In this document: in pieces, positions 1 to 63,116 of the stretch
Layout: the number at the start of each line of letters is the position of its first letter
Numbering within the stretch: the first letter of the stretch is position 1
Source: a virus
IMG/VR virus record: IMGVR_UViG_3300004369_000014
Span: 1-63,116 of that record
Direction: 5' to 3' (one strand)
Length of the DNA: 63,116 nucleotides
Program-made: the position numbers and the translations under genes
Notes under the pieces: model-generated
Told to the model about the DNA's origin: nothing
The model's database searches: none
What the model saw: only the letters and a program-made list of their open reading frames with translations

Positions 1-110
1 CTTCCCGCCGCATTTCCCGCCGTTCTTCCCGCCATTCTTCCCGCCGCATTTCCCGCCGTTCTTCCCGCCATTCTTCCCGCCGGGATTTGGTCCATACTTC
101 CCACCATTCT
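1..110 (+). repeat. Degenerate 12-bp tandem repeat
   Basis: Imperfect tandem copies of a CTTCCCGCCNTT-like 12-base unit, with interspersed CATTTCCCGCCG variants, fill about the first 90 bases and decay towards 118. The period is a multiple of three and encodes the Phe-Pro-Pro repeats of the partial gene. There are no spacers of unique sequence, so it is not a CRISPR array. Such arrays vary in copy number by slippage. Confidence 0.8.
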
Positions 111-142
111 TCCCACCGTCGTTCGCCGTACCGAAGGGGTGA
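1..142 (+). CDS. 3' end of a Phe/Pro-repeat protein (partial, probably tail-associated)
   Basis: An open frame enters from the left edge at base 2 and ends at TGA 140-142, giving 46 visible residues. They are almost only Phe and Pro with a few His and Gly, in repeats such as FPPHFPPFFPPFFPP, and end SFAVPKG. The frame has no stop through the repeat, and the DNA repeat unit is in phase with the codons, so coding is likely. No fold or family can be assigned from this tail. Phe/Pro- and Gly-rich low-complexity ends occur in phage fibre and structural proteins. The neighbouring prolyl-hydroxylase-like genes make a proline-rich protein here interesting. It could also be a cell-envelope-directed protein. 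The start and most of the gene lie outside the window. Confidence 0.5.
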   Translation, partial: FPPHFPPFFPPFFPPHFPPFFPPFFPPGFGPYFPPFFPPSFAVPKG

Positions 143-181
143 CCGCAGGAAACTGCTGGGCACAGAGGTCTGAGAAGCTTT

Positions 182-1048
182 ATGAGTGACAGGCAGCTTC
201 CCGTTTCTGTATACGACATCGGACTTTCATCTGCCGATGGGTCGGAAAATTCTATCCTCGCTAAGTACAAAGGCAAAGTCACTCTGATCTTTAACGTCGC
301 TGCCGGATGCGGAAATATACCGCAACACATCGCGCTTGAACGACTCAATCAGATCTACAAAGATGAGCCAGACTTCAACATTCTTGCCGTTACGGTCGAC
401 GATTTCTGCTGCCACGGCTATGAAGAGTTCCAAGATGGCTTAAACTCGTACATAGAGAAGAATAATGTAAATCTTCTACCAGGGCAGGTTGCACAGAGCT
501 ACGCGCAAGAGAATTTTGGTGCAACATACTCGTTTTCAGAACTGACAAACGGTAGATACGACAAGCATAGGTACGATCGCAATTTTGTCCCCGGATCAGT
601 AAAAGAGCAAGACATCCATCTTCTTTGGTACTACCTGACTGAAGCGCACAAGGCTGATCTCGCTGAAAACGGTCTTCCGTATCACGACGAGCGCATACCG
701 TGGTCTGACACCTACCGAGTTAGCCCGCCAGACGGGAAGACGGGGTTCACGCCACTGACTGGAAACTTTGAAAAGTTTCTAGTTAGCAGGTCTGGAAGAG
801 TCATACGAAGATACCCCAACGCGTTTCTGCTAGGTGAACGCGACGAAAATAATATTGTGTACCCATGGTTTAATGACACAGACTCCCCATCGGGTGTCCC
901 TGAGTACAAACCAAACCATGAAAAACGTGACGAAGGTCCTGAAAATAACGGGCCGTATCCAACGCCGTACCAAGAACGTGGAATTAGTATGTCGTTAGAA
1001 AGAATTTGTCGCGACATTGATCAATTTATTTCGCAGCAAGTGGAGTAA
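182..1048 (+). CDS. Glutathione-peroxidase-like (thioredoxin-fold) protein
   Basis: 288 residues. The N-terminal part, YKGKVTLIFNVAAGCGN (residues 29-45) followed by PQH, matches the core of glutathione peroxidases (YKGKV-LI-NVAS-C/U-G--PQ), placing the peroxidatic Cys at C43. A later GNFEKFLVSRSGRVIRRY segment (194-211) matches the family's WNF-KFLV-R-G-V--RF strand. Typical members are about 160 residues; here roughly 100 extra residues separate the two halves and the C-terminus is extended. Two catalytic residues are changed: the Gln of CNQFG aligns with D74 and the Trp of WNF with G194. A classical peroxidase mechanism is therefore doubtful and a redox or thiol role is inference. It is the first gene of the oxygenase island; ATG follows a weak GAGG. 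Thioredoxin-fold assignment is secure, substrate unknown. Confidence 0.7.
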   Translation: MSDRQLPVSVYDIGLSSADGSENSILAKYKGKVTLIFNVAAGCGNIPQHIALERLNQIYKDEPDFNILAVTVDDFCCHGYEEFQDGLNSYIEKNNVNLLPGQVAQSYAQENFGATYSFSELTNGRYDKHRYDRNFVPGSVKEQDIHLLWYYLTEAHKADLAENGLPYHDERIPWSDTYRVSPPDGKTGFTPLTGNFEKFLVSRSGRVIRRYPNAFLLGERDENNIVYPWFNDTDSPSGVPEYKPNHEKRDEGPENNGPYPTPYQERGISMSLERICRDIDQFISQQVE

Positions 1049-1091
1049 AATACGTATGTATCATTCGCAGGGACGACAGCAGGACTAAACG

Positions 1092-1745
1092 ATGAGAGAC
1101 ATAGAACAAGAACAAGAGCTAGAAGAGTCTTTGATAGGCTACAATCATTTTGGGCGATCAATAGATCAGATCATCTACGACAAAAATTTTGTAGACAAAG
1201 AAGACGCTCTTTACATCCAAAATTTTGTTCAAACCATTGATGAATGGGAAAACGGAATGCAGGACACGTTTAACGAAGACGGAGACTGCATCTACATGCA
1301 AAACTACTGGTGGAACAGAGTCTGCAGTGGCGAAATCATTAAGCGACTAGACGAAAAAGCTTTTGAAATTATTCAAAAGTACGTCGACAAGATGGCTGAT
1401 CTTATAGAAGAAAAACATGCTGTTGAAGTAGTCGGCAGACCGCCAGTACTTGTTAGGTGGCTTCCTGGGAATAAACAAGAGCCACACGCTGATAAGCAGC
1501 TCAACGATGGGCGACCAAACCCGTTCCCACTCTATGACATCAATTCTGTTATCTACTGGAACGAAGATTTCACTGGCGGTGAGTTCTACTACCCAGAGTA
1601 CGACATAGAGTACAAGATAACAGAAGGCATGGCAGTAGCGCATCCCGGAGACGTAAACTATCTTCACGGAGTTCGCGAGATCATTTCGGGAGTTCGTTGG
1701 ACGACTCCTTCGTTTTACACAGTCACTGGATTCAAGGAGAGATAG
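1092..1745 (+). CDS. 2OG-Fe(II) oxygenase, prolyl-4-hydroxylase-like (copy 1)
   Basis: 217 residues with a full facial triad: H132 and D134 (PHAD), H192 (LHGV) and the 2-oxoglutarate-binding R202 ten residues later in GVRWTTPSF. The strand NEDFTGGEFYYPEYD before the second His is typical of prolyl-4-hydroxylase-like double-stranded beta-helix enzymes (FxGGExxFP). The family couples decarboxylation of 2-oxoglutarate to hydroxylation of a protein side chain or small molecule; which one cannot be told. The N-terminal 110 residues are helical and charged and probably hold the substrate-binding part. It is separated by 43 bases from the peroxidase-like gene and by 3 bases from the next oxygenase, so co-transcription is likely. 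Confidence 0.85.
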   Translation: MRDIEQEQELEESLIGYNHFGRSIDQIIYDKNFVDKEDALYIQNFVQTIDEWENGMQDTFNEDGDCIYMQNYWWNRVCSGEIIKRLDEKAFEIIQKYVDKMADLIEEKHAVEVVGRPPVLVRWLPGNKQEPHADKQLNDGRPNPFPLYDINSVIYWNEDFTGGEFYYPEYDIEYKITEGMAVAHPGDVNYLHGVREIISGVRWTTPSFYTVTGFKER

Positions 1746-1748
1746 AAG

Positions 1749-2456
1749 ATGGAAGTTGCAGGATACGTAGGTCACCCTAATGCGGGGATCGTGCTATACA
1801 AGAACGTATGGCCAAGCGACTCTCAGTTCGTTGAAAGAATTGAAGAGGCTGTCAAGGATAGCGCAAACGAGCGGTACAGGTGGCTGCCGGCAACAGTCGG
1901 CGACTACGAAGTCATGAAGAACTATCGCGATTGCTGGGATCTAAAGATTGGCCAGCGTGATCTTGACTCTCTTCCAGATCAGTTTGCTGATCTCGCAAAT
2001 GTGTATCAAGAAGTAATTGGTGGAGTTCGCGAGTGCGTTCGTCACTACTCTTCTCTATACAATTTGACTTTGGAATATGAAGAGGTCACTAACTTCGTCA
2101 AGTACGAAGAAGGCCAGTTCTTTGGAGTCCACCCCGACTCCGGGTTCGCTTACTTCTGCACTGTTTCTGCGATCGGCTATATCAACGACGACTATGAAGG
2201 CGGAGAGTATATGATGCCTTTCCAGGACGTAGTGTTTAAGCCAGAAAAAGGTGACGTCATTCTTCACCCGTCTAACTTCATCTATGCGCACTCTTCGCGT
2301 CCCGTCACTAGAGGTGTCAAGTACTCTGCGGTGACGATGTACGACTACAACGACAGAAACCACATTCAGCAGAACCAAGCTGGCTACGATCCGACGACGT
2401 ATCCGAAGCCGCAGCTCCCTTCTGCTCCGACTTCGCAAGTTTCTTCTTCAACATGA
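1749..2456 (+). CDS. 2OG-Fe(II) oxygenase with Lys at the 2-oxoglutarate site (copy 2)
   Basis: 235 residues. Metal ligands H128 and D130 (HPDSG) and H181 (YAHSS), with NDDYEGGEYMMPF in between. The residue ten after the distal His is K191, not the Arg seen in the other copies. Collagen-type prolyl 4-hydroxylases also use Lys at this point, so the change is compatible with activity. HPDSG followed by an aromatic stretch and the MYDYNDR end separate it from the WW-x-x-x-GH subgroup further along. The C-terminal 30 residues are Pro/Ser/Thr-rich and probably disordered. It overlaps the next gene by ATGA (2453-2456). The substrate is unknown. Confidence 0.85.
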   Translation: MEVAGYVGHPNAGIVLYKNVWPSDSQFVERIEEAVKDSANERYRWLPATVGDYEVMKNYRDCWDLKIGQRDLDSLPDQFADLANVYQEVIGGVRECVRHYSSLYNLTLEYEEVTNFVKYEEGQFFGVHPDSGFAYFCTVSAIGYINDDYEGGEYMMPFQDVVFKPEKGDVILHPSNFIYAHSSRPVTRGVKYSAVTMYDYNDRNHIQQNQAGYDPTTYPKPQLPSAPTSQVSSST

Positions 2457-3184
2457 AAGTAACTTTAGTAAGAAACAGTCAGAATCCGCCAGAGATCCGC
2501 CCGGCATCGTTTAAAAGAGACTGGATGGACGGAACGTATAATAAGCACGCGTATAGATGTCTGCCTCTTACAGAGGCGAACACTAGCGGCTGGGAGATGA
2601 TCCTGCCGCACGACGTAGTGTTTCAGTGGGACGGAGGCACGTCTGTACCTAAAGTTCTTTCAGGCGGAACAATCACGCACGAAGTAAACGGTCATTCGTA
2701 CGAGTACAACTTAGTTCAGCAGTCCATCGTTGGAATGGCGACGTTCACTCTTGGCTGGACGTTTAAGACACCACCAGGTGTTTGGACGTGGATAACGGGC
2801 TCGCCGAACTACGTCGTAGACGGCGCAGTGCCATTGTCTGCATCAATACCTAGTGACTGGTGGCCAGACGAGGTCAATATGTCGTGGATCATTACCAAGG
2901 TTGGTGAACCAGTGACTTTTGCTGCCGGAACTCCGTTTTTATTTTTCAATTTCTACCAAAGATCGCTTCTTGAGGATACAGAGTTTTCCATCGAGAACAT
3001 GTGGGATAATCAAGAACTAGTAGAGTCTAGGATGTCGTACGGAAACGCGAAGGTTGAAAAGCTCAAGAACGAGCCGTGGACTTGGATGAATGGCATACGA
3101 ACAGGTCTAAACGAAAAAGGCGAACAAATCGGTCCTCGGTACGAGGGACATCTACAGCTTAGGAGCCCGTATGAAGCCTCTTAA
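2453..3184 (+). CDS. DUF6065-like protein
   Basis: 243 residues. The order of motifs, RPASFKRDWMDGT, AYRCLPLTEANTSGWE, a WDGG turn, FKTPPGVWTWITGSPN, SDWWPDEVNMSW and a late WDNQELVESR, is that of the DUF6065 family as I remember it, whose biochemical role is not established. It is Trp-rich and beta-rich, without signal peptide or membrane segment. Genes of this family are often neighbours of 2-oxoglutarate oxygenases and sugar or peptide biosynthesis genes. Here it is sandwiched between oxygenases, overlapping one by 4 bases and the TauD-like one by 14, which argues for translational coupling and a joint pathway. No enzymatic function should be read from it. Confidence 0.65.
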   Translation: MKVTLVRNSQNPPEIRPASFKRDWMDGTYNKHAYRCLPLTEANTSGWEMILPHDVVFQWDGGTSVPKVLSGGTITHEVNGHSYEYNLVQQSIVGMATFTLGWTFKTPPGVWTWITGSPNYVVDGAVPLSASIPSDWWPDEVNMSWIITKVGEPVTFAAGTPFLFFNFYQRSLLEDTEFSIENMWDNQELVESRMSYGNAKVEKLKNEPWTWMNGIRTGLNEKGEQIGPRYEGHLQLRSPYEAS

Positions 3185-4724
3185 AGGCGGAATTGCTGCA
3201 GGCCTCATGCTAGGCTCACTTGGCTTTAAGATAAAAGGCGTTTCAGCTCGCGATGTAATTAACGACTCAGAGTACTTTGCAGAAATACTCGCAAGAAACA
3301 AAATGATCGGATTTATCGGAATGAATCCGACTGATGAAGAGCACGAAGAGCTTCTTAGGGTTCTTTACAGAGGAGAAAAGAAAGAAATCACTCCTGGACT
3401 TTTGTTTGATCAGTGTCACAGATGGAACACACAAACTGAGTCAAGCGAAGAAGTAGATTTTGTCATGCAGAACTGGCATGTCGACAATCCTTTCTTAACG
3501 GACCCGCCGTCTTTTACTTCAATGCACATGCACACGTTTAAGATTCCAAGAGATCGCGGTAGAACGTATTTTGTATCTCTGGCATCTATGTATGAACTCT
3601 GCCCAGATAAGTACAAGCCTCTTCTTGAGCAAGTGAAGTTTGTTCATGGCACAGGAAGTGTAGATTCGGTCGGACGTTCAGCAGATTTTGTTGCTCATCC
3701 TGCGCTGAGAACTCACCCGATCACGGGCGAGACAATGATCTACTGGACAGGTGGAGACACTTATCTAGAGATCGACGAGCCATGGTTTATGAGTTTCAAA
3801 GACTGGGTAAATAGATTCCTGTCTGACGGGTCAAATTGGTACATCTGGGAATGGACAGAAGGCGATTTCATCGTGTGGGACAACAGAGCTGTTCTGCACT
3901 CTGTCGGTCCTGGGTGGTCGCACGATCAAAGAGTTTTTACGCGTGGAGAGATAGGAAAAGAGACTCCTTTCTACGACACCCAAACTACTTCTTTGTTGAA
4001 CCCAGCTTTCGGCGACATTGTTCGCCACAAAGATACGGCAAAGGATACGTCTTACGGTCCCAACCCAGATCACATTCCTCTCGTGTTTACGAAAGGCATT
4101 TACGGACTACCAGAGTGCGCGCAGTACTATCAGCAAACAACGATGTTTGTGTACTCATCAGACGAGTCGATACCAGAAGACGTCTTGAGACTGCAACAAA
4201 CAGTCGACAATGATGAATTCAACGTTGTTGCAGTAAAGCCTGAACCAGGTAATTTCTTAGAGCGCTACAGTAGAAGACTTTTGCCAGACTCTCAAATTGA
4301 AGGTCAGAAGTTTCTTTTTACCCCAAACGGAAATCTAGAAAAGGCGTATCGTCACGACGACGATCTTTTTACTGATGAGTTCGACGAGCAAGGAAGATGG
4401 CCGCCAATACGTTTGATCAACGCGCTTGGTGAATTTCACCCAGACCTTCGACATGCTGGTCACGCTTGGCACTACCCAGACTGGTTTCCGCATCAGCCGC
4501 TACGAAATCGCCCGTGGGACTGGCACAATTTGTCTTTTACTGACTACGAAGGCTTCCCTGGGTCTGAGCCACCATTTGACTATCTAGTTCAGTTTGCAGT
4601 AGACACAGTTTACGGTTGCTTTAATCACTATAGAACAGATGACGAGCGCAGAAAGATGATAGAAGCTATCATAGACTATCTGCAATTTATGCTCGATCTG
4701 GGAGAACACGAAGCCGGTAGATAG
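3171..4724 (+). CDS. TauD/TfdA-like 2OG-Fe(II) dioxygenase with a long C-terminal extension
   Basis: 517 residues. Residues about 30-265 form a TauD-type domain: NWHVDNPF gives H103 and D105, HPITGETMIYW is the conserved middle strand, and WDNRAVLHS gives H243. R254 and R258 lie at +11 and +15 from the distal His, the same spacing as R266 and R270 in E. coli TauD (which bind 2-oxoglutarate and the substrate acid group). So it is a probably active alpha-ketoglutarate dioxygenase of the small-molecule type, different from its P4H-like neighbours. Residues 266-517 are unassigned, rich in Asp, His and aromatics, and end in a helical segment. The ATG overlaps the upstream gene by 14 bases. Substrate unknown; TauD enzymes often act on amino acids or sulfonates. 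Confidence 0.85.
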   Translation: MKPLKGGIAAGLMLGSLGFKIKGVSARDVINDSEYFAEILARNKMIGFIGMNPTDEEHEELLRVLYRGEKKEITPGLLFDQCHRWNTQTESSEEVDFVMQNWHVDNPFLTDPPSFTSMHMHTFKIPRDRGRTYFVSLASMYELCPDKYKPLLEQVKFVHGTGSVDSVGRSADFVAHPALRTHPITGETMIYWTGGDTYLEIDEPWFMSFKDWVNRFLSDGSNWYIWEWTEGDFIVWDNRAVLHSVGPGWSHDQRVFTRGEIGKETPFYDTQTTSLLNPAFGDIVRHKDTAKDTSYGPNPDHIPLVFTKGIYGLPECAQYYQQTTMFVYSSDESIPEDVLRLQQTVDNDEFNVVAVKPEPGNFLERYSRRLLPDSQIEGQKFLFTPNGNLEKAYRHDDDLFTDEFDEQGRWPPIRLINALGEFHPDLRHAGHAWHYPDWFPHQPLRNRPWDWHNLSFTDYEGFPGSEPPFDYLVQFAVDTVYGCFNHYRTDDERRKMIEAIIDYLQFMLDLGEHEAGR

Positions 4725-5582
4725 ATGACAAGCAATCACCTTTTAGATTTAGAAATACCAAAAGGAAAGCATCTTGGCGGAGGTGTTGTTCTTTTCGAGA
4801 ATGTCTTTTCACTCGACTGGGACTGGATGCGCGATTTCTGTAAATCAACGCTCGAAGACGAGAGGTCCCGACAGTATACGAATGGCGTAGACCCGATCTC
4901 TGGCGAAGACGGGTACATCAACAGAAGTGGCTACTTCTTCAATAAAAGATCAGTCGAAGAAATGCCATGGCGTGGAAGCATGGTGCATCAAAACTCAGAA
5001 AAGTCCGTGGTGGAAACGCTAAGCTACATCGAGTCAGTTAGAGACAAGTGTCTACTGAAGTATCTCGAGCATTTTCCTTTAGCTGGCAAATGCATTTGGT
5101 GGAAGATCAAAAGTCATATTGTGGCGTACCCGACGGGGTCGTACCTTGGTATGCATTCTGATGTTTCTACAGACTACGAGTACGGAAAACCTCACCCGGT
5201 AGACCAGCTTGCGACACGAAACACCGTGTCTGTCGTTGCGTATTTAAATGACTGCGTAGACGCTGAAGAAGAGCTAGACGGGACAAACTTTACTGGCGGT
5301 CTACATCATTTTTGCTACTTAGACATCACACATAAGCCCAGGAAAGGCGACATGCTTTTCTTTCCGTCGAACTATGTCGCGGCACATGAAGTGCAGCCAG
5401 TGACTAGCGGTTGGCGCTACTCTTACCTTGGATGGTACTGTCAAGGCACGCCGAACTCGGCCGTTCGCGAAGAAGTCTGCGACCCAGGTGTCGATAGAGA
5501 GCTCGCTGCCATATCCACTAACGTTTACATGGAGACTGGCTATTCTCTTCTTCCACCAACTGGTTCGCTTGAAGACAAGTAG
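4725..5582 (+). CDS. 2OG-Fe(II) oxygenase, WW-GH subgroup (copy 3)
   Basis: 285 residues. Ligands H144 and D146 (MHSDVS), H221 (AAHEV) and R231 (GWRYSYLGW). It belongs to a four-member subgroup in this window that shares an I/LWWK/R segment about 20 residues before the HxD, a Y-x-x-G turn and an LG-x-H-x-D signature, and a SNYV/ANYV stretch before the distal His. The HxD-to-His distance is 77 residues because of an acidic insertion around 176-188. The ATG directly follows the TauD-like stop, and the next gene begins after 9 bases with a GGAGA ribosome site. Function: Fe(II)/2-oxoglutarate hydroxylase, substrate unknown. Confidence 0.85.
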   Translation: MTSNHLLDLEIPKGKHLGGGVVLFENVFSLDWDWMRDFCKSTLEDERSRQYTNGVDPISGEDGYINRSGYFFNKRSVEEMPWRGSMVHQNSEKSVVETLSYIESVRDKCLLKYLEHFPLAGKCIWWKIKSHIVAYPTGSYLGMHSDVSTDYEYGKPHPVDQLATRNTVSVVAYLNDCVDAEEELDGTNFTGGLHHFCYLDITHKPRKGDMLFFPSNYVAAHEVQPVTSGWRYSYLGWYCQGTPNSAVREEVCDPGVDRELAAISTNVYMETGYSLLPPTGSLEDK

Positions 5583-5591
5583 AGGAGAGAT

Positions 5592-6785
5592 ATGAAGATA
5601 GGAATTCTTCATCCCGGAAAGATGGGCAAGTCTCTTGCTCTAGCCTGCAAAAGAAACGGCCACGAAGTCTACTACGCTTCAGAAAAAAGATCTGACGTCA
5701 CGTGCAGAAACGCAAAAGAAGCGGGCGCAATTGATCTTGTTTCTGTAAAAAGAATGTGCAGAGAAGTAGACGTCATCTTCTCAATATGTATGGGAGCCGG
5801 AGTGTTCCCAAACGCATCAGAAGCTGTCAACAATAAGTTTAGCGGTGTATTTGTAGACTTCAACCATATAGGCAACGAGGGACTTGAGAGTGATCTTAGA
5901 TCACTTCTCAGTCAAGGAAACGTTAAGTACGTTGAGGGCTCAATATACGGATGGCCGTATCCGCATGAAAATGACCCGCATGGCGAGAGAACAGTGTACT
6001 TAAACGGCGAGCACGCTAGCGACATAGGACATCTGCTGCATGGAGACGTATTTGATGTTCAAATTGGCGAAACTTCGTCAAAGAACAGAAAGCGTCAGAG
6101 AGAGGAAGAAAACAAATCTTCCAATATTCCATTAGCTAATTACGGAGTCGGTGTTGTTGAGTTTCCAAACGCTTTGGCAGACATCGATGACTCGTTTGTT
6201 GACGAGTGGATGGCAAGAAGACGAGCGTGCGAGCCCAACGATTACTACAAAGATGACGAAGGGTACTACATCAGCCGCGGCGGGTACAGGTTCACCGAGT
6301 CACAGATTCTTTCTGCGCCAGAAAGATTCATGAATCTTACTCCAGACGGCTCACCGCAAGAAGACGTCGACTTCTACAACTTACTAGAAGAAACGATGTT
6401 TAAGTGTATTCACGCGTATTCAATGGAATACCCAGAAGCTAAAGACACGCTGTGGTGGCGAGCAGACGGGCACCTGGCAGCGTACAAGCAAGGCTACTAT
6501 ATGGGATTTCATCACGACACAGCGGTGGGTGGAGCAAGCGGGAATGAGAACCCAGTGTTTCTTACCGTATCGGCGTCTTTGATCGTCTCAGACAGGTGTC
6601 AAGGCGGCGCTCTCCGCTTCAAACATCTTGATAAGGAATTCTTGCCAATAAAAGGAAGCGTGATCATGTACCCCGCCGGCTACATGGGTACGCATGCAGT
6701 CGACAGGGTAGAGTCTGGCGAGCGCATCTCGTATCTCGAGTTCTTCGGGCACGGGACTCGATCTGATCAAACAAGAAGAATATGA
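5592..6785 (+). CDS. Fusion of a Rossmann dehydrogenase-like domain with a 2OG-Fe(II) oxygenase (copy 4)
   Basis: 397 residues. Residues 1-155 look like the NAD(P)-binding domain of 6-phosphogluconate/3-hydroxyacid dehydrogenases: KIGILHPGKMGKSLA with a nucleotide loop, alternating beta-alpha units and VDVIFSICMGAG. The glycine pattern is HPGKMG rather than GxGxxG, and no C-terminal helical dehydrogenase domain follows. A basic linker (163-178) leads to an oxygenase of the WW-GH subgroup with H307, D309 (FHHDT), H368 (THAV) and R378 (GERISY). The two domains are in one uninterrupted frame. An NADPH-linked redox step paired with hydroxylation is a reasonable guess only. It overlaps the next gene by ATGA-like 4 bases (6782-6785). 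Confidence 0.75.
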   Translation: MKIGILHPGKMGKSLALACKRNGHEVYYASEKRSDVTCRNAKEAGAIDLVSVKRMCREVDVIFSICMGAGVFPNASEAVNNKFSGVFVDFNHIGNEGLESDLRSLLSQGNVKYVEGSIYGWPYPHENDPHGERTVYLNGEHASDIGHLLHGDVFDVQIGETSSKNRKRQREEENKSSNIPLANYGVGVVEFPNALADIDDSFVDEWMARRRACEPNDYYKDDEGYYISRGGYRFTESQILSAPERFMNLTPDGSPQEDVDFYNLLEETMFKCIHAYSMEYPEAKDTLWWRADGHLAAYKQGYYMGFHHDTAVGGASGNENPVFLTVSASLIVSDRCQGGALRFKHLDKEFLPIKGSVIMYPAGYMGTHAVDRVESGERISYLEFFGHGTRSDQTRRI

Positions 6786-7483
6786 TAGACCCTCTTCTTG
6801 TTGGCAATGAAGACAGAATTTTAGAATTACAAAATTTTGTAGATGAAAACGAGTGCAAAGATCTAATCAAGCTACTCGAGAAATGCTCTACGTGGACTCC
6901 AGATCAAAACCAAAGCTACTCGCATAAGAACTACGTTCTCGGGTTTTCTGACGAGACATCAAACACAGTAGCGCACAGGGTTAGACAAATATTTCTGAGT
7001 GCTAGTAGCTTGATCAATAAATTCTACGGAGATGACTTTCTCATCGGTAATCCAGGACTTAGACAGTGGCACCCTGGAGAAAGCCTTGGGACTCACGTAG
7101 ACGCGGCAAACGCAAATGGCAAGTACTTCTTTAACACAAGCGGGTTTCGCGGCTCCCAAGATTATGTCCCATGGCCTGCTGTAGATCTTTCTGTTCTACT
7201 GTACTTGAATTCAGATTTTTCAGGCGGGGACTTACATTTTCCGTATCTAAACAAAACAGTTAGACCATCAGAAGGACTTCTTGTTGCTTTTCCTTCTACA
7301 AGGTATTTTGTTCACGAGGTAACAGAGGTCGAGCACGGACTTAGGTACACGGCTTTTTCGTTTCTGTCACGCGTAAACCTTATTGCCTGTATGCTGCGCC
7401 CAGAACTGTCGCCAAATTGGCAAAGATTCTTTTTAAACTCAGAAATGCTAGACGAGTTAGTTATAGAGCTAGATAACAACTAG
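6782..7483 (+). CDS. 2OG-Fe(II) oxygenase (copy 5)
   Basis: 233 residues with H105 and D107 (THVDA), H178 (FVHEV) and R188 (GLRYTAFSF), and LNSDFSGGDLHFPY as the core strand. It lacks the WW-GH signature, so like copies 1 and 2 it represents a separate lineage. It is closest in layout to small P4H/Ofd-like proteins. It is the last rightward gene of the island: its stop TAG (7481-7483) is built from the same CTAG as the stop of the opposing oxygenase gene. No terminator fits between them. Substrate unknown. Confidence 0.85.
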   Translation: MIDPLLVGNEDRILELQNFVDENECKDLIKLLEKCSTWTPDQNQSYSHKNYVLGFSDETSNTVAHRVRQIFLSASSLINKFYGDDFLIGNPGLRQWHPGESLGTHVDAANANGKYFFNTSGFRGSQDYVPWPAVDLSVLLYLNSDFSGGDLHFPYLNKTVRPSEGLLVAFPSTRYFVHEVTEVEHGLRYTAFSFLSRVNLIACMLRPELSPNWQRFFLNSEMLDELVIELDNN

Positions 7484-8277
7484 TGGTCGTACGCTCGTTG
7501 GAAGACTCGTCTGGCTTCAAATTGTTTCTCGTCGACAAGTCTACTAAAGTCGTCGTAAACGCGGTCCATCCATATCTTGCCTTTTTGGTAGCCAAATTCG
7601 TTTACATCTCTCGGAACTATGTTTCTCTCTGGGTCTGGAGAACCATGACCATACCAAGAAACGTAAGAAAGTCTAGTCCCAGAAGTCACGGTCTTCACGC
7701 AATGAGTCCCGACGTAGTTCGATGGAAACATAAGAGTTTCACCAGCGCGCAGCTCTACCTCTAAGTCGTAGTACTCAAAGTACATATTTCCGCCGGAAAA
7801 ATCGTCGTTTATCACAGATGTAGAAGACACGACGTGCTGAACTGCCGCTTGGTCTTTTGGCGTAGTTCCTGGCCTGTAATTAACGTCGTTATCGCTGTGT
7901 GAACCTAACGAGCACCCCGCTTGATACACGGAGACGTGACCTATAGTTCTCCACCAGATTGATCTAAGAGCGTCTTGGTAGACTCCAAGGTACAAAAGCA
8001 ACGTCTGATAGTTGGCTTCTTCAAGTTTTTCTACAAAGTTCTTGTCAAGATTGTCATATATGCGCGTGGGAATAGAAAAGATGTGCTCAACTGGAACTAC
8101 ATGATGACTTTTGTTAATTCCGTGAAGTAAGTTACCTTCACTGTCGTAAACAAACTCGTAGTTGTCTTGAAATGATCTTTCAGTCTCGTCGTGAAGTTTT
8201 TGTATTTCTTCGTCTAAAACTTCAAAACAAGACGAGAACTTTACTATTCCAGGGGCTAGTACAGTAGTCTCAATCAT
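7480..8277 (-). CDS. 2OG-Fe(II) oxygenase, WW-GH subgroup (copy 6)
   Basis: 265 residues from ATG at 8277; an upstream GTG at 8304 in frame would add nine residues but lies inside the preceding gene. Ligands H127 and D129 (SHSDND), H192 (THCV), R202 (GTRLSYVSW). IWWRTIGHVSVYQAG and SNYVGTHCV put it in the same subgroup as copies 3, 4 and 7, and HSDNDVNYR closely resembles HNDNDTNYR of copy 7, so these two are probably a recent tandem duplication. The start overlaps the stop of copy 7 by eight bases. It is convergent with copy 5. Confidence 0.85.
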   Translation of the reverse strand: MIETTVLAPGIVKFSSCFEVLDEEIQKLHDETERSFQDNYEFVYDSEGNLLHGINKSHHVVPVEHIFSIPTRIYDNLDKNFVEKLEEANYQTLLLYLGVYQDALRSIWWRTIGHVSVYQAGCSLGSHSDNDVNYRPGTTPKDQAAVQHVVSSTSVINDDFSGGNMYFEYYDLEVELRAGETLMFPSNYVGTHCVKTVTSGTRLSYVSWYGHGSPDPERNIVPRDVNEFGYQKGKIWMDRVYDDFSRLVDEKQFEARRVFQRAYDH

Positions 8278-9241
8278 ACGGCATGTACGTTCCGGAGGCC
8301 TCACCTTCGAACGCTCTGTCCTGCGTCTTTATCGTACTAGCATGAAACCCAAGAAGTAGATCTCGTTGAAGATCGTAATCTGAGTGCCCAGAGTCTACAA
8401 ACTTTTCATGATCTTGATGAATGAAAGGAAAATACACTGGAGGAAGCCAGTCAACACTTTCTGTTGACTCGACGATCTCCCCGTCGTGCACCATGCCGTG
8501 GCCGTACTGCGCTAGATACGTGTACCTTTCGCCGCTTTCTACCTTTGTCACAGCGTGAGTTCCGACATAGTTTGCAGGAAAAAACACGATGTCGCCGACA
8601 TCTGGCTTTATAAGAACATTAGCGTACGGGAAGTAAAATTCTCCACCTTCGTAATTGTCGTTTAGATACACAAGGGCGTTGACTACTTGGTACATCGCGA
8701 CTTCTCGTTGAGTGAAGTATCTTTGCCCGTCTTTGGTTCTGTAGTTCGTGTCGTTGTCGTTGTGTATTCCAAGCGACGCGCCGGGCACGTACTTTAAAAC
8801 GTGTCCGCGGTTTTTCCACCAAAGAGTATTGATGATCATTGGAAAAAGATCTGTGTATCTAATTAGACAACGGTACAGAGACTTTTCTGTTTCTTCAAAG
8901 AAATTAGCGATGTCGTCAGTGGTGTAGTCTTCTACTGGACCAGGCATTCCGTAGCCGCCAAGTCTCATTGGGAGACCTAAGAGCATCTCGTATGGGAACT
9001 CTCGTCCTTCTCCGTCGAGACAGTACTTCTCTCCGCCTTCTCGTTCACGTATGTCAAAACCGCATGACGGGACATACGCATGCTCGTCGATATATGGGAG
9101 AATCTTGTCTTGCTGCACGTCTACAACGGAATGAAACTGAATAATTCCAGATCCGTGGTTCGTGTAGCGAGTAGAGGCGATCTTTTCAACGTCGCCGTCA
9201 GCAAGTTTGCTGATCTCATATCTTCTTTTCGCGCTAATCAT
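8270..9241 (-). CDS. 2OG-Fe(II) oxygenase, WW-GH subgroup (copy 7)
   Basis: 323 residues. Ligands H160 and D162 (IHNDND), H229 (THAV), R239 (GERYTYLAQYGHG). Core strand LNDNYEGGEFYFPY. LWWKNRGHVLKYVPGASLG marks the subgroup. The N-terminal 130 residues and the 60-residue C-terminal tail are longer than in its neighbour, copy 6. The ATG follows the stop of the methyltransferase-like gene by one base, so the two are likely translated from one leftward mRNA starting near 11881. Hydroxylase with unknown substrate. Confidence 0.85.
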   Translation of the reverse strand: MISAKRRYEISKLADGDVEKIASTRYTNHGSGIIQFHSVVDVQQDKILPYIDEHAYVPSCGFDIREREGGEKYCLDGEGREFPYEMLLGLPMRLGGYGMPGPVEDYTTDDIANFFEETEKSLYRCLIRYTDLFPMIINTLWWKNRGHVLKYVPGASLGIHNDNDTNYRTKDGQRYFTQREVAMYQVVNALVYLNDNYEGGEFYFPYANVLIKPDVGDIVFFPANYVGTHAVTKVESGERYTYLAQYGHGMVHDGEIVESTESVDWLPPVYFPFIHQDHEKFVDSGHSDYDLQRDLLLGFHASTIKTQDRAFEGEASGTYMPYD

Positions 9242-9242
9242 G

Positions 9243-10025
9243 CTATGCCGTCCTAATGCAGACCAAAGATCCCCAGTCTATCGGCACGTGATAAGAATCA
9301 TAGTCTTGTCTTGAGTTTGCGTATCTGTTTACATCACTATGTGCTCTTGTGTGCACGGCGAGGCTGTCGTCGTACATTCTTCCTTGGCCACTCGCGTCGC
9401 GAATAACTAGGAATCCACCGATCTTGACACTATCCATTAGAGTAGCTAAAAATCTAGTGTCGACGTCTAAAACCTCATTTACGTGAACAGAAATAAGGTC
9501 AAACGACTTATCAGTATCTCCAGAGTAGATGTCTTGAACGTCAACTACAGAGTAACCAAAGTCTCCGTAGGTCGTTGAACGCGCGGTCGGGAAGAAAAAT
9601 GTTTCCTGGTAAAACAAGTGGTTGTTGTTGATCAACGTGACGCTGTAGTCGCTACTTGCCAGCATTTTCTGTCTAAACAAGAATGGAGAGCCAGCAGATA
9701 CTAAAACGTCTATCTTCTGCCCGTCTACCGCTTTAGTCGAAAGAGACTTACTAAGCAGCGACTCAAACATCGTCTGAAACGCCATACTCGACCAGACGTG
9801 CGCTAGAACGTCGTATTCAGCTTGGCTGACTATTTCAAAGTCAAGTGCATCTACGTCTCCGCCAATAGCCATCACTCTTTTGTCGATATTAGCGTTCTCA
9901 TTGTGCTGTACGATGTTTAACGCGTAGTCCACCATCATGGTCTGATCAGCGTCGGAAAAGTCGTCTATCCCACAGTTTGTGAAGTGTCTAGCGACTCTCA
10001 TTCTTTCGACTATAGAGTTATTCAT
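9243..10025 (-). CDS. Unassigned protein, weakly methyltransferase-like
   Basis: 260 residues. The second half has a run that looks like strands 4 and 5 of a class I SAM-dependent methyltransferase: FDLISVHVNEVLD, a helix, then KIGGFLVIRDAS. Strand 1 may be KIDVLVSAGSPF but the normal GxGxG loop is not there, so SAM binding is uncertain. I do not recognise a named family. Position directly upstream of two oxygenase genes, with one base between, suggests it acts in the same pathway. It overlaps the upstream small gene by ATGA (10022-10025). Confidence 0.55.
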   Translation of the reverse strand: MNNSIVERMRVARHFTNCGIDDFSDADQTMMVDYALNIVQHNENANIDKRVMAIGGDVDALDFEIVSQAEYDVLAHVWSSMAFQTMFESLLSKSLSTKAVDGQKIDVLVSAGSPFLFRQKMLASSDYSVTLINNNHLFYQETFFFPTARSTTYGDFGYSVVDVQDIYSGDTDKSFDLISVHVNEVLDVDTRFLATLMDSVKIGGFLVIRDASGQGRMYDDSLAVHTRAHSDVNRYANSRQDYDSYHVPIDWGSLVCIRTA

Positions 10026-10399
10026 AGCGACCCCTGATACTCCGCAAGACGACGTTTTCTATACGACCGGCGAGCAGTTAAGGCAAGTATTCCATTTTTC
10101 TTGAATATGAAATCGTTAGAGCCAGTCTTCGGTTTTTCTTTCCACTCATAGGTAGTGTCTTCGGGGTAGTCTCCTGCCATGTCTTCTGTCACGCGTGTCA
10201 CCATTGTCGTCGAGGTTCTTCCGTGAAAAAAGACAGAATCAATTGCAGAGATGATGTCATCTATTACATACTGCGTTGGGTTTGACCCGTCTAGTCCGCA
10301 GATAAAGCAGATCTTCGAAAGTTGACGTTCTTGCCATGACAAATCGGCAGACGCGTCGTAGCTAGAGTAGTTTGGAGTAGAAGATTGACGAATAGTCAT
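10022..10399 (-). CDS. Hypothetical protein (125 aa)
   Basis: Not recognised. It has a predicted helical first half with a single CFIC pair (residues about 31-34), a HGRTSTT stretch, and a very basic C-terminus (RRSYRKRRLAEYQG) which could bind nucleic acid or an acidic partner. The gene is in a tight leftward run with 2- to 4-base spacings or overlaps. Codon use and compact packing support it being real. Confidence 0.6.
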   Translation of the reverse strand: MTIRQSSTPNYSSYDASADLSWQERQLSKICFICGLDGSNPTQYVIDDIISAIDSVFFHGRTSTTMVTRVTEDMAGDYPEDTTYEWKEKPKTGSNDFIFKKNGILALTARRSYRKRRLAEYQGSL

Positions 10400-10401
10400 C
10401 G

Positions 10402-10653
10402 CTATCTCCTGTACTCTTCGGAGACGTCTTCGTCAGGGTCAAACAGAGTACCGCAATAGATAAGTGTGTTGTCTAGCACGAACACTCTTGACCTTACTTC
10501 TTTGTCGTAGACAATAATGTCTTTATTTCTGTCGATGTCTGACACCGGATCGTACCCGAGCATTTGGCTAGCTATGCGTCTATTCTGCGCATTTGCCGTA
10601 TCAGTTCTTCTTTCTTTAGGTCTTTCATTGAATCTGCTGTTCACGAATTTCAC
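10402..10653 (-). CDS. Hypothetical protein (83 aa)
   Basis: Not recognised. GTG start at 10653 overlapping the upstream stop as GTGA. The N-terminus is basic (NERPKERRTD), followed by an Asp-rich centre (DIDRNKDIIVYDKE) and an acidic end (DPDEDVSEEYRR). RIASQMLGYDP resembles a short helix-turn but no DNA-binding family can be named. Part of the small-protein operon read leftward from about 11881. Confidence 0.55.
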   Translation of the reverse strand: MKFVNSRFNERPKERRTDTANAQNRRIASQMLGYDPVSDIDRNKDIIVYDKEVRSRVFVLDNTLIYCGTLFDPDEDVSEEYRR

Positions 10654-10865
10654 GACGACGTTAGCCCCTCTAGGACCGCGGCCTGCTCTTTTAGCGCTAC
10701 GTACGAAGGGTACGAAGGGTGGTTTTCGTCAACTGGTATCACCATCGACCCCGACACTTCTTCTGCGACCATGCCAACAAGCAACGTGACTGTGTAGATC
10801 GAGTACTCGAGAAACTCTATGGCTTCTCTCTTAGCCTCTGCTATTTGTTCTGCTGTTAGAGCCAT
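10650..10865 (-). CDS. Hypothetical small protein (71 aa)
   Basis: Not recognised. ATG at 10865 is chosen over an in-frame GTG at 10877 because GGAGGAAATA lies just before the ATG and would be inside the coding region otherwise. The protein begins with a helical ALTAEQIAEAKREAIEFLEYSIY and continues with a hydrophobic YTVTLLVGMVAEEV that is too short and polar to be a sure membrane segment. Small leftward gene in the 9243-11852 run. Confidence 0.55.
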   Translation of the reverse strand: MALTAEQIAEAKREAIEFLEYSIYTVTLLVGMVAEEVSGSMVIPVDENHPSYPSYVALKEQAAVLEGLTSS

Positions 10866-10881
10866 TATTTCCTCCACGCTG

Positions 10882-11076
10882 TCATTTCTCGTCTAGTGTC
10901 TGTAATTCATTGTAGCATGAAGCCGCATGAAGAACTAGACTATTTCTCGTGCGAGATCGTGAAAACTTAGAAAGGTCTTCTTCTTTTAGCCCAAGAAGAT
11001 GACAAACTGAGCTCACTTGATTTTGCAACCAAACTTTATGATGTTCATTGTTGTAGTGCATCTTTTCTTCTTTCAT
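10882..11076 (-). CDS. Hypothetical small protein, possible distant member of the paralogous set
   Basis: About 64 residues from ATG 11076; a TTG at 11088 and an ATG at 11061 are alternatives and no strong ribosome site decides. CHLLGLKEEDLSKF sits where the three upstream neighbours have their LG-x-D/N-P-x-x-I signature, so it may be a decayed relative, but Pro and Trp are missing. Helical, charged, no known family. Confidence 0.5.
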   Translation of the reverse strand: MKEEKMHYNNEHHKVWLQNQVSSVCHLLGLKEEDLSKFSRSRTRNSLVLHAASCYNELQTLDEK

Positions 11077-11080
11077 CTTT

Positions 11081-11320
11081 CTATTCAAGAGACTGCTGAC
11101 GAAGTTTCAGTGCTCGCAATCTTCCAAGCTGATATTCCAGTTCTCTAGCTCTGTCCAAGTATTTTTCAAGAATCTCGCTGTCACCGACAGTCCACGTAAT
11201 CGGGATATTCTCGGGATCTAGCCCAATGCGCAGACAGAGATCAAACACCTCGAGCTCTACTGTAGCGATTGTCTTCGCTAAGTGAGTTATCTGTTTTCCT
11301 TTTGGGATGTTGAGTTCCAT
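11081..11320 (-). CDS. Small paralogous protein A (LG-x-DP-x-x-I-x-x-x-W family)
   Basis: 79 residues. A helical protein with LRIGLDPENIPITW (residues about 30-43), the signature shared with the next two upstream genes. The second half is a long charged helix (EKYLDRARELEYQLGRLRALK), likely a coiled coil. The ATG follows GAGGACACT. No database family comes to mind; the three copies must derive from tandem duplication. A small helical hairpin binding a phage or host protein is one possibility. Confidence 0.65.
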   Translation of the reverse strand: MELNIPKGKQITHLAKTIATVELEVFDLCLRIGLDPENIPITWTVGDSEILEKYLDRARELEYQLGRLRALKLRQQSLE

Positions 11321-11341
11321 AGTGTCCTCTACAGTAGACTA

Positions 11342-11581
11342 TTAGCCTAGCAATGCGGCACGAGATGTTTGCAGCTCAGCAATTCTGTCTCTAATTTCTA
11401 CTATTTTATTAACCAGTCTTTGCTGCTCTTCTGGGTACTCTGCAGTAGGCCATGACTCGGAGATATCAGAAGGATCTACACCTAGCAAAAGAGAGTGACG
11501 AAAGAGATCTACGTCTAAAGACTGTAGAACTTCATCAATGATTTCTATCTTTTCCGACGCGTCGATAGATATTTCAATCAT
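11342..11581 (-). CDS. Small paralogous protein B
   Basis: 79 residues. LLLGVDPSDISESW (about 31-44) is the shared signature; the flanks are helical, with EEQQRLVNKIVEIRDRIAELQTSR as a probable coiled coil. Same length as protein A and same order of elements. The ATG follows GGAGAG at a usual distance. Function unknown. Confidence 0.65.
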   Translation of the reverse strand: MIEISIDASEKIEIIDEVLQSLDVDLFRHSLLLGVDPSDISESWPTAEYPEEQQRLVNKIVEIRDRIAELQTSRAALLG

Positions 11582-11582
11582 C

Positions 11583-11852
11583 TTACTGACTCTCCAACTT
11601 AGAACGAGTTTCTACCAATCTTTTGTTCGCGGCGAGGGCTTCTACAAGTTGTTCTGCTACGTCAACTGCCTCCACGTCTTCTCCCGGGGCCCAAGTATAG
11701 TCGATGGAGCTCGGGTTAATCCCTAGATAGAGACAGTACTTGTAAATGTCTTTTTGGTTATCAAGCAGCAAGTCATTAACTATCTCGAGCTTTTTCTGCA
11801 CGACCATAGCCGGGATCGCCCCTACTTTTGCCTCTATCGAGTCATCAGTCAT
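11583..11852 (-). CDS. Small paralogous protein C, first gene of the leftward run
   Basis: 89 residues. YLGINPSSIDYTW (about 42-54) is the shared signature; an extra ten residues are present at the N-terminus compared with A and B. The last third is helical (VAEQLVEALAANKRLVETRSKLE). GGAGAC precedes the ATG. It is the promoter-proximal gene of the 11852-to-7480 leftward unit, behind an extended -10 element at 11888-11893. Confidence 0.65.
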   Translation of the reverse strand: MTDDSIEAKVGAIPAMVVQKKLEIVNDLLLDNQKDIYKYCLYLGINPSSIDYTWAPGEDVEAVDVAEQLVEALAANKRLVETRSKLESQ

Positions 11853-12041
11853 CTCAACGTCTCCAAATCGACACGGTCAACAACGAAATTATACCACTAC
11901 GCGCGTGATGCTACCGTGAGTTTGACGTCGACTAGCTCTCTTGAGCAGGCGCTCGATGTGATAGTATTTCATTGAAAACTCTAGAAGAGTCTGGTCTTCT
12001 GCGGCCTGCAAAGAAGTAGAGACTGACGAAGGAGCATTATA
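11853..12041. other. Divergent intergenic region
   Basis: This 189-base gap separates the leftward small genes from the rightward tail-fibre genes and must hold promoters for both. The leftward one is clear (11888-11893). For the right side I see only a poor candidate (TTGAGC near 11940 with TAGTAT 15 bases on). The rightward gene has a good ribosome site, GAAGGAG, before 12042. No RNA gene is visible. Confidence 0.5.
11888..11893 (-). promoter_or_regulatory. Extended -10 promoter for the leftward small-gene/oxygenase unit
   Basis: On the - strand the sequence reads TGGTATAAT: a perfect TATAAT with the TGn extension. No good -35 hexamer is present at 16-18 bases, which is normal for extended -10 promoters. 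The start of transcription would be near 11881, about 29 bases before the ATG at 11852. Confidence 0.6.
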
Positions 12042-12527
12042 ATGGCTATACAGATTAAAGTACGCCGAGGTACGGCGTCCGAATGGACTTCTGCAGATCC
12101 TACACTTGCCGCGGGAGAGATTGGCGCAGAGACAGATACTTCAAAGTTGAAGGTTGGTGATGGATCAACCGCTTGGTCGTCTCTCGCGTACACAGCAGCA
12201 GACGCATCTGCAGCGTATTCGTCCGTGAACACGCAGGCTGGCACGACCTATACTTTTTCTTCCGGTGACGCTACGTCTTTGACGTCGTTTACGTCTTCCT
12301 CGGCGGTTACAGCAACAATACCGCCAAACTCCTCAGTCGCGTTTGCAGTAGGTTCACGTATTGATCTGATACAAAAGGGTACTGGAGAGGTGACAATTGC
12401 CGCTGGAGCAGGTGTTACCGTCAACTCCACCGCGTTGTTCAAGACTCGGACTCAGTACAGCATAATTTCTGCAATTAAACTTGCAACAGATGAATGGGTG
12501 CTTACTGGAGACCTAAAGGTTGTGTAG
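12042..12527 (+). CDS. Tail fibre-like protein with an MTD-type N-terminal motif
   Basis: 161 residues. The first 50 residues (KVRRGTASEWTSADPTLAAGEIG, then KVGDGSTAWSSL) are the trimerising N-terminal motif found in the major tropism determinant and many fibre proteins: RRGT followed by LxxGExGxxxDTxxLKxGDGxTxWxxL. The rest is a small Ser/Thr/Gly-rich beta domain like those that close short fibres. It is likely a structural protein attached to the tail or virion, perhaps for receptor binding. It is followed directly (TAG then ATG) by the next gene. Confidence 0.75.
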   Translation: MAIQIKVRRGTASEWTSADPTLAAGEIGAETDTSKLKVGDGSTAWSSLAYTAADASAAYSSVNTQAGTTYTFSSGDATSLTSFTSSSAVTATIPPNSSVAFAVGSRIDLIQKGTGEVTIAAGAGVTVNSTALFKTRTQYSIISAIKLATDEWVLTGDLKVV

Positions 12528-13079
12528 ATGAGATCAGTCGGCCCAATTTCTTCTGCGTCTACGACCAGAAACGCCTATGCGCACGGCAGAAAACGTTTTT
12601 CATTCAATAGCGCAGTCAAGGCGGCAGTACACGACGAGACGACAGGGACAACGTACGTCGCCGGAGGCTTTACTAATGTAACGGAGATCACGCAGATATC
12701 CACTAGACTAGCAGCGATCACTGGCCTTGGTGCGGAAGCGTATGCGTACGATCTAGACGTTCAGAATGGCATAGTGTACGTAGTCACTCCGGACGGGCTT
12801 GGAGGATTCTATATCGGCGGATCGTTTACGTCGATAAATAACGAATCTAAGTATAGACTAGCGCACTTCGATAGCTACGGAAGACTAGACTCTACATTCA
12901 ACCCAGAATTTTCTGGTGACGTACGTACTGTTGCTGTCTTAGACGACAACGACGAAGTAATGATCATTCAACCAATGAACCCAGACACTGGAGAAAACTG
13001 GGAGTCAGAAGAATTGGCGATGGAGTTTGCAGAAAGATACATGACGCCACCTCCGCCAGAAGAACCTCAGTCCGAGTAG
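12528..13079 (+). CDS. Delta-60-repeat-like protein, probably tail associated
   Basis: 183 residues. GGFYIGGSFTSINNES followed by RLAHFDSYGRLDSTFNP (residues about 86-126) matches a delta-60-type beta repeat, in which GGxF and LDxxFNP bracket short strands; a degenerate earlier copy is VAGGFTNVTE. The C-terminal MIIQPMNPDTGENWESEELAMEFAERY and Pro-rich end resemble small tail-fibre accessory proteins. Its ATG abuts the stop of the MTD-like gene. A fibre or its assembly protein is the most likely role. Confidence 0.6.
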   Translation: MRSVGPISSASTTRNAYAHGRKRFSFNSAVKAAVHDETTGTTYVAGGFTNVTEITQISTRLAAITGLGAEAYAYDLDVQNGIVYVVTPDGLGGFYIGGSFTSINNESKYRLAHFDSYGRLDSTFNPEFSGDVRTVAVLDDNDEVMIIQPMNPDTGENWESEELAMEFAERYMTPPPPEEPQSE

Positions 13080-13158
13080 ACAAAATAGACGTTTTTGTCT
13101 CGTCAAGTGATACTATCTAACAAGTCACACAGACGACAGACACTGACGGAGACACAAC

Positions 13159-13989
13159 TTGATTCTTGGACAAGAACAACAGAAAGAATATCTTTCTAAG
13201 CAATACCCGATGATTGCGACACCGTGTTATGGCGGTCTAGTCCACGAGCCGTATCTTCGTGGAATGACCAGCTTAGCCGGGGCAGCAGCAGGTATTGGTC
13301 TTGCTGTGAACATGGCAACGATAGTGAATGAAAGTCTGGTCACTAGAGCTCGTAATGAACTCGTTAAGTACCTTACGATGACTAACTGCACTCATCTTTT
13401 CTTTATCGACGCAGACATATCATTTACACCAGATGACGTAATTAGAACTATTCTTCACGACAAGGACGTAGTTGTAGGCGCGTATCCGCTTAAGAAAGTG
13501 AGATGGGACCAAATAGATACGTCCAAAGCAAGGTCTGCAGAGGATGTGCAGCGAATGGCCACGGACTATGTCATCAACATTAAATTTGCCGATGACAAGC
13601 AAAAAGAGACTGGACAAGTTCCAGTTGTTGATGGTCTGATTGAGGTACACGACGCTGGCACTGGTTTCATGTGTGTTAAGCGTCATGTCATCGAGAAAAT
13701 GATTGAAGCGTACCCGGAGTCTCACTACATGAAGGAACCAAAGCACGTTATACACGAGGGAGATGACTGTAAACGCTGGGCGCTGTTCGATACAATGATC
13801 GACGAGGATAATCGCTACTTGTCGGAAGACTACACCTTCTGCAGACGCTGGCAGATGCTCGGTGGAAAAATTTGGCTAGACCCCACGACTAGACTCTCTC
13901 ACATCGGCACTCACATGTTCGAGGGCCACTCTATGTTTGACATACATCAAACTGATGTCTCAAGCCCGCAAGGACTGATTGGTGGCTGA
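13159..13989 (+). CDS. GT-A-type glycosyltransferase-like protein
   Basis: 276 residues. MIATPCYGG, then ESLVTRARNELVKYL, then THLFFIDADISF (the DxD metal motif) and DVVVGAYPLKK define a GT2/GT-A nucleotide-sugar transferase fold; GTGFMCVKRHVIEKM and SEDYTFCRRWQMLGGKIWLDP give the acceptor loop and the ED catalytic region. Such proteins in phages modify virion proteins, host surface sugars or DNA bases. The start is TTG at 13159, with CGGAG seven bases before; the next ATG (13210) has no ribosome site. It overlaps the next glycosyltransferase and follows two fibre genes, so glycosylation of tail proteins is possible. Confidence 0.75.
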   Translation: MILGQEQQKEYLSKQYPMIATPCYGGLVHEPYLRGMTSLAGAAAGIGLAVNMATIVNESLVTRARNELVKYLTMTNCTHLFFIDADISFTPDDVIRTILHDKDVVVGAYPLKKVRWDQIDTSKARSAEDVQRMATDYVINIKFADDKQKETGQVPVVDGLIEVHDAGTGFMCVKRHVIEKMIEAYPESHYMKEPKHVIHEGDDCKRWALFDTMIDEDNRYLSEDYTFCRRWQMLGGKIWLDPTTRLSHIGTHMFEGHSMFDIHQTDVSSPQGLIGG

Positions 13990-14887
13990 GCCTCTAGGCG
14001 GCACCGAGCTGCAACGAAATTGGCTTCTTAGCAATCTTCCTAAGCACATTACAGACAGTGTGCAGCTAATCTGTAGACCAGACGACCTAGATATGAGCAA
14101 GAAGAGGGTTCTGTGGGTGCAGGACATGCCTCTAGATGTTCCGTTTCTTACAGACGAAAAATCAAGATCGTTGTTTTCAAAGATCGTCTTTGTCTCCGCG
14201 TGGCAGCAAATGGTGTTTAATCTCAATGCGGGGGTGCCGTTCTCAGACGGAGTTGTCATAAAGAATGCTGTAGATCCAATACCTAGAACGCAAAAGAGCG
14301 ACGACGTCATACGTCTTGTGTATCATCCAACTCCTCACCGCGGTCTTAAGATTCTTGTACCGGTGTTCGAAAGACTATCTGAGAAGTACGACAACATCCA
14401 TCTCGACGTGTTCTCGAACTTTGACATCTACGCTCGTAGTCACCTAAACGCGCAGTTCGAGACTCTGTATGAACGTTGCCGTCAGCACGACAAGATTACG
14501 TACCATGGTTCACAGCCAAACAGCGTAGTCAGAGACGCGCTTGCTGAGTCGCATATCTTTGCATACCCGAGTATTTGGCGCGAAACGTCGTGCATGTCAG
14601 CCATGGAAGCTATGACTGCTCGATGTATAACCGTTGCTCCAAACTACGGCGCCTTGCCGGAGACTCTAGCAAACTTCAACGTCTCGTATGACTGGACAGA
14701 AGATCAGGGTGCTCATGAGCGTCTCTTCGAAAAGAAACTCGAGCAGGCAATAGAAATGATCGGAAAAGACGAAACCGAAGATTTACTTGACGCTCAGAAA
14801 TCGTATGCTGATCGTTTTTATAGCAAAGAAATTCGTCTTCACCAGTGGGTTGAATTTCTTAGTTTTTTGATACAAGACAACTACTAA
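13982..14887 (+). CDS. GT-B glycosyltransferase (GT4-like)
   Basis: About 301 residues. KIVFVSAWQQMVF in the first half and HRGLKILVPVFERL, KITYHGSQPNSVVRDALAESHIFAYPS and RETSCMSAMEAM in the second are the usual GT4 C-terminal landmarks, including the E-x7-E nucleotide-sugar motif. The N-terminal domain is short for GT4. GTG at 13982 is preferred (AAGGA seven bases before); TTG at 13979 is possible. The 5' end overlaps the upstream GT-A gene. Donor and acceptor are unknown. It ends 40 bases before the convergent WhiB gene; no clear terminator lies between. Confidence 0.75.
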   Translation: MAEPLGGTELQRNWLLSNLPKHITDSVQLICRPDDLDMSKKRVLWVQDMPLDVPFLTDEKSRSLFSKIVFVSAWQQMVFNLNAGVPFSDGVVIKNAVDPIPRTQKSDDVIRLVYHPTPHRGLKILVPVFERLSEKYDNIHLDVFSNFDIYARSHLNAQFETLYERCRQHDKITYHGSQPNSVVRDALAESHIFAYPSIWRETSCMSAMEAMTARCITVAPNYGALPETLANFNVSYDWTEDQGAHERLFEKKLEQAIEMIGKDETEDLLDAQKSYADRFYSKEIRLHQWVEFLSFLIQDNY

Positions 14888-14927
14888 AGTTTTTACACCG
14901 ATATCTTTGGGAAAATTTCGTAGAATG

Positions 14928-15446
14928 TCACTCAGACTTCGTCTCCGGGCTTGACTTCTTAGGCTTGACTTGCTTCTTTTTAGAAGTCTCGTTCTTTTTT
15001 CTACTAGCGTGATACGCGGTCACGGCATTCGCGCTAGTTCTGCTTCTCCACACGAAGTTGCACTCTTCACAGCGGACGAGTTTCATTGTAGTCCACCGTC
15101 CGCCCTCTGGTGACGGTGCGACGACAACGTGAAGCTTTATCGGACGAGCGCTGCAATACGGACAGTTCGGAAATCTGTTTCTTCTGATTTCTTTGCCTTC
15201 GTGCGATACAGATAGAGCTCTTCTGATTTCCGCTTCGTCCTTACCGCCCCAGACTCCCCATATTTCTTTGTTCTCCAACGCGTGTTTCAGGCACTCTTTC
15301 CTCACGGGGCAGACGAAACATAGATTCTTTGCGTCGTATCTTTCTCTCGGCACGTTAGAGAAAAAGTACTTAGACATCCACTTGTTCTTTGGCTTACTGC
15401 ATTCGGCATCATCGGTCCACTCGAAGTCGCCTATGCCTTTTGACAT
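14928..15446 (-). CDS. WhiB-family regulator with a C-terminal zinc ribbon
   Basis: 172 residues. Residues 10-75 are WhiB-like: C16, then C43-x2-C46-x5-C52 (the four Fe-S ligands), and GVWGG at 64-68. WhiB proteins carry a [4Fe-4S] cluster and bind the sigma-A subunit of RNA polymerase in actinobacteria; phage copies can repress host transcription. Unlike the usual 80-100-residue forms, a second module follows: C95-x2-C98 and C126-x2-C129, a zinc ribbon, and a Lys-rich tail. That extension could add DNA binding. WhiB is the best host marker in this window. It overlaps the upstream gene by 16 bases. Confidence 0.9.
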   Translation of the reverse strand: MSKGIGDFEWTDDAECSKPKNKWMSKYFFSNVPRERYDAKNLCFVCPVRKECLKHALENKEIWGVWGGKDEAEIRRALSVSHEGKEIRRNRFPNCPYCSARPIKLHVVVAPSPEGGRWTTMKLVRCEECNFVWRSRTSANAVTAYHASRKKNETSKKKQVKPKKSSPETKSE

Positions 15447-15781
15447 TCAAGTTCCACCCACGTTATTTTCACTATTTGGTCTACTATGTCTCCGTCTCTA
15501 GTTTCGCCAAACTCGTCACAGGTGCAAAGATCAAACGACCCGTCCACCGTCCCCGCGTATCCGTAGGTGATGTGAGCAACTTCTGAATATCTGTAGCCTT
15601 CACCGAGAGAAACAGCAATGCCTTCTCTCTGCAGTGCCGACGCTATTGATCTTTTAACAAGATCGTTGTCAAGATCTACATGATCGTTGGTGTAGAAAAC
15701 AACGTCAGATCTGTCAAACTGACCATAGTCCTCTCCGGTCCATTCTGACCAGAGAGATTCGCCCACACGTGAGTCTTTCAT
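15431..15781 (-). CDS. Hypothetical protein upstream of WhiB
   Basis: 116 residues, not recognised. Acidic, with AHITYGYAGTVDGSFDLCTCDEFG in the second half; the CTC pair could be metal-binding but no full motif is present. No Shine-Dalgarno lies before the ATG and a TACAAT element is only 11 bases upstream, which would give a nearly leaderless mRNA. It overlaps and presumably is co-expressed with WhiB. Confidence 0.6.
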   Translation of the reverse strand: MKDSRVGESLWSEWTGEDYGQFDRSDVVFYTNDHVDLDNDLVKRSIASALQREGIAVSLGEGYRYSEVAHITYGYAGTVDGSFDLCTCDEFGETRDGDIVDQIVKITWVELECQKA

Positions 15782-15791
15782 ATCACGTTTA

Positions 15792-15797
15792 ATTGTA
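15792..15797 (-). promoter_or_regulatory. Candidate -10 element for the WhiB gene pair
   Basis: TACAAT on the - strand, five of six matches to TATAAT, with a start near 15785, four bases before the ATG at 15781. No -35 of note. The closeness would make a leaderless transcript, a form common in actinobacteria. The 97-base gap 15782-15878 contains nothing else I can name. Confidence 0.35.
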
Positions 15798-15878
15798 TCT
15801 TATGACCCTAGTCTCTCAGGACTATTGTCACCACTAATCAGCAGTCTTGAGCGTCTTAGATGACAGCTCAGACGTGAA

Positions 15879-16391
15879 TCAAGAGGCTAAAACATATCCG
15901 TCGTTGTGCGGCCACAGGTACTCGTACGTTTCTGGTCTGACTCCAGAGTCTTCTTGCCAGTTGAACTGCGAGTACCACTCGTAGTTCTTGCACAGCAGGG
16001 CAGTACGATGAGTCGAGCACAGCGCAGAAAAGTATTCAGTGTCTATCATCCACGGAGGCAGAACGTACTCGCTTGAGATCCTGCCTAGCTCTACAGCTTT
16101 GTCATACGTAGCAAGAGTCTTCTCGAGCAGTGTTGATCTGTAGCCGCGCGATAGCCACTCGAAGTACGTAGAAAGAGTGTAAGAAACAAATACAGTTTCG
16201 TACCCTCTCCACATCTTGACTACAGGGTGGTTTGACCAGCCTTTAGGGTCACGGTCGTTACCGTCTGGGTCTAACCGTGTGATCGTCAAAAGACACTGCC
16301 AGGCCTCGAGTGTCTGCTTATGCAGACGCTTGTTGTCTAGAACAGCGGCCGTAGCCTCGAATGAGTCAGTTGAAATAAGAAATGATTGCAT
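15879..16391 (-). CDS. MSMEG_6728 / pyrimidine-dimer-glycosylase-like protein
   Basis: 170 residues from ATG 16391, which has GGAGAGACA before it; the open frame reaches 16517 but that would run into the methyltransferase gene. MQSFLISTDSFEATAAVLDNKRLHKQ, NHPVVKMWRGYE, FEWLSRGY and PPWM are the hallmarks of the MSMEG_6728-type family, often annotated as pyrimidine dimer DNA glycosylase/endonuclease V. In T4 the enzyme DenV repairs UV dimers; for this family that activity is by annotation rather than demonstrated, as far as I know. Trp-rich and found often in actinobacteria and their phages. Confidence 0.6.
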   Translation of the reverse strand: MQSFLISTDSFEATAAVLDNKRLHKQTLEAWQCLLTITRLDPDGNDRDPKGWSNHPVVKMWRGYETVFVSYTLSTYFEWLSRGYRSTLLEKTLATYDKAVELGRISSEYVLPPWMIDTEYFSALCSTHRTALLCKNYEWYSQFNWQEDSGVRPETYEYLWPHNDGYVLAS

Positions 16392-16415
16392 TGTCTCTCC
16401 GTCGTTTGTTTGTAC

Positions 16416-16421
16416 AATATA
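16416..16421 (-). promoter_or_regulatory. Extended -10 promoter upstream of the MSMEG_6728-like gene
   Basis: TGTTATATT on the - strand: TATATT with a TGn extension. The predicted start near 16409 leaves an 18-base leader that contains the GGAGAG ribosome site of the gene starting at 16391. It lies in the 49-base gap after the methyltransferase stop. Confidence 0.5.
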
Positions 16422-16440
16422 ACATACGGAGATTAGAGAA

Positions 16441-17682
16441 TCATTTCTGATAGAAGTTCTTCTTGACGAAGTTCCGGCTAAAGCCCTTGTCAGTGTCGAG
16501 AAGGTACTCGCGGTCACCGATCAGTTCACCGCTCGGTCCGCTTGGTTGGCCACTGAGTGCCGCTCTCGCGGACTCTCCGATCCAGTTAGCGGCTTGTACC
16601 GCCACTGCTTTGCCCCACGTCGACCCTAGGGCAGAATAGCCCTTGACACTAGCGAACTCCCAGTCGTCTGGTAGACCTTGAATTCTTGCTGCCTCACGAT
16701 GGGTAATTCGTCTTGGCTGCGTCGGATGCACAACGTGTTCGAGAGCGCTACCTGTGAGAACGTGGCAATGAGAATTTGCGTCCCAGCGGGCTGGAAGAGA
16801 AAATCCCATGTAGAAGTCGTTCTCACGGATCTTCTCTTCTTTGTTGCTCCACGACTGAGGGAACTTGTCTCCGTTTTTTTCTACGGCAAGTTTTAGTGCC
16901 TCGTTGAGAGGCATCATCTGTTCCCAGCCTTCGTTACCGATGATGTCAAAGATTTCTTTGATTCTCTGCGACTCAAGATTATCTTTGTTCACGTGGCCAT
17001 CAACCAGTCCGCTTTGATTTCTTAGATGAGAAACGAACTTCGTCCCTTCGGAGCAGTACGGCTGCTTGTCCCACGTAATCTCAAGACGCTCGAGGTCACC
17101 GATCACATCCATCATCGTAGGCAGCTCTGCTGGGGTCTCGACGTGCGCGCCGAATGGCATACCTTGCTCTACAGCTACCCAGAAGTATCTCATTCGATAT
17201 GAGAATCCACCGACCTGGAGATTGTTGTGCTTGACGTGATACAGGTCGTACTTCTTTCCAGATAGCTCTTCTACCATGTCTCGGTACTGAACCATCACGT
17301 TGCGCCCCTGCGTGTACGCCTGCTGCACGCATTCGAAGATAATCATCTTCGGTTGAATCTTAGCAGCGTACTTCATAAACGCTCGTGTGTGCTCGTGCGC
17401 CTTAGCGTCTGGCCCTCTGTTAGCAGGGCCTGACCACAGCGACCAGCCAGAACACGGCGGGCAGCCAAGAACTACGTCAGCTTCTTGAGTAGGCCAGTCT
17501 TCGGGGTCGTCGGAGAAATAAGACGCCCAGTTGTCACCGAGGTGCTTTCTGTTTGCTTGAGCCACCGGATTACCGAAGTCCAGCGTGCCTGTCCGTAGTG
17601 ACATGTCAAACCCGGAGTTTACAAATCCAAGACTCATAAATCCAGCCAAGCCGTTGCAGTCGATAAAGTTTAGATCACTCAT
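16441..17682 (-). CDS. C5-cytosine DNA methyltransferase
   Basis: 413 residues. GCPPCSGWS carries the catalytic C77 (motif IV), FECVQ (E117) is motif VI in place of the usual ENV, YRMRYFWVAV is motif VIII, RRITHREAARIQGLPDDW is motif IX, and GKAVAVQAANWIG is motif X. SAM-binding motif I is the N-terminal CNGLAGFMSLGF. About 150 residues between VIII and IX hold the target recognition domain. It methylates a specific cytosine sequence, protecting phage DNA from restriction or marking it. With an hmC pathway in the same genome its target might be remaining cytosine. The start overlaps the upstream stop (TAATG). Confidence 0.9.
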   Translation of the reverse strand: MSDLNFIDCNGLAGFMSLGFVNSGFDMSLRTGTLDFGNPVAQANRKHLGDNWASYFSDDPEDWPTQEADVVLGCPPCSGWSLWSGPANRGPDAKAHEHTRAFMKYAAKIQPKMIIFECVQQAYTQGRNVMVQYRDMVEELSGKKYDLYHVKHNNLQVGGFSYRMRYFWVAVEQGMPFGAHVETPAELPTMMDVIGDLERLEITWDKQPYCSEGTKFVSHLRNQSGLVDGHVNKDNLESQRIKEIFDIIGNEGWEQMMPLNEALKLAVEKNGDKFPQSWSNKEEKIRENDFYMGFSLPARWDANSHCHVLTGSALEHVVHPTQPRRITHREAARIQGLPDDWEFASVKGYSALGSTWGKAVAVQAANWIGESARAALSGQPSGPSGELIGDREYLLDTDKGFSRNFVKKNFYQK

Positions 17683-17993
17683 TAGCCCTCCGAGTTCTTG
17701 TCATCAGAAATACCGACTTCATAGCCGCACGCGGCGTAACCCGCGATGTCTGTCCACGTGTCTGCTTGAAATCCGTAGTTTGACGCGTGGCGAGCAAGTT
17801 TTACGGCAATCATTGCCATTGCGACTTCTTCTCTTGTAAACTTTCTGCCAAAGATCACGCTCCACATCTGCGCGATTCTTCCGAAGTTTTCTTCAGGCCC
17901 ACCGTACTGTTTGTCTCGTTGGCCGGAGATGATCTTTGCAGCTTCAATAAGCATCTTCTCGCGGTCACTGACTTCTTTCTTAAGGCCGCTCAT
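17682..17993 (-). CDS. DUF6378-like protein
   Basis: 103 residues from ATG 17993, which overlaps the upstream stop (ATGA). AKIISGQRDKQYGGPEENFGRIAQMW, then REEVAMAMIAVKLARHA and DTWTDIAGYAACGYEV, is the pattern of the DUF6378 family, common in phages and without assigned activity. Soluble, helical, with acidic residues in a pattern reminiscent of all-alpha NTP pyrophosphohydrolases, but without a full motif. Co-transcribed with the neighbouring small genes. Confidence 0.7.
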   Translation of the reverse strand: MSGLKKEVSDREKMLIEAAKIISGQRDKQYGGPEENFGRIAQMWSVIFGRKFTREEVAMAMIAVKLARHASNYGFQADTWTDIAGYAACGYEVGISDDKNSEG

Positions 17994-18187
17994 GAGTCTC
18001 GTTTGACGCGTATCGTGCATCTTCCGACGTAATAGTCTCGATCTTTAGCGCGTTCTATGACTACCTCAGAATCAGGGGGTAGCAGCGGGCTAGAGCTCTC
18101 AGACACGACACCCCACTCGTACGTTAGCTGCTCTAGAACTTCAGACAGTGTATGCCCAGAAGTTTCTAAATTGACTAGGATTCGCAT
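17990..18187 (-). CDS. Hypothetical small protein
   Basis: 65 residues from ATG 18187, which overlaps the upstream stop (TAATG). MRILVNLETSGHTLSEVLEQL then a beta-rich segment SEVVIERAKDRDYYVGRCTIRVKR. Not recognised; no motif. Both ends overlap neighbours, which supports coding. Confidence 0.6.
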   Translation of the reverse strand: MRILVNLETSGHTLSEVLEQLTYEWGVVSESSSPLLPPDSEVVIERAKDRDYYVGRCTIRVKRDS

Positions 18188-18399
18188 TATTCGTACACTT
18201 CCCACTCGCTTAGATCTTCGAATTCAGCCAAGTAGCCGTAGCCTAGGACTGGTTTCTCTGGCCCTCCAGCGACAAACACTCTACTATTTGATTCGTCACT
18301 GCACGAGCAGTCCATACGATCTCCAGAACTAAAAGATTGGACAGTGTCTCCGCAAGTGAGACACTTGACTTTGTGAGTGATCTGTCTTTCTGTGCTCAT
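18187..18399 (-). CDS. Small zinc-finger-like protein
   Basis: 70 residues. KCLTCGDTVQS, then DRMDCSC, gives a C-x2-C...C-x-C set that should bind one zinc; the sequence resembles the small DUF7695-like proteins (KCxxCGDxxxS...CxC...VxGG). The C-terminal half is acidic and aromatic. Function unknown; small zinc proteins of this kind are common in phage early regions. Confidence 0.6.
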   Translation of the reverse strand: MSTERQITHKVKCLTCGDTVQSFSSGDRMDCSCSDESNSRVFVAGGPEKPVLGYGYLAEFEDLSEWEVYE

Positions 18400-18412
18400 T
18401 TTCGTCTGTTTG

Positions 18413-18643
18413 TTAGATTCTTTTTTCTAACTTATACGGAGGGTGACGAGCTTCGTGTATTTCTGGAGTGATTTCATCGATAGTTTTCACGTAGACATCT
18501 CCTGAAATGACGCGCAGAACTTCTACCATTCTTCCGTTATGCAGCGTCCCCGCGTCTGTTGCGTACGCGTTTCTTTTCACGCGTAGAACCTGTCCCGGCT
18601 CTATAGCAGAAGGATCAACGTCTACCCAAGTTTCACTCGCCAT
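18413..18643 (-). CDS. Hypothetical small protein, SH3-like
   Basis: 76 residues from ATG 18643; the longer frame to 18859 is out of the question since it would cover the dUTPase gene. ETWVDVDPSAIEPGQVLRVKRNAY, then HNGRMVEVLRVISGDVYVKT, suggests a small beta-barrel (SH3/KOW-like) that might bind nucleic acid. No family named. Overlaps the upstream gene by 11 bases. Confidence 0.55.
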   Translation of the reverse strand: MASETWVDVDPSAIEPGQVLRVKRNAYATDAGTLHNGRMVEVLRVISGDVYVKTIDEITPEIHEARHPPYKLEKRI

Positions 18644-19121
18644 TGGCCAATTTTTCGATTGCCGGCGGGCATGAAACTTCTGGGCAAGAAGAAACGTCGT
18701 AATCGTCAAGAGCCCTAAAACACTTCTTGCACTTGACTCCGTCGTCAAGAACCCTGTAGCCCTTGCGCTGTCTTTCTGCGTTGACCTGCATTTTCTTGAG
18801 ATATTCTTCGTCAAGCTCCGCGTCTGTTGCGCCAGCGGCGCACAGGATGTTCGCGACAAAGTGAAGAACGTCTACACACTCCTTGACGATTTCTTTTCTA
18901 TCAGCGTACGGATTGTCGTGCTGCCAAGGCTTCCACGAGATCGCCTTACGAACCTCGGCGAGTTCATCATCGATAGCAAGCATGTTCCACCGAAGGTACT
19001 CGATGAGTTGAGTAAGATCTTCGGGCGCGTCGCTATGAAACACAGAATAGTCTGCGCCGTAGACATCGCGCTGAAGTTGAGACGTTTTCTCAAGCCAAGA
19101 GTTAAACAGATACGTTGTCAT
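18633..19121 (-). CDS. All-alpha dUTPase/dCTPase (T4 gp56-like)
   Basis: 162 residues from ATG 19121 (an in-frame TTG at 19136 is the alternative). The all-alpha NTP-pyrophosphohydrolase residues are E53 and E56 (DDELAEV), WKPW (63-66), E81 and D84 and H87 (KECVDVLHF), and the end NAERQRKGY. WKPW, the ExxD-x-x-HF helix and the N--RQ-RGY ending are shared with T4 gp56, which hydrolyses dCTP and dUTP to supply dCMP and keep cytosine out of DNA. A zinc-ribbon-like tail (C131, C134 and two further Cys) is added. Specificity for dCTP versus dUTP cannot be read from sequence. It fits an hmC pathway. Confidence 0.8.
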   Translation of the reverse strand: MTTYLFNSWLEKTSQLQRDVYGADYSVFHSDAPEDLTQLIEYLRWNMLAIDDELAEVRKAISWKPWQHDNPYADRKEIVKECVDVLHFVANILCAAGATDAELDEEYLKKMQVNAERQRKGYRVLDDGVKCKKCFRALDDYDVSSCPEVSCPPAIEKLANGE

Positions 19122-20145
19122 GTGAGTCCAATCCAATCGTTTGTAGTAGATGCCATATTGCGTTTTCTGGGTCTTTTATAGAAGACAGATAAGCAGACCG
19201 TTGCGCCTCAGCGAGATCGCGTCTTTCATCAACAGACATGTGTTCGACGGTCGCCGGTATCGCTGCCCACGCGTCCCCGAGCGCTAATGAATAGCGCCAT
19301 TCAGTGCATATAGGGAGTTGATGCTGCATCGCCTGAGAGTATCTACGCGACCACCAAGGAGCTCCAGATGGTCCTGGAGAAATAATAGCGCCGATGCACG
19401 AGCGCATGACCATGTCCGCGTCTACGTCTGACGACCCTTTGTTTTGCTTCATCAAAACGTAGTCGTTCTTCATCGTGCTCGACACAGACTTGAACCACTT
19501 AGTCTTATCGTTGTCGACGCACCACGATGAGCGAGAAAGGCTACTTGACGTAGCACGAGGCTCACGTAACCTAAACGCATCAAGATTCACGCCTCTGAGA
19601 TTACCTCTTGCCATCCCGAACAGCAGATTTTCAACCTCTTGCGTTTCCACGAATGGCGTGCTTGGGTACAAGGTCACAGTGTACCACTCGTACAGAAGAA
19701 ATTCAACTGCCTTCTCTACTTTAGCAAGAGCTTTTTTGTCTTCAAAGATTCTTGAGCGCTCTTTTCTCGCCGAGTACAGGGGCTTAAACAGAGAAAGAAA
19801 AGATTTGTCTACAGCCGTTAGATTTCTTCTAACTGAGCTGGGATCTGTAGTGTCTATAGCTAGAACTAAGCGACTCGGATCCGTGTTGATCAGCGTAGAG
19901 ATCACACTTAACGCTCCGTAAGCGTAATTAGCAGTCAAACTAAGAATAGGAGAAACTCCAACAATTACCTTATCAAAGGCAGTCAGATGCTCGTACCCCA
20001 TGTCTGCACTCGGGGCGCCTATGGTGACATCAACACCAGCATCACTAAGCACTGAGTGAATTTCTCCGCTAAACGAAGCAGATCTTTGTATCAAGTTAGG
20101 CGAGCACTGCGGCGCTGTCATGCCAGTGATGAAGACTGACGCCAT
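19102..20145 (-). CDS. GT-B-like protein, paralogue 2 (candidate base glycosyltransferase)
   Basis: 347 residues. It is a paralogue of the upstream gene: VFITGMTAPQ at its start aligns with ILMTGFTALQ there, and PWWSRRYSQAM (about 258-268) followed by LGDAW aligns with GWWRSRFMYAA followed by LGDAY. Fold looks like a GT-B glycosyltransferase (two Rossmann-like halves, a late WW-x-R signature). No named family; T4 alpha- and beta-glucosyltransferases are the functional analogues I would compare. The homology sets the start at ATG 20145, a 28-base overlap with the upstream gene. Glucosylation of hmC is inference from context. Confidence 0.55.
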   Translation of the reverse strand: MASVFITGMTAPQCSPNLIQRSASFSGEIHSVLSDAGVDVTIGAPSADMGYEHLTAFDKVIVGVSPILSLTANYAYGALSVISTLINTDPSRLVLAIDTTDPSSVRRNLTAVDKSFLSLFKPLYSARKERSRIFEDKKALAKVEKAVEFLLYEWYTVTLYPSTPFVETQEVENLLFGMARGNLRGVNLDAFRLREPRATSSSLSRSSWCVDNDKTKWFKSVSSTMKNDYVLMKQNKGSSDVDADMVMRSCIGAIISPGPSGAPWWSRRYSQAMQHQLPICTEWRYSLALGDAWAAIPATVEHMSVDERRDLAEAQRSAYLSSIKDPENAIWHLLQTIGLDSHDNVSV

Positions 20146-21353
20146 TCGTGCCCCCCATTTTTTGACAGTTTGTAACCTTTGTCTTCTGCAACAGCTCGGT
20201 TGATTATTTTGTTTACGTGCGAAACAAAAGAATCGTACGATGGCATATGAGCACGAAGCGTGTCTGCCTGCGCTGTTGCTGCCTGCTCGAGCTCAGAGTC
20301 GGACATCGACTCGACCTGCTTGATTGTAAGCTTGTACGCGTCACCAAGAGGCGCGCCTTCTCCCTTATCTGTAACCAAGATCGAACGGACTCGCGCTGCG
20401 TACATGAAGCGGCTTCTCCACCAACCGCTGCCTGCGTGCGGGTACGGAGGCGAAAGAATTCCCCAGTAGTTGTTGTAAAACGCTAGAACGTCTTCTTCGC
20501 TATCAAGCCGTTGACCGCCAAATTTCTTAATTAGCTTACGACTGCCAACAATTTCTACAGGCCACTCAGGATTCTTTTTCTCAAGCCACGTGTCGTGAGG
20601 CATAAGAGCGCCAAGAACCCATGCACGACTCTTCTGTTCTGCGGGCAGCGGCTCGCATGAGTTTAGGATGTCGTAGATTGTAGCGCTTGGATCGAGTGCT
20701 TCTATTCCTGCCATTTCCTTAGGCATTCTCTTTCGAACAAGAGATCTGTCGCCGAAGCTGTACATAGGGCATACTGGCACAAGGCCTCTTTCCCATCTGT
20801 CAGCAAGAAGCGCTCTACCGGACTCGACGAGCTGTCCTTCATATTCTCTAACATTGTCGTCATTGTCGTTAAAGAAGTATCTGCCAATGCCGCACTTCTT
20901 CTCCGCCTCGGGATTTGCCTTGACTATGCGATCGAGCGCTGCCTTTGCGTCTTCGTATGAGTAGTACGTCGCGTCTTCGCTACCACGCAGGGCAGAACCA
21001 GAGAGAAGATACTTGTAGAGTATCTCTGGGTGACGAACAAGTGAACGACATGCGTTGAATACCGAGGCAAACTGCCAATCGTCAAAAAATCCAACAGCGG
21101 GAAGACCGGAGCTCAGCGTATATAGTGCGCCCATAGCACCTTGACGGCCGTTCAAGGAGTTCAACGGACCTAGATTTACCCACGCCGCGTCGTAAGACGA
21201 AAGATCTTCGCCTGGAGTAACTCGTCTCCAGTCTACAGAGTGGCCACTCTCCTCGAGAGCTTTTACGATCGAGGCAGGTACGTCTATCTTTTTGATAGTG
21301 CGATGCTCTGTATTGATCTGCAGAGCAGTAAAGCCTGTCATAAGTATTTTCAT
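20118..21353 (-). CDS. GT-B-like protein, paralogue 1 (candidate base glycosyltransferase)
   Basis: 411 residues. KILMTGFTALQINT, a helix, SYDAAWVNLGPLNSLN and LPAVGFFDDWQF form an N-terminal Rossmann half like that of T4 beta-glucosyltransferase in topology; WPVEIVGSRKLIKKFG and SGWWRSRFMYAARVRSILVTD (about 305-325) form the second half. AAGGAAG precedes the ATG. Paralogous to its downstream partner, and both lie 1.4-4.9 kb from the C5-methyltransferase. Two enzymes could attach sugars in different linkages or build a disaccharide, as in T-even phages. This role is inferred. It could instead glycosylate a protein. Confidence 0.55.
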   Translation of the reverse strand: MKILMTGFTALQINTEHRTIKKIDVPASIVKALEESGHSVDWRRVTPGEDLSSYDAAWVNLGPLNSLNGRQGAMGALYTLSSGLPAVGFFDDWQFASVFNACRSLVRHPEILYKYLLSGSALRGSEDATYYSYEDAKAALDRIVKANPEAEKKCGIGRYFFNDNDDNVREYEGQLVESGRALLADRWERGLVPVCPMYSFGDRSLVRKRMPKEMAGIEALDPSATIYDILNSCEPLPAEQKSRAWVLGALMPHDTWLEKKNPEWPVEIVGSRKLIKKFGGQRLDSEEDVLAFYNNYWGILSPPYPHAGSGWWRSRFMYAARVRSILVTDKGEGAPLGDAYKLTIKQVESMSDSELEQAATAQADTLRAHMPSYDSFVSHVNKIINRAVAEDKGYKLSKNGGHEWRQSSSLA

Positions 21354-21371
21354 TGACTTCCTTTCGACTAT

Positions 21372-21410
21372 GCAAGATGGCCGCCTGCGCTAGGCAGGCG
21401 ACCATGTTGC
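21372..21410 (-). terminator. Long hairpin after the SSB gene
   Basis: GCAA-g-ATGG-c-CGCCTGC, loop GCTAG, GCAGGCG-a-CCAT-g-TTGC: a 15-pair stem with three single mismatches, 14 bases after the SSB stop on the - strand. There is no U-run, so it may stop transcription poorly and instead protect the 3' end of the SSB message. Just downstream is the AAGGAAG ribosome site of the next gene. Confidence 0.65.
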
Positions 21411-21423
21411 GACTGTCAGTTGA

Positions 21424-22020
21424 TCAGAACGGCGCTGCCGGCGGCGTCGATGCGTCCTGAGCGGGAGCAACCTGTGCTTCAACAGGCGCCGGTGCCGGAG
21501 CAGGCGCGGGAGCAGCAGCTTCTGCTACTGGAGCCGGTGCCGGTGCCGGGGCAGGGGCTGGAGCGGGAGCCGGAGCAGCTGCAACAGCAGGAGCGGGCGA
21601 CGCAGCGGCAGCAGGCGCGACCGCATAGTACGCCTTGATCTCGTTCTTCTTTTGTCCCTGCCAAGTACGCGAGCCGACCTGTGCGCGGAAGCTACGACCC
21701 TTGAGAGTCTGCTCAATCTGAGCGTTGCTCGGGTTAGTCGAGAAGTAGTCTCTGTTCAGGCCGAGGGCATTCATCTTGCGGAAGAAGATACCGAGCGCAG
21801 ACGGATTGTCTGTCGAAACAACGAGGTTGTCCCAGACAAGTCGTTTTGCGTGCGCGCCGGACTGAACCTGCGCCTTGACGGCGAACATCGTCTTTCCAGT
21901 CTGCGTGACCTTAGCCTGTGCTTCTACGATCGTCAGATCGTAGTCGCCGTCCGGAAGCGGGTCGTAGTTTCCTACGTCACCTGCGTCCTTGATGAGATCT
22001 CCCCAATTAAGTGAGCTCAT
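21424..22020 (-). CDS. Single-stranded DNA-binding protein (phage type) with Ala/Pro tail
   Basis: 198 residues. Residues 1-130 (LPDGDYDLTIVEAQAKVTQTGKTMFAVKAQV, LVWDNLVVSTDNPSALGIFFRKMNALGL, LKGRSFRAQVGSRTWQGQKKNEIKAYY) form a compact OB-fold SSB of the type found in actinophages next to Sak4 and RecB-like genes. The rest is a low-complexity Ala/Pro tract of about 65 residues ending TPPAAPF. The terminal Pro-Phe recalls the IPF end of bacterial SSB but lacks the Asp run. GGAGACATATC precedes the ATG. Binds ssDNA in replication and recombination. A strong hairpin follows the gene. Confidence 0.8.
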   Translation of the reverse strand: MSSLNWGDLIKDAGDVGNYDPLPDGDYDLTIVEAQAKVTQTGKTMFAVKAQVQSGAHAKRLVWDNLVVSTDNPSALGIFFRKMNALGLNRDYFSTNPSNAQIEQTLKGRSFRAQVGSRTWQGQKKNEIKAYYAVAPAAAASPAPAVAAAPAPAPAPAPAPAPAPVAEAAAPAPAPAPAPVEAQVAPAQDASTPPAAPF

Positions 22021-22060
22021 GATATGTCTCCTTTGTGTAGTTGATTACTTACTAACATGG

Positions 22061-22804
22061 TCACGACTGCTTCGGACCAAACACGAGGTCGAGCATCGCT
22101 TCAACCCCGAGATCTTTTTGCTCTACTACCTTACCGAGTCGGCCCTGCACTCGTTCGCCGGCTTCATGCTGCGCCGTGCGCTCGACATACATGCGCCGAG
22201 CCTTGTACGGGGGCTGCGTAGGATCTTCATTGTGAAACTCCTCGACTGACAGAGCGCCGAGAATGTCGTAAAAGTACGGAGCTTGAATGGCAAGCTGGCC
22301 CTGAAGGTACGGACGGTAGCGACCGTCTTGGCCCTGACGCGCCATTGCAGTCAAGACAACGGCCTCAAGAGGCGCAGTTGGGTGCATCGTAAGGTCGCGA
22401 AGATCGCGAAGCAGTGCACCCATGTGGCGAAGAAGCTCACCCCACTGCTGCATCTGCATCTGATTCTTACCGGCGATGTTGTCGACGCACTTTACTTGAA
22501 GCTCAGAAACTGAGTCGATGATCAGTGACTTGAACTGGTGCTTGCCGAGCTGTAGCCACTGGTACGCCTTGAGAACCGTATCGTATTCAACGACGTTCAC
22601 GACACATGTGTCCCAGGTGCCATCTGCTACGGGCGGCTCTTCGCGCAACGGATCCCAGTACTTTACATTGATTGGCAAGAATCTGTGTCCGCCTTCAACG
22701 TCGAGCATCAATCGAGGGTACGGAGCAGTCACTGCAAAGGTCGACTTACCGACCTTAGACTCTCCATAGACCATGATTGTCAGCGATCTTTGTACTCCTG
22801 ACAT
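22061..22804 (-). CDS. Sak4-like RecA-fold ATPase
   Basis: About 247 residues from ATG 22804 (GTG 22810 possible). Walker A GESKVGKST near residue 14, Walker B SLIIDSV with Asp near 97, and a MARQGQDGRYRPYLQGQ segment. This is the phage Sak4/Rad51-like single-strand annealing ATPase family, usually beside SSB as here. It acts in recombination-dependent replication and repair. No RecA C-terminal domain. The GTG would overlap the RecB-like stop; AAGGAAG favours the ATG. Confidence 0.8.
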   Translation of the reverse strand: MSGVQRSLTIMVYGESKVGKSTFAVTAPYPRLMLDVEGGHRFLPINVKYWDPLREEPPVADGTWDTCVVNVVEYDTVLKAYQWLQLGKHQFKSLIIDSVSELQVKCVDNIAGKNQMQMQQWGELLRHMGALLRDLRDLTMHPTAPLEAVVLTAMARQGQDGRYRPYLQGQLAIQAPYFYDILGALSVEEFHNEDPTQPPYKARRMYVERTAQHEAGERVQGRLGKVVEQKDLGVEAMLDLVFGPKQS

Positions 22805-22806
22805 AG

Positions 22807-23766
22807 TCACTCACTTCCTTTTATCTCTGATGATTGATAGTAGCCGTACGGGTCGTCTACCTTGTATAGCTCTGTGATCGCGTGTTCGGCAGCGCTTCCG
22901 TCGTCGAACAGAGGGCAGATCCCAAAGAATTGGCACTTCCACTTGCAATCTCGGCTGGGACGAGGATACGCCACAAAGTGGTGATCTCCTCCTTCATCCA
23001 GCGCCTTTCTCACGCTCAGCATGTCGCCGATCGTTCCGTGTATCCGATTCCAAAATGCGCGTAAAGCAAAAGAGTTATGTCGGACTTCAAACTGATCATA
23101 GAAAGGAGGCTTAGCGTTGGCTGTCCTCTTTACTTTCTTCAGCATTGTGAAGATGCCGCCCTCACAGCGCTCGCCTTCCTTGTTCTGCGCGGCCTCGAGA
23201 AGCATGTACGTAAGTATTTGCTCGTTCATATGGGCAAGGCTCGCAAACTCCGCGAACGATCCGCCAACTGTCTTAAAGTCTCTAAACATGCGAACGCCAT
23301 CGGCTTTGCGACGAACACGCATGTCGAGCTTGCCTTGAAGCTCAACCTGGCCGTCGAATAGAGGTAGACTGATAATTTCTTCTGTAGAAATCATCTCGAG
23401 TTCAGCGTCAATGCCGTTTTCATCTACCCACTGCAGATATCCTTCGAGCATGATTCTTCCAAGTTCAGCCTCGGTCTCAAGCTCAACGGTGTCGCGGTAG
23501 CTGTCGATCAATGCTTGCTTGTCTGCTTGAACGTACTTTGCGTACGCTTCAAGAAGCGGCGTGCCGGTCGAGTAATACTCGTCAAGTGCGGCATGAACTC
23601 GTGACCCAAGAGCAAGAGCTCCAGTGAAATTCTCAGTCTGGGGCTTCAGCCGTCTGTAGTACGCTAGCCACCACTTTCTTCTACAGTCTTTGAAAGTCTG
23701 TATCTCAGAATTAGAAAGTCTGATGGGCTCTTTAGAAAGAGTTACCGGGGTTTCTGTGATTGTCAC
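22807..23766 (-). CDS. Cas4/RecB-like PD-(D/E)XK exonuclease
   Basis: 319 residues. LSNSEIQTFKDCRRKWW and GSRVHAALDEYY (H58) are the N-terminal motifs; GKLDMRV (D148) and FRDFKTV (D163, K165) form the nuclease active site. C28 together with C274, C278 and C284 make a probable [4Fe-4S] cluster as in Cas4 and AddB. It degrades DNA ends, working with the Sak4 ATPase and SSB. GTG at 23766 starts one base inside the helicase stop (TAGTG). No CRISPR array is nearby, so an adaptation role is unlikely. Confidence 0.85.
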   Translation of the reverse strand: MTITETPVTLSKEPIRLSNSEIQTFKDCRRKWWLAYYRRLKPQTENFTGALALGSRVHAALDEYYSTGTPLLEAYAKYVQADKQALIDSYRDTVELETEAELGRIMLEGYLQWVDENGIDAELEMISTEEIISLPLFDGQVELQGKLDMRVRRKADGVRMFRDFKTVGGSFAEFASLAHMNEQILTYMLLEAAQNKEGERCEGGIFTMLKKVKRTANAKPPFYDQFEVRHNSFALRAFWNRIHGTIGDMLSVRKALDEGGDHHFVAYPRPSRDCKWKCQFFGICPLFDDGSAAEHAITELYKVDDPYGYYQSSEIKGSE

Positions 23767-25565
23767 TATGATCCAGTCTTTTCTTGAAGAAGCATCTTCA
23801 GTAGTTGATCCTTGTCTTTTACAACTTGCTCAAAGTTGTCAGCCTTCGAATCGAGAACTTGAATAACTCGCTCTTCGATTGTTCCGTCGGTGACATAGTC
23901 AGTGATCACGATACTGTCGTGAATTTCACTTCCAATTCTGTGCACTCTGTCTAGTGCCTGCTTATAGTCGACCAGTGACCAGGGACGCTGAAGCATGATT
24001 AGCCGACGCGCCGCCGTTAGGGTCACACCGACGCCACCCGCTTGAGCGGTGAATAGAACCCACTTAGTAGTGCCATTCTGAAAATCGTCGATCGCCTTTT
24101 GACGTTCTTCTTCGGTCTGCGCGCCGGTGATTAGACCATGTGGAATTTTGGCCTTCTCAAGACGAGCGCTAAGAAGCTCGATGAGCTGCCTAGATACTGC
24201 GCACACAGCAACGGAGTCTCCTTCAAAGTCGCCATTTTCAATGTCGCTCATGATCGCATCGATCTTGCACGAAGGTTCGGAAAGACGAAGACTTATTTCT
24301 CCGGAAATCTCGTCCACATCTAGAGTAGCGTAAGAACTCGCGAACTGAAGAAGACGGATAGTTTGAGTGAGAGGGCTAGGCGCCGCGATTGCGTCGTCAC
24401 CCTCGAGAACAGCAATCATCGAGTCGCGCATTTCTTCGTACGCCTTGCGCTGCTTAGTCGACATTTCGACGTCGCGTCGTTCTTTAATCACTGGAGGCAA
24501 CCAAGGTAGCACTCGTGCCTTAAGCATTCGTCGCATTCTTGGATTGATAGCCGCGTAGAACTCGTCGGTCATATGAGGCTTAACGCCAAGCACCATCATG
24601 CCACCGAACGCGTTGAGCATGGTATCAACCATGCGGTCGATCCAGCGAGTCTTGCTCGGCCATTCTTCCGGAGATAGCCAGTGCAAAATCGTCCAAAGAT
24701 CAAGAACGTTGTTTGCAATCGGAGTGCCTGTCAGCGCGAATCTAATGTCTGCATCGCCGGTCGCTGCCCACAGCGCGCGAGTCTGCTTGCTCTTTGGATC
24801 CTTTGACCTATGGATCTCGTCCGCAACGACTGACTTAAAGTCGATCTTGTTTAACTCGCGAATATGAACCTCGCAGCGATTCTCGCTTACCTTGTCGTCG
24901 TGGCCGCCGCAGTCTACGCAGCGCGCGAGTGCAACAGATCCATAAGGCGCAAGTCTTGAATGTGCTCTCAGCGACTCCCAGTTGATGACGTAGACATCTA
25001 CATCTTCTTCGGCGAACTGTTTGCGCCGTAGAGCCGCGGAACCACTGATGACCTGAACCTTGACTCCAGGCCACCACATCTCGAACTCTCTCTTCCAGTT
25101 TTTCTTGAGAGTGTTCGGGCAGACTACAAGAGCTGGAAAGACTTGTTCTCCTCTAGTGAAAAGCTCAAACAGCGCGCGAATAGTCTGCGCTGTCTTCCCT
25201 AGCCCGGGTTCGTCAGCAAGAAGAGCGCGTCGTGCAGCGGCAAGAAACTGCACGCCGGCACGTTGATGTGGGAACAGCTTTTCGTCTCCACCAGCGTCTT
25301 CGAGCTCACGTAGCTCGTTGCATGGGGCAACTCTTGTTGCTAGTTCGTTTTTTGCCCACTCGGTGAGGTTTGGCCCAATCTGAAGATCAGACTTAAAGAC
25401 CGACCGAAGAGCTAGGCACGTTGCCCAGCCGAGTGGCGCCTTCCAGTGCTTGTCAGAGGCCGACCACGTCGCTCCTGGGATACTTTTACACAGTTCTTTA
25501 TACCGCCACTCAGTGTCAATTTTGATCGACTTACCGTCGGCAGACAACTCAACGTCAACTGGCAC
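23766..25565 (-). CDS. SNF2/SWI-like DNA helicase with an inserted zinc finger
   Basis: 599 residues. A 90-residue HARP-like N-terminal domain (WRYKELCKSIPGATWSASDKHW), then FPHQRAGVQFL, Walker A DEPGLGKTAQ (about 117-126), VVADEIHRSKD (DEAH-type), FALTGTPIANN, and the C-terminal VLFTAQAGGVGVTLTAA and LDRVHRIG motifs of SF2/SNF2 ATPases. A Cys cluster (CVDCG...CEVH, about 218-235) is inserted before motif II. Such proteins remodel stalled forks, like SMARCAL1 or T4 UvsW. GTG start with AGAGG seven bases before. An extended -10 promoter lies 30 bases upstream. Confidence 0.9.
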   Translation of the reverse strand: MPVDVELSADGKSIKIDTEWRYKELCKSIPGATWSASDKHWKAPLGWATCLALRSVFKSDLQIGPNLTEWAKNELATRVAPCNELRELEDAGGDEKLFPHQRAGVQFLAAARRALLADEPGLGKTAQTIRALFELFTRGEQVFPALVVCPNTLKKNWKREFEMWWPGVKVQVISGSAALRRKQFAEEDVDVYVINWESLRAHSRLAPYGSVALARCVDCGGHDDKVSENRCEVHIRELNKIDFKSVVADEIHRSKDPKSKQTRALWAATGDADIRFALTGTPIANNVLDLWTILHWLSPEEWPSKTRWIDRMVDTMLNAFGGMMVLGVKPHMTDEFYAAINPRMRRMLKARVLPWLPPVIKERRDVEMSTKQRKAYEEMRDSMIAVLEGDDAIAAPSPLTQTIRLLQFASSYATLDVDEISGEISLRLSEPSCKIDAIMSDIENGDFEGDSVAVCAVSRQLIELLSARLEKAKIPHGLITGAQTEEERQKAIDDFQNGTTKWVLFTAQAGGVGVTLTAARRLIMLQRPWSLVDYKQALDRVHRIGSEIHDSIVITDYVTDGTIEERVIQVLDSKADNFEQVVKDKDQLLKMLLQEKTGS

Positions 25566-25594
25566 TATGATACCTCTTCGTCATTTCGTACTTG

Positions 25595-25600
25595 ACTATA
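25595..25600 (-). promoter_or_regulatory. Extended -10 promoter before the helicase gene
   Basis: TGGTATAGT on the - strand, the same TGG-extended form as the one at 11888. It lies in the 86-base gap between the resolvase and helicase genes; predicted start about 25588, 23 bases before the GTG. No -35 matches. Confidence 0.55.
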
Positions 25601-25651
25601 CCACATACTACACGTAAATAGCTGAAGAACAGAAGTTTTTTTGTAGTATGC

Positions 25652-26116
25652 CTATTCTACAAGTTTTCTTGGCACCCAGCCATTCTTAACGGCGTACAGA
25701 AGACCGTGTCGCATCGCGTCCAACGCGTGACCTTCTCCGCCTCTATGCCAATACCCGAGCTTCTTAAGCGCGTCGTTCGGGAACATTCTCTTTGCGTCTG
25801 ATGGAGACTGAAACACGATCTTGTCGATGTCAAGTCCTTCTGAGTTGACAAGATACTTTAGAATCCCAATTTGCTCGAGACTGTACGGCGCCTGCGAGTT
25901 CTTGACCGTCTGGGCGTTGATCGTGAATCTTTCGCACACGACGGCGATTTCTGCTTCGAATATTCTTGCGTTACGCAAGGTGTTGAGTATCGGGACGTGG
26001 TAGTCTTCAAACATATACTCGCCGGAATCGACAAGCTCAGGAGCTTCGCCCTTGTTGTATGTAAAGCTGGCTATGCCGCTTTTCTTACCAGGATCGACAG
26101 CAAGAATTATTTTCAT
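25652..26116 (-). CDS. RuvC-like Holliday junction resolvase
   Basis: 154 residues from ATG 26116, overlapping the upstream stop as ATGA. IILAVDPGKKSG (D8), AVVCERF (E62) and GEGHALDAMRHGLLY (H130, D133) give the RuvC/RNase H-fold acidic residues. The gene resolves branched DNA before packaging. Slightly shorter than bacterial RuvC. Next to the DNA polymerase and helicase as expected of a replication module. Confidence 0.85.
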   Translation of the reverse strand: MKIILAVDPGKKSGIASFTYNKGEAPELVDSGEYMFEDYHVPILNTLRNARIFEAEIAVVCERFTINAQTVKNSQAPYSLEQIGILKYLVNSEGLDIDKIVFQSPSDAKRMFPNDALKKLGYWHRGGEGHALDAMRHGLLYAVKNGWVPRKLVE

Positions 26117-26433
26117 GTCCACACCACCCTCGAGACTCCAGCTCTGCCAAGAATACTTTTGCACTTTTTGCACGGCTCAGACGGAGCTGGAGACCCGTCT
26201 GCGGACACCCTAGCGATGTAGACATTGGAGCCAGACGCTAGAGTTCCGGCGGCGGCTATTGCCGCAAACTCAGCATGAACGTGCGCAGTTCTCCACGAAA
26301 CTCTCGGGTCACCGATCTTCTTATTTGTAGTGATCGAGAGTATCTTTCCGTTGCGAACAACAACGCAGCCGTGTTTATGTCTGCACTTGCTCTTCTTTGC
26401 AGCGTCTACAGCGAGCTCGAGGTACCTGTTCAT
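26113..26433 (-). CDS. Cytidine/deoxycytidylate deaminase-family protein
   Basis: 106 residues from ATG 26433, overlapping the polymerase stop (ATGA). HVHAEFAAIA (H53, E55) and PCKKCKS (C88, C91) are the zinc-binding deaminase motifs; the CDA fold is otherwise minimal. Its substrate (a cytidine nucleoside, nucleotide or RNA base) cannot be told. It is distinct from the larger dCMP deaminase at 28243, so the phage has two. Confidence 0.8.
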   Translation of the reverse strand: MNRYLELAVDAAKKSKCRHKHGCVVVRNGKILSITTNKKIGDPRVSWRTAHVHAEFAAIAAAGTLASGSNVYIARVSADGSPAPSEPCKKCKSILGRAGVSRVVWT

Positions 26434-28256
26434 CCGTACTTGTCGCCCCACGTCTCAAGAGGCCCGTCGATGCCAGCAGTAAGCGGCACCGCCCATCCTT
26501 CAGATGTTGTCATGCACTCTTTGACTGCGTTCATTACCTCGGTGACGTCTTTCCTTGGGGCTTGTAGAACGATCTCGTCGTGCACTGGCACAATGAGAAG
26601 CTCGGTAAGATCCGCTTGATCGAGTTTGACCAAGTTAGCCTTGAACACTTCAGCAGCTCCACCCTGAATTAAGTAATTCACGAGAGTGTACACGCGGTCT
26701 TCGTCACACGGGAGCCGGCGGCCAGTCCAGGTGTAGACGTAACCTTGGCCTTCGGTCTTTAGACGACGCATCCCGATGTCTTCAATCTGTCTTTGGAAGT
26801 ACGCCATTCCCGGAAAGCGATTGTCAAACGCGTCTGAGACTGCGCGCATTTGAGGCTCAGCAACTCCGGCAGTCAGTGCTTGTTTCGCAACACCGGCTCC
26901 GTAGAGTCTGCCGTAAACTGTACCTTTGATCAATCCGCGACGTTTATCTGACTTTGTCATTGACGGGTCGTTGTAGATCTCGCGGCCAATCTCCGTGAAC
27001 GGGTCAGACCCTGTCGCGTCAGCGTGATTGAAAAGATTGATGAGGTTTGGATCGCTTGAAAGACTTGCAAACATGCGAAACTCGACCTGGTCAAGGTCTG
27101 ATGTGATGATGACATGGTCTTCATCTTTGGGGATAAACGCGCGGCGTACTACGTCGTCTCCCTTCGGCAGAGTCTGGAGCGCAGGATTAGTGATCGACAT
27201 GCGACTTGTTCGTGCGCCAAGAGTCTTAACAGATGGATGAACTATCCCGTCTATCGACTCGGTCAGAAAGTTACTGAAATACGTGTTTGCGAGCTTGTCG
27301 GCTTTTCTCTGCTTAAGTACTGTGTCGGCAAGAGCCGAAATTTCCGCGTTGTCGTTTATAGACAAAAGCTTTAGCTGATCTTTAGTGCACGACTTTTGAC
27401 CAGTCGGAGTGTATTCAGTAATTTCAGCACCAAGTGACTCAAACAGTCTGACGAGTTGAACGTTGCTGGTTATCGACACGCCGTTGTACGTGTCTTTAGC
27501 CCATTTCTTTACAGACTCGGTATACGCTGTGAGCTCGTCGTACTTCTTCTTGGAGTACTCGAGATCTACACGTGCGCCGTTGATCTCCATGCGCGTGACA
27601 ATCTTTCTTGCGGCCATCTCGAGTTCGTAGGCTTTACGGTACGGGCCTTCGGGCCCGCACTTATCCCAAAACAGCTCCCAAAGACGAGTCGTCAACACAC
27701 AGTCGAGAGCGCCGTACGACCAGTACGGTTGAAAGTTTGTAGGTACAGTTCCCCATGTCCAACCGTTCTTGACGAGCTCAACGTCAAGAGTTTCTTGTAA
27801 GGCAACAGCACGGCTATCAACGTGCAGCGCGGCAAGACGCTTTAGAGCACCAGAGCCAAGTGGATCAACAACGTGGGCCATAATCATTGTGTCGTGCGCA
27901 CGATGCCAAGGAATGTCCCAGCGTGACTGAATAGCAAACCATCTTGCCTCGAACGCAATGTTGTGACATATCAGCGGGCCGTCAAACTTGTCCATTGCCT
28001 CGTAGAATACGCCTGACCATTCTTCCCAAGGTATTGACCAGCCTTGTTCTCCGTCTCCAACCTGCACAAGACGAAGTCTTCCATGCCACGGCGACAGCGC
28101 GTGATCTCTCGGATTGCCCGGCAACTCGCCTGTTTCTGTGTCGACTGATATAGCGTTGTGAGGTCGACGTTGGCCAAGCCAGTGAATAAAATCTGCAGCT
28201 TTCTGCGAAGTATCAACAAGATGGAGTTGCACGTTTGATAGATCAGCAGTCGCCAT
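26430..28256 (-). CDS. polA: Family A DNA polymerase with 3'-5' exonuclease
   Basis: 608 residues from ATG 28256 (GGAG five bases before; GTG 28262 is possible). SVDTETGELPG (exonuclease I; D39, E41), a polymerase motif A DLDQVEFRMFASL, a motif B helix RRGLIKGTVYGRLYGAG and motif C VPVHDEIV. In the motif B helix the residue that decides dideoxy sensitivity is Tyr, as in T7 polymerase, rather than Phe as in E. coli Pol I. No 5'-nuclease domain is present. It copies the phage genome, with the helicase, SSB and resolvase around it. If hm-dCTP is made, this enzyme must accept it. Confidence 0.95.
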   Translation of the reverse strand: MATADLSNVQLHLVDTSQKAADFIHWLGQRRPHNAISVDTETGELPGNPRDHALSPWHGRLRLVQVGDGEQGWSIPWEEWSGVFYEAMDKFDGPLICHNIAFEARWFAIQSRWDIPWHRAHDTMIMAHVVDPLGSGALKRLAALHVDSRAVALQETLDVELVKNGWTWGTVPTNFQPYWSYGALDCVLTTRLWELFWDKCGPEGPYRKAYELEMAARKIVTRMEINGARVDLEYSKKKYDELTAYTESVKKWAKDTYNGVSITSNVQLVRLFESLGAEITEYTPTGQKSCTKDQLKLLSINDNAEISALADTVLKQRKADKLANTYFSNFLTESIDGIVHPSVKTLGARTSRMSITNPALQTLPKGDDVVRRAFIPKDEDHVIITSDLDQVEFRMFASLSSDPNLINLFNHADATGSDPFTEIGREIYNDPSMTKSDKRRGLIKGTVYGRLYGAGVAKQALTAGVAEPQMRAVSDAFDNRFPGMAYFQRQIEDIGMRRLKTEGQGYVYTWTGRRLPCDEDRVYTLVNYLIQGGAAEVFKANLVKLDQADLTELLIVPVHDEIVLQAPRKDVTEVMNAVKECMTTSEGWAVPLTAGIDGPLETWGDKYG

Positions 28257-28725
28257 TGTCACTCCATATTACGTCAAGTTTGATGCCGCACGCGCGCAGA
28301 TAGTCGAAAACTACTTCAGGCTCGCGATGACGGTCTTCAGGTCTGACGACGCACACAACCTTGGACACTCCAGAGTTGCTGACTAGCTTCGCACACTGCA
28401 TACACGGCGCGCTTGTTACGTACAGCGTTCCGTTTAGAACGCTAGACCTGTCGACATACATCAACGCATTTGCCTCGGCGTGTATCGCCGGACAGGCGTC
28501 GTAGAGATTATCGAGAGCCGATTCTCCACGCGCTCTCTGGCACCAGTTGATACAGTCTCCCTCATGGGGCCAACTGGCCGCTGGCCCATTGTACCCCGTT
28601 GCGCATATTCTTTGGTTTTCTGAAACTATTACTGCGCCGATCTGGGCTCTAGAGCACCTAGATCTTCTACTAACAGTTTCAGCAACGCTCAACCACGTTT
28701 CATCCCACGTTGGTCTGTTGATCAT
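28243..28725 (-). CDS. dCMP deaminase
   Basis: 160 residues from ATG 28725 (GTG 28731 is in frame). AIHAEANALMY (H82, E84) and APCMQCAKLV (C108, C111) bind zinc; RSRCSRAQIGAVIV and ICATGYNGPA are the dCMP-deaminase family motifs. It converts dCMP to dUMP. In T4 it feeds dTMP synthesis; here no classic thymidylate synthase is visible in the window, so host ThyX or ThyA would have to use the dUMP. It overlaps the polymerase start by 14 bases. Confidence 0.9.
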   Translation of the reverse strand: MINRPTWDETWLSVAETVSRRSRCSRAQIGAVIVSENQRICATGYNGPAASWPHEGDCINWCQRARGESALDNLYDACPAIHAEANALMYVDRSSVLNGTLYVTSAPCMQCAKLVSNSGVSKVVCVVRPEDRHREPEVVFDYLRACGIKLDVIWSDNGDC

Positions 28726-28727
28726 TG

Positions 28728-28925
28728 TCACTCGTCATCTTCGTCCGTTACCTCAAGCATCGAGGATATTTCTTCAGTCATTCCCATAAATAGCATTCTC
28801 GCTACTAAGTCTAGCCCATCTCGTCTGCTAAAGCCAGCCTTACGCAAAGTCGTATAGACCTCGTGCATTCCGATAGCGGCTTCTTCCATCGGTGACGCGT
28901 ACTCTTCTTCCCAGTCTTCGCTCAT
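28728..28925 (-). CDS. Hypothetical small acidic protein
   Basis: 65 residues. Acidic ends (SEDWEEEY, EVTDEDDE) around a helical GMHEVYTTLRKAGFSRRDGLDLVARML. Not recognised. It overlaps both neighbours (ATGA at its start; four bases at its end) and is therefore translated with the nucleotide-metabolism genes. Possibly a small adaptor; no evidence beyond composition. Confidence 0.6.
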   Translation of the reverse strand: MSEDWEEEYASPMEEAAIGMHEVYTTLRKAGFSRRDGLDLVARMLFMGMTEEISSMLEVTDEDDE

Positions 28926-29785
28926 TGACTTGCCTTTCGTGCGTTTTTGGCTGCTGCGTCAATCATCACGTCGGCGTACCAAGAAGCATTCTGCGACAAT
29001 CTTGGCAAGATTCTATCATCGGTGACACCGAGAAGGGCGTCAAGAGCCTGCGTCTCTACTTCGTCCCACGACGATCCTTGTATGAAAGGAATCTTCTGGC
29101 TTGAAGAAGTTTTAGTCAAGTTTTCGGCAACTTCGTAATGTTGCTCATAGATATGAAGAGAACCGACATGATGAGAGTACGTCCCAGGCTGAATTCCTAG
29201 AACACTGCACATCGCTAGTTGCACCCTAGTGAACTGAAAGAAATCGTAAGCAGCGCCAAGCCAAACGTCATTCGACCGCATGTAGACGCTCATGTTAAGC
29301 TTTCCGTTGCGAATTCTAAACTGATGAAGAATAGTGCAAGGGTAGTCGCGCTTGTTTGGCTGATTGTCGTACTCCGGGTTCCATATCGTGATGACAGCCT
29401 GACGGGTGTCAGAATCGTTCTTTAACTTGTCGACAGCTTCTTTGTACTGGCCTTTTGTTCTTAGACCGTAGGCTCCGTGAAATATACCGTTATCCTCTGC
29501 GTAGTTTATAAACTGAGGTCCAACGGCGATCACAAGCTCAGGCATAGAAACCCCAGAAAGAAGTTGACAAGCTTCAACTGCACCGATCCCTGGGACGGCT
29601 CCACGGCCAACACCGAGCGGTAACGTCGAGTAGACGTTGTCGATAAAAATTGTCGCGTCTTCAATTTCGCGAGTCTTCATACCGCGTGGAGAGACAGTTC
29701 GTCCGTTACGAAGAACATGGTGCACAAGATCTACGTAGCCGTTTACTCCGTCTTCGATGTGAATAGAGGTTACGGAAGTATCCAA
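28922..29785 (-). CDS. ThyA-family enzyme, probably dCMP hydroxymethylase (T4 gp42-like)
   Basis: 287 residues. A thymidylate-synthase fold: DSDTRQAVI, catalytic C150 in YPCTILHQF, MRSNDVWLG and VGSLHIYEQH. In thymidylate synthases a fixed Asn lies 31 residues after the Cys (C146 and N177 in E. coli) and selects dUMP. Here residue 181 is Asp. T4 dCMP hydroxymethylase has Asp there (C148, D179), and also shares Cys-Thr after the nucleophile, MRSNDV and VGSLH. So the enzyme most likely hydroxymethylates dCMP. The start is TTG at 29785 with AAAGG before it, inside the end of the kinase gene. Alternative: a thymidylate synthase with altered specificity. Confidence 0.8.
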   Translation of the reverse strand: MDTSVTSIHIEDGVNGYVDLVHHVLRNGRTVSPRGMKTREIEDATIFIDNVYSTLPLGVGRGAVPGIGAVEACQLLSGVSMPELVIAVGPQFINYAEDNGIFHGAYGLRTKGQYKEAVDKLKNDSDTRQAVITIWNPEYDNQPNKRDYPCTILHQFRIRNGKLNMSVYMRSNDVWLGAAYDFFQFTRVQLAMCSVLGIQPGTYSHHVGSLHIYEQHYEVAENLTKTSSSQKIPFIQGSSWDEVETQALDALLGVTDDRILPRLSQNASWYADVMIDAAAKNARKASQ

Positions 29786-30771
29786 TTTACGTACCTTTCG
29801 TCGATGCCGTACGCGTAGCTTTGCATCGCTTCTCCGTACAGCTTTTTGTCAGCATGATGAAATCTTCTTACGTATTGCGGATGCGGAAAAACAATGTACT
29901 CCTGTGCGCACAGAGCTTTAGTCTTGACGTGCCGATCAGCAAGTCTACCAAGAACGATAATCTTTGGCCAATGCAGCACTTCAAGAAGAATGTCTAGTCT
30001 TTCGCCGGAAAAATCTTCAGAGTTGATAATTCCTACGTCTCGCCAGAGAGGCTCTGGAAGAGCGTTTAACAGATAGTCCCCAGAGTTACCGCCGACTGGC
30101 ATGAACGGAAGTATCGTCTCGGTCGGGTCTTTTCTCTTATCGCCAATAAGAAGAACTCTAGGGCGCGCTGGGCCGATGTACTCTGGAAACGCGGCGATAC
30201 CTGCCGCGTCATCGGCCCGCTCTGCCGCGGCAGTAATGATCGCAGACGCAACACTTTTAACGTACTTCTCTCCGTCAGGCACCTCTATCTTTGCCTGAAT
30301 AGAGTGAGTTTTTGCCTGTGTAGACTCGTAAAGAGACAGAATTTCTTCCATTTCTTCGACGTCTACAAAATCATCACCACGAGAAAGAATTCTCTTCTTG
30401 ATTACGTCAAGTGGCTGATAGACCCAGAACTGGGCCATACCGCGAGACGCCATAAACAGCTCAACCCAGCGCCAGCCGGCGATGCCCAGAAGGCCATAAC
30501 CGTCTGTGTTTGTCTGCGGGCGCTTGAGCTTGGCGTAGGTGCACTCGCCCCAGTGCCATCGATCCGCTACGGCAAGTTCCTTAGTCCAGTCGATGCTTTC
30601 AATATCAACCGCGTACTCGTGCAGCACCCAGCGACGAGTTAGCTCCTCGGGTCTACCCTTGTGAAACTCGTGAATACGAGAAGCAGGTGACTCAGAGCGT
30701 AGTTGCTCTTTTATCGCCGCGGCTATTGAACTTTTGCCAGAAGCGTCGGTGCCTTCAAGAACAATGAACAT
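29770..30771 (-). CDS. Deoxynucleoside monophosphate kinase fused to a UDG-like domain
   Basis: 333 residues. Residues 1-185 are a thymidylate-kinase-type dNMP kinase: FIVLEGTDASGKSS (P-loop 7-15), ADRWHWGE (the DR motif) and a lid SRGDDF. Residues about 198-310 resemble the uracil-DNA-glycosylase superfamily: VLLIGDKRKDP, PFMPVGGNSGDYLLNAL, a mid strand IIVLGRLADRHV and FPHPQYVRRF (the HP-containing end motif). No catalytic Asp/His pair is certain, so the domain may bind rather than cut. A kinase able to phosphorylate hm-dCMP (T4 gp1) would be the next step after the enzyme encoded downstream. Confidence 0.75.
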   Translation of the reverse strand: MFIVLEGTDASGKSSIAAAIKEQLRSESPASRIHEFHKGRPEELTRRWVLHEYAVDIESIDWTKELAVADRWHWGECTYAKLKRPQTNTDGYGLLGIAGWRWVELFMASRGMAQFWVYQPLDVIKKRILSRGDDFVDVEEMEEILSLYESTQAKTHSIQAKIEVPDGEKYVKSVASAIITAAAERADDAAGIAAFPEYIGPARPRVLLIGDKRKDPTETILPFMPVGGNSGDYLLNALPEPLWRDVGIINSEDFSGERLDILLEVLHWPKIIVLGRLADRHVKTKALCAQEYIVFPHPQYVRRFHHADKKLYGEAMQSYAYGIDERYVNWILP

Positions 30772-30794
30772 GCGTCTCTCCGTAGATCTTGGTG

Positions 30795-30800
30795 ATTATA
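30795..30800 (-). promoter_or_regulatory. -10 element upstream of the kinase gene
   Basis: A perfect TATAAT on the - strand (CATGTATAATC) in the 58-base gap before the kinase ATG at 30771; GGAGAGACGC is the ribosome site. No -35 of note. It may drive the kinase and the genes below. Confidence 0.45.
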
Positions 30801-30829
30801 CATGGCATGATCGCCGAGAGCATGAAGAA

Positions 30830-31306
30830 CTACGGAATGACCTCGATGCGATACACTTTTTCAATTGCCTTGTCGGTCTTTGACGCCTCCTCGAGAAGAC
30901 GCTGCGCGACGTTAGTCAGGTATCTTGCCCCGCTTTCGTCGTATTTGTACAACGCCTCGAGAACCGCGGAAGGGTCATCACTTACCTGCGCCCAGTGACG
31001 ATTCTTTTCTGGAAATACGACTCCCGCAGCCAAAGAAGGGCTGCACGAGTCACACGAGACCAGATCTCTCGGATTGTCTATTGATTTAGTTGCTACTTCG
31101 TTGAGTCCGTATCTCTTCACAAGATGACAGGTCGCGGAGTGGTAAACAACAGAAACACCTACGCGCGAAAGCACGTACGAACCACTTTCTGTCTTGTACA
31201 GCTCAAACTCAATCCATCTCAGCGAGTCCCGTCTGTAAGACGAAGATTTTCCAAGTAGAGCGCCATTGAACTGTAGTGTTCTGTCGCCGTCTTTTACATG
31301 AATCAT
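30830..31306 (-). CDS. Hypothetical protein (158 aa)
   Basis: ATG at 31306 is chosen because the longer frame up to 31447 would cover the coiled-coil gene. Visible residues: a beta-rich half (LQFNGALLGKSSSYR, LRWIEFELYKTESGSYVLSRVGVSVVYH) with a CDSC pair near the middle and a helical end (ARYLTNVAQRLLEEASK). Not recognised; the YHSATCHLVKRYG motif is unusual. Lies between tail and nucleotide-metabolism genes. Confidence 0.6.
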   Translation of the reverse strand: MIHVKDGDRTLQFNGALLGKSSSYRRDSLRWIEFELYKTESGSYVLSRVGVSVVYHSATCHLVKRYGLNEVATKSIDNPRDLVSCDSCSPSLAAGVVFPEKNRHWAQVSDDPSAVLEALYKYDESGARYLTNVAQRLLEEASKTDKAIEKVYRIEVIP

Positions 31307-31385
31307 AATGTGTTCGCCTGGCCCTCGGTCTTTTCCGTTTGGTGAAATTTTATCCTGTGCGTGGGAGACGAATGGTACGTGACTA

Positions 31386-31577
31386 TCAAGATTGACTTGC
31401 CTGCTTAGAAGGCGACTTTTTCTCCTTCTCTTGCCCCGCTGGCACAAGCGACTCTTTTAGCGCCTCTATCTGCGCTGACATCTGCTTTATTTTGGTGTCT
31501 TTAACTACAATCTCGGTCATTAGCTGTCCGATCTTTTCGTTGTACACCTGGATTAAGACGTTTACGTCTATGTCCAC
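31386..31577 (-). CDS. Small coiled-coil protein
   Basis: 63 residues, GTG start with GGAGATTCT. A heptad-like helix (IGQLMTEIVVKDTKIKQMSAQIEALKESL) followed by a Lys/Ser/Gln tail. Not recognised. Dimeric coiled coil is likely; role unknown. First gene after the tail fibre group on the - strand. Confidence 0.6.
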   Translation of the reverse strand: MDIDVNVLIQVYNEKIGQLMTEIVVKDTKIKQMSAQIEALKESLVPAGQEKEKKSPSKQASQS

Positions 31578-31597
31578 AGAATCTCCTTGTCGTTCGT

Positions 31598-32737
31598 CTA
31601 TCTATCGTAGTCGTACAGTGGATATTTTACTCGTATAGGGTCACTACTTTGTCTCTTTTTGAATGTTTTATACTGCTCAGATAGCCAAGACTTAAACAAC
31701 GGCGGCTGCTCTGGGTCTTCTAAATCGTCTTCAAGAGCTGTAGGATCGTTCAACACGTATTTGCCGACGGCCTCTGGTTCAAGCGCTAGAAGCTCTTCTC
31801 GTACGTTCATTGGCATCCGCGTCGCTTGAAGAATTTGATGACAAATCTCAGCGGTCGGCTCGGTATTGCCTAGCTCTGTGTACGCCCACGCCCACTCGAT
31901 GATTAGTCGAAACAGCTCGTGAATAGTTCTCGCGGCGCACTGCGGGTGCAACGTCCAATGACTGTCAGCACCGCGATCGGCGAACAAGGTGTCTACGTCG
32001 TTGTATGTGATCATCGCAATCGGCGATAGATCTAAAACGGTGTCGTATCTGTGGACTATCTGCGTTTCTTTTTGAAGCTCAAATAGTTCTGTCCATATAG
32101 CCTGCGATCTTTCATTAAGCTCAGTCGTACCGTGAGTAACTTCTTCTAAGCTTTTGGTCATGAAGTTTGTTGCAGAGCAAGCTGCAGCGTACATATGGTT
32201 TTCTTCTTTCGGTACAGACTTCCATATTCTGTACGCGCGCAGTCTTCTTTCTGGGTTCTGGTCTCTTAATTGAATGTCCCATTCATTAGCTGAAGAATTC
32301 CACTCGACTTCGAAAAAACTTGGCATCTCTGGCTTTTCTACAGGCGGCTTCCAGTGCTTGTAGACGTCGTCCCATACCCAACTGTCGTGCGGTCTATGAG
32401 AGCCGTCGATGTGGTCTGTCAAATCGTCAAATTCACCTTTATCAATGATGTAAATTGCACTACTGTCGACAGAGCTGATCAGTATCTTTTGGCTTGAGTT
32501 TGAGTATACAAAAATCTTTAGACTCTCTAGGTTGTGCTCTTGTATTGAAAAAAGACTGCGGGCTTGCTCTGTTACGGATGAAAAGTCGTAAGAATCGCTA
32601 AATGCACTAATGCACACCTGCCCGTGGAGGCATTGCAATTTGTGTGCTAACGCGCCTTTTGGCATCACACTTTCACCAAGCTGCTCAAAGACGTCTAAAC
32701 CTTGAACGTTTTCTATGTATGTTAAGTACTTCATCAT
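31598..32737 (-). CDS. Unassigned protein at the distal end of the tail cluster
   Basis: 379 residues, not recognised. The middle has a WVWDDVYKHWKPPVEKP tract often seen in proteins of phage tail loci, an R-A-Y-R-I-W turn and an acidic DDLEDPEQPP near the end. A double ATG with AGGAG. Follows the FnIII tail protein by five bases, so a tail fibre accessory protein or assembly factor is plausible. No fold can be named. Confidence 0.5.
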   Translation of the reverse strand: MMKYLTYIENVQGLDVFEQLGESVMPKGALAHKLQCLHGQVCISAFSDSYDFSSVTEQARSLFSIQEHNLESLKIFVYSNSSQKILISSVDSSAIYIIDKGEFDDLTDHIDGSHRPHDSWVWDDVYKHWKPPVEKPEMPSFFEVEWNSSANEWDIQLRDQNPERRLRAYRIWKSVPKEENHMYAAACSATNFMTKSLEEVTHGTTELNERSQAIWTELFELQKETQIVHRYDTVLDLSPIAMITYNDVDTLFADRGADSHWTLHPQCAARTIHELFRLIIEWAWAYTELGNTEPTAEICHQILQATRMPMNVREELLALEPEAVGKYVLNDPTALEDDLEDPEQPPLFKSWLSEQYKTFKKRQSSDPIRVKYPLYDYDR

Positions 32738-32742
32738 TTCTC

Positions 32743-34572
32743 CTAGTCGCCCGGGTCTATCAATGGCAGGTAGCTGTACTGAAATTCAGCCTCTTTCAAT
32801 GACGATGTAGACCCCGCGTTTCTTTCCACTTCAAATTTAAAAGTCCAACAATTGGAGATGCCGCCGTACGATTGATTCGGCGTTATTGTGTTGCTAAGTG
32901 GTATGCCGCTAACAGTGTAAGGTCCGGAATCTAATGAAACAGAGGCATTGTAGTACGGGCCAAAAGAGCTGTTTACCCACACCTCGACGTCCGGGGAGCT
33001 GTACTTACTGTAGAATCTAAGAGCATCGAGTCTAACGCTCGTCGCTCCAGCAGGCAAATTTGGCCGAGCAGCAACAGTAACAGTTTCAATCTCGCCGTTC
33101 CCTTGCGCCTTCTTTACAGTCGTTGTTCCACTTTGAATTTGATAGTTCAGAGATCCGACGGCTAGGGTCAAACCGACATCGGTGGTATAGTTTGCATCGA
33201 CGACTTCGAAACTATTAGTTTGAATATTTGACGCAGAAAAATATGATCCACCTAGTAATGAAATGCTGCCGCCCGACGCGGAGTACGTTTGTATGTTTCC
33301 TCCGAAGGCAGACGAGTCTACGGCTGGGTACACTCCATTAGTTGGCGCTAAATAGAGTCTTCTCCCGCTTTGCGATTGAACGTACCACGATTTGTTGTAG
33401 CTACTGTTGTTACTGCCGGAAATATTGACTAAGCTGCCGTTTGTGTACGACACCACTGGGTCTGCTTGAAAGAACGCCGACACGTACGTGTCTCCTTTAG
33501 GGTACGATGCAGTCGACATTGCTTGGTATATGTATGAGATAGAAGTGTTTAGCAGCCCATAAGAAGTCTGATAACCGTGGCTTGGCGCAGTAAGTGCAAC
33601 TGTGCTGCCTGACTTAAACAACGCAGTTATAGAGCCGTACACAGTTGTGTAAGTTGGCACTTCCTCGTCTACATCACTAACCCAGAACGTGCTTAAACTG
33701 TTATCTGACGCCCTGCTCGCTGACGTCGCAGACGAGTAGTTGCTTGACGAACCGTACGCGGCTTGAGAAAAGTAAAATGTCTCATTCGCTGACGCGTAGC
33801 CACTGACGCTGGGGACGTACACCCGTGAACCGTAATACTTAGTTGTAGTGAACGTGCTTGACGTACTAGAAGTCGTCGGGCCTTCTTCGTACACCGTGTA
33901 GCCGTAGAAAAAGTAGCGAGTGTTTGACGACAAGCCCGAGAAAGTCAGGTACGTGTCGATATTGCTCGTTGTGTAGGCGCCAAAGCCGGGCAGATCAATG
34001 ACACTTGGGTCACCGCCACGGTATATAACCAGTCGTCGGCTAACGCCTCCAGTGTGTTGAACTCTGATTGTAATACTGTTTGTGGTTTTGTCGAACACAC
34101 TAAGTGTTGGCGCTACTGGGGTTTGAGTCGTTATCGTCACCGACGACGCGCCGCTCGTTGCGACGACACTTCCACTCTTTAGATACTCAGAGACTGCGGA
34201 TATCGTGTACGACGTCGACTCAGTGAGAGAAGAACTAGTGTACGTCGTTGAAATCGTCCCTGTCGTGCCTGCTGCACTCGGAAGATACGTGTAGCCAGAG
34301 CCTGCTGTCACGTTCTGTATTCTGATTCTTACTGAGTAGCCAGGCGGCGGCGCAGTAGAAAGAGACACTCCTGCTGTTACAGTTTTCAACGTACGTGCGC
34401 TGTCTGTCAGAGTAGGAGCGACCGCAGGCCCTGGAAATAGAGTAAAAAAGACTTCCCACGACGAGCCATTGTAGATCTCGCCCTTTTGAACGTCAACCCA
34501 GTTTGAGCCATCGTAGATTTTTGGATTAGTCGACTCTTCCCAGCTCGACCCGTTATAGATGTTGATCGCCAT
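32743..34572 (-). CDS. Tail fibre/minor tail protein with fibronectin-type repeats
   Basis: 609 residues. It opens with three copies of an IY(N/D)GS(S/N)W motif (IYNGSSWEES, IYDGSNWVDV, IYNGSSWEVF) that recurs in phage tail proteins. Two fibronectin-III-like beta domains follow (about 50-145 and 150-240) with Ser/Thr/Tyr-rich strands, then long beta-structured segments to the end. No enzyme motif. It is a tail-tip or fibre protein, a candidate receptor binder. The codon use is like the neighbours. Confidence 0.75.
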   Translation of the reverse strand: MAINIYNGSSWEESTNPKIYDGSNWVDVQKGEIYNGSSWEVFFTLFPGPAVAPTLTDSARTLKTVTAGVSLSTAPPPGYSVRIRIQNVTAGSGYTYLPSAAGTTGTISTTYTSSSLTESTSYTISAVSEYLKSGSVVATSGASSVTITTQTPVAPTLSVFDKTTNSITIRVQHTGGVSRRLVIYRGGDPSVIDLPGFGAYTTSNIDTYLTFSGLSSNTRYFFYGYTVYEEGPTTSSTSSTFTTTKYYGSRVYVPSVSGYASANETFYFSQAAYGSSSNYSSATSASRASDNSLSTFWVSDVDEEVPTYTTVYGSITALFKSGSTVALTAPSHGYQTSYGLLNTSISYIYQAMSTASYPKGDTYVSAFFQADPVVSYTNGSLVNISGSNNSSYNKSWYVQSQSGRRLYLAPTNGVYPAVDSSAFGGNIQTYSASGGSISLLGGSYFSASNIQTNSFEVVDANYTTDVGLTLAVGSLNYQIQSGTTTVKKAQGNGEIETVTVAARPNLPAGATSVRLDALRFYSKYSSPDVEVWVNSSFGPYYNASVSLDSGPYTVSGIPLSNTITPNQSYGGISNCWTFKFEVERNAGSTSSLKEAEFQYSYLPLIDPGD

Positions 34573-34586
34573 ACCAACTCAGCCCG

Positions 34587-35999
34587 TCATGACGTAGATA
34601 GATAGATGTTCCCGGCAGTTGTACTTGCTGGACGGCTGGCCTCTGCGCCGTACGCTATATTTCTAAAGTAAAATCCGCCGTTTACGTTGTTGTATTGAAG
34701 AGAGTACGCCGGGCCATTAAATGTTGCTCCGTTGATCATCGTGCCGAACTCTATTTTCTGGGCATCAGAACCATTAGCGCCACCAGACATTTGAAGTGAT
34801 CCGTTGTCTCCAGCACGAATTGACGGAGTGTTTGAATCAGTCTCCCCTGAGAGACCCGCGTAAAAACGTATTGAGTCGCTCTGTGCTGTACCGCTGAACT
34901 CCTGCGGCACGATAGCGACGGCTCCGTAGTCCCCAAAGCCCGGGTCTGACGCTGTTCTTGTTCTATATTCTGAAGAAACTAAAGTCGACGACTGAACGGT
35001 GCCAACTACGGCAAGAGTGTTTGAAGTTGGGTCCCACGACAACTTGTCTTCGAGAGAAAACTTACCAGTGTTGTCGACGTAAAACGGAGTGTTTGCATTG
35101 TTCCACGTGCCGGTGCCGATATAGATACTGGAGGACGATATCGTCAGTCCACCAACTGTTCCGGCCGTAAGCGCGTCGCCGTTGTCAAAAGTGCCAGGTG
35201 TCGTCCCATCGGTGAACTTGAGAGTGCCTTGAATTGACAGAGTAGAGCCGTCCCATGACAGTTTGTTGCCAAGAGAGAAGCTTCCGGTATTGCTGACGTA
35301 AAACGCGGTGTTGTCGTTGTTAAACGTTCCTTCTCCATAGTAGATAGCAGACTCAGATATCGTCAGCCCTGCTATGCTGCCAGACGTCGCCGTCAATGCG
35401 CCAGTGAGGTCTACACTAAACGGCGCTGCTCCAAATGTTGCGCCGCCGGCATATATTCCATTGCTGTCTGCTTTGAAGACTGTGCTGCCGGCACCGATGG
35501 AGATGGTGACACCAACGATGCTAATGCTGCTAAGCGTACCGGTGACAATGTTTCCGGCGTCAATATTTGACACCGTGATCTGGCTAGCGTCAATGGTCCC
35601 CGCGGTGATTTTGTCTGCGCTAAGACTCGCTAGCGCGTTGTCGCCTAGGCTGAAACCAACCCAGTTGGGTGCAGCACCTTCAGTGTCGTTTCTATAGATC
35701 TTGTTGTCGTCGTCAGTGTCGAACCACAGGTCGCCAATTCCATAGAACGAACCGCCACTTGGCGCATCAGGCTGTCTATAGATCGCGTTCTTTTGGTTTG
35801 CAGTTGACTGAATGTACTGTGTAACGTCGGAGTCTAGCGCCGGCAGTTGAATGGCGTTCGGCGCAATGTTGCTTGGAATAATTACTCTAGAGCCGATACG
35901 TGTCGCCACCGGTCGACGTTGAACGGCGGCAAGCTTCTGCTCAGTTCTTAAGAAGCGCTGTCCGATCGTTCTGCGACTTCTTCTAAGGTTACTGGCCAA
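34587..35999 (-). CDS. Minor tail protein/fibre with repeated beta modules
   Basis: 470 residues. After a basic N-terminus (residues 1-35) there are KITAGTIDASQI and NIVTGTLSS motifs of the tail-tip J/DUF1983-type proteins, then two copies of one repeat: GLTISESAIYYGEGTFNNDN-TAFYVSNTGSFSLGNKLSWD and GLTISSSSIYIGTGTWNNAN-TPFYVDNTGKFSLEDKLSWD. The start is TTG at 35999 with GGGAGGTG seven bases before; no ATG fits. It overlaps the Gp37-like gene by 11 bases. Structural, likely at the tail tip. Confidence 0.75.
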   Translation of the reverse strand: MASNLRRSRRTIGQRFLRTEQKLAAVQRRPVATRIGSRVIIPSNIAPNAIQLPALDSDVTQYIQSTANQKNAIYRQPDAPSGGSFYGIGDLWFDTDDDNKIYRNDTEGAAPNWVGFSLGDNALASLSADKITAGTIDASQITVSNIDAGNIVTGTLSSISIVGVTISIGAGSTVFKADSNGIYAGGATFGAAPFSVDLTGALTATSGSIAGLTISESAIYYGEGTFNNDNTAFYVSNTGSFSLGNKLSWDGSTLSIQGTLKFTDGTTPGTFDNGDALTAGTVGGLTISSSSIYIGTGTWNNANTPFYVDNTGKFSLEDKLSWDPTSNTLAVVGTVQSSTLVSSEYRTRTASDPGFGDYGAVAIVPQEFSGTAQSDSIRFYAGLSGETDSNTPSIRAGDNGSLQMSGGANGSDAQKIEFGTMINGATFNGPAYSLQYNNVNGGFYFRNIAYGAEASRPASTTAGNIYLSTS

Positions 36000-37965
36000 T
36001 CTTGTCCACCTCCCACTCTGGGATCAGAAGAACTTCTACTTCTTCTGGAAACGCAACACCGTCAGGCACGTTGATCTTGATGTTTTCTATCTTTCGCACA
36101 ATGATTTCATCTCGTGGCTCAAGATCGCTAGAGAGTCTCATGCGAATAAACTCGTCGTCAATGATGATCGCGCACCAGTCTCCAGGAGCGTATTGGCCAA
36201 TAGACGGCGACATCGTGCCGTTGATAGAGATCTTGATGTCAGACACAGGAGGCCGCATCTCTACTAGATAGCGTTGAGCGTAGCTGTACAATCTCTCTTC
36301 ATCGTACTCGTTTTGAATGTTAGTCTCGCCGTCGAGCAACGGCCATCCAAGATCAAGAAGGTCAGTAGCTGTCGCTACAGCGTATGGCTGGCTTGCTTCG
36401 TCGCCGAGATCTGGAATGTTGCCTACAACAAAAAACCGAGTCGCTGCGTTTTCAGCACTTTCATCAATAGTGACGTTATTGACGTTTCCAGGGTACTCGA
36501 AAACTAGTTGATCAGCACCATATCTGCTAAGCGGTGCGGCTTGCCCTGGGTCGGGTGGATCGGGAAAGTTAATTGGAAGCAAGACAAATGTTCTTGTAAA
36601 AGACAAGGTTGTTGGGTCGTACGCGCAGTCGATTCTGTATTCAAAGCCGCTTGGCACGTCTGAGTACTCGTCTAGCTCTTCACCAACTGACCGTAGCTCG
36701 TACCCTCTGTACGTTTGATTAGGGACTGAAACTTCGCTGTAGTCGCCTGTAGAGTACTCGATGCCAATGTTCGAGTTTCCTGGAAACGGTCCGTACGTCC
36801 CAGAAGATACACTTGGGGTCTTTGTCACAGATCCGGCAACTACGGTCTCAGCAACATCTTCGTTATTACCAAAGATCATGTACGTGAACGTAGTAGCAGT
36901 TGGCGCCGACTCTACTTGCTTAACTCCGTCAAGCAACACGAACGTCGCGGCAGGGTCATCTACGTTTGAGATACTTACAATATCGCCAGCGGAAAGATTG
37001 TGAGCAGATGCCGTGGTCAACGTGACGATGTTCAACGACACTGACTTTGACGTTACAGACGTTGTCGCGCCCGACACAGCAGTCGACGGCACGTTAGCGT
37101 CTTCAAGAGCGAATGTCACCGTATTGTCTGTGACGTTTGTAAGCGAGTGCCGCCCGTTGAACGTAGAGTCGACGTTTCTCACAAGAACAGATTGACCGGC
37201 GATCAGCTCATGATTGCCAGACGTCGTCAAGGTGGCAATGTTACTGGACAGCTCTTTGTTTACCACAGAGTAGTTGATCGAGTTGTACGGTTCTATTTCC
37301 CCGTTGGGAAACTCTATCCCTGTGAAGTCGATACTTAGCTCGTCTAGAAGCTGGCGAACGTAGTCGTAGGTGTCTACTCTAACCTTTACAGTCACATTTT
37401 CATACGTTCCACCTGGCAATGACGGAATACTTACAGAAAACGAGGTACTCGAGAGACCTGGAGAAATTATGGTGTAGTACCCATCGTAGACAAAGTTAGA
37501 GATCTCGTAGAACTCTATCTTCACAGGCATTCCTACAGAGAAGTCAAACTGGCCGCTGTCAAGGGTTACAGTTGCTACGCCGAGTGAAGACGTGAGAGTG
37601 GCACCGAAGTTGTGGCTGTACGTTTTCCAAATGTTTCTGTGATGAAGATAACTGGTGAACTCTGACGCGCTCACTGTCATGGTCTTTTCCATCGCGGAGT
37701 ACGCTCTACTCCAGATGATCCCGCCCCACACACACTCGCTGTTTCTGACTACATACAGAGATGTTCTTCCCGGCATTGTCGAATCATAGAGATTCATCGC
37801 GGCAGTTCTGTCTATGACCGCGATACTGCCGCTAAATGATCCGGCGCTTTTCAATGATCTTTCGTATGACACTCCAGTAAAAGGAATCTCAGCGAGTATC
37901 GTGTTCGACATCAAGTCAGCAACAAAATACCGATACTTTGGCGCCGTCGGGTCAAATACAGACAT
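35989..37965 (-). CDS. Minor tail protein, Gp37-like baseplate/hub protein
   Basis: 658 residues. MSNTILAEIPFTGVSYERSLKSAGSFSGSI, TSLYVVRNSECVWGGIIWSRAY and the late YAQRYLVEMRPPVSDIKISI, PGDWCAIIIDD match the Siphovirus ReqiPepy6 Gp37-like tail proteins common in actinophages. Two copies of a mobile beta module (about 235-300 and 300-375; SSNIATLTTSGNHELIAGQSV is the first) are inserted in the middle. Sits below the Dit-like protein, as hubs do. Confidence 0.8.
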   Translation of the reverse strand: MSVFDPTAPKYRYFVADLMSNTILAEIPFTGVSYERSLKSAGSFSGSIAVIDRTAAMNLYDSTMPGRTSLYVVRNSECVWGGIIWSRAYSAMEKTMTVSASEFTSYLHHRNIWKTYSHNFGATLTSSLGVATVTLDSGQFDFSVGMPVKIEFYEISNFVYDGYYTIISPGLSSTSFSVSIPSLPGGTYENVTVKVRVDTYDYVRQLLDELSIDFTGIEFPNGEIEPYNSINYSVVNKELSSNIATLTTSGNHELIAGQSVLVRNVDSTFNGRHSLTNVTDNTVTFALEDANVPSTAVSGATTSVTSKSVSLNIVTLTTASAHNLSAGDIVSISNVDDPAATFVLLDGVKQVESAPTATTFTYMIFGNNEDVAETVVAGSVTKTPSVSSGTYGPFPGNSNIGIEYSTGDYSEVSVPNQTYRGYELRSVGEELDEYSDVPSGFEYRIDCAYDPTTLSFTRTFVLLPINFPDPPDPGQAAPLSRYGADQLVFEYPGNVNNVTIDESAENAATRFFVVGNIPDLGDEASQPYAVATATDLLDLGWPLLDGETNIQNEYDEERLYSYAQRYLVEMRPPVSDIKISINGTMSPSIGQYAPGDWCAIIIDDEFIRMRLSSDLEPRDEIIVRKIENIKINVPDGVAFPEEVEVLLIPEWEVDKIGQ

Positions 37966-37985
37966 TGCTAATTCTCATTTCGTCT

Positions 37986-39191
37986 CTACGCAATCCAGCC
38001 CGAACGATAGTAGATCGTAAGACTTGCTGGTGAATTCGCGTCTCCTTCATCTTCAAACAATATGTCGTTGTCGCCTGCTGCTAGAGTAATCCAATCGGTC
38101 AATGTATCAACTTTAACTCTGGCGCCGATCTTTTCACCGTTGACAGCGACTTCTTTTGTGTACGTGTCGATTTCCATGATGTCGACGTCTCGGACTACGG
38201 TACCACCTGACGCGGTAGACGAGACGTTAGAAGACAAGATAGCGTATGAAACAGAAGTCGAGCTTGGGACAGAGCTAACGATATGCTCACCGTCGAACGT
38301 CGAATCTACCCCAGAAACCGTGATGTAGTCACCGGCAAGAATGTCATGAGTTGTTGTAAATGTCAGTGTAGCCACGTTGTTCGATAGAGCTTTTGTAGAA
38401 ACTGCCTCAGTAGCAACGTCTCTCAGTGGCTCTACTATCGTCAGAAGCTCGTCGTTGGCAGAGTTGTAGATAATTGCTGGACCAAGTATCGGTCCAGTTA
38501 TTTCTAAGAACATACTAACTTCGGTGTTTCCAAGATTAGTAAGCGTGGCTTCACCGGTCTCGCCTGTAGATGAGTTTGCGCACGGGACGGTAGCAACGTC
38601 GTAGCCCTCAAGGTCATCGTCGTTCCACGAGTACTTAATTGGATCTGCAGCTCGTAAACCGATGGAAAACTCTGTTTTTCCTCTGGCGGTTATGGTTTCA
38701 ATGTTTGGTCTGCCGCTCAGTCTTACGAAGGCAGCTCTTGTTGGGTTTTCTCTTGTCTTTAACCACGCGCCTTGTCGCACAAGGGCAGTAGCGTCGACAA
38801 GTGCCTGTCTCGCTATCGGCACGTACGACGAGTCAGGCGGCATGAAAACACCTTCGACTGTGATCTGTCTTGCTGCCCATCTTCCCGAAGTGTCGTACGA
38901 ACCGTCGCCCCACCCGCGTGTGACGTCTGGGATTTCTGGATCTGGATGCACCCACCAGCCTTCAATGTTCGTGCAGACCCAGACAACATTGTTCGCGTCG
39001 ATCTTATTTAGCACGAGGTCACCGATACTGATGTCCTCTTTCAGATTCATTCCAAACGGATTTGGAATGGGTACCGGCCGCATCGAGTTATCTACGGCTA
39101 CTGTCTCTTGCAACTGAGTTACTACGTCATAGTACGGACCGTCGTTGTACGGTCCTTCTCCATACTTTACGGTTGGAGTATACGTTGACAT
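37986..39191 (-). CDS. Distal tail protein (Dit-like)
   Basis: 401 residues. VVWVCTNIEGWWVHPDPEIPD, ARQITVEGVFMPPDSS, GAWLKTRE and FSIGLRAADPIKY match the first-half pattern of siphovirus distal tail proteins. The middle carries one copy of the mobile beta module (SNNVATLTFTTTHDILAGDYI, about 265-330), and the C-terminus ends in a small beta domain. It connects the tail tube to the hub protein. Downstream of the tape measure and one fibre gene. Confidence 0.75.
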   Translation of the reverse strand: MSTYTPTVKYGEGPYNDGPYYDVVTQLQETVAVDNSMRPVPIPNPFGMNLKEDISIGDLVLNKIDANNVVWVCTNIEGWWVHPDPEIPDVTRGWGDGSYDTSGRWAARQITVEGVFMPPDSSYVPIARQALVDATALVRQGAWLKTRENPTRAAFVRLSGRPNIETITARGKTEFSIGLRAADPIKYSWNDDDLEGYDVATVPCANSSTGETGEATLTNLGNTEVSMFLEITGPILGPAIIYNSANDELLTIVEPLRDVATEAVSTKALSNNVATLTFTTTHDILAGDYITVSGVDSTFDGEHIVSSVPSSTSVSYAILSSNVSSTASGGTVVRDVDIMEIDTYTKEVAVNGEKIGARVKVDTLTDWITLAAGDNDILFEDEGDANSPASLTIYYRSGWIA

Positions 39192-39226
39192 GTTGACGTC
39201 CTAGCGAGTCTCTATCTGAGCGTCGG

Positions 39227-40612
39227 TCAGAAGCTCGTTGACGGCGTGCCGCCGTCGATGCTCGTCGATCCGATTTGCGCCCAGCTGCTGCTAAAGTAGA
39301 TGTACAGAACTTCAGTATCTGACTTAAACCACAGATCTCCTTCAGACGGTGTAGACGGCGCTGTAGCAGCCACAGTCATTGACGCCCCAGACGCGCCGGT
39401 GGCGATCGTCGTGGGGGCGAACTTGGCACCGTCATATGCAAGTACCTGGCCGCTCGTGGCTCCAGTCGTGTCGATTTCAATTGAGTCAACGTACAACGTT
39501 GTTGCTGTTACGCTCGAGAACACGACAGACGCCGTATTTGCTACGTCTTGCCCAATTGCAATAGTTGCTGTCGAGCCCTCACCTGGCGTATGAGTTACAG
39601 TGACGCCAGTGCCGCCAGATACGTCAGAAACGTAGTTTCCTGTCGTGTCAGTGCCAAGTTCAATCGCATCGTTTACCCACGCTGCGCCGTCCCACTTCAG
39701 GAAATCACCGGACGTGACAGTAGTAATTGTTACGTCGCCAACGTCGTCGAGATTATTTACTATAGGAATGTCTGCGGGCTGCCAGTCGCTAGACGCTGAC
39801 ACGTACTTTAAGAACTGGCCATCGCTTGGCGACGAGACGCTGACGTTAGTTAGATCATTAAGAGACGCGTCTAAGGCGATTGTCCCAGTCGAACCTTCGC
39901 TGGGCGTATGAGTGATTGAAATGCCTGTGCCGGCAGAAAGATCTACCATGTAGTTGCCGGTTGTATCGGTGCCAAGCTCGACTGAATTGGCGCTGATTGT
40001 GGCGTTCAACGTGACTGTTCCGCTAGCAAGATCTGTCAGCGTAGCGCTGGCGTTTCCTGTAACGTCTCCTGTAAGCTCGACTGTGATCGTAGGATCTGGC
40101 TTGCTAAGAATGTTTGACCATTCTACGTTGGCGTCAAGCTCGCCTTTCGTTCCTGAGAACACCTCCGACGAGTTCGTGGCATCGGGTATAAACGTAAACT
40201 TACCAGTCGAGTCGTCGTACCCAAAGAATCCAATCTTGGCAGAAGATCCATTGTGCCAACGGAACTCAATTCCACGGTCCTTATTGTCATCTGACGCTGG
40301 TGCAGTATTTCCACCAAGAGTGAATATCGGATCTGTGACTGAAACGGTTGTGGAAGTCACTGTTGTTGTAGATCCAGTGACAATAAGATTTCCAGTGATC
40401 GACACGTTTCCGGAGACTGTCAAAGATGAGAGCGTCCCCACGGACGTGAGACTTGAGCCAACAACGTCTGACGCCAATGAAAATTCAAGGGTATTGGAGT
40501 CATAGGTAAACCGGTCGTCGATCGACAAGATCGCCGCGTTGAGCACAGTGCCCCAACCGAGATCACCAGACTCTGGGAGCTCTGTTAAGTTGTCTACTAA
40601 GTACGTTGCCAC
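39227..40612 (-). CDS. Tail fibre-like protein with tandem beta repeats
   Basis: 461 residues. Ser/Thr/Gly-rich with a first segment TVSGNVSITGNLIVTGST (a left-handed beta fibre motif) and a repeated pair VELGTDTTGNYMVDLSAGTGISITHTPSEGST / IELGTDTTGNYVSDVSGGTGVTVTHTPGEGST (about 210-245 and 310-345). SEGDLWFKSDTEVLYIYF near the end is a common tail-fibre C-terminal motif. GTG start with GGAGAACTC. A fibre next to the tape measure. Confidence 0.75.
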   Translation of the reverse strand: MATYLVDNLTELPESGDLGWGTVLNAAILSIDDRFTYDSNTLEFSLASDVVGSSLTSVGTLSSLTVSGNVSITGNLIVTGSTTTVTSTTVSVTDPIFTLGGNTAPASDDNKDRGIEFRWHNGSSAKIGFFGYDDSTGKFTFIPDATNSSEVFSGTKGELDANVEWSNILSKPDPTITVELTGDVTGNASATLTDLASGTVTLNATISANSVELGTDTTGNYMVDLSAGTGISITHTPSEGSTGTIALDASLNDLTNVSVSSPSDGQFLKYVSASSDWQPADIPIVNNLDDVGDVTITTVTSGDFLKWDGAAWVNDAIELGTDTTGNYVSDVSGGTGVTVTHTPGEGSTATIAIGQDVANTASVVFSSVTATTLYVDSIEIDTTGATSGQVLAYDGAKFAPTTIATGASGASMTVAATAPSTPSEGDLWFKSDTEVLYIYFSSSWAQIGSTSIDGGTPSTSF

Positions 40613-40647
40613 GAGTTCTCCGTTTCAGTCTCTTGACTAATCATAAC

Positions 40648-43600
40648 TTACGCCGCGCCCCTGCGAAGCTGGAACGCGAGTTGACGAGACACCATCGACG
40701 CCACCTCTGCCTCGTCCATTCCCTTCGACGGGTAGACGTTAATAACAACATCCTTGCCGGCGCCTGGGCCAGCAAGCATCTGAATCATCGCCTTGTCTCG
40801 TCGAGACAGCCCATCTGGGTCAAGAGGCTCGACTCTTTCAGCGCGACCCGCCTCGCCAATAACAGTCAGCAGCCCACCTCTTCGTGGAGAGACGATTCCA
40901 CCTTCAGCCATCCCTGCCGCGTTGATACGAGATCTGTAGTACTCCTCGTAGGCTTTAGCTTGTGTTGGCGTAGCTTGATCAACATTCCATGTAACTCTTC
41001 CGAACTCAACTTTGTCGATTTCGCTAATGTTTTTGGCAAGTGGAATCTTGTTGTAGGCTCTAATAAGCAGGTTTATCGCGCTAATTGCAAGATTGACCCC
41101 ACCTTCGACTGCAGCGATGATTCCGTTTATTACCGTCGCAATTACACTCACGACTGCGTTAAACGCGGTCTGTGCGACGCTCTCCATTACCCCAAAGACA
41201 GCCGAGAAGACAGTTCCGATCCCCTCAATTGCGCCCTTGATTATCGCGACACCGGTGTCAATAGCTAGTTTTATTCCGTCCCATACGGTAGTAAAGACTT
41301 TCTCAATGCCGCTCCATACAGTTTCAAAGACATCTCCGATAGAAGTGAATGTCGGTTTGATGACGTTGTTCCAGACCCAACTTATAGCAGCCGAGATCGC
41401 GTCCCATATGGTTGTAAAGACAGAACTAATCGTGTCCCACACAGTCTTAAATACTTCAAGTGTCGCTTCAAACACGGGCTTAATAACGTTTTCCCAGACC
41501 CAGCTAATCGCTGCTGAGATCGCGTCCCAAATTGGGTCAAATACGAGCTTGATGCCACGCCAGATGTATCCGAAGTATTCGCCGATCGCGCTGAATACAA
41601 ACATGAAGGCGTCTTTGATAGCAGTGAACGCCGCGCCGAAGTGCTCTCTTACACCGTCCATGTCTCCACGGAATAAGGCGAAGATACCCTGCACGAACTC
41701 CCATACGCCTTGGAAGACCTTGATGATGGCGCCTACGGCGTAGATGAATATGTTGATGCCTGTCGTGACGGCGTCGATCGCTCTTACGAGAACTACCTCG
41801 ATGATCGGGACTATGTACGTAGCTACGAAGTCTCCGAGCTTGCCGAATATCTTCTGTAGTCCGTCTGCAGCACCGCCGGCTCCACCAAACTTGCTCAGCA
41901 CCTTGTCGATAGCGTCCTTAATTCTATTGAACGCTTCGATAAGCTTCTTGACAAGAACGTCGTATAGTTTCTTTACTGCCTCGCGGAATTTTTCGCTGTT
42001 CTGCCACATCAGCACCAGCGCGGTGACAATGGCGCCGATCCATCCGGCGAACCTCAACTTCGTGAGAAGGCTCATGTTTTTGAGCATGCCTTGTTTTCCA
42101 AGAAGTCCGCTGACTTTGCTTATCGCTTTTCCAATTTTAACGAAGTATCCGGCAAAAGCATTACCAAAGAACTTACCAACCCTAGCCATAAGAGAGAGGG
42201 CTTTGACCGTGCCCATGATCGGCGCGATAATAAGAAGAATCTTTTGCACCGTCTCGTTGCCGAACACCGAGTTGAGAACGTCAAGTCCTTTACCAAGAGT
42301 TTTAAAGAACGCCTCTATTGAGCCGGTTTCAGTAAACTTCATTATCAATGAAGTAAGTTTACCCAGAAACTCGGCGAAAGAAGGTGCGGCACTCTGTAGA
42401 GTATCGAGTATGCCGTACAGCGCAGGCACGAATTCACTTCTAAGAATGTCTGCTGTTGTTCCTATCGCTTGATTTTCTCCAAGTTTAAGAAAAAACTTAA
42501 CTATGTCGACGATAAGACTTGATACTTTCCCTGCGTTCTCTGCTACGTTTATAAAAAACTGTTCAAGTCTTCCATTGTCGAGAAGTTCCTGCGTGTATTC
42601 TTCAAATCGTGCAGTTGACTCAGTGAACATGTCAAGAAGCATTTGACCGCCGCTCCCTGGCCCTGTCGCGGCTCGGCCGATGTTCATCAGCGCGCCGCCG
42701 ATGTTGCCAAAGATCTCGCCGAGCTGCGCGGCTACGTCTCCAGCCTTACTGAACGTGTCCGTTAGCTCACCGGTGGCGAGCTTCGCGTTTTGCGTCTCTT
42801 GCCAACCTGTTGTAAGAGTGACAAGCCAATCTGTAAATCTGCGAATCAACGGATCTGCTGCAGCAAGAAGCGACAAAAATACGTCGTAAAGATTTCCTGT
42901 AACTACACCTAGCTTGCTAATTGTGTCGACGTTCGTCGCGGCGACTGCGTCGAGCTTGTCTAAGTTTCTTCCCTCTGTAACAAAGTTTGAGAAGTCAATT
43001 GCAGCGAGACCGAGAGCCTTACCGGTTTCTTCAATAATTGGTATTAGTCTTGGGAAAAGATTCTGTACAAGATTATCTATTGCAAGTTGCAGCGGCGGGA
43101 GTAGCGCCTCTGCTGCGGCGTCTTTTAGCTCTTGTAGCTTTGGCTTGATTGAAATTAAGTAATCTACAAACCTCTTTGCAGCTTCAGTAAGTTTGTCATA
43201 CGCATCTGTCGCTGCAGCTCCTCCGCCGGCCTCGGCGGTCTTCTTTTTCGCTTCAGCAAGTGCCTCTTCAGCGTCAACCTGTGCGCGCAGCGCGTCGCGT
43301 TCAGTACGAGCAAGATCGGCAGCCGCGTCTTCGACAGCGCGCGTCGCGTTGACAACCTGCTCTGACCCCTCAACACCTTTCGCGTTTGCCTCTTCAGTTT
43401 CCTTAGCGAGATCAGCGTTTCGATCTTTCGCGCGGCGCAGGTTGAGATCAGCCTCGGCGTATGCCAGCTCTGCCTCACGACGCGCTCTTGAGTTCGGCGG
43501 AAGATCTTGAACTCGAGCGAGAGTCTCTCTTGCTTTCTCGAGCTCAATAGCGGCTCTTTTTTCTGAGATAGCTGCATCTTCTGCGTCGAAGTTGAGCTGC

Positions 43601-44223
43601 TGAAGACTTTCTGCAGCTTCCTTTCTTGCGTCTGTCAGTCTCTCTTCGGCGTCAGTAAGATTTCTACTCGCTCGAGCAAGTGACTCTCTGTTGTTTTCAA
43701 GAACTCTTGCTAAGCTCTTTTCAGCAGCTTCTATTCGTTTTCTTCTCGCCTCTTCAGCAGCCTCACCGCCACCGCCACCACCGCCGCCGGTTCTGGTCAT
43801 CTGATTGAGCGCTTCACCTATCCCACCAAACGCGAGCTTCGCGACGATGGCGGCTTGACCGATCGCGGTGAGAATAGAAGGTAGCGCAATTAGAGCCGGA
43901 GTTGCTGAAAGTACTGAAGCACTCAGCGCGACAAATCCCGAGACAAGAGACGAAATTGATCCAATAGCAACAGCTATCGCGGGACCGATCGCGTATCCAG
44001 TGGTGACCATTCTAAAGAATGCGTCGTTCGCCCGTATCGCGTTTTGTTGGAACTGAGAAAGATTTCGAGAGCCTCTTCTCAGACCGTTCGAGAACGCTGA
44101 ACCTGACTGATTTCCAGACCGCGAGAACTGAGAATTCAGACCAGAAAGAGATCTGTTTACGTCGTTCTGAAAGCCTGTCGTAATCGCATGAACGGCAATA
44201 TACGCATTACCAATGATGGCCAA
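40648..44223 (-). CDS. Tail tape measure protein
   Basis: 1191 residues, the longest tail gene. Highly helical, with Ala/Glu-rich coiled coils at about 150-330, hydrophobic stretches at about 60-130 and about 740-760 and 820-850, and a Trp-rich repeated block WDAISAAISWVWENVIKP near 900-960 that is typical of tape measures. It fixes tail length and helps DNA entry; tail length should be around 170-180 nm if 1.5 angstrom per residue holds. Start is TTG 44223 with GGAGGTG seven bases before. It directly follows the chaperone frameshift region. Confidence 0.9.
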   Translation of the reverse strand: MAIIGNAYIAVHAITTGFQNDVNRSLSGLNSQFSRSGNQSGSAFSNGLRRGSRNLSQFQQNAIRANDAFFRMVTTGYAIGPAIAVAIGSISSLVSGFVALSASVLSATPALIALPSILTAIGQAAIVAKLAFGGIGEALNQMTRTGGGGGGGGEAAEEARRKRIEAAEKSLARVLENNRESLARASRNLTDAEERLTDARKEAAESLQQLNFDAEDAAISEKRAAIELEKARETLARVQDLPPNSRARREAELAYAEADLNLRRAKDRNADLAKETEEANAKGVEGSEQVVNATRAVEDAAADLARTERDALRAQVDAEEALAEAKKKTAEAGGGAAATDAYDKLTEAAKRFVDYLISIKPKLQELKDAAAEALLPPLQLAIDNLVQNLFPRLIPIIEETGKALGLAAIDFSNFVTEGRNLDKLDAVAATNVDTISKLGVVTGNLYDVFLSLLAAADPLIRRFTDWLVTLTTGWQETQNAKLATGELTDTFSKAGDVAAQLGEIFGNIGGALMNIGRAATGPGSGGQMLLDMFTESTARFEEYTQELLDNGRLEQFFINVAENAGKVSSLIVDIVKFFLKLGENQAIGTTADILRSEFVPALYGILDTLQSAAPSFAEFLGKLTSLIMKFTETGSIEAFFKTLGKGLDVLNSVFGNETVQKILLIIAPIMGTVKALSLMARVGKFFGNAFAGYFVKIGKAISKVSGLLGKQGMLKNMSLLTKLRFAGWIGAIVTALVLMWQNSEKFREAVKKLYDVLVKKLIEAFNRIKDAIDKVLSKFGGAGGAADGLQKIFGKLGDFVATYIVPIIEVVLVRAIDAVTTGINIFIYAVGAIIKVFQGVWEFVQGIFALFRGDMDGVREHFGAAFTAIKDAFMFVFSAIGEYFGYIWRGIKLVFDPIWDAISAAISWVWENVIKPVFEATLEVFKTVWDTISSVFTTIWDAISAAISWVWNNVIKPTFTSIGDVFETVWSGIEKVFTTVWDGIKLAIDTGVAIIKGAIEGIGTVFSAVFGVMESVAQTAFNAVVSVIATVINGIIAAVEGGVNLAISAINLLIRAYNKIPLAKNISEIDKVEFGRVTWNVDQATPTQAKAYEEYYRSRINAAGMAEGGIVSPRRGGLLTVIGEAGRAERVEPLDPDGLSRRDKAMIQMLAGPGAGKDVVINVYPSKGMDEAEVASMVSRQLAFQLRRGAA

Positions 44224-44277
44224 GTGTCTTCACCTCCTTCCATCAACTCAGTCGTATTTATTCTACAACATCTGAGA

Positions 44278-45053
44278 CTACCCTAGAGGACCATCTAACG
44301 CTGAACCAAAGGGCAGACTGGAGTTTGCATTGACGCGTGACGGTGGGACGTAGGGCTTCGGTGGAAACGGGCTTGACGATCTTTCAGCAGGATCTAGCGG
44401 AGTCGGCATTTCGTCGTACTCTACTTCGCTTTCTGGCAGTCCGATCTTGTTGTCATCTATATACGATCTGCGCCCCGTGGAGCTATTGCTGTTTGCTGTA
44501 GCATGTTTGTATGGCCTGCCGTAGAGAGACGAGTACAGTTCAGTCCTAGTTGAGTTGATAGCGTCAGACTGCTCCGCTGACGTTATGCCAATAACGTCAT
44601 CCTCGAAGAAGAAGTGAAGAACGTCAAGCAGATCAGAAGAATCAAGAGTGGTTAACGAGACGCCGTTGCAAATTGCCTTGCCGTTGACGTACGGCCAGAG
44701 ATCTAGTCCCCAGTCGAGGAGGGCTCTGACAGCTCCGTAGGGCGGTTACCATACGTCTCCATCAGCCAACTAACTATTTCCATTAGGCTTTCAAGAGACA
44801 CAGCTTTGTCCGGGTCACTAATCATCGCGTCAAATCTTTCGTGACTTTCTGGATACAAAACGGCAGAGAAAAAGTCAAGAAGAACGGTAGCGTTTTCGCT
44901 GGTATTGCTGTCGTCTGACGTTCTTTTTGCGAACTCGAGCATTAGCTTACCAGGCACGTTTGGCCTGCACGAAAACATTTCTCCGTACAGTTGAAATTCA
45001 ACATTATCAGTTTCTTCGTGTGCCGGTGAGCCGAAGTCCTTAAACTTCTTCAT
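44278..45053 (-). CDS. Tail assembly chaperone, -1 frameshift product (gpGT-like)
   Basis: The -1 frame relative to the short chaperone is open from about 44742 (just after TAA in that frame) to TAG 44280-44278. It reads PPYGAVRALLDWGLDLWPYVNGK and then VSLTTLDSSDLLDVLHFFFEDD, which is the usual second chaperone part of phage tails (DWGLDLWPY...LLDVLHYLFEED). It ends in a Pro/Ser-rich tail. The frameshift must occur within about 44742-44706. I see no perfect X-XXY-YYZ slip site; CCGCCCT and GCCCTCC are the candidates. The whole region 44224-44702, otherwise empty, is explained by it. Confidence 0.75.
44703..45053 (-). CDS. Tail assembly chaperone, short form (gpG-like)
   Basis: 116 residues. 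Position just upstream of the tape measure and a frame ending EIVSWLMETYGNRPTELSE mark it as the first tail chaperone of siphoviruses. The sequence (VEFQLYGEMFSCRPNVPGKLMLEFAKR) is the actinophage-type chaperone. It keeps the tape measure protein soluble. The stop TAG ends at 44703; near the end a -1 frame opens that continues to 44278. Confidence 0.85.
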   Translation of the reverse strand: MKKFKDFGSPAHEETDNVEFQLYGEMFSCRPNVPGKLMLEFAKRTSDDSNTSENATVLLDFFSAVLYPESHERFDAMISDPDKAVSLESLMEIVSWLMETYGNRPTELSEPSSTGD

Positions 45054-45087
45054 AGTGTACCTCTTTCTATGTGTCTTGGTAGAAACA

Positions 45088-45207
45088 TCAAACTTCGTAG
45101 TTGATTGAAAAATTTCTTAACACAGTAGGTGGTGGAAACAAGGCGTCGCTCTGCTCTATCTCAAGCAGAAGCCGGCTGTCCTTAATCGCGTCGTCTACTG
45201 TTATCAT
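45088..45207 (-). CDS. Small ORF (39 aa) between chaperone and connector genes
   Basis: ATG at 45207 opens a frame MITVDDAIKDSRLLLEIEQ... ending in VLRNFSINYEV, stop 45090-45088. AGGATGAATGATAG upstream is a modest ribosome site. The sequence has normal phage-like codons and fills a gap of 228 bases that would otherwise be empty. No match is known to me. It could be a small tail protein or only a chance frame. Confidence 0.4.
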   Translation of the reverse strand: MITVDDAIKDSRLLLEIEQSDALFPPPTVLRNFSINYEV

Positions 45208-45281
45208 CTATCATTCATCCTAGCAAGTCCGTCATGCTAATTGTATATCATCGAGACGCAGCAGATGATCTTAGCAGGTGA

Positions 45282-45746
45282 CTAAGCCAAAGCAAGAGGC
45301 AAGTTATCAGTAAGATATCTATTCGGCCTTGTCCCTGGGTGAAGAACAATATCAGTAAAGACAACCTTGCCTTTAGACACGAATCTAAGCATCTTTGGTG
45401 GTTTAGCCACTATTACATGCGGCTTGGTGCCCTCGTGATGCATTAGAGCGTAACTAAGTGGAGAACCTACCAGCATCTTTTGACCGATTGGAGTGCGCTC
45501 ATGATTCATGTGAATCGACAACTTAAGCGCGCCGGTGCGAATTCCCGCCTGCGCCTTCGCGGCCCACATCACCTTGGCAGCGCGCCGCTCAAGGTCTCTA
45601 CCGACTGGGCCACCGCGTTGCTTAAGTACATAGTCAAGTTCAGCATAGTCCCAGATGACAATGACTTTGCCATACACGGAGAACGGATTTCTTCCAGACA
45701 GTCCGCCGCCTCCACCTGGCCCAGTGCGAATTGGGACGAGACTCAT
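45282..45746 (-). CDS. HK97 gp10-like head-tail protein (tail completion)
   Basis: 154 residues. DLERRAAKVMWAAKAQAGIRTGALKLSI and VGSPLSYALMHHEGTKPH are typical of the HK97 gp10/neck (tail completion) family. A Gly-rich start (TGPGGGGGLSGRN) precedes. ATG overlaps the next upstream gene (ATGA). Likely joins the tail to the head connector. Confidence 0.75.
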   Translation of the reverse strand: MSLVPIRTGPGGGGGLSGRNPFSVYGKVIVIWDYAELDYVLKQRGGPVGRDLERRAAKVMWAAKAQAGIRTGALKLSIHMNHERTPIGQKMLVGSPLSYALMHHEGTKPHVIVAKPPKMLRFVSKGKVVFTDIVLHPGTRPNRYLTDNLPLALA

Positions 45747-46249
45747 GGGATCGCCATGGTCAACTGAAGAGTGACCATCTGGAATCCACCTTCAGGCGGT
45801 GGGATTTCTACAGAGCCAATCACTCCGACTCCGTACCCGTACTCACCTTCCCACTGGTCAAAAAGATTCATCGACTGAAGAAGCACCCAGGAATCAACGG
45901 CAGTAATTTTCGCGCCGTCCATAATTTTTTCTGCTGTTGGTGGTCTGCCATTGACGGACATTACTGGTATCTCTCGAGCAAGAGTGACAAGAACTACTGC
46001 GCTACGAGCAACGTTGCACCGCTGCGGCCGAGACTGTTGATCGCCAGGAGGGCCTAAATACGCTTGAACAAGCGTAACGGCAAGCTGTTCGCAGTCGATC
46101 GCCGCTTGCCCGACTGACCAGTAGCGCTTTGCGGGCAGTGGGACGCTGTACGACTGAAACGTCGAGACTACCTTGTCAAGAATTCCGTCGAGCATATCGA
46201 CGACATTCAATGCGTCCGAGTCTACTCCAGAGATATCAACTGTTGCCAT
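45743..46249 (-). CDS. Probable tail terminator protein
   Basis: 168 residues. It lies in the neck slot, between the head-tail connector and the gp10-like protein, where the tail terminator is coded. A beta/alpha protein with RSAVVLVTLAREIPVM and EGGFQMVTLQLTMAIP strands, compatible with the gpU/terminator fold, but no sure sequence match. QQSRPQRCNVAR is a Cys- and Arg-rich loop. Position is the main evidence. Confidence 0.55.
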   Translation of the reverse strand: MATVDISGVDSDALNVVDMLDGILDKVVSTFQSYSVPLPAKRYWSVGQAAIDCEQLAVTLVQAYLGPPGDQQSRPQRCNVARSAVVLVTLAREIPVMSVNGRPPTAEKIMDGAKITAVDSWVLLQSMNLFDQWEGEYGYGVGVIGSVEIPPPEGGFQMVTLQLTMAIP

Positions 46250-46256
46250 GTTATAA

Positions 46257-47618
46257 CTATACCGTGTAAGCGTTTATGAGCGGTGTTGCCAATGAAACAC
46301 TGAGATTGCCGGAGCAGATGTACACGGTTTCTGTAGTACCATCTATCTGTCTGCTGGCGTAAAGATCCCATGTCCCTGGATCTACCATACCAAGCAAGCC
46401 TCTAATGTCAGAATAGTCGATTGACACAGTGATTCTGTCGTCTGTTGACGCCGTTATTGTGCCAGACGCTGACGTCGAGGCCACGTCTGAAGCAGTCACT
46501 GCGTATTGCACTGTAGTTGCAGATGGCACCTGCGTCACAGTATATGTGCCATTGAAAGTCGCGTCTACATCCGCAACAACTATTTCGGCGTCTACATATA
46601 GTCCATGAGCGGAAGAAGTTGTCAAAGTTGCAACGTTACTTGAGAGCTCCTTGTTTACTACAACTAGCGCCGATGGCGTCGGGTCAGTCAACGTAGCGGC
46701 GCCATCTAAAGTCACTGAGCTTGTTTCTGCCCAGTTTCTAGCAACAACTTCCGCAGTCCACGTAGAGGTATCAGTCAGGTACTCTGCATTTATCGACTCT
46801 AAGGAGACGTTCATGCTGCCCGACCCGCCAGCAGTAACAGCTATGTCAAGGTCGCTAGCTGTGTACTTGAGCGCCTTTGGTGTGTTTCTTCTCGCGCGAG
46901 GTACGTCTGGAGTAAAAACTCTTGCCTTCGCTACGGCCTTGTGCGGGTTGACTGATTTCAAGAACATGTCAACTGCGTACAGTCCTGTGCGCATTTCTTG
47001 GATGAAGTCCTGGCTGTCAAGTAGAGTGTACGAGATGCCTTGACGTGCAATTGATGTAATTCTTTGTGGCAGCGCGCAGTCGTCGTCGTTATTGAACAGT
47101 TTTACAAACTCAATTGCAAGGGTTCTTGCTGCCATTCTACCTAGCGTTGGCGGATCTACTCCGTAGCTGTACGTTACCTCGACGTTGCACGGCGTCCATC
47201 GAACACCTGTTACGGCGTGAATTGTGGAGTGATCAACAAGGTAGTACTTGTCTGGGCTGATTACCTCTCCGACTCTGTTTCTAATTGTGTGAATCTTTGT
47301 GACGGGGCGACCGCGAAGACGAATTCTTGAAGAAGATGTTGTACCGTCAGTGGCGATGTCTTCGTAGAAGTCAAGATTGTCTGAAAAGATGTTGTATATA
47401 TCGCCGTCAATAAGGACAGCGTCGTTATTCTTAACCGACGGGCCGTAGCGGTACGTTCTACCAGCGCAAACGTATCTCTCAGTTACAGTAGTGACGCCGC
47501 TATACTTTCTGCCAGACAGCGCCCAAAGAAGATATGACGCTGACTTAGCAGCTTCATACGAGAACTCAGTATCTTCGTATTCACCGAGTTCTTCAGGTGT
47601 GATCCAGAGATTGGACAT
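46257..47618 (-). CDS. Head-tail connector-like protein with an extra beta module
   Basis: 453 residues. ITPEELGEYEDTEFSYEAAKSASYLLWALSGRKYSG is the alpha-helical start of head-tail adaptor (gp6/gp15-type) proteins. A typical adaptor is 100-200 residues; here an acidic middle and one copy of the mobile beta module (SSNVATLTTSSAHGLYVDAEIV, about 310-385) extend it. It should join the portal to the tail. A strong hairpin lies just upstream of its start, after the major tail gene. Confidence 0.65.
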   Translation of the reverse strand: MSNLWITPEELGEYEDTEFSYEAAKSASYLLWALSGRKYSGVTTVTERYVCAGRTYRYGPSVKNNDAVLIDGDIYNIFSDNLDFYEDIATDGTTSSSRIRLRGRPVTKIHTIRNRVGEVISPDKYYLVDHSTIHAVTGVRWTPCNVEVTYSYGVDPPTLGRMAARTLAIEFVKLFNNDDDCALPQRITSIARQGISYTLLDSQDFIQEMRTGLYAVDMFLKSVNPHKAVAKARVFTPDVPRARRNTPKALKYTASDLDIAVTAGGSGSMNVSLESINAEYLTDTSTWTAEVVARNWAETSSVTLDGAATLTDPTPSALVVVNKELSSNVATLTTSSAHGLYVDAEIVVADVDATFNGTYTVTQVPSATTVQYAVTASDVASTSASGTITASTDDRITVSIDYSDIRGLLGMVDPGTWDLYASRQIDGTTETVYICSGNLSVSLATPLINAYTV

Positions 47619-47642
47619 CTTTCCTCGTCTCTACTGCCGTAA

Positions 47643-47692
47643 ACTCAAGCGGCGCGTCCTATGTATTCTACACATAGAACGCGCCGTTGAGT
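47643..47692 (-). terminator. Long hairpin after the major tail protein gene
   Basis: ACTCAA(g)CGGCGCGT, inner CTATGT...ACATAG, ACGCGCCGTTGAGT: a stem of about 20 base pairs with a one-base bulge and a small internal loop, at 10 bases after the stop at 47702 on the - strand. A weak TTT follows on the - side. It should act as a terminator or as an RNA stabiliser for a highly expressed gene. Confidence 0.75.
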
Positions 47693-47701
47693 GTGCGTTT
47701 A

Positions 47702-48745
47702 TCAGGACGTCGGATCCTCGGTGGAGGCGATGATGAAGTCGATGTCCTCGTCCTCGTTGTAGTTGACGTTGCCAGGTACGTTGTAGTCAGTCGTCGAACC
47801 TTGCGACGTGAAGTCGGTGACCTCACGGCTATTTGCCGCAACATCCGCTGTACCGCTGTCAGACGTTGAGGCGATGTCAGACGCTGTCTTAGCGTACGTA
47901 AACGTTGTTGTTGTTGGTACAGCAACAATCGTAAACGTTCCGTTCAGATCGGTGTTTGTCAGGCCGGCAACAACAACTGTGTCTCCTGCGGCAAAGTTGT
48001 GAGCGGCGCTTGTCGTGATCGTAGCGACGTTCGACGTAAGAGCCACGTTTGTGATAGTAGCGGAGAGATCTCCGTGCCACGTGTAGAAGCCCTTGCGGCC
48101 AGTTGGCGCCCAAGCTGCGCGTGAGTACGAGTACGGACGCTCTGCTGCTGCGGGGAACTCCCAGCGCTCGTCGAGGCCGGACGAGAACAACGAGTTTCCA
48201 AGGCCATAACCTTCGAAAGTTGTTGCAATCATGCCGTTCTCGATGACACGATCACCTGAGAGACGGAGACGACAGTACGGGAAGACCCAGTGGAAGTACG
48301 GATTTGTTCCAGCGCGCTTGCCGTCAGCAACAGCAAACGACCAGCACTCGATCGCGACGCCAAGGCCGGCAGGGTCGTCGCCAATTGCAGGTGACGACCA
48401 GCCGATGCTCTTGCGATCGGGCGATGCGTACGTTCCATAGTTCTTTCGAAGCAAAAGACCACCGGAGAGAAGGTGAGTAAGCTCGGGATCGGGCTCGCAG
48501 ATAGCGAGTTCCATCGTCACTCTCTTAAGTGTGTCAGGCGCTTGGTACGAAACGCAGATCGAGCCATTTGCTGACTTTTCTACGATTTCGTCGCCAGACT
48601 CATACTCTGGAGTGAACGACAGACGCATGAACGCGCTCGTCGTGTAGCTGTCGCCTGGTTCGTTGCTTAGAGCACCGGTGGCATCAAGACGCGTCACGCG
48701 AACTGATACTCCTTGAATACTCGCGGCGTAGTCCTGAGTTGCCAT
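47702..48745 (-). CDS. Major tail protein (probable)
   Basis: 347 residues. SIQGVSVRVTRLDATGALSNEPGDSYTTSAFMRLSFTPEYESGDEI and CVSYQAPDTLKRVTMELAICEPDPELTHLLSGG are the core of actinophage tail tube proteins. One copy of the mobile beta module (TSNVATITTSAAHNFAAGDTV, about 230-305) is fused at the C-terminal side and would project from the tube. AAGGAGAACAC precedes the ATG, a very good ribosome site, and a hairpin follows the gene. Both fit high expression. Confidence 0.75.
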   Translation of the reverse strand: MATQDYAASIQGVSVRVTRLDATGALSNEPGDSYTTSAFMRLSFTPEYESGDEIVEKSANGSICVSYQAPDTLKRVTMELAICEPDPELTHLLSGGLLLRKNYGTYASPDRKSIGWSSPAIGDDPAGLGVAIECWSFAVADGKRAGTNPYFHWVFPYCRLRLSGDRVIENGMIATTFEGYGLGNSLFSSGLDERWEFPAAAERPYSYSRAAWAPTGRKGFYTWHGDLSATITNVALTSNVATITTSAAHNFAAGDTVVVAGLTNTDLNGTFTIVAVPTTTTFTYAKTASDIASTSDSGTADVAANSREVTDFTSQGSTTDYNVPGNVNYNEDEDIDFIIASTEDPTS

Positions 48746-48784
48746 GTGTTCTCCTTAACAGAAATCTGCCTTTGCAGACAAATC

Positions 48785-49654
48785 TTATACCGACAAATCG
48801 ACCCTGACAGTGAGGTGCACTGATGAGTCAAAATACACAGCCGCGGGGCGAATTGCCTTGAGCCGCATGTCATTTTGATTTCCATTAACGTCATACGCCT
48901 GAGAAAGATTGTCGTTCACGACGTCAATTTTACCGACGTAGGCTTTTACTGCTCCAGTGGCGTACATCCACTTATTTGTGGCTGAAGCCGCGGCGCCAGT
49001 AGCCCCTGTCGGTCCAGTGCCTGAGTAGCCAGAGCCGATGACAATCGGAGTACCACTAACAGTTTGCAGGTGATTCTCCTTGTGAAAAATCATGTAACTA
49101 CTAGAAAGAAGAGTTGCAACGTCACGGGTCATGTGAATGATGCCTTGTTCACCGCATGGTGATACGCTACCGATTGTAAAGTCAAGCAACGCTAGAGCCT
49201 CAACAGGTGTTAGGGCAGTTCCACTGTTCAATATTGTTGCCGCAGACGCAGTTACTAAAGACTTGTTGCTGTGACTTTCTGCTGCTCTAATTGGGCCATC
49301 CCACAATTCTTTTTCGATGGCCTTCTGAGTCACGCCTTCAACTTGTCGCTTAATCCGTTCTACTCTGTCGAGACCAAGAAAACCCATGGTCGACACAATT
49401 TCTTCTACCTCGATGAAAAACGGGTCGATCTCTTCGTTACGCGTTGGTGTCGCGTTACTCGTTACTGTAGCAGACGACGTGTCTGTGCTGTCCCAAAGTT
49501 TGGCGGAATACAATTCCGTATCCCATTCTTGGGCGAATCCTCGAATCCATCTGTCTTCATTCGTTGAGCTGCTGGGCTTGACAACGGTAAATAGACCATA
49601 TTCTGCCGGAATTATTGCCGGAGCCTCTACTACGCCGTTCTTTGGAAAAGCCAT
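48785..49654 (-). CDS. Unassigned virion protein beside the capsid gene
   Basis: 289 residues. RWIRGFAQEWDTELYSAKLWD, FFIEVEEIVSTMGFLGLDRVERIKRQVEG, GIIHMTRDVATLLSSSYMI and KWMYATGAVKAYVG are features of a capsid-region protein seen after the major capsid gene in actinophages; the DVATLL and RAAESH parts hint at a capsid-like fold. A collagen-like GTGPTGATGAA lies at about 218-228. It may be a second capsid or head-closure protein. I cannot give a specific name. Confidence 0.6.
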   Translation of the reverse strand: MAFPKNGVVEAPAIIPAEYGLFTVVKPSSSTNEDRWIRGFAQEWDTELYSAKLWDSTDTSSATVTSNATPTRNEEIDPFFIEVEEIVSTMGFLGLDRVERIKRQVEGVTQKAIEKELWDGPIRAAESHSNKSLVTASAATILNSGTALTPVEALALLDFTIGSVSPCGEQGIIHMTRDVATLLSSSYMIFHKENHLQTVSGTPIVIGSGYSGTGPTGATGAAASATNKWMYATGAVKAYVGKIDVVNDNLSQAYDVNGNQNDMRLKAIRPAAVYFDSSVHLTVRVDLSV

Positions 49655-49690
49655 CGATGAATCCTCGCTCTGCGATTCTGTGTAGAGTTT

Positions 49691-49722
49691 GCCCCTCCGA
49701 AGTTTTTACACTCCGGAGGGGC
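49691..49722 (-). terminator. Perfect 9-bp hairpin after the major capsid gene
   Basis: GCCCCTCCG, loop of 14, CGGAGGGGC: a perfect nine-base-pair GC-rich stem 20 bases after the capsid stop at 49743 on the - strand. The loop is A-rich on that strand, and there is no U-run after the stem. It is probably a terminator or an mRNA stabiliser. Confidence 0.7.
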
Positions 49723-49742
49723 GTACTCAGTTACTAGTTGGA

Positions 49743-51689
49743 TCAGTATTCGATCGCAGCAGCCGTGGCGCCACCTGTCGTGTCACGGAGGGCAGCAGCC
49801 ACTCCGTTCACGCTGATGGTCGATGTCACGACGAGCGACTCGATACCAACCTTGGCGATACCCTCGAAGGTTTCAACGAACATCTTGTAGTCGTTGGTGC
49901 CGACGAGTGTCGAATCACGGATGATTCCGAGGTCCAAGGTTCCGCCGTCGAGGAACAGGAACGTTCCTTCGGAGAACATGTACCACGTGAAGGTATCGCT
50001 GAACTCGTTCATAGCTCCGGTGCTCTGCGCGCTAGCGACGTTGAGGTCGGGGCTGAACGTGATGTTTACACCGCGAGCGGCGAGGTAACCCTCGACTTCG
50101 CCGTAGGCGTTGAGTGTGCTGTCACCAGGCATCGACAGAGCGAGGTCCGCAACCATGGCGTCCTTGATCCACGAGGGAGCGAGGACTCGGAGCGGCATGT
50201 CGGCGTCAAGACGGTGACGGCTGCGGTACGCCGAAGCGGCGCGGCCAACCTGAACGAGGAAGTCACGAGCAACACCGATGAGGCTTGTTGACGAGATAGC
50301 CGTCGAGCCGGCTGTGAGCTTCGAAGCCAAGTACTGCTCAGCCTCACGGGCGTGCTGAATCAGAGCAAGCTCGTTGTGACGAGCAATCAACTCTGGGTAC
50401 GCACGTGTCATGAGGTTACCGAACTGGAGCTGCAGGGTGACAGCGTCGGTGGCGACGGTTGTCTCTGTAGCAGCAGCAACGGTGAGGCTTGCCTTGGTGT
50501 CGGTGCCCGGGTCGGTGTCGACGACGTTGGTCCACACGCCTACGGCGTCAGCGTAGCTGCTCAGCACCGGCGGAACGATGTAGCGGATACCGCCACGGTC
50601 AGCCTGGAAACGGGGCAGCGAGTCACGGATCGGACGAACCGTGGTGCCGAAGCCGAAGATGTCGTACTTGACTTCGAACGGTGTGCTGTGACCACCAGAA
50701 GCGACGATAGCCTCGGGGCTAGCGACATTCTTGATCTTCACGATGTTCGAGTCAGTGTCCTGCGTGAGGATTCTGTCTTCGTTGTACTTGGTTGTAATCG
50801 ACGCGACGATGTGCTGTTCGCCGTCGCCACCCTTTACACGGCGGAGACCGTGCAAGCGGGAGGCCATCGCCTCGGCAATTTCTTGGTAGTTAGCCATCTG
50901 AGCGCCAGCCGTGTAGCCAGGGATGTCGGCACCAGCGGTGATAACCACCGGAGCCTGAGCTGCCTGGATGTTCGGGCGACGGTCGGCTGGAGCCTGGACT
51001 TCTACGTCCTGGCCCTCTTCTGCGGCGGCAGTCATTGGTGCCTCCTGACCTTCCTGCTCATCTTGAGCGATTTCTGTGGTTGTTGAAAGTTCGGCATCAA
51101 CTTCAACCTCGACTGAGGCTTCTGTTGAAACTTCTGGCGTCTCTTCTTGCGCAGCTTCGACAGCAAGTTCTTCAGCCGGCGCCTCAACTGCAACTTCTTC
51201 AACAGCGAGTTCCGCTGTCGCCTCTGTTTCAGTTGCTGCGTCTGTGGCTTCGACTGCTGCCTCTGCTTCTGCGACTACTTCTGTAACTACTTCTTCGGTT
51301 GAAAGCTCTGAAACCTCTTCAGTAGCAGTTGACGCTTCAGACATCTTCGACTCTTCCTCTTCCATGGTGGGAGCAGCAGGAATTTCTTCCTCCTTCTCTT
51401 CCTCCATAGCTTCAGGAGCCTCAGCATCCTCTTCCATCGCACCCTTGACGCGGTTCGCGGCCTCTGCGGCGCGGGCAGCAAGCTCTTGAGCTAGTGCCTG
51501 GCGACGCTTCGACTCTCCACGAACGGTGTCGAGCATGTCAGCAAGAGTTGTCATCTTCTCAACTGTTTCTGGAGTTGGATCTTCGCCCTCAACCGTTTCA
51601 AACTCCGAAACAATCGCGCTCTGAAGTTCGACGACTTCGTCGTCAGTCAGATCTGAGATCGTGTCGAGCATTTGCTTGATACGGTCCAC
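49743..51689 (-). CDS. Major capsid protein with long acidic N-terminal region
   Basis: 648 residues, GTG start with GGAGGAGGGACA. Residues about 1-85 form a coiled coil (QMLDTISDLTDDEVVELQSAIV), 85-235 are extremely acidic with Glu/Ala/Val/Thr repeats (EEVVTEVVAEAEAAVEA), and about 240-648 are the HK97-fold core: GFGTTVRPIRDSLPRFQADRGGIRYI, AREAEQYLASKL, RHRLDADMPLRVLAPSWIKDAMVADLALS. The N-terminal part is like a delta/scaffold domain normally cleaved by the prohead protease, encoded by the polyprotein upstream. A 7-bp hairpin sits in its 5' leader. Confidence 0.9.
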   Translation of the reverse strand: MDRIKQMLDTISDLTDDEVVELQSAIVSEFETVEGEDPTPETVEKMTTLADMLDTVRGESKRRQALAQELAARAAEAANRVKGAMEEDAEAPEAMEEEKEEEIPAAPTMEEEESKMSEASTATEEVSELSTEEVVTEVVAEAEAAVEATDAATETEATAELAVEEVAVEAPAEELAVEAAQEETPEVSTEASVEVEVDAELSTTTEIAQDEQEGQEAPMTAAAEEGQDVEVQAPADRRPNIQAAQAPVVITAGADIPGYTAGAQMANYQEIAEAMASRLHGLRRVKGGDGEQHIVASITTKYNEDRILTQDTDSNIVKIKNVASPEAIVASGGHSTPFEVKYDIFGFGTTVRPIRDSLPRFQADRGGIRYIVPPVLSSYADAVGVWTNVVDTDPGTDTKASLTVAAATETTVATDAVTLQLQFGNLMTRAYPELIARHNELALIQHAREAEQYLASKLTAGSTAISSTSLIGVARDFLVQVGRAASAYRSRHRLDADMPLRVLAPSWIKDAMVADLALSMPGDSTLNAYGEVEGYLAARGVNITFSPDLNVASAQSTGAMNEFSDTFTWYMFSEGTFLFLDGGTLDLGIIRDSTLVGTNDYKMFVETFEGIAKVGIESLVVTSTISVNGVAAALRDTTGGATAAAIEY

Positions 51690-51712
51690 TGTCCCTCCTC
51701 CGGGCCAGTCAC

Positions 51713-51733
51713 GGTAGTCAACTGTAGACTACC
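51713..51733. promoter_or_regulatory. Perfect hairpin in the leader of the capsid gene
   Basis: GGTAGTC, loop AACTGTA, GACTACC: a perfect seven-base stem on both strands, 24-44 bases before the GTG at 51689. Its loop and stem do not cover the ribosome site GGAGGAGGG. It could be an RNA processing point, an attenuator or a protein-binding site. A TTGACA at 51814-51819 upstream has no partner -10 and is not called a promoter. Confidence 0.4.
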
Positions 51734-51810
51734 TCGGGTTTCTGTCCAAGGGAGGGACTCTTCGCCAGATCGCCAAGAGGCACTCACCTATGGAGTACTT
51801 TAACATACAA

Positions 51811-52383
51811 TTATGTCAATAACCGCAGAAGAGTGCTCATCTCAGATGAGACCTCAGACTGCGAGAAAACGTCACTTCCAGACTTGTACGACGCGAGTTT
51901 TTTATTTACCTCTGCGGCGTCTTCCTCGCCGATCTTCTCCTCGACCCTGGTCATCATGTCTTCGATGAGGTCCCGTAGAACTGGCGGTAGATCACTAAAC
52001 TTGACCTTCTCAGTATCGGCACCAAAAGGGAGAGGTAGGTTCGCTAGTGCCGTGCCAAGCAGTCTAGCTGATTCTCTAACATTTTCAATTGATTTTGGGT
52101 TCAATCCACCTGCGTCTAGCCGATCCAGCACGGCTTTTAGCTGATTTGCAGCGGTAACAGCCGCGCTGTAGTTTCCAGCGTTTTCTAGATTCTCGATCTC
52201 TTCTACTCGCTGCACGGCGTTTTGCAGGCCAGAGACTCCAAGGTTCTCCTTCAATCGAGCAAGAACTACTCGAAACTTACCCTTGGCATCGCGAGGTTGA
52301 TCTACGCCTGACGTGTAGATCGTGTTTTCGCGGTCATACTTCGGCGCTGCTACAACTGCTTTTGGATTCTTGGAATTAGTCAC
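51811..52383 (-). CDS. Unassigned head-cluster protein (scaffold-like)
   Basis: 190 residues, GTG start overlapping the polyprotein stop by eight bases. Helical, with heptads (ALARLKENLGVSGLQNAVQRVEEIENLE; NAANQLKAVLDRLDAGG) and a DLIEDMMTRVEEKIGEEDAAEVNKKL helix. Basic N-terminus. Position between protease polyprotein and capsid suggests a scaffold or head-assembly helper. No family known to me. Confidence 0.55.
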   Translation of the reverse strand: MTNSKNPKAVVAAPKYDRENTIYTSGVDQPRDAKGKFRVVLARLKENLGVSGLQNAVQRVEEIENLENAGNYSAAVTAANQLKAVLDRLDAGGLNPKSIENVRESARLLGTALANLPLPFGADTEKVKFSDLPPVLRDLIEDMMTRVEEKIGEEDAAEVNKKLASYKSGSDVFSQSEVSSEMSTLLRLLT

Positions 52384-55300
52384 GCTTTTTCACTATCCCA
52401 TCGGGTATAAGAGCGAATCTACAGTAGCCCATCGGTTCTACCTCTGCGGCAATGATTTTGCAGGAAGACCCTCCATCGTAGAGCATGCAGTTGGCGCAGG
52501 TTACTCCGTATTCTGCGTTTTCATTTTCTGCGGCAGACTCATACCCTGCCCAGATGCCGGTATCGTCTTCATTGAACTTGCCGTACTTGTTCGCGATCTC
52601 GATGAGTGCGTTAGCCAGATCTCGCTCCTCGGCAACAATAACTCCAGCTGTAGCGATCAACGCGTCAGCTAGAGCTTTTGGGCTATCGCCACCCTCCACG
52701 GCTGTCTGCGCGGACGCGACTCTGGCCTTGATGTCGTCGACAATCTCGTCGTCGATGAGACCAGCAGACTTCCACTTGTCCGGGATGAGATCCGCGCGGC
52801 GAAGACCACGCGCGCGCTTCATGATGTGACGACGAACAAGCGCGCGCTTGCTTGGCTTCGAGCGACCGTACGCTTGAATCGCGTCCTTTAGCTCCTCGAT
52901 GTTGCGGATTGGGTACGAGCCGTCAGGCAGAGCCTTTCCTTCGGCAGCAAGCTTCTTTCTTGTTCTCATCGAGATATAACCAAGTGAATCGTATGGCTCA
53001 GTCGAACGAACTCTGCTTGAGAGCTCGTCAGCCTTGGCTTGAAGTTCGGCTTGCTTTTCTTCCCTCAACGCGGCAAACTTAGCGCGCGCCTCCTCCGCCT
53101 GAGCGGAAAGCACCGTAGGATCTTGGCGAACACCTGTCTTGATCTCTAGCTCTTCAAGTCGACTACTGAAATCGCGCAACGGGTCAGTCTTCATCTTCGC
53201 AAGAGTCATCGCGCCAGCAGCTACAAGTGCGTATACCTGACCACTAGCGACTCTTGCACGAGCGATTGGGAAGCCTGGAACGTTGACCTGGCAGACAGCA
53301 ACAAGCTCGAGTTGACCCTTGATCGGGCGCCAATCGCCTGACGGCGCAGACGCGCGTAGCGCGCGGATCTGCTCTGGAGAGGCTGACGGCCGAAGAGCGC
53401 CAGCTACCCAGATCCCGAACGCGTCTTCTCCGGCGTGCACGTCGGCGATTGCTGAACCGGTGTCGTCGTAGTGCTTTGCGGCATCGGCAGCGCTTGCCTC
53501 GAGTGACGCGTGACCACCGGCAAGCGTAAGCTGCCCGACGGGGTAGTCCTTGCCGTCATCGGCGCGAAGAACTCCAGTGTGGAAGTACGCATACTTGCTG
53601 CGGCTACGAGGAGGGCGAGTGCCGTACGACATTCCAATGTGATCTTGGTTCCAGGCTGCAATGTGGCCAAACACTCGACCGAAGTCGTCAACGGTGAGTG
53701 GAGTCGCCTGCTTTAGCTTCGGGTCAGCGAACCACTCGGCGGGCGGAACAGTTGGAATTGAGCTCGCAATCATTCCACAAGCAACGAGCGACTGTGCGTC
53801 AGCGTCGTCAACATTATCGATGTACACACCGTCAGGAACGTTTTCCATGACATCCTCCTGCTGATCGAAGACTTCGTTTTCTCCGTCTTCGTTTATGTAG
53901 ATCTTGCATTCTTCAAATGCAGGCTTCGGCACAATGGTAACAGCCATCACTCTGGCCTTGTCTACCTTGATCTTTCCTCCGCCTATCTTGTCTTTCTTAC
54001 TAGCCTCGTCTTCGTCGTCGGCCTCTTCGCTTGCTTCGAACTTATCGAGGTCAGCGGATACGCCGCGAATGAAACCTTCTCTGATCATTCTCTCGGCTTC
54101 TTTTCCGTACGAACCGGTGTCGAATACACCGTACGCGTTTCCGATGCCGTTTTCTGTGCGCTCCATATGGTCAATTCGGCCGACGACTACAGAGCCGTCG
54201 TGACCATCTGACGTCTTGAGCTGCCACAGCAGCGGAAGCGGCAGCTCGCGAATACTAATCGAGTCTTTCTTGAAGACACGACCGTCACCTGTTTCAGTTT
54301 CTTCAGGAATGACGAGCGGTATCGAGAATCTTGAGCCATTTCTAATTTCTCCACCTGACACCATAGCCTCCGACTCCGTCTGATCGTGTAGTGCTGCGCG
54401 GATACGCGCGAACGCAAGAACGTGGCTTTCTTCTCCTACAGCAAGGTTGTCGTATGAGCTTCCGCGAATTCCACGACGGCCTTGCTTCTTTTTCTTCCCG
54501 ACGTTGTACTTGCTACCGGGCCAGACACCGGTCGCTTCTTTGTGACGCAATGCGCAATACCCCTTGGCGCGTGGGCCCATGTACTTACGAAGATGGCGAT
54601 AGCAGCGAGTCCAGTCGCCTGGCGTGTTCCAGCGAATCTTAAGAGCCCCACGGCCGAACAACCAATACCGACGTAGTTTCTCTGCCTTGCCTCTATTTCT
54701 ATCCAGGCCACCTGCTGCGGAGAGAGGGTTGATGTCGGCGAGGTATAGCTCTAGAAGCTTAGCATCGAGATCGAAGACTTGGTAGCCAGACGAGGTCATG
54801 GCGCCATCTACCTGCTCAAGAACGTCGGTGTATGACCCATCGTCAAGCGCCACCACAGGCGGCGGTGTTGCAGACTTCAGATCTGAAAGAATCTGCGTGT
54901 CCTTAACCCACTTGCCGTCTTCACGCTTGAACGTCATCGGCGACGTTGTGTTTGAAGTGGCAGGAACAATGCTTACAAGATCCATAACCGCCGATGGATC
55001 ATCGGGAGAGACAATCGCCAAGTGCATTGGCTCGACGTCACTTGTCTCAGGTGTAAGTTCTTCACCAACTCCATCTGTGCCGGGCTCCTCGGCAGGCTCA
55101 GCCGCAGAGGTGATCGGGCTGTACCAGAGGTTGTTTTCTTTCTTCTTGAAGAAGTCTTGAAGCAGTGGATGTTGACGCCCGTCTTCGGTGTAGAGAGTCT
55201 TACCGCTCTTCTCTTCAAGATCTTTCAGATAGTCAGATTTTTGCGTAGGAGGCGCGTTGTCTCCGGGCATCTTTGCCTCGACGCTGTCACGGTAAGGTTG

Positions 55301-56800
55301 AATACGCATCCTGTCGTCGTCGGCCGGCATCAAGTTCTGTTGACGCTCGCTCATGACCCAGGCTGGGAAGTCGCTAATGACCTGCTGTAGATCGCCGGAC
55401 GTCAGAGCCGGCAAGCCATTCGGCACGTAAGCGTTCGGCCTGTCAATCGGCGCACGGGGCTGCGCAAGAATACCTGATGTATCGAGCGGCGTGTCGAATC
55501 TGTTAGACGGCACTTCGGCGATAGCAGTAGGTGAAAACGTATCTGCGCCTTCGGTTCTTCTTGCATCAACGTTCTCTACAGACCCGTCGTCGTACTTCAC
55601 ACTGACCGTGCCGCTGTCTGGGTTAATGCTCGTAATGTTCCCGGTCTTCGACGCGTTTCCGTCGACTACTACTCGTGAGCCCATCTTCGAGAACTTGCCA
55701 CTCTTGTCTCTGACCTGACGTCTTGCCTTCTGTGACCGCTCTTCTGGAGTGTACTCGCCGTCTTCTGGGTCTACACCACCTTCGCCTGCAGCAATTAACG
55801 TAGAGTCGACGACTACCCAGTCGATTTCGTCTGCCGCATCAGCGACAAGATTTGCTTCTTCTTCGTCAAGATCACCGACAGAAACCGAGCTAAATGGTTT
55901 TTCCTGGAGGTGAGCAGACAGAACAAGAGCCGAGTTAGCATCAATTAAGATGTGATGCTTCTCTACCTTGTCGTACGGATCGTCGAGTGAGCGATCGTAT
56001 GTGGCAATGTCGCTGTCGACATGGCCAAGGTCGTCCCACGAACCATCGTCCCAGACAAACACGAGACCCTCTGGGTCTATCATGTACAGTCTGTCTATAC
56101 CGCTCCCATCGAGACGAACACGTGCCGCAAATTCCGGCGCGAACCCAGTTTCACTACGTGCCCTAGCGATCTCGAAGGCTTCCGTCCGTGAACTAAACAG
56201 ATTTGAGTTTGAAAAAGTATCGCCGTACTCATGAGAAGCGGAAGCCTTAACACCTTTTTTATTCTCGCGTTCGACGATTTGTTTTGCCCATCGCCACGCC
56301 GGGTCTCCGCCCCACAGCGCCCATGCAATTCTCCCGTTCGAGGGAAAACCGTCTTGGCCCGGCTTGTAGCCCTTGGCTCTCTTATCTACCTCATGGCGAG
56401 GAAAATACTTAGCGATGTGACGAACTTTATTGATGCCGATCTGCCCGCCTTTTGCAAGAGTTCTTGCCGTGTTTAGGCCGACTGGAGTTCCTCCGCGCTT
56501 ATGCTCTTTTCTCCATTCAAGCGCGCGTTTCGCCTCTTCTTGCGCCGCCTTTGGGATAGTGTACATGCGTCCCGCCGAAGCTGTGACGGTTTCTATAGAC
56601 AGATCTGTAAGAGAGCTTGCTGCCAGCTCAAGATGAATGCGATCGCCATCACCAGTCGGGCGCGCCCACGGTAGATACGACGACAGGTCAGAAAGAAGAC
56701 CAACGTCGTCGATCATATTTGTCGACTTGTTGACCGTTACAGCGCGTATACCGTCGGTGTACAAGGCATAGTTTTCGGCTTCACCGTGTAGAGAAATCAT
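52376..56800 (-). CDS. Giant head maturation protease polyprotein
   Basis: 1474 residues with several modules. Residues 100-185 (GLNTARTLAKGGQIGINKVRHIAKYFPRHEVDK ... GRIAWALWGGD) and 690-770 (GGLDRNRGKAEKLRRYW ... MGPRAKGYCALRHKE) are modules I recognise from capsid-region proteins of actinophages. About 820-960 is the HK97-like prohead protease: SDGHDG with His near 867 and GVSADL with Ser near 913. Residues 1040-1180 (AAWNQDHIGMSYGTRPPRSRSKYAYFHTG ... GEDAFGIWVAGALRP) are another conserved module. A DUF6582-like basic region (1275-1345) and a Cys-rich end (C-x2-C ... GYC) follow. It should cleave the capsid delta domain. Most phages encode these as separate genes. Confidence 0.85.
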   Translation of the reverse strand: MISLHGEAENYALYTDGIRAVTVNKSTNMIDDVGLLSDLSSYLPWARPTGDGDRIHLELAASSLTDLSIETVTASAGRMYTIPKAAQEEAKRALEWRKEHKRGGTPVGLNTARTLAKGGQIGINKVRHIAKYFPRHEVDKRAKGYKPGQDGFPSNGRIAWALWGGDPAWRWAKQIVERENKKGVKASASHEYGDTFSNSNLFSSRTEAFEIARARSETGFAPEFAARVRLDGSGIDRLYMIDPEGLVFVWDDGSWDDLGHVDSDIATYDRSLDDPYDKVEKHHILIDANSALVLSAHLQEKPFSSVSVGDLDEEEANLVADAADEIDWVVVDSTLIAAGEGGVDPEDGEYTPEERSQKARRQVRDKSGKFSKMGSRVVVDGNASKTGNITSINPDSGTVSVKYDDGSVENVDARRTEGADTFSPTAIAEVPSNRFDTPLDTSGILAQPRAPIDRPNAYVPNGLPALTSGDLQQVISDFPAWVMSERQQNLMPADDDRMRIQPYRDSVEAKMPGDNAPPTQKSDYLKDLEEKSGKTLYTEDGRQHPLLQDFFKKKENNLWYSPITSAAEPAEEPGTDGVGEELTPETSDVEPMHLAIVSPDDPSAVMDLVSIVPATSNTTSPMTFKREDGKWVKDTQILSDLKSATPPPVVALDDGSYTDVLEQVDGAMTSSGYQVFDLDAKLLELYLADINPLSAAGGLDRNRGKAEKLRRYWLFGRGALKIRWNTPGDWTRCYRHLRKYMGPRAKGYCALRHKEATGVWPGSKYNVGKKKKQGRRGIRGSSYDNLAVGEESHVLAFARIRAALHDQTESEAMVSGGEIRNGSRFSIPLVIPEETETGDGRVFKKDSISIRELPLPLLWQLKTSDGHDGSVVVGRIDHMERTENGIGNAYGVFDTGSYGKEAERMIREGFIRGVSADLDKFEASEEADDEDEASKKDKIGGGKIKVDKARVMAVTIVPKPAFEECKIYINEDGENEVFDQQEDVMENVPDGVYIDNVDDADAQSLVACGMIASSIPTVPPAEWFADPKLKQATPLTVDDFGRVFGHIAAWNQDHIGMSYGTRPPRSRSKYAYFHTGVLRADDGKDYPVGQLTLAGGHASLEASAADAAKHYDDTGSAIADVHAGEDAFGIWVAGALRPSASPEQIRALRASAPSGDWRPIKGQLELVAVCQVNVPGFPIARARVASGQVYALVAAGAMTLAKMKTDPLRDFSSRLEELEIKTGVRQDPTVLSAQAEEARAKFAALREEKQAELQAKADELSSRVRSTEPYDSLGYISMRTRKKLAAEGKALPDGSYPIRNIEELKDAIQAYGRSKPSKRALVRRHIMKRARGLRRADLIPDKWKSAGLIDDEIVDDIKARVASAQTAVEGGDSPKALADALIATAGVIVAEERDLANALIEIANKYGKFNEDDTGIWAGYESAAENENAEYGVTCANCMLYDGGSSCKIIAAEVEPMGYCRFALIPDGIVKKRD

Positions 56801-57504
56801 TATTTACCTCTACCAGATTGTACATCATCTGTAATAGGTCCACCAACAGCCCAGGCGTCACACGTTCTGCTCGCGGCGCACTTGAAGTCGAAGGCCTCGC
56901 AGTACCCGAGTTCGGCAGCGACTATCGAGTCCCACGGATCTTCAGCCAACGACTGAGAATCTAGACCGTCAGCGATGCAGTTCTTCATCTCTGTAGTGAC
57001 GATGAAAAACACACAGTTTCCGCACGTGCTTCTTCTGGCCTCATCGGCGCTGACGCTCCACGTGTCGGCGCGCTCCTGCCAGTACTCGTCGTTCGGTTCC
57101 TTCGGGTTGAGCGGCCCGTAGTTTGCCACGTCGATCGCGCGCTTGCGATTCTTAAGGTTCAGTGCGATGTCGCTCGTTGGCGGCGGGCATTCCTGTGATT
57201 CAGCGGCTGCCGTCACGGTGGCAGGTCGCTTTCTCTCGAGATCGTCGTATTCGCGGATGTAGTCAACGTCGACGAACTCGATCGAGTACTTAGGATCGTC
57301 GAAGTCGAGCACGAGAGTGCCGCTGACGCGCCACCACGAACCATTGTCGCGAACGTACATCGAGTTCGTCTCGGACGAGCTATATACTAAATACTCGACG
57401 TTGCCCGTCTCGAGGTTAGTGACCGAGTATAGGTCGTCCTCGTTCTCTAGTTTCTGCGGCCATACGCTTCTTACAGCCGTCTCATCTACCTCAACGTTAG
57501 CCAT
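56800..57504 (-). CDS. Cys-rich head-region protein
   Basis: 234 residues. The second half NYGPLNPKEPNDEYWQERADTWSVSADEARRSTCGNCVFF ... GYCEAFDFKCAASRTCDAWAVGGPI matches a Cys-rich module that I remember from marine phage genomes; six or more Cys could bind zinc or an Fe-S cluster. The first half (ENEDDLYSVTNLETGNVEYLVYS) is a small beta domain. A similar Cys pattern ends the polyprotein. The TAATG overlap with the polyprotein indicates coupled translation. Role unknown, probably virion or head assembly. Confidence 0.65.
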   Translation of the reverse strand: MANVEVDETAVRSVWPQKLENEDDLYSVTNLETGNVEYLVYSSSETNSMYVRDNGSWWRVSGTLVLDFDDPKYSIEFVDVDYIREYDDLERKRPATVTAAAESQECPPPTSDIALNLKNRKRAIDVANYGPLNPKEPNDEYWQERADTWSVSADEARRSTCGNCVFFIVTTEMKNCIADGLDSQSLAEDPWDSIVAAELGYCEAFDFKCAASRTCDAWAVGGPITDDVQSGRGK

Positions 57505-57510
57505 GCGAAG

Positions 57511-57852
57511 CTATCCTCGCTTTGCTTCCTGTAGAGCGGCCCATGCAGAACCATCACTCTCTTGTATAGCTCTTATTTTATATTGAACTTCGCGACTGGA
57601 GAATCTCGCGGAGCCTTCTTTGTCGTCGAAGACGAGCGAGCCACCTTCGTCTATCTCGTACTCGATCGCGTTGTAGAACCCTTGGGCGACTACCTTTTCT
57701 CCGTCTTGGTTGATGTTCAAAAGCCGCGTGATGACCCTGCGCAGTCCACGAGCCTCTCCTGAGAGGCATTCGAGAATCGCCGGCTCGCCGAGAAGATTTC
57801 TACCAATCAGTCCTTTTTCGCTATCTTCGGGCGCAAGAACCAGTTTTCTCAT
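57511..57852 (-). CDS. Hypothetical protein in the head cluster
   Basis: 113 residues from ATG 57852, overlapping the giant gene's stop as ATGA. RKLVLAPEDSEKGLIGRNLLGEPAILECLSGEARG then a beta-rich VAQGFYNAIEYEIDEGGSLVFDDKE. Not recognised. It lies between the giant helicase gene and the Cys-rich protein, all read leftward. Confidence 0.55.
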   Translation of the reverse strand: MRKLVLAPEDSEKGLIGRNLLGEPAILECLSGEARGLRRVITRLLNINQDGEKVVAQGFYNAIEYEIDEGGSLVFDDKEGSARFSSREVQYKIRAIQESDGSAWAALQEAKRG

Positions 57853-60800
57853 ATCGTGCCTCCTTCCTTTCCGTACGAGCCGAGGTTTGGTTTCCACTCG
57901 TTAGGATCTTTGATCTCTCTTGGAAGAACAAAAAACTCGTTTACTGGTCTGCCGTTGATCTCAGTTACGCCTCGGCCGTGCGCTTCCTTAAGAAGAGCGT
58001 CTCTAAGGACTTTAGATACAAAGACCTTACTCGCTCCAGATAGCGGCAGGTGATCTCTGATCGTCAGTTCGTACGAGCTCGGAACCAACCTGTCAAGATA
58101 GCTCGTTCCTTCAGGCTTCGCGCCGTAAAGATCACTGTAGTTCGACCACACGTCGAGTCTTCGAAGAACCTCGATCGTGTCGTCGCCTTCCCACACAAAC
58201 TCTACGTCTGTCCCACGTTTGATGTCTCCTTCAAATGTGGTCTTAGAGAACCAATTTTTCTCTGGTTTTAAGTACACGTAGTTTGCTCCGCCTGTAGCCA
58301 TGTCTTCGATAAACGACTGCCCTCTGAACTGTGATCCGTTGCTGAATCGCTTTACCGTTGAGAGCAGCGCGAATTTTTCGTCGGTTAGCTTGTCTAAGAA
58401 GCCTGCGGCCCACGGCTCTACGTCCGCGTCAAACGCTGACTCCGGTCTGCTGTAATACGAGTGTGAGAGCTCTTGTACTCCGGTCTCTCTTGCAATCGCT
58501 CTGGCGGCTTCTACGGGCATCTTTATCTCGGCCATACCGTACGGAGTTGTCTCGATGGTGACTTCACCAGCGATCGAGACCCCCAGTCGATCCTCAACCT
58601 CGGCGGCCGCGTATTCAGCGGTACCTGGCTGAGTTTCTACGGTTCTTTCGGTCCTACCACCGAACGTTATAGCAAGTTCCTTTTCTGTCATTGACCGCAG
58701 GTCTGACTCTGTCGACGGCCTATTAGCTCTGACGCCGACCGCCTCAAACGCGTCGGCGATCGCGAGATCGTCCGGGTAGTCTGAGAACGTCACGGTCACG
58801 GATCTATCGAGCGACGTTGCTGACGTCGGCGCAAGAGAGGGATCGAGGCGCGAGTACCCTAGATACGTGTCAGTTGGCTCAAGAACCGTGACGATGAACC
58901 GGCCGTCTGGGTCGGTGTACGTCGAGATGTCTCCTGTGTCTTCAGACACCCTGTAGTCCGAGTCTAGTTCGACAATTCTTCCTTTTTCGTCTACAGATGA
59001 CTTTCTAAACGATATCTTCTGACCGTTCTTTCTCGTCCACGGTAGCTCCTGCGTTTTTGAGTTTTTGTTTATCAAGCTCTTTAGCTTTGAGTACGCCTCA
59101 GTCGAAAGAATAAACTTCATCCGGAGCCTTTCGTCTCCGTCCGAAGATCCAGAGGTCTTGATCACGCCGAACGAAACCTGCATTCTTTCGATGTCCGGTC
59201 CATCAACCATCGACTGCATCTCGACTGCCGGCGTGTTGCGCACAAGATCGATCGCCTCACGTACCGGTAGCGTTGCTGACAAACCGGCGCCCTGAAGTGG
59301 CGCTGCCCATGGGGACTCGGGGGACTCGGCCCCCGAAGGGGCCTCAGCTTTTGGGCGGTCTGCCTCTTCTCCAGACCACTCTTCTTCTCGAGCCTTCTCC
59401 TCGATGTTCTCGCGAAGAGCCTCCGTGGTTCCGGCCTTAGGCTCGCCCGCCGCGTCGCCTCCTCCGTCTGAGTCAGGACCGTCAGGCGGCTTGACCCCAA
59501 CGGGACCTTCTCCGTCGTCACCACCGTTGCCAGATCGTTCTTCGAACAAGGCAAGCTGCTCTTCGTACTTCGGAGGCTTTCTCTCTCCGTCCTGCTTCTT
59601 CGACATATCAATCCACGGAGAGTTGTCGTCGTCGTCAGTGATCACAGTAAGAGTACTTGTGCCCTTTGAGTCGATGTAGGTACGTGGGCCCCATTTCTTC
59701 TTCTGCTTTTCTGGCAAAGTATCTGGATCGCGGTGATCGACATCTTTCAAGATATAGACGTTGTTCCATCCGCCGCTCTTGTTGTACCGTACGACCGTAC
59801 CGGCGTACCCCCACTTGTCTCTGACTCTCATGCCGGGGGTGATGAAGACTCCATTCTTGTCTAAGCCCTTGCCGCTCTTCTCCGGTGGTAGGTCCTTACC
59901 AACAAGAATTCCTGACTCCGCCGACCTATCGATGACTCTTCTTGCATCTCTAACCATGTCAGCAAAGTTATCGTTCATCGCGCGATCGCTCTTCGACAGG
60001 CCCTTAGCTTCTCTAAACGCTGTCTCGATCTCGATTAGCTGGTCAGCAGCCTCGTCAGCAGTGATGTCTCCGTTCTTGAATCTTTCGATGATATCGACGG
60101 CCTTCTGAAGTTCCTTAGCCGCCTTCTTCTCGGCAGGGTCTCCGAATTCTAACGAGTCGTCAATCTGCTCTACGATAAGGTTAAGTTCGTCGTCAACTCT
60201 TTCTTCGTACGACTTGGCCGGCGACTTAGACGGGACGTTTTCTGTTTGAACAGAAACGTCTTGACTACGCTCAGGAGCGTCGACTGTGACAAGAGCGCTT
60301 GCCTCTCCCGGAGCGTACGCGTCTGGCGTCTCCGCGGTGCCTGACGGGCCAGGCGGAGGCGGAGGGATGTCACTTGGCAGATCTACCGAAGGCTCGTCTG
60401 CTGCCTCCGGCGCACCTAACATGTCGTCGTCGCTAGTGTAGTCATACACCCAGTCAAGAGCGCCTGGATCCAATCTTTTCTTAGCGCGAGTAACTGCAAC
60501 GTAGTCAAGCTTGAGCTCTTCCGGCGCCGGCATTGTGGCCTCGCCGGTCTCTTTGTCGATTCTTGGCCCCCAGAAGTCTCCGCCGATACGAACGCTGTCC
60601 CACTCGAGACCCTTGGATCTGTGAGCAGTGGTCACCACGACGTCGATCTTCCTCGAGTCTGCAGCAGACGGGCCGCCCATCGCCTCTCGGAGGCCATTAA
60701 GTGCCGCCAAGCGAGACTCATCAGTCTTGTACGACTTATACCACGTCTTCGTCTCTGGCCGCCACTTGAAGCCTACAGCCTTCGCCGCTTCCCTGTTCGG

Positions 60801-63116
60801 GTACATGCTCTTTCCAGTTAGACGAATCTCATCGCCGACTATCTCGTATTGAACACCGTCGACTAGATCTCCCGACGCTCCGGAGACTCCGGACATTTCT
60901 GCGAGCCCGCCTGTTTCTCCAACACCCGCGCTCGGCGCGACGCCGTCTTCGCTGCTCTTGTAGATGACAAGTCTGTCGAGCATCTCGTCGACACCGTCAA
61001 ATCCGATGTCGTCGATGAGATCTAGAAGCTTTCCAACCTTGCGGTTTTCTCCGCTTTCTACGTCCTTGACGAGCTCGTCCCATGACGAGTACGGTGCGAT
61101 ATCGTCGTGAATCTTTCTCGGTCGAGTTGACGGCGACGCGCCAGACTGGAGCCACCTTGCTGACTCGTTGAAGGACTTTAGGTCGTCCTTGTAGTTCTTA
61201 GTTACTCCAACTACACGACCACGGCTGAGTTCGCTGAAGATCTCTTTGATCGCGCCGGCATTTGTTCGCACGAGAACTGCGTCGGCATCTTCCATTGACC
61301 CTGAAGGAAGAATCTCTCCGTTCGGGCCAGCTCCCTCGATCTTGTCCTTCGACCCGATCAGCGTGAGGAACCTGTTGCCCATGCCGGCAACCTCGGGACC
61401 GAATCTCCACGACTTCGTCAGCGGAAGGTCGTTTGGCGCCTCGATGCCGTCGAGCTGGTCGACAGCGCCGCGGAATCCGTAGATCGCCTGGTTGCTGTCG
61501 CCTACGTAGACGACCTGGATGTTCTGATCGCCGATGACCTTGCCGAGCACAGGGTTGATGTCCTGTGCCTCGTCGAAGAAGATGACGTCTGCTCCGTACG
61601 TAACACCGGAGTCGGTGCGGCTAAGGTCGGGGCGTGACAGTGCCCAGATCTTAGTTAGGTGACTGTTCGTAACACGGAGCACTCCGTCTGGGTCGTTAAT
61701 GTCTTTCCACCATGCGTTCGCCCACTCGAGCATTTGCGGCGTGACATTGTCGAACGAGAAGTGCTGCGGTCCGATCGCGTCGTCGGCACTGATCGTGAAG
61801 TTGTTGACAGCGTTGCGGATTTCCTTGACGACGTCGGCTGCCGATAGCACTTGCTCGGGATCATCAGGATTTCTCACTCCGGTGATGCCGAAGTTCGCCG
61901 CGACGTCCTTGATCTTGACCAGTGCGTTCTTGTTATTCATCTTCGCGCGGATCTTGGGGTCGCTCGCTCGATACGCGATCGAGTCGGCAGTTCTCGACTC
62001 GACGTTGCCCGGCATCTTTGCGTCGGCCTCGAGCTGAATCGACTTGTTGAACGCAACGTAGATGATTCGCTTGTTCGGCTGCTCCTTCTGAAGTCGACGA
62101 GCGATCAACTGAAGAGTACTGGTCTTGCCGGTGCCGGCAAGCGCGCGGGCAACGGTGTTCTCACCCGTCATTACGGCGTCAACGATCGCTCGCTGCTGCT
62201 CTGTCGGCGGGAACTTCTCGTCGGCGTACGGGTCCTTGACGTCGACGCCGTCCTTGTCAACGCGGTCGATGTTCGACTGTTGAGCAGACGGAACGTCTTC
62301 GGTGTCGACCGGCTCGATGATCGGAGCGTTGACGCGCTTGATGAGATCGTCGACGCTCGGAACGTCGCACGGGCCTTCGTTGTTTCCAACAGCCGCGGTG
62401 ATTCCGGAGCCGCCGCAGTTCCACGCCGCGGCAATCGCCTTCGCTGCCTCGTACTCGGCAAGATCAGCCTTGTACTGCTCGAGCTCCGCCTGGTAGAACG
62501 CACTCTGCGCGGCGTCCTTCTCGAACGAGCCGTCGACATCAAGAATTGTCGTCGGAGTATCGGGATTGTCGACAGCCCGGGTCAGCATCGCGTCGATGAT
62601 GTTCCACGACGCCTCGGCATCGGCGTCAGCGCGGTGCCAGTCGGGAAGGTCTACGCCGAGGAACTCGGCGACCGGACCAAGACTGTTCGACGCGCGGCGC
62701 TTGCCGTCAGAACCGACCTGCATCGGGCCGATCGGCTTCTTGGCTGACCACTTCGGAAGACTGCCAGCGGCGATGTCCTTCGAGTCGATCGTGCCGGCGA
62801 TGTCGAGCTCAAGACCTTGCTCGTTGAGCGTTCTTTGAAGAACCTCGAGATCAAACGGAACGTACTGACCGCCAAGAATTGGCGACTCTCCGGCGAACTC
62901 GATGAACTTCTCGTGTACCTCGCGCATCGACGGCTGAGACGTCAGCCACTCGTCGGTGACCGGTGACCCGTCCATCTGCTTGAGGTTGTCGCGAGACCAC
63001 TTCGTCATCGGTGTCTCGGGGTTCATGTAGACGTTGAACCGATCGACGACCTTGCCGTCTCGAACGCGAACGGCGCCGAGTTGAATCGGACGGTTCAGTG
63101 CGTCCGGCTCGTCGTC
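57849..63116 (-). CDS. Giant exonuclease-helicase protein of the head cluster (5' end cut by window edge)
   Basis: The frame is open to the right edge: 1755 residues are visible and no start is seen; the first in-frame ATG, 63026, lies inside a conserved domain. Numbered from that Met: the upstream 30 residues plus 1-150 are a DEDDh (DnaQ-like) exonuclease (IQLGAVRVRDGKVV; GQYVPFD; HRADADA). At 273-545 is a UvrD/Rep-type helicase: ALAGTGKTST, FFDEAQDINP, YVGDSNQAIYGFRG. After a linker, 737-785 resembles DUF5710, and 799-850 has TTAHRSKGLEWD and DYVAVTRAKK. Then come about 350 disordered, acidic and Pro-rich residues, and several unassigned C-terminal domains. A helicase-nuclease in the virion gene block may be packaged and injected; that is inference. 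Confidence 0.85.
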   Translation of the reverse strand, partial: DDEPDALNRPIQLGAVRVRDGKVVDRFNVYMNPETPMTKWSRDNLKQMDGSPVTDEWLTSQPSMREVHEKFIEFAGESPILGGQYVPFDLEVLQRTLNEQGLELDIAGTIDSKDIAAGSLPKWSAKKPIGPMQVGSDGKRRASNSLGPVAEFLGVDLPDWHRADADAEASWNIIDAMLTRAVDNPDTPTTILDVDGSFEKDAAQSAFYQAELEQYKADLAEYEAAKAIAAAWNCGGSGITAAVGNNEGPCDVPSVDDLIKRVNAPIIEPVDTEDVPSAQQSNIDRVDKDGVDVKDPYADEKFPPTEQQRAIVDAVMTGENTVARALAGTGKTSTLQLIARRLQKEQPNKRIIYVAFNKSIQLEADAKMPGNVESRTADSIAYRASDPKIRAKMNNKNALVKIKDVAANFGITGVRNPDDPEQVLSAADVVKEIRNAVNNFTISADDAIGPQHFSFDNVTPQMLEWANAWWKDINDPDGVLRVTNSHLTKIWALSRPDLSRTDSGVTYGADVIFFDEAQDINPVLGKVIGDQNIQVVYVGDSNQAIYGFRGAVDQLDGIEAPNDLPLTKSWRFGPEVAGMGNRFLTLIGSKDKIEGAGPNGEILPSGSMEDADAVLVRTNAGAIKEIFSELSRGRVVGVTKNYKDDLKSFNESARWLQSGASPSTRPRKIHDDIAPYSSWDELVKDVESGENRKVGKLLDLIDDIGFDGVDEMLDRLVIYKSSEDGVAPSAGVGETGGLAEMSGVSGASGDLVDGVQYEIVGDEIRLTGKSMYPNREAAKAVGFKWRPETKTWYKSYKTDESRLAALNGLREAMGGPSAADSRKIDVVVTTAHRSKGLEWDSVRIGGDFWGPRIDKETGEATMPAPEELKLDYVAVTRAKKRLDPGALDWVYDYTSDDDMLGAPEAADEPSVDLPSDIPPPPPGPSGTAETPDAYAPGEASALVTVDAPERSQDVSVQTENVPSKSPAKSYEERVDDELNLIVEQIDDSLEFGDPAEKKAAKELQKAVDIIERFKNGDITADEAADQLIEIETAFREAKGLSKSDRAMNDNFADMVRDARRVIDRSAESGILVGKDLPPEKSGKGLDKNGVFITPGMRVRDKWGYAGTVVRYNKSGGWNNVYILKDVDHRDPDTLPEKQKKKWGPRTYIDSKGTSTLTVITDDDDNSPWIDMSKKQDGERKPPKYEEQLALFEERSGNGGDDGEGPVGVKPPDGPDSDGGGDAAGEPKAGTTEALRENIEEKAREEEWSGEEADRPKAEAPSGAESPESPWAAPLQGAGLSATLPVREAIDLVRNTPAVEMQSMVDGPDIERMQVSFGVIKTSGSSDGDERLRMKFILSTEAYSKLKSLINKNSKTQELPWTRKNGQKISFRKSSVDEKGRIVELDSDYRVSEDTGDISTYTDPDGRFIVTVLEPTDTYLGYSRLDPSLAPTSATSLDRSVTVTFSDYPDDLAIADAFEAVGVRANRPSTESDLRSMTEKELAITFGGRTERTVETQPGTAEYAAAEVEDRLGVSIAGEVTIETTPYGMAEIKMPVEAARAIARETGVQELSHSYYSRPESAFDADVEPWAAGFLDKLTDEKFALLSTVKRFSNGSQFRGQSFIEDMATGGANYVYLKPEKNWFSKTTFEGDIKRGTDVEFVWEGDDTIEVLRRLDVWSNYSDLYGAKPEGTSYLDRLVPSSYELTIRDHLPLSGASKVFVSKVLRDALLKEAHGRGVTEINGRPVNEFFVLPREIKDPNEWKPNLGSYGKEGGTI

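Follow-up and report, generated by a model that had tools for sequence, protein, structure and literature searches.

What do eight Fe(II)/2-oxoglutarate (2OG) oxygenases do when they are encoded side by side in a single phage? The question is raised by a 63,116-base linear virus record of IMG/VR (IMGVR_UViG_3300004369_000014), the whole of which is referred to here as the window. Its PHROG matches (WhiB, DNA methyltransferase, helicase, DNA polymerase, tape measure, major tail, head and portal) identify a tailed phage, and the WhiB match suggests an actinobacterial host. Named phages gave no near match to bases 1–24000 of the window. Far from the oxygenases, a 1474-aa open reading frame (ORF) at 52376–56800 has portal-like and prohead-protease-like matches in a single frame and may represent a fusion or contain an intein.

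A sequence-only reading of the window had listed eight oxygenase genes, and all eight ORFs are present (Table 1; genes are named by their lower coordinate). Beside the cassette, the minus strand of 10650–11852 carries small similar-looking ORFs (motif ...LGxDPxxI...W...) that resemble tandem duplicates.

Table 1. Genes of the cassette region, with positions in the window and the basis of each assignment.
Position	Strand	Gene or product	Basis or remark
2..142	+	FPPX repeat gene, 3' end (5' part off contig)	FPPHFPPFFPPFFPPHFPPFFPPFFPPGFGPYFPPFFPPSFAVPKG-stop; proposed substrate
182..1048	+	Glutathione-peroxidase-like (GPx-like) protein	PF00255 32.5 bits, cut-off 27; peroxidatic Cys motif NVAAGCG intact
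1092..1745	+	2OG oxygenase, prolyl-3/4-hydroxylase-like (core)	Family profile
1749..2456	+	2OG oxygenase, prolyl-4-hydroxylase-like (core)	PF13640 above cut-off, profile
2453..3184	+	DUF6065 protein, inside the oxygenase island	PF19541 144 bits; kept in all complete cassettes
3171..4724	+	TauD-type oxygenase (core)	PF02668, E 6e-25
4725..5582	+	2OG oxygenase, WW group (core)	PF13640 above cut-off, profile, AlphaFold model
5592..6785	+	Rossmann NAD(P)-type domain fused to 2OG oxygenase, WW group (core)	PF13640 above cut-off
6782..7483	+	2OG oxygenase (accessory)	PF13640 above cut-off
7480..8304	-	2OG oxygenase, WW group (accessory)	PF13640 above cut-off
8270..9241	-	2OG oxygenase, WW group (core)	PF13640 above cut-off
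9243..10025	-	Conserved cassette gene, methyltransferase-type Rossmann look by eye only	No Pfam match
10022..10399	-	Small conserved cassette gene	

Ligands and closest relatives of the oxygenases

Seven of the eight oxygenases reach the cut-off of a curated family (PF13640 or PF02668). The exception is 1092, the weakest of the seven prolyl-hydroxylase-type genes and the only one below the PF13640 cut-off (18.1 bits vs 27); its family profile, built from 11 members, nevertheless matches human prolyl 3-hydroxylase 1 (P3H1; E 6e-6). The eighth gene, 3171, had been called TauD-like, in agreement with its PF02668 match, and the TauD-type Arg at +11/+15 can be read from its sequence. The HxD...H motif with Arg or Lys ten residues after the distal His, reported for the other seven genes, was found in all of them. 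In 26 paralogues of the other groups, H144, D146, H221 and R231 (numbered as in 4725) never vary; in a few relatives of 8270, one residue is inserted ahead of the Arg, and the Arg itself is retained. A signature common to four genes does exist, although its first part had been misread as WW-x-GH: the correct form is WW-x3-[G/S]H plus [L/M]G-x-H-x-D.

The best match of the profile of this WW group is P3H1 (E 1.8e-12). In a profile search of the PDB, the WW, 1092 and 1749 profiles matched P3H1, PKHD hydroxylases and prolyl 4-hydroxylases (P4Hs) from bacteria, animals and the chlorella virus PBCV-1. An AlphaFold model of 4725 (pLDDT 81) matched prolyl hydroxylases almost throughout its best 50 rows of fold matches, over the whole domain, in a list that is redundant because many rows are PHD2 entries. 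These matches include the PBCV-1 enzyme vCPH (Z 14.9), P3H1 (Z 14.8) and an algal P4H with a (Ser-Pro)5 peptide (Z 14.7). P3H1 acts on Pro-Pro in collagen, and the substrate repeat of vCPH is PAPK. The nearest solved relatives and, as modelled, the fold are those of prolyl 3- and 4-hydroxylases, a common fold that leaves the reaction and the substrate unfixed. Displacement of the ligands, which the sequence-only reading had named as evidence against itself, seems unlikely: they are intact in the sequences, and the predicted 4725 structure matches those of solved prolyl hydroxylases.

As in TET/JBP phage base modification, the window combines 2OG oxygenases, a DNA methyltransferase (16441–17682) and glycosyltransferases (13159–14887) in a single phage, and weak Tet_JBP matches of 6782 and 8270 would fit oxygenases that act on methylated bases as part of a DNA hypermodification pathway. 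However, these matches score 14.0 and 19.8 bits against a cut-off of 34.9, the best relatives are prolyl hydroxylases, the conserved cassette described below has no DNA-type methyltransferase, and the island is linked to a protein repeat instead. We regard DNA hypermodification as extremely improbable.

Conservation and history of the cassette

Relatives of the cassette were collected from 19 IMG/VR contigs that carry a relative of 3171 (42–65 per cent identity) and two more found through the fusion protein. The order 1092 - 1749 - DUF6065 - TauD - 4725 - Rossmann - oxygenase is kept, with short contigs holding only part of it; in most relatives the counterparts of 5592 are two adjacent genes, one for the Rossmann protein (~200 aa) and one for the oxygenase (~220 aa). 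Downstream lie 8270-like, 9243-like and, in some contigs, 10022-like genes, inverted except in contigs L133 and L134. Six of the eight oxygenases belong to this conserved ordered cassette, which is common to about 20 uncultured phage contigs, and 6782 and 7480 are accessory.

In several contigs the set is extended by another GPx-like gene, a second TauD gene, PhyH or PF13640 genes, or a flavin tryptophan halogenase. The halogenase (PF04820, E about 1e-95 to 1e-106) is found in phage contigs L035, L038, L045, L047 and L051, where it lies in an extended cassette after the GPx-like gene, TauD and a further oxygenase, and in the records of L050 and L055. The GPx-like gene of the window has an equivalent position in L034 and L050; its product has a large insertion that separates the Cys motif from a C-terminal NFEKFLV motif, and relatives recur in extended cassettes. 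The C-terminal half of the TauD protein (residues ~270–517, ~250 aa) matches no Pfam family; every single-gene relative retains it.

A search of bacterial genomes with TauD found no relative. A search with DUF6065 recovered two alphaproteobacterial chromosomal homologues in unrelated contexts, no match among the named phages of the collection and two contigs (L135 and L136) that are binned in Verrucomicrobiales and gammaproteobacterial MAGs and look like misplaced phage contigs. These two carry the repeat described below and about 11 oxygenases, with two to four shorter TauD-like genes in place of the single 517-aa TauD gene. For DUF6065 itself, a PDB profile search returned nothing useful, an AlphaFold model from an alignment of 10 rows reached a pLDDT of only 36, and a literature search for 'DUF6065' found no mention.

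In a tree of 68 sequences, the members of every gene group together, and all four WW genes fall in one clade (support 100/92). This topology bears out the proposal that the four arose by duplication followed by divergence, and implies that the duplication predates the spread of the cassette. The dN/dS values of the oxygenases in close pairs are mostly about 0.02–0.11; one value of 0.33 comes from a comparison of non-orthologous 1749-like genes. The selection that had been deduced from the intact ligands is thus supported, as purifying selection, by the substitution data as well. Given the conserved order in about 20 phage contigs, the clades and the low dN/dS, the block is not a recent, non-conserved insert, an outcome that would have spoken against the sequence-only reading. 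Its GC content is 46.6 per cent vs 51.3 per cent for the remaining window, and it is absent from most phages related through the major head protein (see below); it therefore behaves as a patchily distributed module.

A Phe-Pro-Pro-X repeat gene next to the cassette

In the relatives, the gene upstream of the cassette encodes a short N-domain followed by 6–34 Phe-Pro-Pro-X (FPPX) units, in which X is nearly always Phe, His or Tyr. The N-domain scores above the PASTA cut-off in L034, and fn3 or other domains take its place elsewhere; PASTA domains occur in Gram-positive cell-wall binding proteins. The repeat gene lies just downstream of tail-fibre genes and just upstream of the oxygenases. Every relative whose sequence extends upstream has it adjoining the cassette, apart from L133 and L134, in which the array is several kilobases upstream with other genes between. 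The first 142 bases of the window are the 3' end of this gene, identical in position and C-terminal sequence to that of L034, the closest relative. They contain all seven FPPX pattern matches of the window (none in 100 shuffles). Because the contig starts within the gene, it was invisible to the sequence-only reading. Within the arrays, codon variation falls at third positions, the pattern that selection on the amino acids predicts.

A second style of repeat, in which FPPF is mixed with FPF units (FFPFFPPFFPPF) on fn3-like or other domains, is seen in L145, L152, L162, L208 and others, and these records too are rich in oxygenases. Among named phages, none matched the N-domain of one repeat protein; in that search the low-complexity filter hides the repeat itself. 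A literature search did not find the FPPF motif in a phage context.

Used alone as a probe of viral contigs, the repeat identified at least 120 loci, and the whole records of 50 were searched for PF13640. The family is present in 45 of these 50 records, and 42 have two or more copies, usually 5–11. As controls, we used 35 records picked solely by their major head protein. The repeat occurs in one of these, which, with eight PF13640 genes, is also alone in having more than one; among the 34 without the repeat, four have a single copy and none has more. The difference in carriage of two or more copies (42/50 vs 0/34; Fisher exact test, P = 6e-16) is indicative only, as are the statistics generally, because the records are fragments and partly related. 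Conversely, 27 records picked by similarity to 8270 alone have 2–12 PF13640 genes each, and 19 of them have the repeat; the eight negatives are mostly short contigs or end near the cluster. For the 79 of 110 repeat ORFs that have an oxygenase in the fetched stretch, the nearest one is at a median distance of 305 bp, often <100. The five repeat records without PF13640 include two in which the repeat is at (G097) or near (G093) the contig end and three of reasonable length (G059, G091 and G103) that are real exceptions. A virus-coded proline-rich repeat protein alongside P4H-type oxygenases, the arrangement known from PBCV-1, is therefore present here.

The repeat might be a mere neighbour in the module, with the oxygenases modifying another virion or host protein, such as tail fibre domains, EF-Tu or ribosomal proteins. 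Tail-fibre genes also adjoin, and a bacterial P4H is known to act on EF-Tu, with such structures among the fold matches of 4725. The association nevertheless spans repeat proteins that differ in their N-domain (PASTA, fn3 or another) and oxygenase sets of varying composition, and Gly-X-Y collagen-like repeats are absent from the window and from the fibre genes of ten loci. We consider modification of another protein unlikely.

The array could also be a RiPP-like multi-core precursor that is oxidized, sometimes halogenated and then cut to release a peptide or small molecule. Such a pathway would fit the proximity of repeats to oxygenases and TauD/PhyH genes, and also the flavin tryptophan halogenase that 7 of 25 records encode. 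Against it, the repeat forms part of proteins with PASTA or fn3 domains and lies beside tail fibres, and the cassette genes scanned, several of which have no family, include no protease and no transporter or exporter. Nor does Trp in the repeat track the halogenase: L036 has Trp and no halogenase in its record, and L038 has the halogenase and no Trp. A released product appears decidedly unlikely.

A proposed protein-modification system and its viral counterparts

The gene content, the conserved order, the intact ligands, the prolyl-hydroxylase kinship and the tight linkage of the cassette to the repeat are established observations. Since a conserved oxygenase set adjoins the FPPX gene in the relatives, the enzymes probably hydroxylate this tail-associated protein, and in our judgement the island is probably explained by a system of several enzymes whose common target for hydroxylation is an aromatic-proline repeat protein of the tail region. 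We infer the repeat as substrate, the atoms that are hydroxylated, the presence of the protein in the virion and the effect of the modification. The island would be a phage protein-modification cassette whose mainly prolyl-hydroxylase-like 2OG oxygenases act jointly on the (Phe-Pro-Pro-aromatic)n region, each taking a different atom of the four-residue unit. Probable sites are C3 and C4 of Pro and perhaps the beta-carbons of Phe, His and Tyr, at several positions per unit. Left unmodified, an (FPPF)n chain would be strongly hydrophobic and would form a polyproline-type rod; once hydroxylated, this rod may become an appendage near the tail fibre that is soluble, stiff or adhesive. The different spacing of the triads had been taken as a sign of different substrates; we found no support for this, and joint action of the set on a single repetitive protein is the better reading. 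The TauD, GPx-like and Rossmann members speak against the hydroxylation system in that they have no obvious step in it; the three exceptional repeat records, and the cyanomyoviruses discussed below with their many oxygenases and no repeat, count against it as well.

A bolder version, in which 6–12 different 2OG oxygenases, in some cases joined by a flavin halogenase, together hypermodify the aromatic-proline tetrapeptide repeat at most of its positions to give a virion-borne, polymer-like material that diverse phages share as a module and that is unknown from any organism, is put forward tentatively, as rather less likely to be right than wrong.

The closest counterpart is PBCV-1 vCPH (PDB 5c5t), a viral 2OG prolyl hydroxylase whose substrates are proline-rich viral repeats (Eriksson et al. 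1999, as cited in PMC9301287). That system has one enzyme in an algal virus, whereas here six or more diverged enzymes form an ordered phage cassette with an aromatic-proline FPPX repeat. P3H1, the best sequence-profile match of the WW group and of 1092, is an animal enzyme with a collagen substrate, in contrast to a setting that lacks GXY repeats.

Multiple P4H-type oxygenases per phage are also a feature of cyanomyoviruses. The earlier view that a phage seldom has more than one or two does not hold for this group: two isolates have 7–8 PF13640 copies, and most tabulated genomes of T4-like cyanophages carry several (PMC3037559). EGLN-like folds have also been noted in marine phages (PMC12774648). 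In cyanomyoviruses, however, the oxygenases are scattered and lack the cassette order, and the four records tested have no FPPX repeat. Many cyanomyovirus oxygenases thus occur without the repeat, and the PF13640 family therefore has other roles as well. Auxiliary metabolism, in which the enzymes alter host 2-oxoglutarate, nitrogen, sulphur or iron metabolism, has been proposed for cyanophage 2OG oxygenases (PMC3037559) and would accommodate the TauD member; for the present island it seems very unlikely, because many diverged protein-hydroxylase-type paralogues lie side by side at a repeat gene, a linkage that metabolism does not need.

Among the auxiliary genes of aquatic viromes, prolyl 4-hydroxylase is abundant, and its viral use 'remains cryptic' according to a survey (PMC9301287). 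Hydroxylation of the repeat protein, if true, would help to explain the presence of prolyl hydroxylases in aquatic phages. The repeat is a concrete, adjacent and easily synthesized candidate substrate, which makes this use directly testable. If the proposal holds, it would be a source of new hydroxylases and protein materials, and phages would make a hydroxylated aromatic-proline appendage through a multi-enzyme pathway, with a bearing on host binding.

Follow-up and report, generated by a model that had tools for sequence, protein, structure and literature searches.

A conserved actinophage gene block predicted to make and glycosylate hydroxymethylcytosine DNA

T4-like phages are the best-known source of glycosylated 5-hydroxymethylcytosine (hmC) DNA. 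The T4 pathway consists of gp42, gp1, gp56, Cd and the alpha- and beta-glycosyltransferases (GTs). The RB69-type arabinosylation cassette combines a ThyA-family hydroxymethylase with sugar genes; to our knowledge, some phages with presumed DNA glycosylation have no known arabinosyltransferase. Metaviral 5hmC glycosyltransferases reportedly occur in C5-MTase/5mYOX phages, where diverse GTs have sugar-making partners (work of Pyle et al. in 2024). MilA and BcmA are CMP hydroxymethylases that carry an Asp for cytosine. For Actinomycetia phage DSL-LC01, the authors took a UDP-galactopyranose mutase (UGM) to target the cell wall of the host, and hydroxymethylation went unmentioned (PMC10611076).

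The window analyzed here is a 63,116-nucleotide freshwater viral DNA (IMGVR_UViG_3300004369_000014), a linear record that is probably a fragment. An actinophage host is suggested by WhiB, by relatedness to Gordonia phages and by the predicted host of DSL-LC01. The original prediction had named five functions of a T4-like hmC pathway, and the ORFs for all five are present with unchanged coordinates on the minus strand, where every gene given below with start and end positions also lies. Like T4, the window has an Asp-bearing predicted dCMP hydroxymethylase (HMase), a gp56-type pyrophosphatase, a dCMP deaminase, a kinase and two GT-B enzymes resembling DNA-GTs. Unlike in T4, the solved structure nearest to the HMase is that of MilA and not that of gp42, the kinase is thymidylate-kinase-like, the GTs cannot be linked to T4 beta-glucosyltransferase (BGT) by sequence, and the genes form one syntenic block with a C5-methyltransferase and a family A polymerase. 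Megablast of the block against phages gave no match, hence searches were carried out at the protein level. The same gene order recurs in many IMG/VR contigs, in DSL-LC01 and in Gordonia phages, so that the block is more than a chance assembly. DSL-LC01 has the block in the same order with an HMase 63% identical to ours, but its GT2 is 30% identical and a UGM gene lies between GT2 and GT1. We judge that the window encodes a full gene set for T4-like replacement of C by hmC followed by sugar addition, with a GT family previously unrecognised by family databases. The block is likely to be a glycosyl-hmC pathway of actinophages that uses an uncharacterised DNA glycosyltransferase family, a reading of its chemistry drawn from homologies, active-site residues, folds, synteny and co-occurrence.

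The ThyA-fold enzyme (28922..29785; Pfam Thymidylat_synt, PF00303, 1.3e-24) has the MilA CMP 5-hydroxymethylase (5b6d) as its best solved-structure match. It had been proposed to bear the dCMP-hydroxymethylase Asp, and the alignment places an Asp at thymidylate synthase (TS) position 177, which is T4-179. The enzyme also has T at 147 in a PCT motif, whose catalytic Cys aligns with T4 Cys148, D at T4-145, and S replacing MilA A176. The T4-145 and T4-179 Asp equivalents and the Ser were unchanged in 69/69 distinct relatives. Phage TSs aligned with them show ALPPCH and N and lack the Asp at the T4-145 position, which T4-type gp42 proteins and the SPO1-type dUMP hydroxymethylase share. An Asp at TS position 177 sets the choice of dCMP rather than dUMP, and in MetaGPA the strongest association with cytosine-modified contigs was that of residues 177 and 147 (PMC8670742). 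Use of cytosine substrates is signalled by Asp186/T4-Asp179, and deoxyribose enzymes are recognisable by Ser (PMC5175136). In T4, Asp145 activates the water molecule whose attack yields the hydroxymethyl group (PMC6400193). The enzyme thus resembles MilA and BcmA in its Asp but differs from MilA, where Ala176 accommodates ribose, in having the Ser of deoxyribose enzymes. From these residues we infer a dCMP-type hydroxymethylase that would form hmdCMP from dCMP.

Could the ThyA-fold enzyme be an ordinary TS among dNTP-pool genes, and the pathway over-interpreted? Its orthologues and those of the kinase and deaminase are named thymidylate synthase, thymidylate kinase and dCMP deaminase in databases, and it is the sole ThyA-family gene in these contigs, in which no ThyX was found. 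The Asp-for-Asn exchange at the specificity position in all 69 relatives, PCT in place of PCH, and NCBIfam TS equivalog scores that all fall far under their cut-offs make this reading extremely improbable. Alternatively, a dCMP methylase might make 5-methyl-dCMP, as reported for XP12-type phages, leaving nothing to glycosylate; N177D alone reportedly converts a TS to such a methylase (cited in PMC8670742). We consider this quite unlikely, because the water-activating Asp is invariant in the 69 relatives and not found in TS sequences, the TS C-terminal motif occurs in 0/69, the nearest solved structure is a hydroxymethylase, and the sugar genes would be left without purpose. A ThyA-family tree was set aside, as its deep branches were unresolved and some rows were truncated.

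The predicted HMase is flanked by nucleotide enzymes. The P-loop nucleotide kinase with an extra C-terminal domain (29770..30771; phrog_761 thymidylate kinase, 2e-11), our proposed hmdCMP kinase, lies directly upstream of the HMase in 74/75 loci with that side visible. Its assignment as a dNMP kinase, made in the original prediction, has weak Pfam support (E 0.003, short of the cut-off) and firmer support from profiles (yorR 2axp, 2.7e-9), both for a thymidylate-kinase-like N-terminal half. A suspected uracil-DNA-glycosylase-like C-terminal domain found no support in Pfam or PDB profile searches. The dCMP deaminase (28243..28731), also foreseen, matches PF00383 (1.6e-20) and phrog_174 dCMP deaminase (6e-44), and is located just downstream of the HMase in 71/79 loci. 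A second small deaminase-family protein (26113..26451; PF00383, 3e-12) had escaped earlier mention. The gp56 motifs noted in the dCTPase/dUTPase (18633..19136; dUTPase_2, PF08761, 2e-11) are borne out by direct comparison with T4 gp56 (28% identity over 118 aa, E 1e-10), which makes it a distant homologue; the protein is 78% identical to that of DSL-LC01, and its homologues include plain dUTPases.

In the proposed pathway, the 28922 enzyme would convert dCMP and methylene-tetrahydrofolate to 5-hydroxymethyl-dCMP, which the 29770 kinase would phosphorylate, with host NDP kinase completing hmdCTP. The 18633 dCTPase/dUTPase and the 28243 deaminase would drain dCTP and supply dCMP/dUMP. As the dCTP pool is drained, the family A polymerase of the same operon (26430..28262; its DSL-LC01 orthologue is annotated as DNA polymerase I) would incorporate hmC. 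Both paralogous GT-B enzymes would then work on finished DNA: GT2 (20118) would place a sugar on the hydroxymethyl group, and GT1 (19102), which diverges fast, would add a second sugar or modify a subset of sites. We infer the substrates, the order of steps, the sugar and the extent of substitution, as well as the purpose, defence against restriction.

The presence of a C5-cytosine DNA methyltransferase in the block was confirmed (16441..17682; PF00145, 6e-22); it is kept in the block, and a PPC motif was found in 52/54 relatives. Such an enzyme would be of little use in DNA whose C had been fully replaced by hmC, a hint that substitution is partial or that the enzyme serves some other function. 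Together with eight 2OG oxygenase-like ORFs at 1092-9241, it could point to a post-replicative, TET-type route in which hmC is made by methyltransferase and 2OG-Fe(II) oxygenase and not by the ThyA-fold enzyme. None of these oxygenases passes the Tet_JBP cut-off (best match 20.5 bits vs. 34.9), they score better as PF13640 and are outside the conserved block, and no Tet_JBP match was found in eleven related genomes. The TET route was rejected for the window, with a negligible chance left to it. In contrast to the C5-MTase/5mYOX phages, hmC in the window is proposed to be made as a nucleotide and not via 5mC oxidation in DNA.

GT2 (20118..21353; PHROG_14998, unknown function), the proposed primary hmC-DNA glycosyltransferase, and GT1 (19102..20145) gave no Pfam or NCBIfam family match, and PDB profile searches returned nothing usable; both are assigned from predicted structures. 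Their description as two paralogous GT-B-like proteins is upheld by hhalign of the two profiles (E 1e-34) and by structure prediction. The GT1 model (pLDDT 93.3, pTM 0.91) had T4 BGT (1nzd) as top match (Z 18.1 over 298 residues), and the GT2 model (pLDDT 86.6, pTM 0.85) matched BGT (1j39) over 301 residues with Z 16.6, on a par with SenB (16.3). By hhalign, neither profile matched BGT significantly (probability about 1%). In BGT, Asp100 is catalytic and Arg269 binds phosphate; in one MAFFT sequence alignment, GT2 D92/R315 fall on these two residues and GT1 D98 is one column off. GT1 is about 39% identical where the HMase is about 70% identical. As a single query GT1 found no relatives in viral contigs, and an alignment query recovered 75 loci; a wider alignment was too diverse to serve as a query. 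We judge GT2 and GT1 to be candidate uncharacterised DNA glycosyltransferases with a BGT-like GT-B fold, as modelled. Two further GT-like ORFs, at 13159 and 13979, lie outside the block.

The GTs adjoin the dCTPase in the replication/nucleotide operon, not the structural genes. The slot after the RecA-like gene holds sugar-type genes in 28/28 HMase loci in which it is visible. GT2 and/or GT1 occupy it in 23 of these; in the remaining 5 it is taken by a substitute cassette of a 415-aa protein of unknown kind, an APH-like kinase and a HAD-like phosphatase, with a sugar nucleotidyltransferase in all 4 contigs searched. The slot contents are interchangeable cassettes. UGM is present in DSL-LC01 and in L061, L250, L256 and L258.

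Full-length GT2 relatives were found in phages only, and a route to hydroxymethyl-pyrimidine is present in every GT2-bearing genome checked. T4-like phages of Aeromonas and Erwinia have a TS, a gp42-type second ThyA protein and UGM beside GT2. In Morganella/Providencia phages, the GT2 homologue is part of the RB69 arabinose cassette, together with an HMase of the RB69p048 type. Cultured carriers of the genes include Gordonia phages Sixama, GodonK, Phendrix and GMA2 (HMase with GT2/GT1), Aeromonas phages phiAS4 and 25, and Morganella phage Rgz1. Phage C48C1, with no ThyA-family protein, was dropped as a counter-example once the GT2 neighbour proved to be Tet_JBP; its GT2 homologue lies between that Tet/JBP oxygenase and UGM. 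A search of 84,980 bacterial/archaeal species genomes, limited by its patterns, gave 151 pattern matches and 0 confirmed relatives. Vibrio phage matches covered 18-19% of the query, one of them by 7-deazaguanine and NAMPT genes, and were not counted.

These data bear on whether hmC is made as proposed while the GT-B pair glycosylates other targets, e.g., proteins of the virion or the envelope of the host. The GT-B fold is widespread and silent on the acceptor, some bacterial GTs (SenB and PimA, for example) score almost as high as BGT, and the window has its other GT-like ORFs. Against this, GT2 relatives accompany enzymes for hydroxymethyl-pyrimidine in all full-length lineages that were checked, even after the switch to Tet/JBP in C48C1, the GTs sit by the dCTPase, and a GT2 homologue belongs to the RB69-type cassette; a non-DNA acceptor is therefore unlikely. 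The favoured reading, one pathway ending in DNA glycosylation, had been proposed from T4 biochemistry and is strengthened by (i) conserved synteny; (ii) sugar-type genes in the same slot of all 28 HMase loci; and (iii) homologues of GT2, the larger GT, in phages with gp42-type hydroxymethylases. Each link was tested at the sequence or fold level, and each held.

Nothing in the evidence is specific to glucose. Searches of the window for certain kinds of sugar-making gene, UGM and NTP_transferase among them, found none, so that the pathway would depend on a host NDP-sugar. The window also differs from the RB69 cassette in having no visible A5P isomerase. The proposed RB69 arabinosyltransferase ORF003c and GT2 gave no blastp match (E 1e-2 / 1e-3), nor did GT2 against the RB69 genome. 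A broader and rather doubtful view is that PHROG_14998 (GT2) and GT1 represent a phage-specific class of hydroxymethyl-pyrimidine DNA glycosyltransferases using furanose/pentose donors (UDP-galactofuranose, UDP-arabinose and the like) wherever a phage provides them. They might serve dCMP hydroxymethylase (actinophages, T4-like) or Tet/JBP (Kyanoviridae phage) routes, with sugar cassettes swapped in one slot and a hypervariable second enzyme changing the glycan to escape defences.

If the glycosyl-hmC pathway is real, cultured Gordonia phages and a large freshwater group of actinophages would share a syntenic form of hmC glycosylation, extending glycosyl-hmC to viruses of Actinobacteria and accounting for sequences that now bear the names thymidylate synthase or hypothetical protein. 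Across unrelated phages, the GT family connects UGM, the RB69-type arabinose cassette and a Tet/JBP gene, and is thus a testable candidate for DNA glycosylation where no arabinosyltransferase is known, possibly giving furanosyl-DNA. The modification would bear on phage resistance to restriction and CRISPR, and such enzymes would also be tools for 5hmC labelling.

Three neighbours complete the region: a RecA/Sak4-like AAA protein (22061..22810; PF13479 AAA_24, 2e-18); a putative SSB-like protein directly before the GT slot (21424..22020), annotated from its position between the RecA-like gene and GT2 in most loci; and a DUF6378 protein, a conserved neighbour (17682..18020; PF19905, 7e-27).

A replication and nucleotide operon lies on the minus strand of this linear IMG/VR virus record (63,116 bases, possibly a fragment; related contigs reach 110–131 kb). 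Read from 30771 to ~14928, it encodes a kinase, a ThyA-fold enzyme, dCMP deaminase, family A polymerase, a small deaminase, RuvC-like protein, helicase, PD-(D/E)XK nuclease, RecA-like and SSB-like proteins, two glycosyltransferase (GT)-like proteins (GT2, then GT1), dCTPase/dUTPase, DUF6378 protein, C5-methyltransferase, pyrimidine-dimer glycosylase-like protein and WhiB. All functions named in the original prediction (ThyA-fold enzyme, dCTPase/dUTPase, kinase, dCMP deaminase and two GT-like proteins) were found where it had placed them. The observation was confirmed, and its interpretation as one T4-like hydroxymethylcytosine (hmC) pathway is supported; the glycosyl-hmC pathway as a whole is likely. 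The small deaminase (26113–26451, between the RuvC-like and polymerase genes), a second CMP/dCMP-deaminase-family protein, has counterparts in 34 loci of the set examined first.

The ThyA-fold enzyme (28922–29785, 287 aa) matched Pfam Thymidylat_synt and scored far under every cut-off of the curated thymidylate synthase models. Its closest solved structure is MilA, a CMP 5-hydroxymethylase. In the alignment, Asp replaces synthase Asn177, Thr replaces synthase His147 (PCT vs. PCH), and an Asp lies 3 residues ahead of the catalytic Cys, where synthases have Leu. Position 177 decides between dCMP and dUMP, and positions 177 and 147 showed the strongest association with cytosine-modified contigs in a survey of 433 sequences (PMC8670742). 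In the T4 enzyme, Asp145 activates the water molecule that supplies the hydroxyl (PMC6400193), and deoxyribose substrates are marked by Ser, vs. Ala176 of MilA (PMC5175136). Both Asp residues and the Ser were kept in 69/69 distinct relatives. The water-activating Asp is also found in the SPO1-type dUMP hydroxymethylase, which, as expected, has Asn at 177. The 28922 enzyme is very likely a dCMP hydroxymethylase.

Tet-type oxidation was tested as the source of hmC in the window and was unsupported. Eight 2OG-Fe(II) oxygenase-like ORFs, an unusual density, lie on both strands at 1092–9241 (six exceed the PF13640 cut-off, one is TauD and one is a weak match), and amid them are a glutathione-peroxidase-like ORF (182) and a DUF6065 ORF (2453).

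Direct, though distant, homology links the 18633 protein to T4 gp56 (28% identity, E 1e-10). The kinase (29770–30771) is thymidylate-kinase-like by profile. Its gene runs into the beginning of the hydroxymethylase gene, which it directly precedes in 74/75 loci; dCMP deaminase follows in 71/79. The C-terminal part of the kinase (29773–30189), ~140 conserved residues fused to the P-loop kinase, gave no Pfam or PDB profile match. In many relatives the DUF6378 protein (17682–18020) stays next to dCTPase and C5-methyltransferase; the PHROGs name for its family, phosphofructokinase, looks doubtful for a 112-aa protein.

GT2 (20118–21353) and GT1 (19102–20145) are paralogues (hhalign E 1e-34) with no match in Pfam, NCBIfam or PDB sequence profiles, and GT2 falls in PHROG_14998, which has no assigned function. 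Both AlphaFold models were confident (GT2, pLDDT 86.6, pTM 0.85; GT1, pLDDT 93.3, pTM 0.91), and the top VIA-align match of each was T4 beta-glucosyltransferase (BGT). For GT2 this was 1j39 (Z 16.6, 3.9 A, 301 residues), in a tie with SenB, a selenosugar synthase (Z 16.3); for GT1 it was 1nzd (Z 18.1, 3.9 A, 298 residues), with SenB behind (16.8). T4 alpha-glucosyltransferase was also among the structural matches. One sequence alignment placed invariant GT2 D92 and R315 on BGT D100 and R269, with GT1 D98 one column off; the profile comparison pairing D98 with D100 was not significant, so this correspondence is a lead only. Two further glycosyltransferase-like ORFs (13159–14887; one Anp1-like below cut-off, one GT4 PF00534) lie past WhiB, outside the conserved block.

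The block is kept in the Actinomycetia phage DSL-LC01 and many IMG/VR contigs; the published annotation of DSL-LC01, the closest phage, did not propose such a pathway. Gordonia phages have the block split in two: Phendrix has both halves, and Sixama and GMA2 have the GT half together with hydroxymethylase genes. The slot after the RecA-like gene (22061–22810) was visible in 28 hydroxymethylase loci. GT2 and/or GT1 filled it in 23, and the other five (L023, L036, L037, L056, L072) carried a 415-aa uncharacterised protein, an APH-like kinase and a HAD-like phosphatase; sugar-type genes therefore occupy the slot in 28/28, with varying composition. A sugar nucleotidyltransferase was found in all 4 contigs searched of those five and in L262 and L264, whose cassettes are similar, and in neither the window nor the two GT2/GT1-type contigs searched. 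The alternative cassettes in the GT slot (L037, 18168–20697; L262, 2723–6007; and kin) comprise the 415-aa protein without family, the APH-like kinase, the HAD-like phosphatase (L037 type), a sugar nucleotidyltransferase and then GT1 (L262 type); they look like a self-contained NDP-sugar route. A third type, GT2, UDP-galactopyranose mutase (UGM), GT1, occurs in DSL-LC01, L061, L250, L256 and L258. GT2 divergence keeps pace with that of the hydroxymethylase; GT1 does not, and its median identity of 39.5% where hydroxymethylase pairs are 68–72% identical suggests selection for change in GT1.

Most simply, these observations would mean that the GT2 family adds sugars to hydroxymethyl-pyrimidines of phage DNA, and that this actinophage uses such enzymes in a T4-like pathway. 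Neither UGM nor nucleotidyltransferase was found in the 63 kb of the window, so this lineage likely draws on host NDP-sugar. The DSL-LC01 authors read UGM as acting on the host cell wall (PMC10611076). Conservation of the C5-methyltransferase suggests that C is not completely lost, unless the enzyme has another role.

Among 50,697 phage records, 59 gave matches to GT2. They fall into these groups: Aeromonas phages such as phiAS4 together with Stenotrophomonas IME13; Erwinia FBB1; Gualtarvirus of Morganella and Providencia; Gordonia phages; DSL-LC01; two Manatee Spring phages; and phage C48C1; to these come short, weak Vibrio phage matches, which were left out. A pattern-limited search of bacterial and archaeal genomes confirmed no GT2 relative. 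Both phiAS4 and FBB1 encode a thymidylate synthase and a second, gp42-type ThyA protein, and have UGM followed by GT2. In Morganella phage Rgz1 (L302, 2863–6267), the GT2 homologue lies between arabinose-5-phosphate isomerase and an NDP-sugar enzyme, in a cassette homologous to the RB69 arabinose cassette (neighbouring proteins 50–84% identical); the Rgz1 hydroxymethylase is 81% identical to RB69p048. Some Tevenvirinae groups, partly including Morganellaceae phages, have arabinose genes without a known arabinosyltransferase (PMC8056088), and the GT2 homologue is a candidate for this missing enzyme.

In C48C1 (Kyanoviridae; L301, 2086–5533), a Tet_JBP oxygenase, the GT2 homologue and UGM are encoded, in that order, by three overlapping genes, a candidate furanosyl-hydroxymethyl-pyrimidine operon. 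Searches of C48C1 gave no ThyA-family match and no C5-methyltransferase; given the latter, hydroxymethyluracil may be the base in this phage. Across these settings, the UGMs (DSL-LC01, FBB1/phiAS4, C48C1) share 25–43% identity, which argues that the GT2–UGM pairing is old or arose repeatedly.

Follow-up and report, generated by a model that had tools for sequence, protein, structure and literature searches.

A tandem pair of paralogous GT-B glycosyltransferases, predicted to act on C5-hydroxylated cytosine in viral DNA

The closest described systems for the locus presented here come from phage T4 and from the RB69-like phages. The two DNA glucosyltransferases of T4, AGT and BGT, are regarded as GT-B paralogues with one common acceptor (PMC13216743). 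In RB69-type arabinosylation (5-ara-dC and 5-ara-ara-dC; ORF003c), two transferases are thought to act sequentially on a C5 oxygen: the DNA of Mosigvirus NP contains mono- and di-arabinosyl cytosine and the phage has two putative transferases, in RB69-like phages the sugar added first is believed to be the acceptor of the second transferase, and the thymidylate synthase (TS) homologue of RB69 has been named 5-hydroxy-dCMP synthase in a 2026 paper (PMC13390438).

The window (the whole stretch of DNA analyzed here, 63,116 nucleotides; IMG/VR virus record IMGVR_UViG_3300004369_000014) encodes two adjacent proteins, termed GT1 and GT2, within the following set of genes:

20118..21353, minus strand: GT1, 411 aa; GT-B glycosyltransferase, predicted first-sugar transferase for C5-hydroxylated cytosine in DNA
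19102..20145, minus strand: GT2, 347 aa; paralogous glycosyltransferase of the GT-B fold, predicted to transfer the second sugar (or to form an alternative linkage)
18633..19136, minus strand: all-alpha NTP pyrophosphohydrolase (PF08761, dUTPase_2, E 2e-11; phrog_18650, E 1e-18), MazG-like in the annotation of relatives
17682..18020, minus strand: DUF6378 protein (PF19905, E 7e-27), conserved and syntenic between the GT cassette and the C5-methyltransferase
16441..17682, minus strand: C5-cytosine DNA methyltransferase (C5-MTase; PF00145, E 6e-22), with PPC and R-x-R motifs in the translation

A first-pass annotation of this DNA had described GT1 and GT2 as an overlapping, paralogous, GT-B-like pair. 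Both open reading frames, their overlap of 28 bases (20118–20145, minus strand) and the motifs it listed are all present in the window, with TGFTALQ, WWRSR and LGDAY in GT1 and TGMTAPQ, WWSRR and LGDAW in GT2. The layout, which it compared with that of the T-even glucosyltransferase genes, differs from T4, where the two genes lie ~11 kb apart, whereas those of GT1 and GT2 are adjacent and overlapping. The proposed paralogy is borne out both by BLASTP of the two sequences alone (E 1e-4, in the C-terminal motif block) and by alignment of the two family profiles with hhalign (probability 100%, E 4e-41, nearly full length); on this sequence evidence, the similarity is beyond chance and the two are true paralogues.

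Profile searches, which had been proposed for each protein, recover this paralogy but place neither protein in an informative family of Pfam, NCBIfam or PADLOC and give no match to PDB sequence profiles; PHROGs gives matches for GT1 only, all to families of unknown function. A megablast search of the GT region against phage records returned no match, and a scan of genome contigs found no bacterial relative. No pairwise or HMM sequence match connects T4 BGT or AGT with GT1 or GT2 (the identity to BGT is 10–12%), and the similarity to T4 BGT detected by hhalign is weak and N-terminal only (probability 18–44%). For RB69 ORF003c, the hhalign probability is 0.2%, and a search of RB69 with the GT1 profile gives no match.

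A resemblance to the T4 enzymes is seen instead in the predicted structures. The AlphaFold2 models are confident (pLDDT 87.1 and pTM 0.85 for GT1; pLDDT 93.0 and pTM 0.90 for GT2), and in the structural comparison with T4 AGT and BGT, which the first-pass annotation had also suggested, the top PDB match of each protein is T4 BGT (GT1: Z 17.7, 3.8 Å over 300 residues; GT2: Z 18.6, 3.8 Å over 296 residues). T4 AGT, itself a GT-B enzyme, scores lower, at a Z of about 15.5. The next GT-B family after BGT (SenB, a non-DNA enzyme) lies just 1–2 Z units lower, and so the predicted fold of both proteins is firmly GT-B, but the lead of BGT is by itself no proof of function. The first-pass annotation had named a predicted fold other than GT-B as a refutation, and its reading withstands this check. 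An invariant aspartate, Asp91/92 in GT1 and Asp98 in GT2, stands after a strand and in a similar place in the models, compared by position along the fold; the catalytic aspartate of T4 BGT is Asp100.

Relatives of GT1 that are 68–82% identical to that of the window occur in 80 freshwater viral contigs. In the contigs that could be scored for the downstream gene (72 of the 80, with at least 700 bases after GT1), GT2, identified on viral contigs as the neighbor of GT1, follows directly in every case (72/72), usually with a 4-base overlap (51/72); the 28-base overlap of the window is unusual. Across these same contigs, GT2 is only 33–40% identical to its counterpart in the window. Some match ranges in GT1 suggested insertions (inteins; e.g., contigs L035 and L074), and these were taken as second alignments to the GT2 paralogue. 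In the tree, GT2 forms a monophyletic clade set apart from GT1 with a support of 100, and the GT2 sequences of the Gordonia phages and of DSL-LC01 fall inside this clade, which indicates that the duplication predates those phage groups. Actinomycetia phage DSL-LC01 and the Gordonia phages Sixama, Phendrix, GodonK, Forza and GMA2 all have GT1 and dCMP-type TS homologues, and GT2 is found in DSL-LC01, Phendrix, GodonK, Sixama and the Forza group; the regions examined also contain MazG-like and C5-MTase genes. Their GT1 proteins are only 22–30% identical to that of the window, and the homologues are annotated just as hypothetical protein or glycosyltransferase. These closest relatives, together with a WhiB-like gene and other neighbors, point to an actinophage as the source virus.

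The recurrent gene order is RecA, SSB-like, GT1, GT2, MazG-like, DUF6378, C5-MTase, and pyrimidine-dimer glycosylase. Many phage GT-B enzymes modify a virion protein or a host surface molecule and not DNA, and a separate glycosyltransferase pair of the window beside tail genes (13159–14887) may do so. For GT1 and GT2 we consider such a target very unlikely, as their cassette lies among RecA, SSB-like, helicase, PolA and nucleotide pyrophosphohydrolase genes, away from the tail genes, and GT1 tracks a dCMP-type enzyme and, in T4-like phages, takes the place of AGT/BGT, as described below. The separate pair (13159–13989 and 13979–14887, both plus strand) is also overlapping but unrelated, with matches to phrog_1574 and to the GT4-type family PF00534; a protein containing an Mtd_N (tropism-determinant) domain is encoded nearby (12042–12527), and the pair is possibly involved in tail or surface glycosylation.

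A hydroxylated cytosine as the acceptor is suggested by a second set of genes in the window:

29770..30771, minus strand: thymidylate-kinase-like protein (PF02223, E 0.003, below the cut-off; phrog_761, E 2e-11), overlapping the TS homologue gene
28922..29785, minus strand: thymidylate-synthase homologue, dCMP-type (PF00303, E 1e-24), predicted 5-hydroxymethyl- or 5-hydroxy-dCMP synthase
28243..28731, minus strand: dCMP deaminase (PF00383, E 2e-20; phrog_174, E 6e-44)

The TS homologue, which is divergent and the only one in the window, has the CMP 5-hydroxymethylase MilA as its best PDB match (E 4e-20). It retains a catalytic cysteine (Cys150) and has an aspartate, Asp181, at the position of Asn177 in E. 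coli ThyA; this exchange is the mark of cytosine-nucleotide enzymes (T4 gp42, MilA). An Asp-type homologue is present in all 11 of the GT1-bearing phages that were checked (the window, DSL-LC01, Phendrix, Sixama, GMA2, Forza, ctIqW946, Aeromonas phage 25, FBB1, Rgz1, and PSTRCR_127), whereas the controls, namely the true thymidylate synthases of RB69 and Rgz1 and the dUMP enzyme of SPO1, keep the asparagine. The phage of the window is thus predicted to make a C5-hydroxylated cytosine nucleotide, which adds a substrate context beyond the nearby C5-MTase noted in the first-pass annotation. The motif RSNDV in the TS homologue is T4-like, as opposed to the RB69-like RSQNC, although this is only suggestive as to a hydroxymethyl or a hydroxy product. 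Glycosylated 5-hydroxycytosine is reportedly the subject of a 2025 preprint by Lee et al., which could overlap with the present findings. The dCMP-type aspartate also occurs in an enzyme of Pseudoxanthomonas phage PW916 annotated as deoxyuridylate hydroxymethyltransferase (L191:583-1401), and hence this dUMP-type annotation may be wrong.

The association of GT1 with such enzymes extends to phages of both described types. Aeromonas phage 25 and Erwinia FBB1, both T4-like, have an Asp-type enzyme 55–60% identical to T4 gp42, and none of the GT1-bearing records searched, these two included, yielded a detectable homologue of T4 AGT or BGT. In Morganella Rgz1, the GT1 homologue lies inside the arabinose/sugar cluster equivalent to that of RB69, and the Asp-type TS homologue is 81% identical to that of RB69. 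GT1 relatives therefore occur in both hmC- and hoC-type phages, and the family accompanies both kinds of C5-hydroxylated cytosine. In contrast to the RB69 type, no sequence similarity of the GT1 family to ORF003c was found, some GT1 relatives have a UDP-galactopyranose mutase instead, and no arabinose-5-phosphate isomerase cluster was recognized among the genes examined near the GT pair.

With a C5-MTase close by, the hydroxyl could alternatively be made on the DNA itself, by methylation and subsequent oxidation by a TET-like 2-oxoglutarate (2OG) oxygenase, prior to glycosylation by the pair. The window has a cluster of three 2OG-Fe(II) oxygenases (6782–7483, plus strand; 7480–8304 and 8270–9241, minus strand; phrog_61, with PF13640 for the two minus-strand genes), one of which (8270–9241) has a weak Tet_JBP score (19.8 bits; cut-off, 34.9). 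The best match of these oxygenases is to the general PF13640 family; they are encoded at a distance from the replication module and are more likely protein hydroxylases than TET enzymes. Furthermore, the dCMP-type TS homologue already accounts for the hydroxyl, and the T4-like GT1 phages that were tested have no C5-MTase; we regard this route as extremely improbable. The C5-MTase looks intact and is conserved across the actinophage module despite the prediction that cytosine is already C5-substituted; its presence fits poorly with a complete replacement of cytosine, and partial replacement is one possibility.

The BGT-first folds and the dCMP-type enzyme support the DNA-glycosylation reading of the first-pass annotation, with the hydroxyl predicted to arise at the nucleotide level and not via the C5-MTase. 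GT1 and GT2 most likely belong to a cytosine-hypermodification module and glycosylate the DNA after replication; GT1 would attach the first sugar, and the second would probably come from GT2. We infer from this context DNA as the acceptor, as well as the sugars, their linkage and the order of the two enzymes. In the proposed pathway, the dCMP-type TS homologue would produce a C5-hydroxylated dCMP (5-hydroxymethyl or 5-hydroxy), and a kinase together with a dCTP-clearing pyrophosphatase would lead to the incorporation of the modified cytosine into DNA in place of cytosine. The thymidylate-kinase-like protein is a candidate for the former role, as kinase for the modified dCMP, and the product of 18633..19136, the gene that immediately follows GT2 in most contigs, is a candidate dCTPase/dUTPase that may clear unmodified dCTP. 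After replication, GT1 would place a first sugar on the C5 oxygen and GT2 would probably add a second sugar onto the first, and the resulting sugar coat would block host nucleases.

The division of labor between the two enzymes could also follow that of T4 AGT and BGT, in which case GT1 and GT2 would share one C5-hydroxylated cytosine and form different linkages or act in different sequence contexts. T4 provides the precedent of two GT-B paralogues with one acceptor (PMC13216743), and the GT1 and GT2 models match BGT about equally. However, no GT2 without GT1 was seen among the phages searched, the matches to GT2 being confined to GT1-bearing phages, while GT1 occurs without GT2 in Aeromonas phage 25, FBB1, Rgz1 and ctIqW946. 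GT2 also diverges far faster than GT1 (39% vs. 72% identity on the same contigs), and the second transferase of RB69-like phages is believed to use the first sugar as its acceptor (PMC13390438). The restriction of GT2 to GT1-bearing phages and its faster divergence favor a dependent second step, and we consider the shared acceptor less likely, although it is the main alternative. The two-sugar reading is plausible; the nested occurrence of GT2 fits with a second sugar, although it is no proof.

Two GT1 alleles, 31% identical to each other, occupy one locus: the window type and a DSL type, the latter found at the same locus in 12 contigs, half of which (6/12) have a UDP-galactopyranose mutase. 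Within the window-type contigs, the median identities are 72% for GT1, 87% for RecA, 66% for MazG, 70% for the C5-MTase and 39% for GT2, and between window-type and DSL-type contigs they are 31%, 86%, 64%, 66% and 37%, respectively. As GT1 is more diverged between the types and its neighbors are no more so than usual, these comparisons demonstrate allelic exchange of GT1 between phages. GT2 is the fastest-evolving gene among those compared; in the tree, the DSL-type GT2 sequences are nested among those of the window type, and by sequence GT2 was not part of the GT1 swap. The mutase gene lies between GT1 and GT2 in DSL-LC01 and beside GT1 in FBB1 and Aeromonas phage 25; none is present in the window. 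A swap of GT1, sometimes together with the mutase, would change the inner sugar, and variation of the outer sugar would come from the fast-evolving GT2. We tentatively propose that a tandem GT-B pair builds a disaccharide on the base in freshwater actinophages, with exchange of the GT1 allele with or without the mutase, and that some genomes may carry a furanose, for instance galactofuranose, on their DNA.

Exchange at this fixed locus affects GT1 but not its neighbors, and the sugar itself therefore looks like the target of selection; the exchange may serve as a natural experiment on modification-dependent defenses driving the diversity of DNA sugars. The predicted roles would extend T4-style sugar-coating of DNA to a glycosyltransferase family that lacks an informative sequence match in Pfam, NCBIfam or PDB, carried by viruses that infect abundant actinobacteria of fresh water or culturable Gordonia. 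The cultured relatives (Gordonia phages Sixama, Phendrix, and Forza) offer a direct route to testing, and the enzymes could serve as labeling tools for modified cytosine.

Additional variation is found in the surroundings of the cassette. The DSL-type contigs L175, L176 and L177, unlike nearly all others, lack a MazG-like gene in the interval from GT2 to the next conserved gene. In DSL-LC01, a tryptophan halogenase and a further glycosyltransferase are encoded just past WhiB, beside collagen-like genes (22856–25500).

Follow-up and report, generated by a model that had tools for sequence, protein, structure and literature searches.

The virus DNA analysed here, which takes up a complete IMG/VR virus record (63,116 bases, hereafter the window), encodes a protein in which a YorR/thymidylate-kinase-like P-loop kinase (residues 1 to about 190) and a domain of the uracil-DNA glycosylase (UDG) superfamily (residues about 196-321) are joined in one chain. 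The gene lies next to a putative dCMP hydroxymethylase gene, and we consider it reasonably probable that its product is a two-domain enzyme of the phage cytosine-hydroxymethylation pathway, i.e. a kinase of hydroxymethyl-dCMP (hm-dCMP) that carries a pyrimidine-base-binding UDG module for uracil-type bases. UDG folds on phage polymerases are already known, as is the action of Brig1 against hydroxymethylcytosine (hmC) phages. Of the kinase-UDG fusion no description was found in the papers searched, a set that leaves out most subscription journals.

Architecture of the fusion protein

The reading frame lies exactly where the original prediction had placed it, on the minus strand, and a good Shine-Dalgarno sequence (GGAGAG) is found 5 nt upstream of its start codon.

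29770..30771, minus strand: kinase-UDG fusion ORF, 333 aa, ATG start
30202..30771, minus strand: P-loop mononucleotide-kinase domain, residues 1-190, YorR/TMPK-like (PHROG 761 and YorR structures)
29773..30198, minus strand: UDG-superfamily domain, residues 192-333 (model, UDG structural matches, hhalign 90.7%)

The AlphaFold2 model of the full-length fusion has a pLDDT of 93 and a pTM of 0.93. The best named relative is a protein of the Actinomycetia phage DSL-LC01 (WJZ48531.1), which is 51% identical over the full length and has the surrounding operon in common with the window. This protein and gp315 of Bacillus phage G (YP_009015618.1) are, like the window protein, full-length kinase-UDG chains, and genes for a thymidylate synthase of the hydroxymethylase type and for a dCMP deaminase lie in their vicinity; both records are named thymidylate kinase only.

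The kinase domain

30730..30753, minus strand: Walker A, GTDASGKS, residues 7-14 (G7, G12 and K13 invariant in 35 diverse relatives)
30544..30564, minus strand: DRWHWGE, residues 70-76, TMPK-type DR motif (D70, R71 and Y79 invariant in 35 diverse relatives)

The P-loop thymidylate-kinase fold that had been proposed for the N-terminal half is borne out by both sequence and structure comparisons. Residues 1-184 match PHROG 761 (thymidylate kinase) with E=1.9e-11, and YorR of SPbeta (3kb2, 2axp) is matched by phmmer (5.9e-5), by Foldseek (8e-8) and in structural comparison with a Z score of 18, the values for dTMP kinases being 14-15.5. The P-loop, the DR motif and the TMPK-type fold are thus all present within residues 1 to about 190. 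The score against the dTMP-kinase equivalog TIGR00041 is 22.4 bits, far below the cut-off of 83.25, so we regard this half as a TMPK/YorR-like mononucleotide kinase and not as a dTMP kinase. YorR and the dTMP kinases have the same kinase fold but carry no UDG domain. Most likely the kinase half phosphorylates hm-dCMP, the presumed product of the neighbouring putative dCMP hydroxymethylase. Kinship with the 5hmdU DNA kinase is not claimed, the match (phage M6, E 0.02) being marginal and at the level of the P-loop only.

Assignment of the C-terminal domain to the UDG superfamily

In sequence searches of Pfam, PHROGs and NCBIfam, the window protein gave no match above threshold for its UDG half; the Pfam UDG family (PF03167) was reached with 14 bits and E 0.056 against a cut-off of 24.3, and a profile of the domain found no match in the PDB. 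The assignment therefore rests on bridging homologs, on structure and on the placement of the motifs. Two full-length relatives, gp315 of phage G (48.2 bits) and the protein of locus L102 (51 bits), exceed the Pfam cut-off, and gp315 also matches family-4 UDG chains by sequence. An HMM built from the UDG half of the window family alone detects both of them (3e-8 for L102, 5e-4 for gp315), and a tblastn search with the alignment led by L102 matched window-type members near full length with E values of about 1e-7 to 1e-12. When the domain was compared by hhalign with a small profile of family-4 UDGs, UdgX, gp315 and the SPO1 sequence, the probability was 90.7%, and it was 37% when the phage bridges were removed.

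When the complete protein was compared with the folds in the PDB, kinases took up the list of matches, and the comparison was therefore made with the C-terminal domain alone. The isolated domain (model pLDDT 88) is predicted to have the four-stranded alpha/beta UDG fold; its leading Foldseek matches are UDGs, and UDG chains reach Z scores of 10-11. The best structural match is the family-4 UDG of S. tokodaii (Z 11.0, rmsd 3.0 over 127 residues), and the polymerase of Thermus phage phiLo (9qhs) is matched with Z 10.6. A predicted structure without a UDG fold, the result that was to count against the original prediction, did not arise, and the domain is a member of the UDG superfamily.

The pocket residues and their conservation

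30130..30144, minus strand: motif 1, G210-D211-x-R-N/K, at the position of GE[AG]PG in family 4 (D 23, E 8, Q 3, S 1 in 35 relatives)
30097..30111, minus strand: LPFMP, residues 221-225, with F223 at the base-stacking Phe position (F 33, W 2 in 35 relatives)
30022..30024, minus strand: N250, base-reading Asn at the end of strand 2 (invariant, 35/35)
29947..29952, minus strand: L274-G275, end of strand 3 (invariant, 35/35)
29860..29883, minus strand: motif 2, HPQYVRRF, residues 297-304 (H297 and P298 invariant, 35/35)

The usual catalytic residues had at first been described as not clear. Contrary to that description, four residues align with the pocket of family-4 UDGs and are invariant or nearly so: D211 corresponds to the motif-1 Glu, F223 and N250 to F55 and N82 of the S. 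tokodaii UDG, and H297 to the motif-2 His. In the S. tokodaii enzyme F55 stacks on the base and N82 reads it (PMC11078745). All four are invariant in 50 closer homologs. Scans with wider alignments supplied intermediates of about 20-27% identity. In 35 diverse relatives the pocket residues rank with the best conserved positions of the domain; gp315 differs in having Q at the D211 position and W at the F223 position. Moreover, the residues sit where the UDG fold requires them: strands 1 and 2 each end in one, a further one lies in the loop that follows strand 1, and another comes after strand 4. As far as the alignments indicate, the domain has the motif-1 polar residue, the stacking aromatic, the base-reading residue and the motif-2 HP of a UDG-superfamily pocket, and we hold it to be very likely that it forms a functional base-binding pocket.

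The family-4 UDGs (S. tokodaii 4zbx/4zby, T. thermophilus 1ui0, T. maritima 1vk2) share the fold and the pocket positions with the window domain, which in contrast to them is fused to a kinase and is about 50 residues shorter. The four cysteines of the family-4 4Fe-4S cluster are absent in the window protein, in gp315 and in the other aligned relatives. Motif 1 reads GDxRN/K and lacks the PG of the family-4 GE[AG]PG, and a stretch of about 18 residues that carries RG, the DNA-contact loop of family 4, is missing in the window family. An alignment with annotated UdgX revealed no insertion with the covalent His (H109), the region being shortened. Membership in family 4 or UdgX was rejected on these grounds. 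Since the Fe-S cysteines, the motif-1 PG and the RG stretch are lost and motif 2 has the distinctive subfamily signature HP[QA]xV[RK]RF, we regard the domain as a separate branch of the UDG superfamily.

The same losses are compatible with a catalytically dead UDG fold that serves as a structural or DNA-tethering appendage only, the protein being simply a nucleotide kinase. The phage family-A polymerases (SPO1 gp31 and the phiLo enzyme) likewise carry a UDG-fold domain on a replication enzyme, in their case a polymerase, and the N-terminal UDG domain of the SPO1-type polymerase, in which the base-reading Asn is replaced by Ser, may be such a case; among phage proteins it is also the one most closely related to the gp315 domain. 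In addition, a jumbo-phage contig (described below) is without most of the domain. However, it is the pocket residues and not the scaffold that are among the most conserved across very diverged fusions, unlike in the SPO1 polymerase, and we consider a dead fold rather unlikely.

With regard to the base, the original prediction had named uracil and unmodified bases as well as modified bases or nucleotides. The Asn at the base-reading position is of the uracil type and points to uracil (U) or hydroxymethyluracil (hmU) rather than to C or hmC. Because the Asn is invariant, we infer a base of the uracil type. The same residue bears on the idea that unmodified cytosine (or uracil) in host DNA is the target of excision by the domain, which would aid the breakdown of that DNA while the hmC DNA of the phage is spared. 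This would fit the logic of hmC phages, and enzymes of the UDG superfamily can be retargeted to modified cytosines, as in Brig1 (PMC11078745). An invariant Asn is, however, typical of uracil readers, Brig1 having Glu at this position for its cytosine derivative, and the constant fusion to a nucleotide kinase would be left unexplained, which makes such a role very improbable. Brig1 is an alpha-glucosyl-hmC DNA glycosylase from an actinobacterial defence island (PMC11078745). It resembles the window domain in its superfamily, in having the same S. tokodaii UDG as best structural match and in its link to hmC, but it is a standalone host defence enzyme and has Tyr and Glu in the pocket instead of Phe and Asn.

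Gene neighbourhood

28922..29785, minus strand: thymidylate-synthase homolog with dCMP-hydroxymethylase signature (D147, C150, D181; Pfam Thymidylat_synt 1.3e-24)
28243..28731, minus strand: dCMP deaminase (PHROG 174, 6e-44)
26430..28262, minus strand: family A DNA polymerase, same operon (PHROG 17, 2e-109)
26113..26451, minus strand: second, short dCMP-deaminase-like protein (Pfam 3.1e-12)
30830..31447, minus strand: hypothetical gene next to the fusion on its upstream side, conserved (homolog in 80/80 loci; no family match)
18633..19136, minus strand: all-alpha dUTPase/MazG-like NTP pyrophosphohydrolase, a candidate for dCTP/dUTP removal (dUTPase_2 2.1e-11, PHROG 18650 1e-18)

The thymidylate-synthase homolog lies downstream of the fusion gene, with an overlap of 16 nt in the window. 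It follows the fusion directly in all 78 loci that have enough downstream sequence, where the overlap is often about 9-12 nt; at locus L102 no such homolog was found within the retrieved flank. The window homolog has Asp at the position of N177 in E. coli ThyA and D179 in T4, and a second Asp that precedes the catalytic Cys by three residues; PMC6400193 identifies the two as determinants of dCMP preference and hydroxymethylation. Both aspartates are present in 81/81 homologs of the first set of fusion loci and in 21/21 from further or divergent loci (a few of these contigs may recur in the first set), i.e. in all 102 homologs recovered beside a fusion gene, and alignment shows them in gp319 of phage G as well. 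The signature is incomplete in the window homolog, as Ser94 of the T4 dCMP hydroxymethylase is replaced by Gly, Tyr96 being kept (Y106). Judging from these residues the neighbour probably encodes a dCMP hydroxymethylase, and the tie to base modification that had been suggested on account of this gene is upheld.

The dCMP deaminase genes belong to the operon of the fusion in the window and in most loci; the short deaminase-like gene was seen in 18 of 80 loci, the flanks not always extending that far. The presence of deaminases would suit a nucleotide-editing role, in which the kinase separates hm-dCMP poorly from its deaminated forms and the UDG pocket binds or hydrolyses dUMP or hm-dUMP, thereby blocking phosphorylation and incorporation. 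UdgX, one of the structural matches, has been crystallised with dUMP (6ajp), and the domain is always found on a kinase, no standalone form having been found. On the other hand, classical UDGs act on DNA rather than on free nucleotides, and the conserved Arg/Lys of HPQYV[RK]RF would also fit a contact with the DNA backbone. We therefore think that editing of this kind is quite unlikely.

Unfused kinases of the same class adjoin hydroxymethylase-type genes in Gordonia phages, which argues that an hmC module already in existence acquired the UDG half, and that the pathway can do without it. In the T4-like Pectobacterium phage PM2 (locus L106, 19700-23218) a YorR-like kinase is encoded near gp42, so the kinase class occurs near dCMP hydroxymethylase beyond the actinophages too.

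Several other genes of the window are of interest. A C5-cytosine DNA methyltransferase gene (16441-17682, minus strand) lies beside a pyrimidine-dimer DNA glycosylase gene (15879-16517), both being conserved in DSL-LC01. As such a methyltransferase would be odd in a genome with fully replaced cytosine, the replacement of C by hmC may be partial. Next to the NTP pyrophosphohydrolase are two genes on the minus strand whose products match an annotated glycosyltransferase of DSL-LC01 without Pfam support (20118-21353, 30%, E 8e-45; 19102-20145, 22%, E 7e-8). The pair also matches a neighbour of that glycosyltransferase (33%, E 5e-53), and in DSL-LC01 a UDP-galactopyranose mutase is encoded between the two. 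We regard the pair as candidate glycosyltransferases of hmC DNA. A WhiB-like regulator (14928-15446, minus strand) fits an actinobacterial host. Several consecutive proteins encoded at 182-9241 all have their matches in one C-terminal part of PHROG 61 (2OG-Fe(II) oxygenase), and likewise of families that go by the names DNA endonuclease and ferrochelatase; this probably reflects a common unrelated domain under misleading names.

Distribution and origin of the fusion

Relatives of the fusion are encoded in at least 120 viral stretches. The first alignment-based scan of viral sequences returned 141 stretches with relatives, and the 80 loci kept all encode full-length fusions of 331-340 aa, 55 of them distinct. 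An unbiased search for the DNA pattern that encodes HPQYVRRF found 81 viral stretches. They comprise 66 clear fusions, 13 pieces of the family cut by the locus end, one that looks fused and fails the P-loop test (L226) and a match due to chance (L215); the C-terminal domain did not occur on its own in any of them. Conserved-peptide patterns detected no fusion in 84,980 bacterial and archaeal genomes. A tblastn search of phages with the C-terminal domain alone found only DSL-LC01 with confidence, and matches in Faecalibacterium and Mycobacterium were dismissed as chance.

The pairwise identity is alike in the two halves (56% and 55%). Rough NG86 estimates of dN/dS were 0.116 for the kinase half and 0.086 for the UDG half, values that are indications only since synonymous sites are partly saturated. 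Both halves appear to be under purifying selection. This, together with the 55 distinct full-length fusions of similar length in 80 viral contigs, rules out that the two domains were joined by chance.

On the 504-kb jumbo-phage contig (L103) a kinase with an eroded, truncated UDG remnant is encoded at 4989-5696. Downstream of it are a hydroxymethylase-type thymidylate synthase gene and then a dCMP-deaminase-like ORF with a long insertion, perhaps an intein. The kinase tree places the unfused kinases of the Gordonia phages together with the window family, so that two changes are needed, while the UDG halves have common deletions and the motif HPxYV[RK]RF. Two fusions, or a single one with loss of the UDG half in the Gordonia phages, are therefore both possible.

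Proposed function

In T4 the step from hm-dCMP to hm-dCDP is performed by gp1. In the reading that we favour, the N-terminal domain would carry out this conversion on the product supplied by the neighbouring dCMP hydroxymethylase. The C-terminal domain would be a compact UDG-superfamily domain in which the pyrimidine pocket is kept but the Fe-S cluster and one DNA-contact loop are gone. Most likely it captures, in nascent DNA, the bases that arise from C and hmC by deamination, uracil or hydroxymethyluracil, and the captured base might then be excised, or the kinase might be held near such sites. The supply of the modified nucleotide and the policing of its deaminated form would thus be united in one protein.

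A real glycosylase activity of the domain has close to but somewhat short of an even chance. That it is a non-catalytic reader of DNA or bases, or a tether, seems doubtful to us, and binding or editing of free dUMP or hm-dUMP is unlikely. Motif 1 without the PG of active family-4 UDGs, an acid that varies between D, E, Q and S, and the eroded domain of the jumbo phage are points against our favoured reading as a whole, as are the unfused kinases of the Gordonia phages and the C5-cytosine methyltransferase gene of the window.

Another arrangement would operate at the level of DNA: the UDG fold flips a hydroxymethylated pyrimidine and the kinase phosphorylates its hydroxymethyl group or acts on it otherwise; or else the UDG fold is a nucleotide-level editing domain of the kinase. 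No description of a flip-and-phosphorylate or kinase-editing role for UDG folds was found in the literature searched, and we rate these options together as improbable. If true, the DNA-level version would do in one chain, and for cytosine, what T-hypermodifying phages do with a separate 5hmdU DNA kinase.

Significance

The fusion proteins make up a branch of the UDG superfamily that is sizeable, is specific to phages and has so far been hidden under the name thymidylate kinase; its base pocket is intact and it is strictly linked to cytosine hydroxymethylation. Phage G and these largely uncultured carriers, one relative of which is a predicted actinophage, are probable hmC phages. This status is important in view of defences like Brig1, glycosylases directed at hmC that actinobacterial hosts possess. 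That the base-binding pocket is intact in a UDG-like domain joined to a kinase suggests that the carriers couple the supply of a modified nucleotide to base recognition, a coupling absent from the papers searched. The family thus offers a handle on how hmC phages cope with the deamination of hmC to hmU, and on why UDG folds are repeatedly incorporated into phage replication enzymes, i.e. the SPO1 and phiLo polymerases and now kinases.
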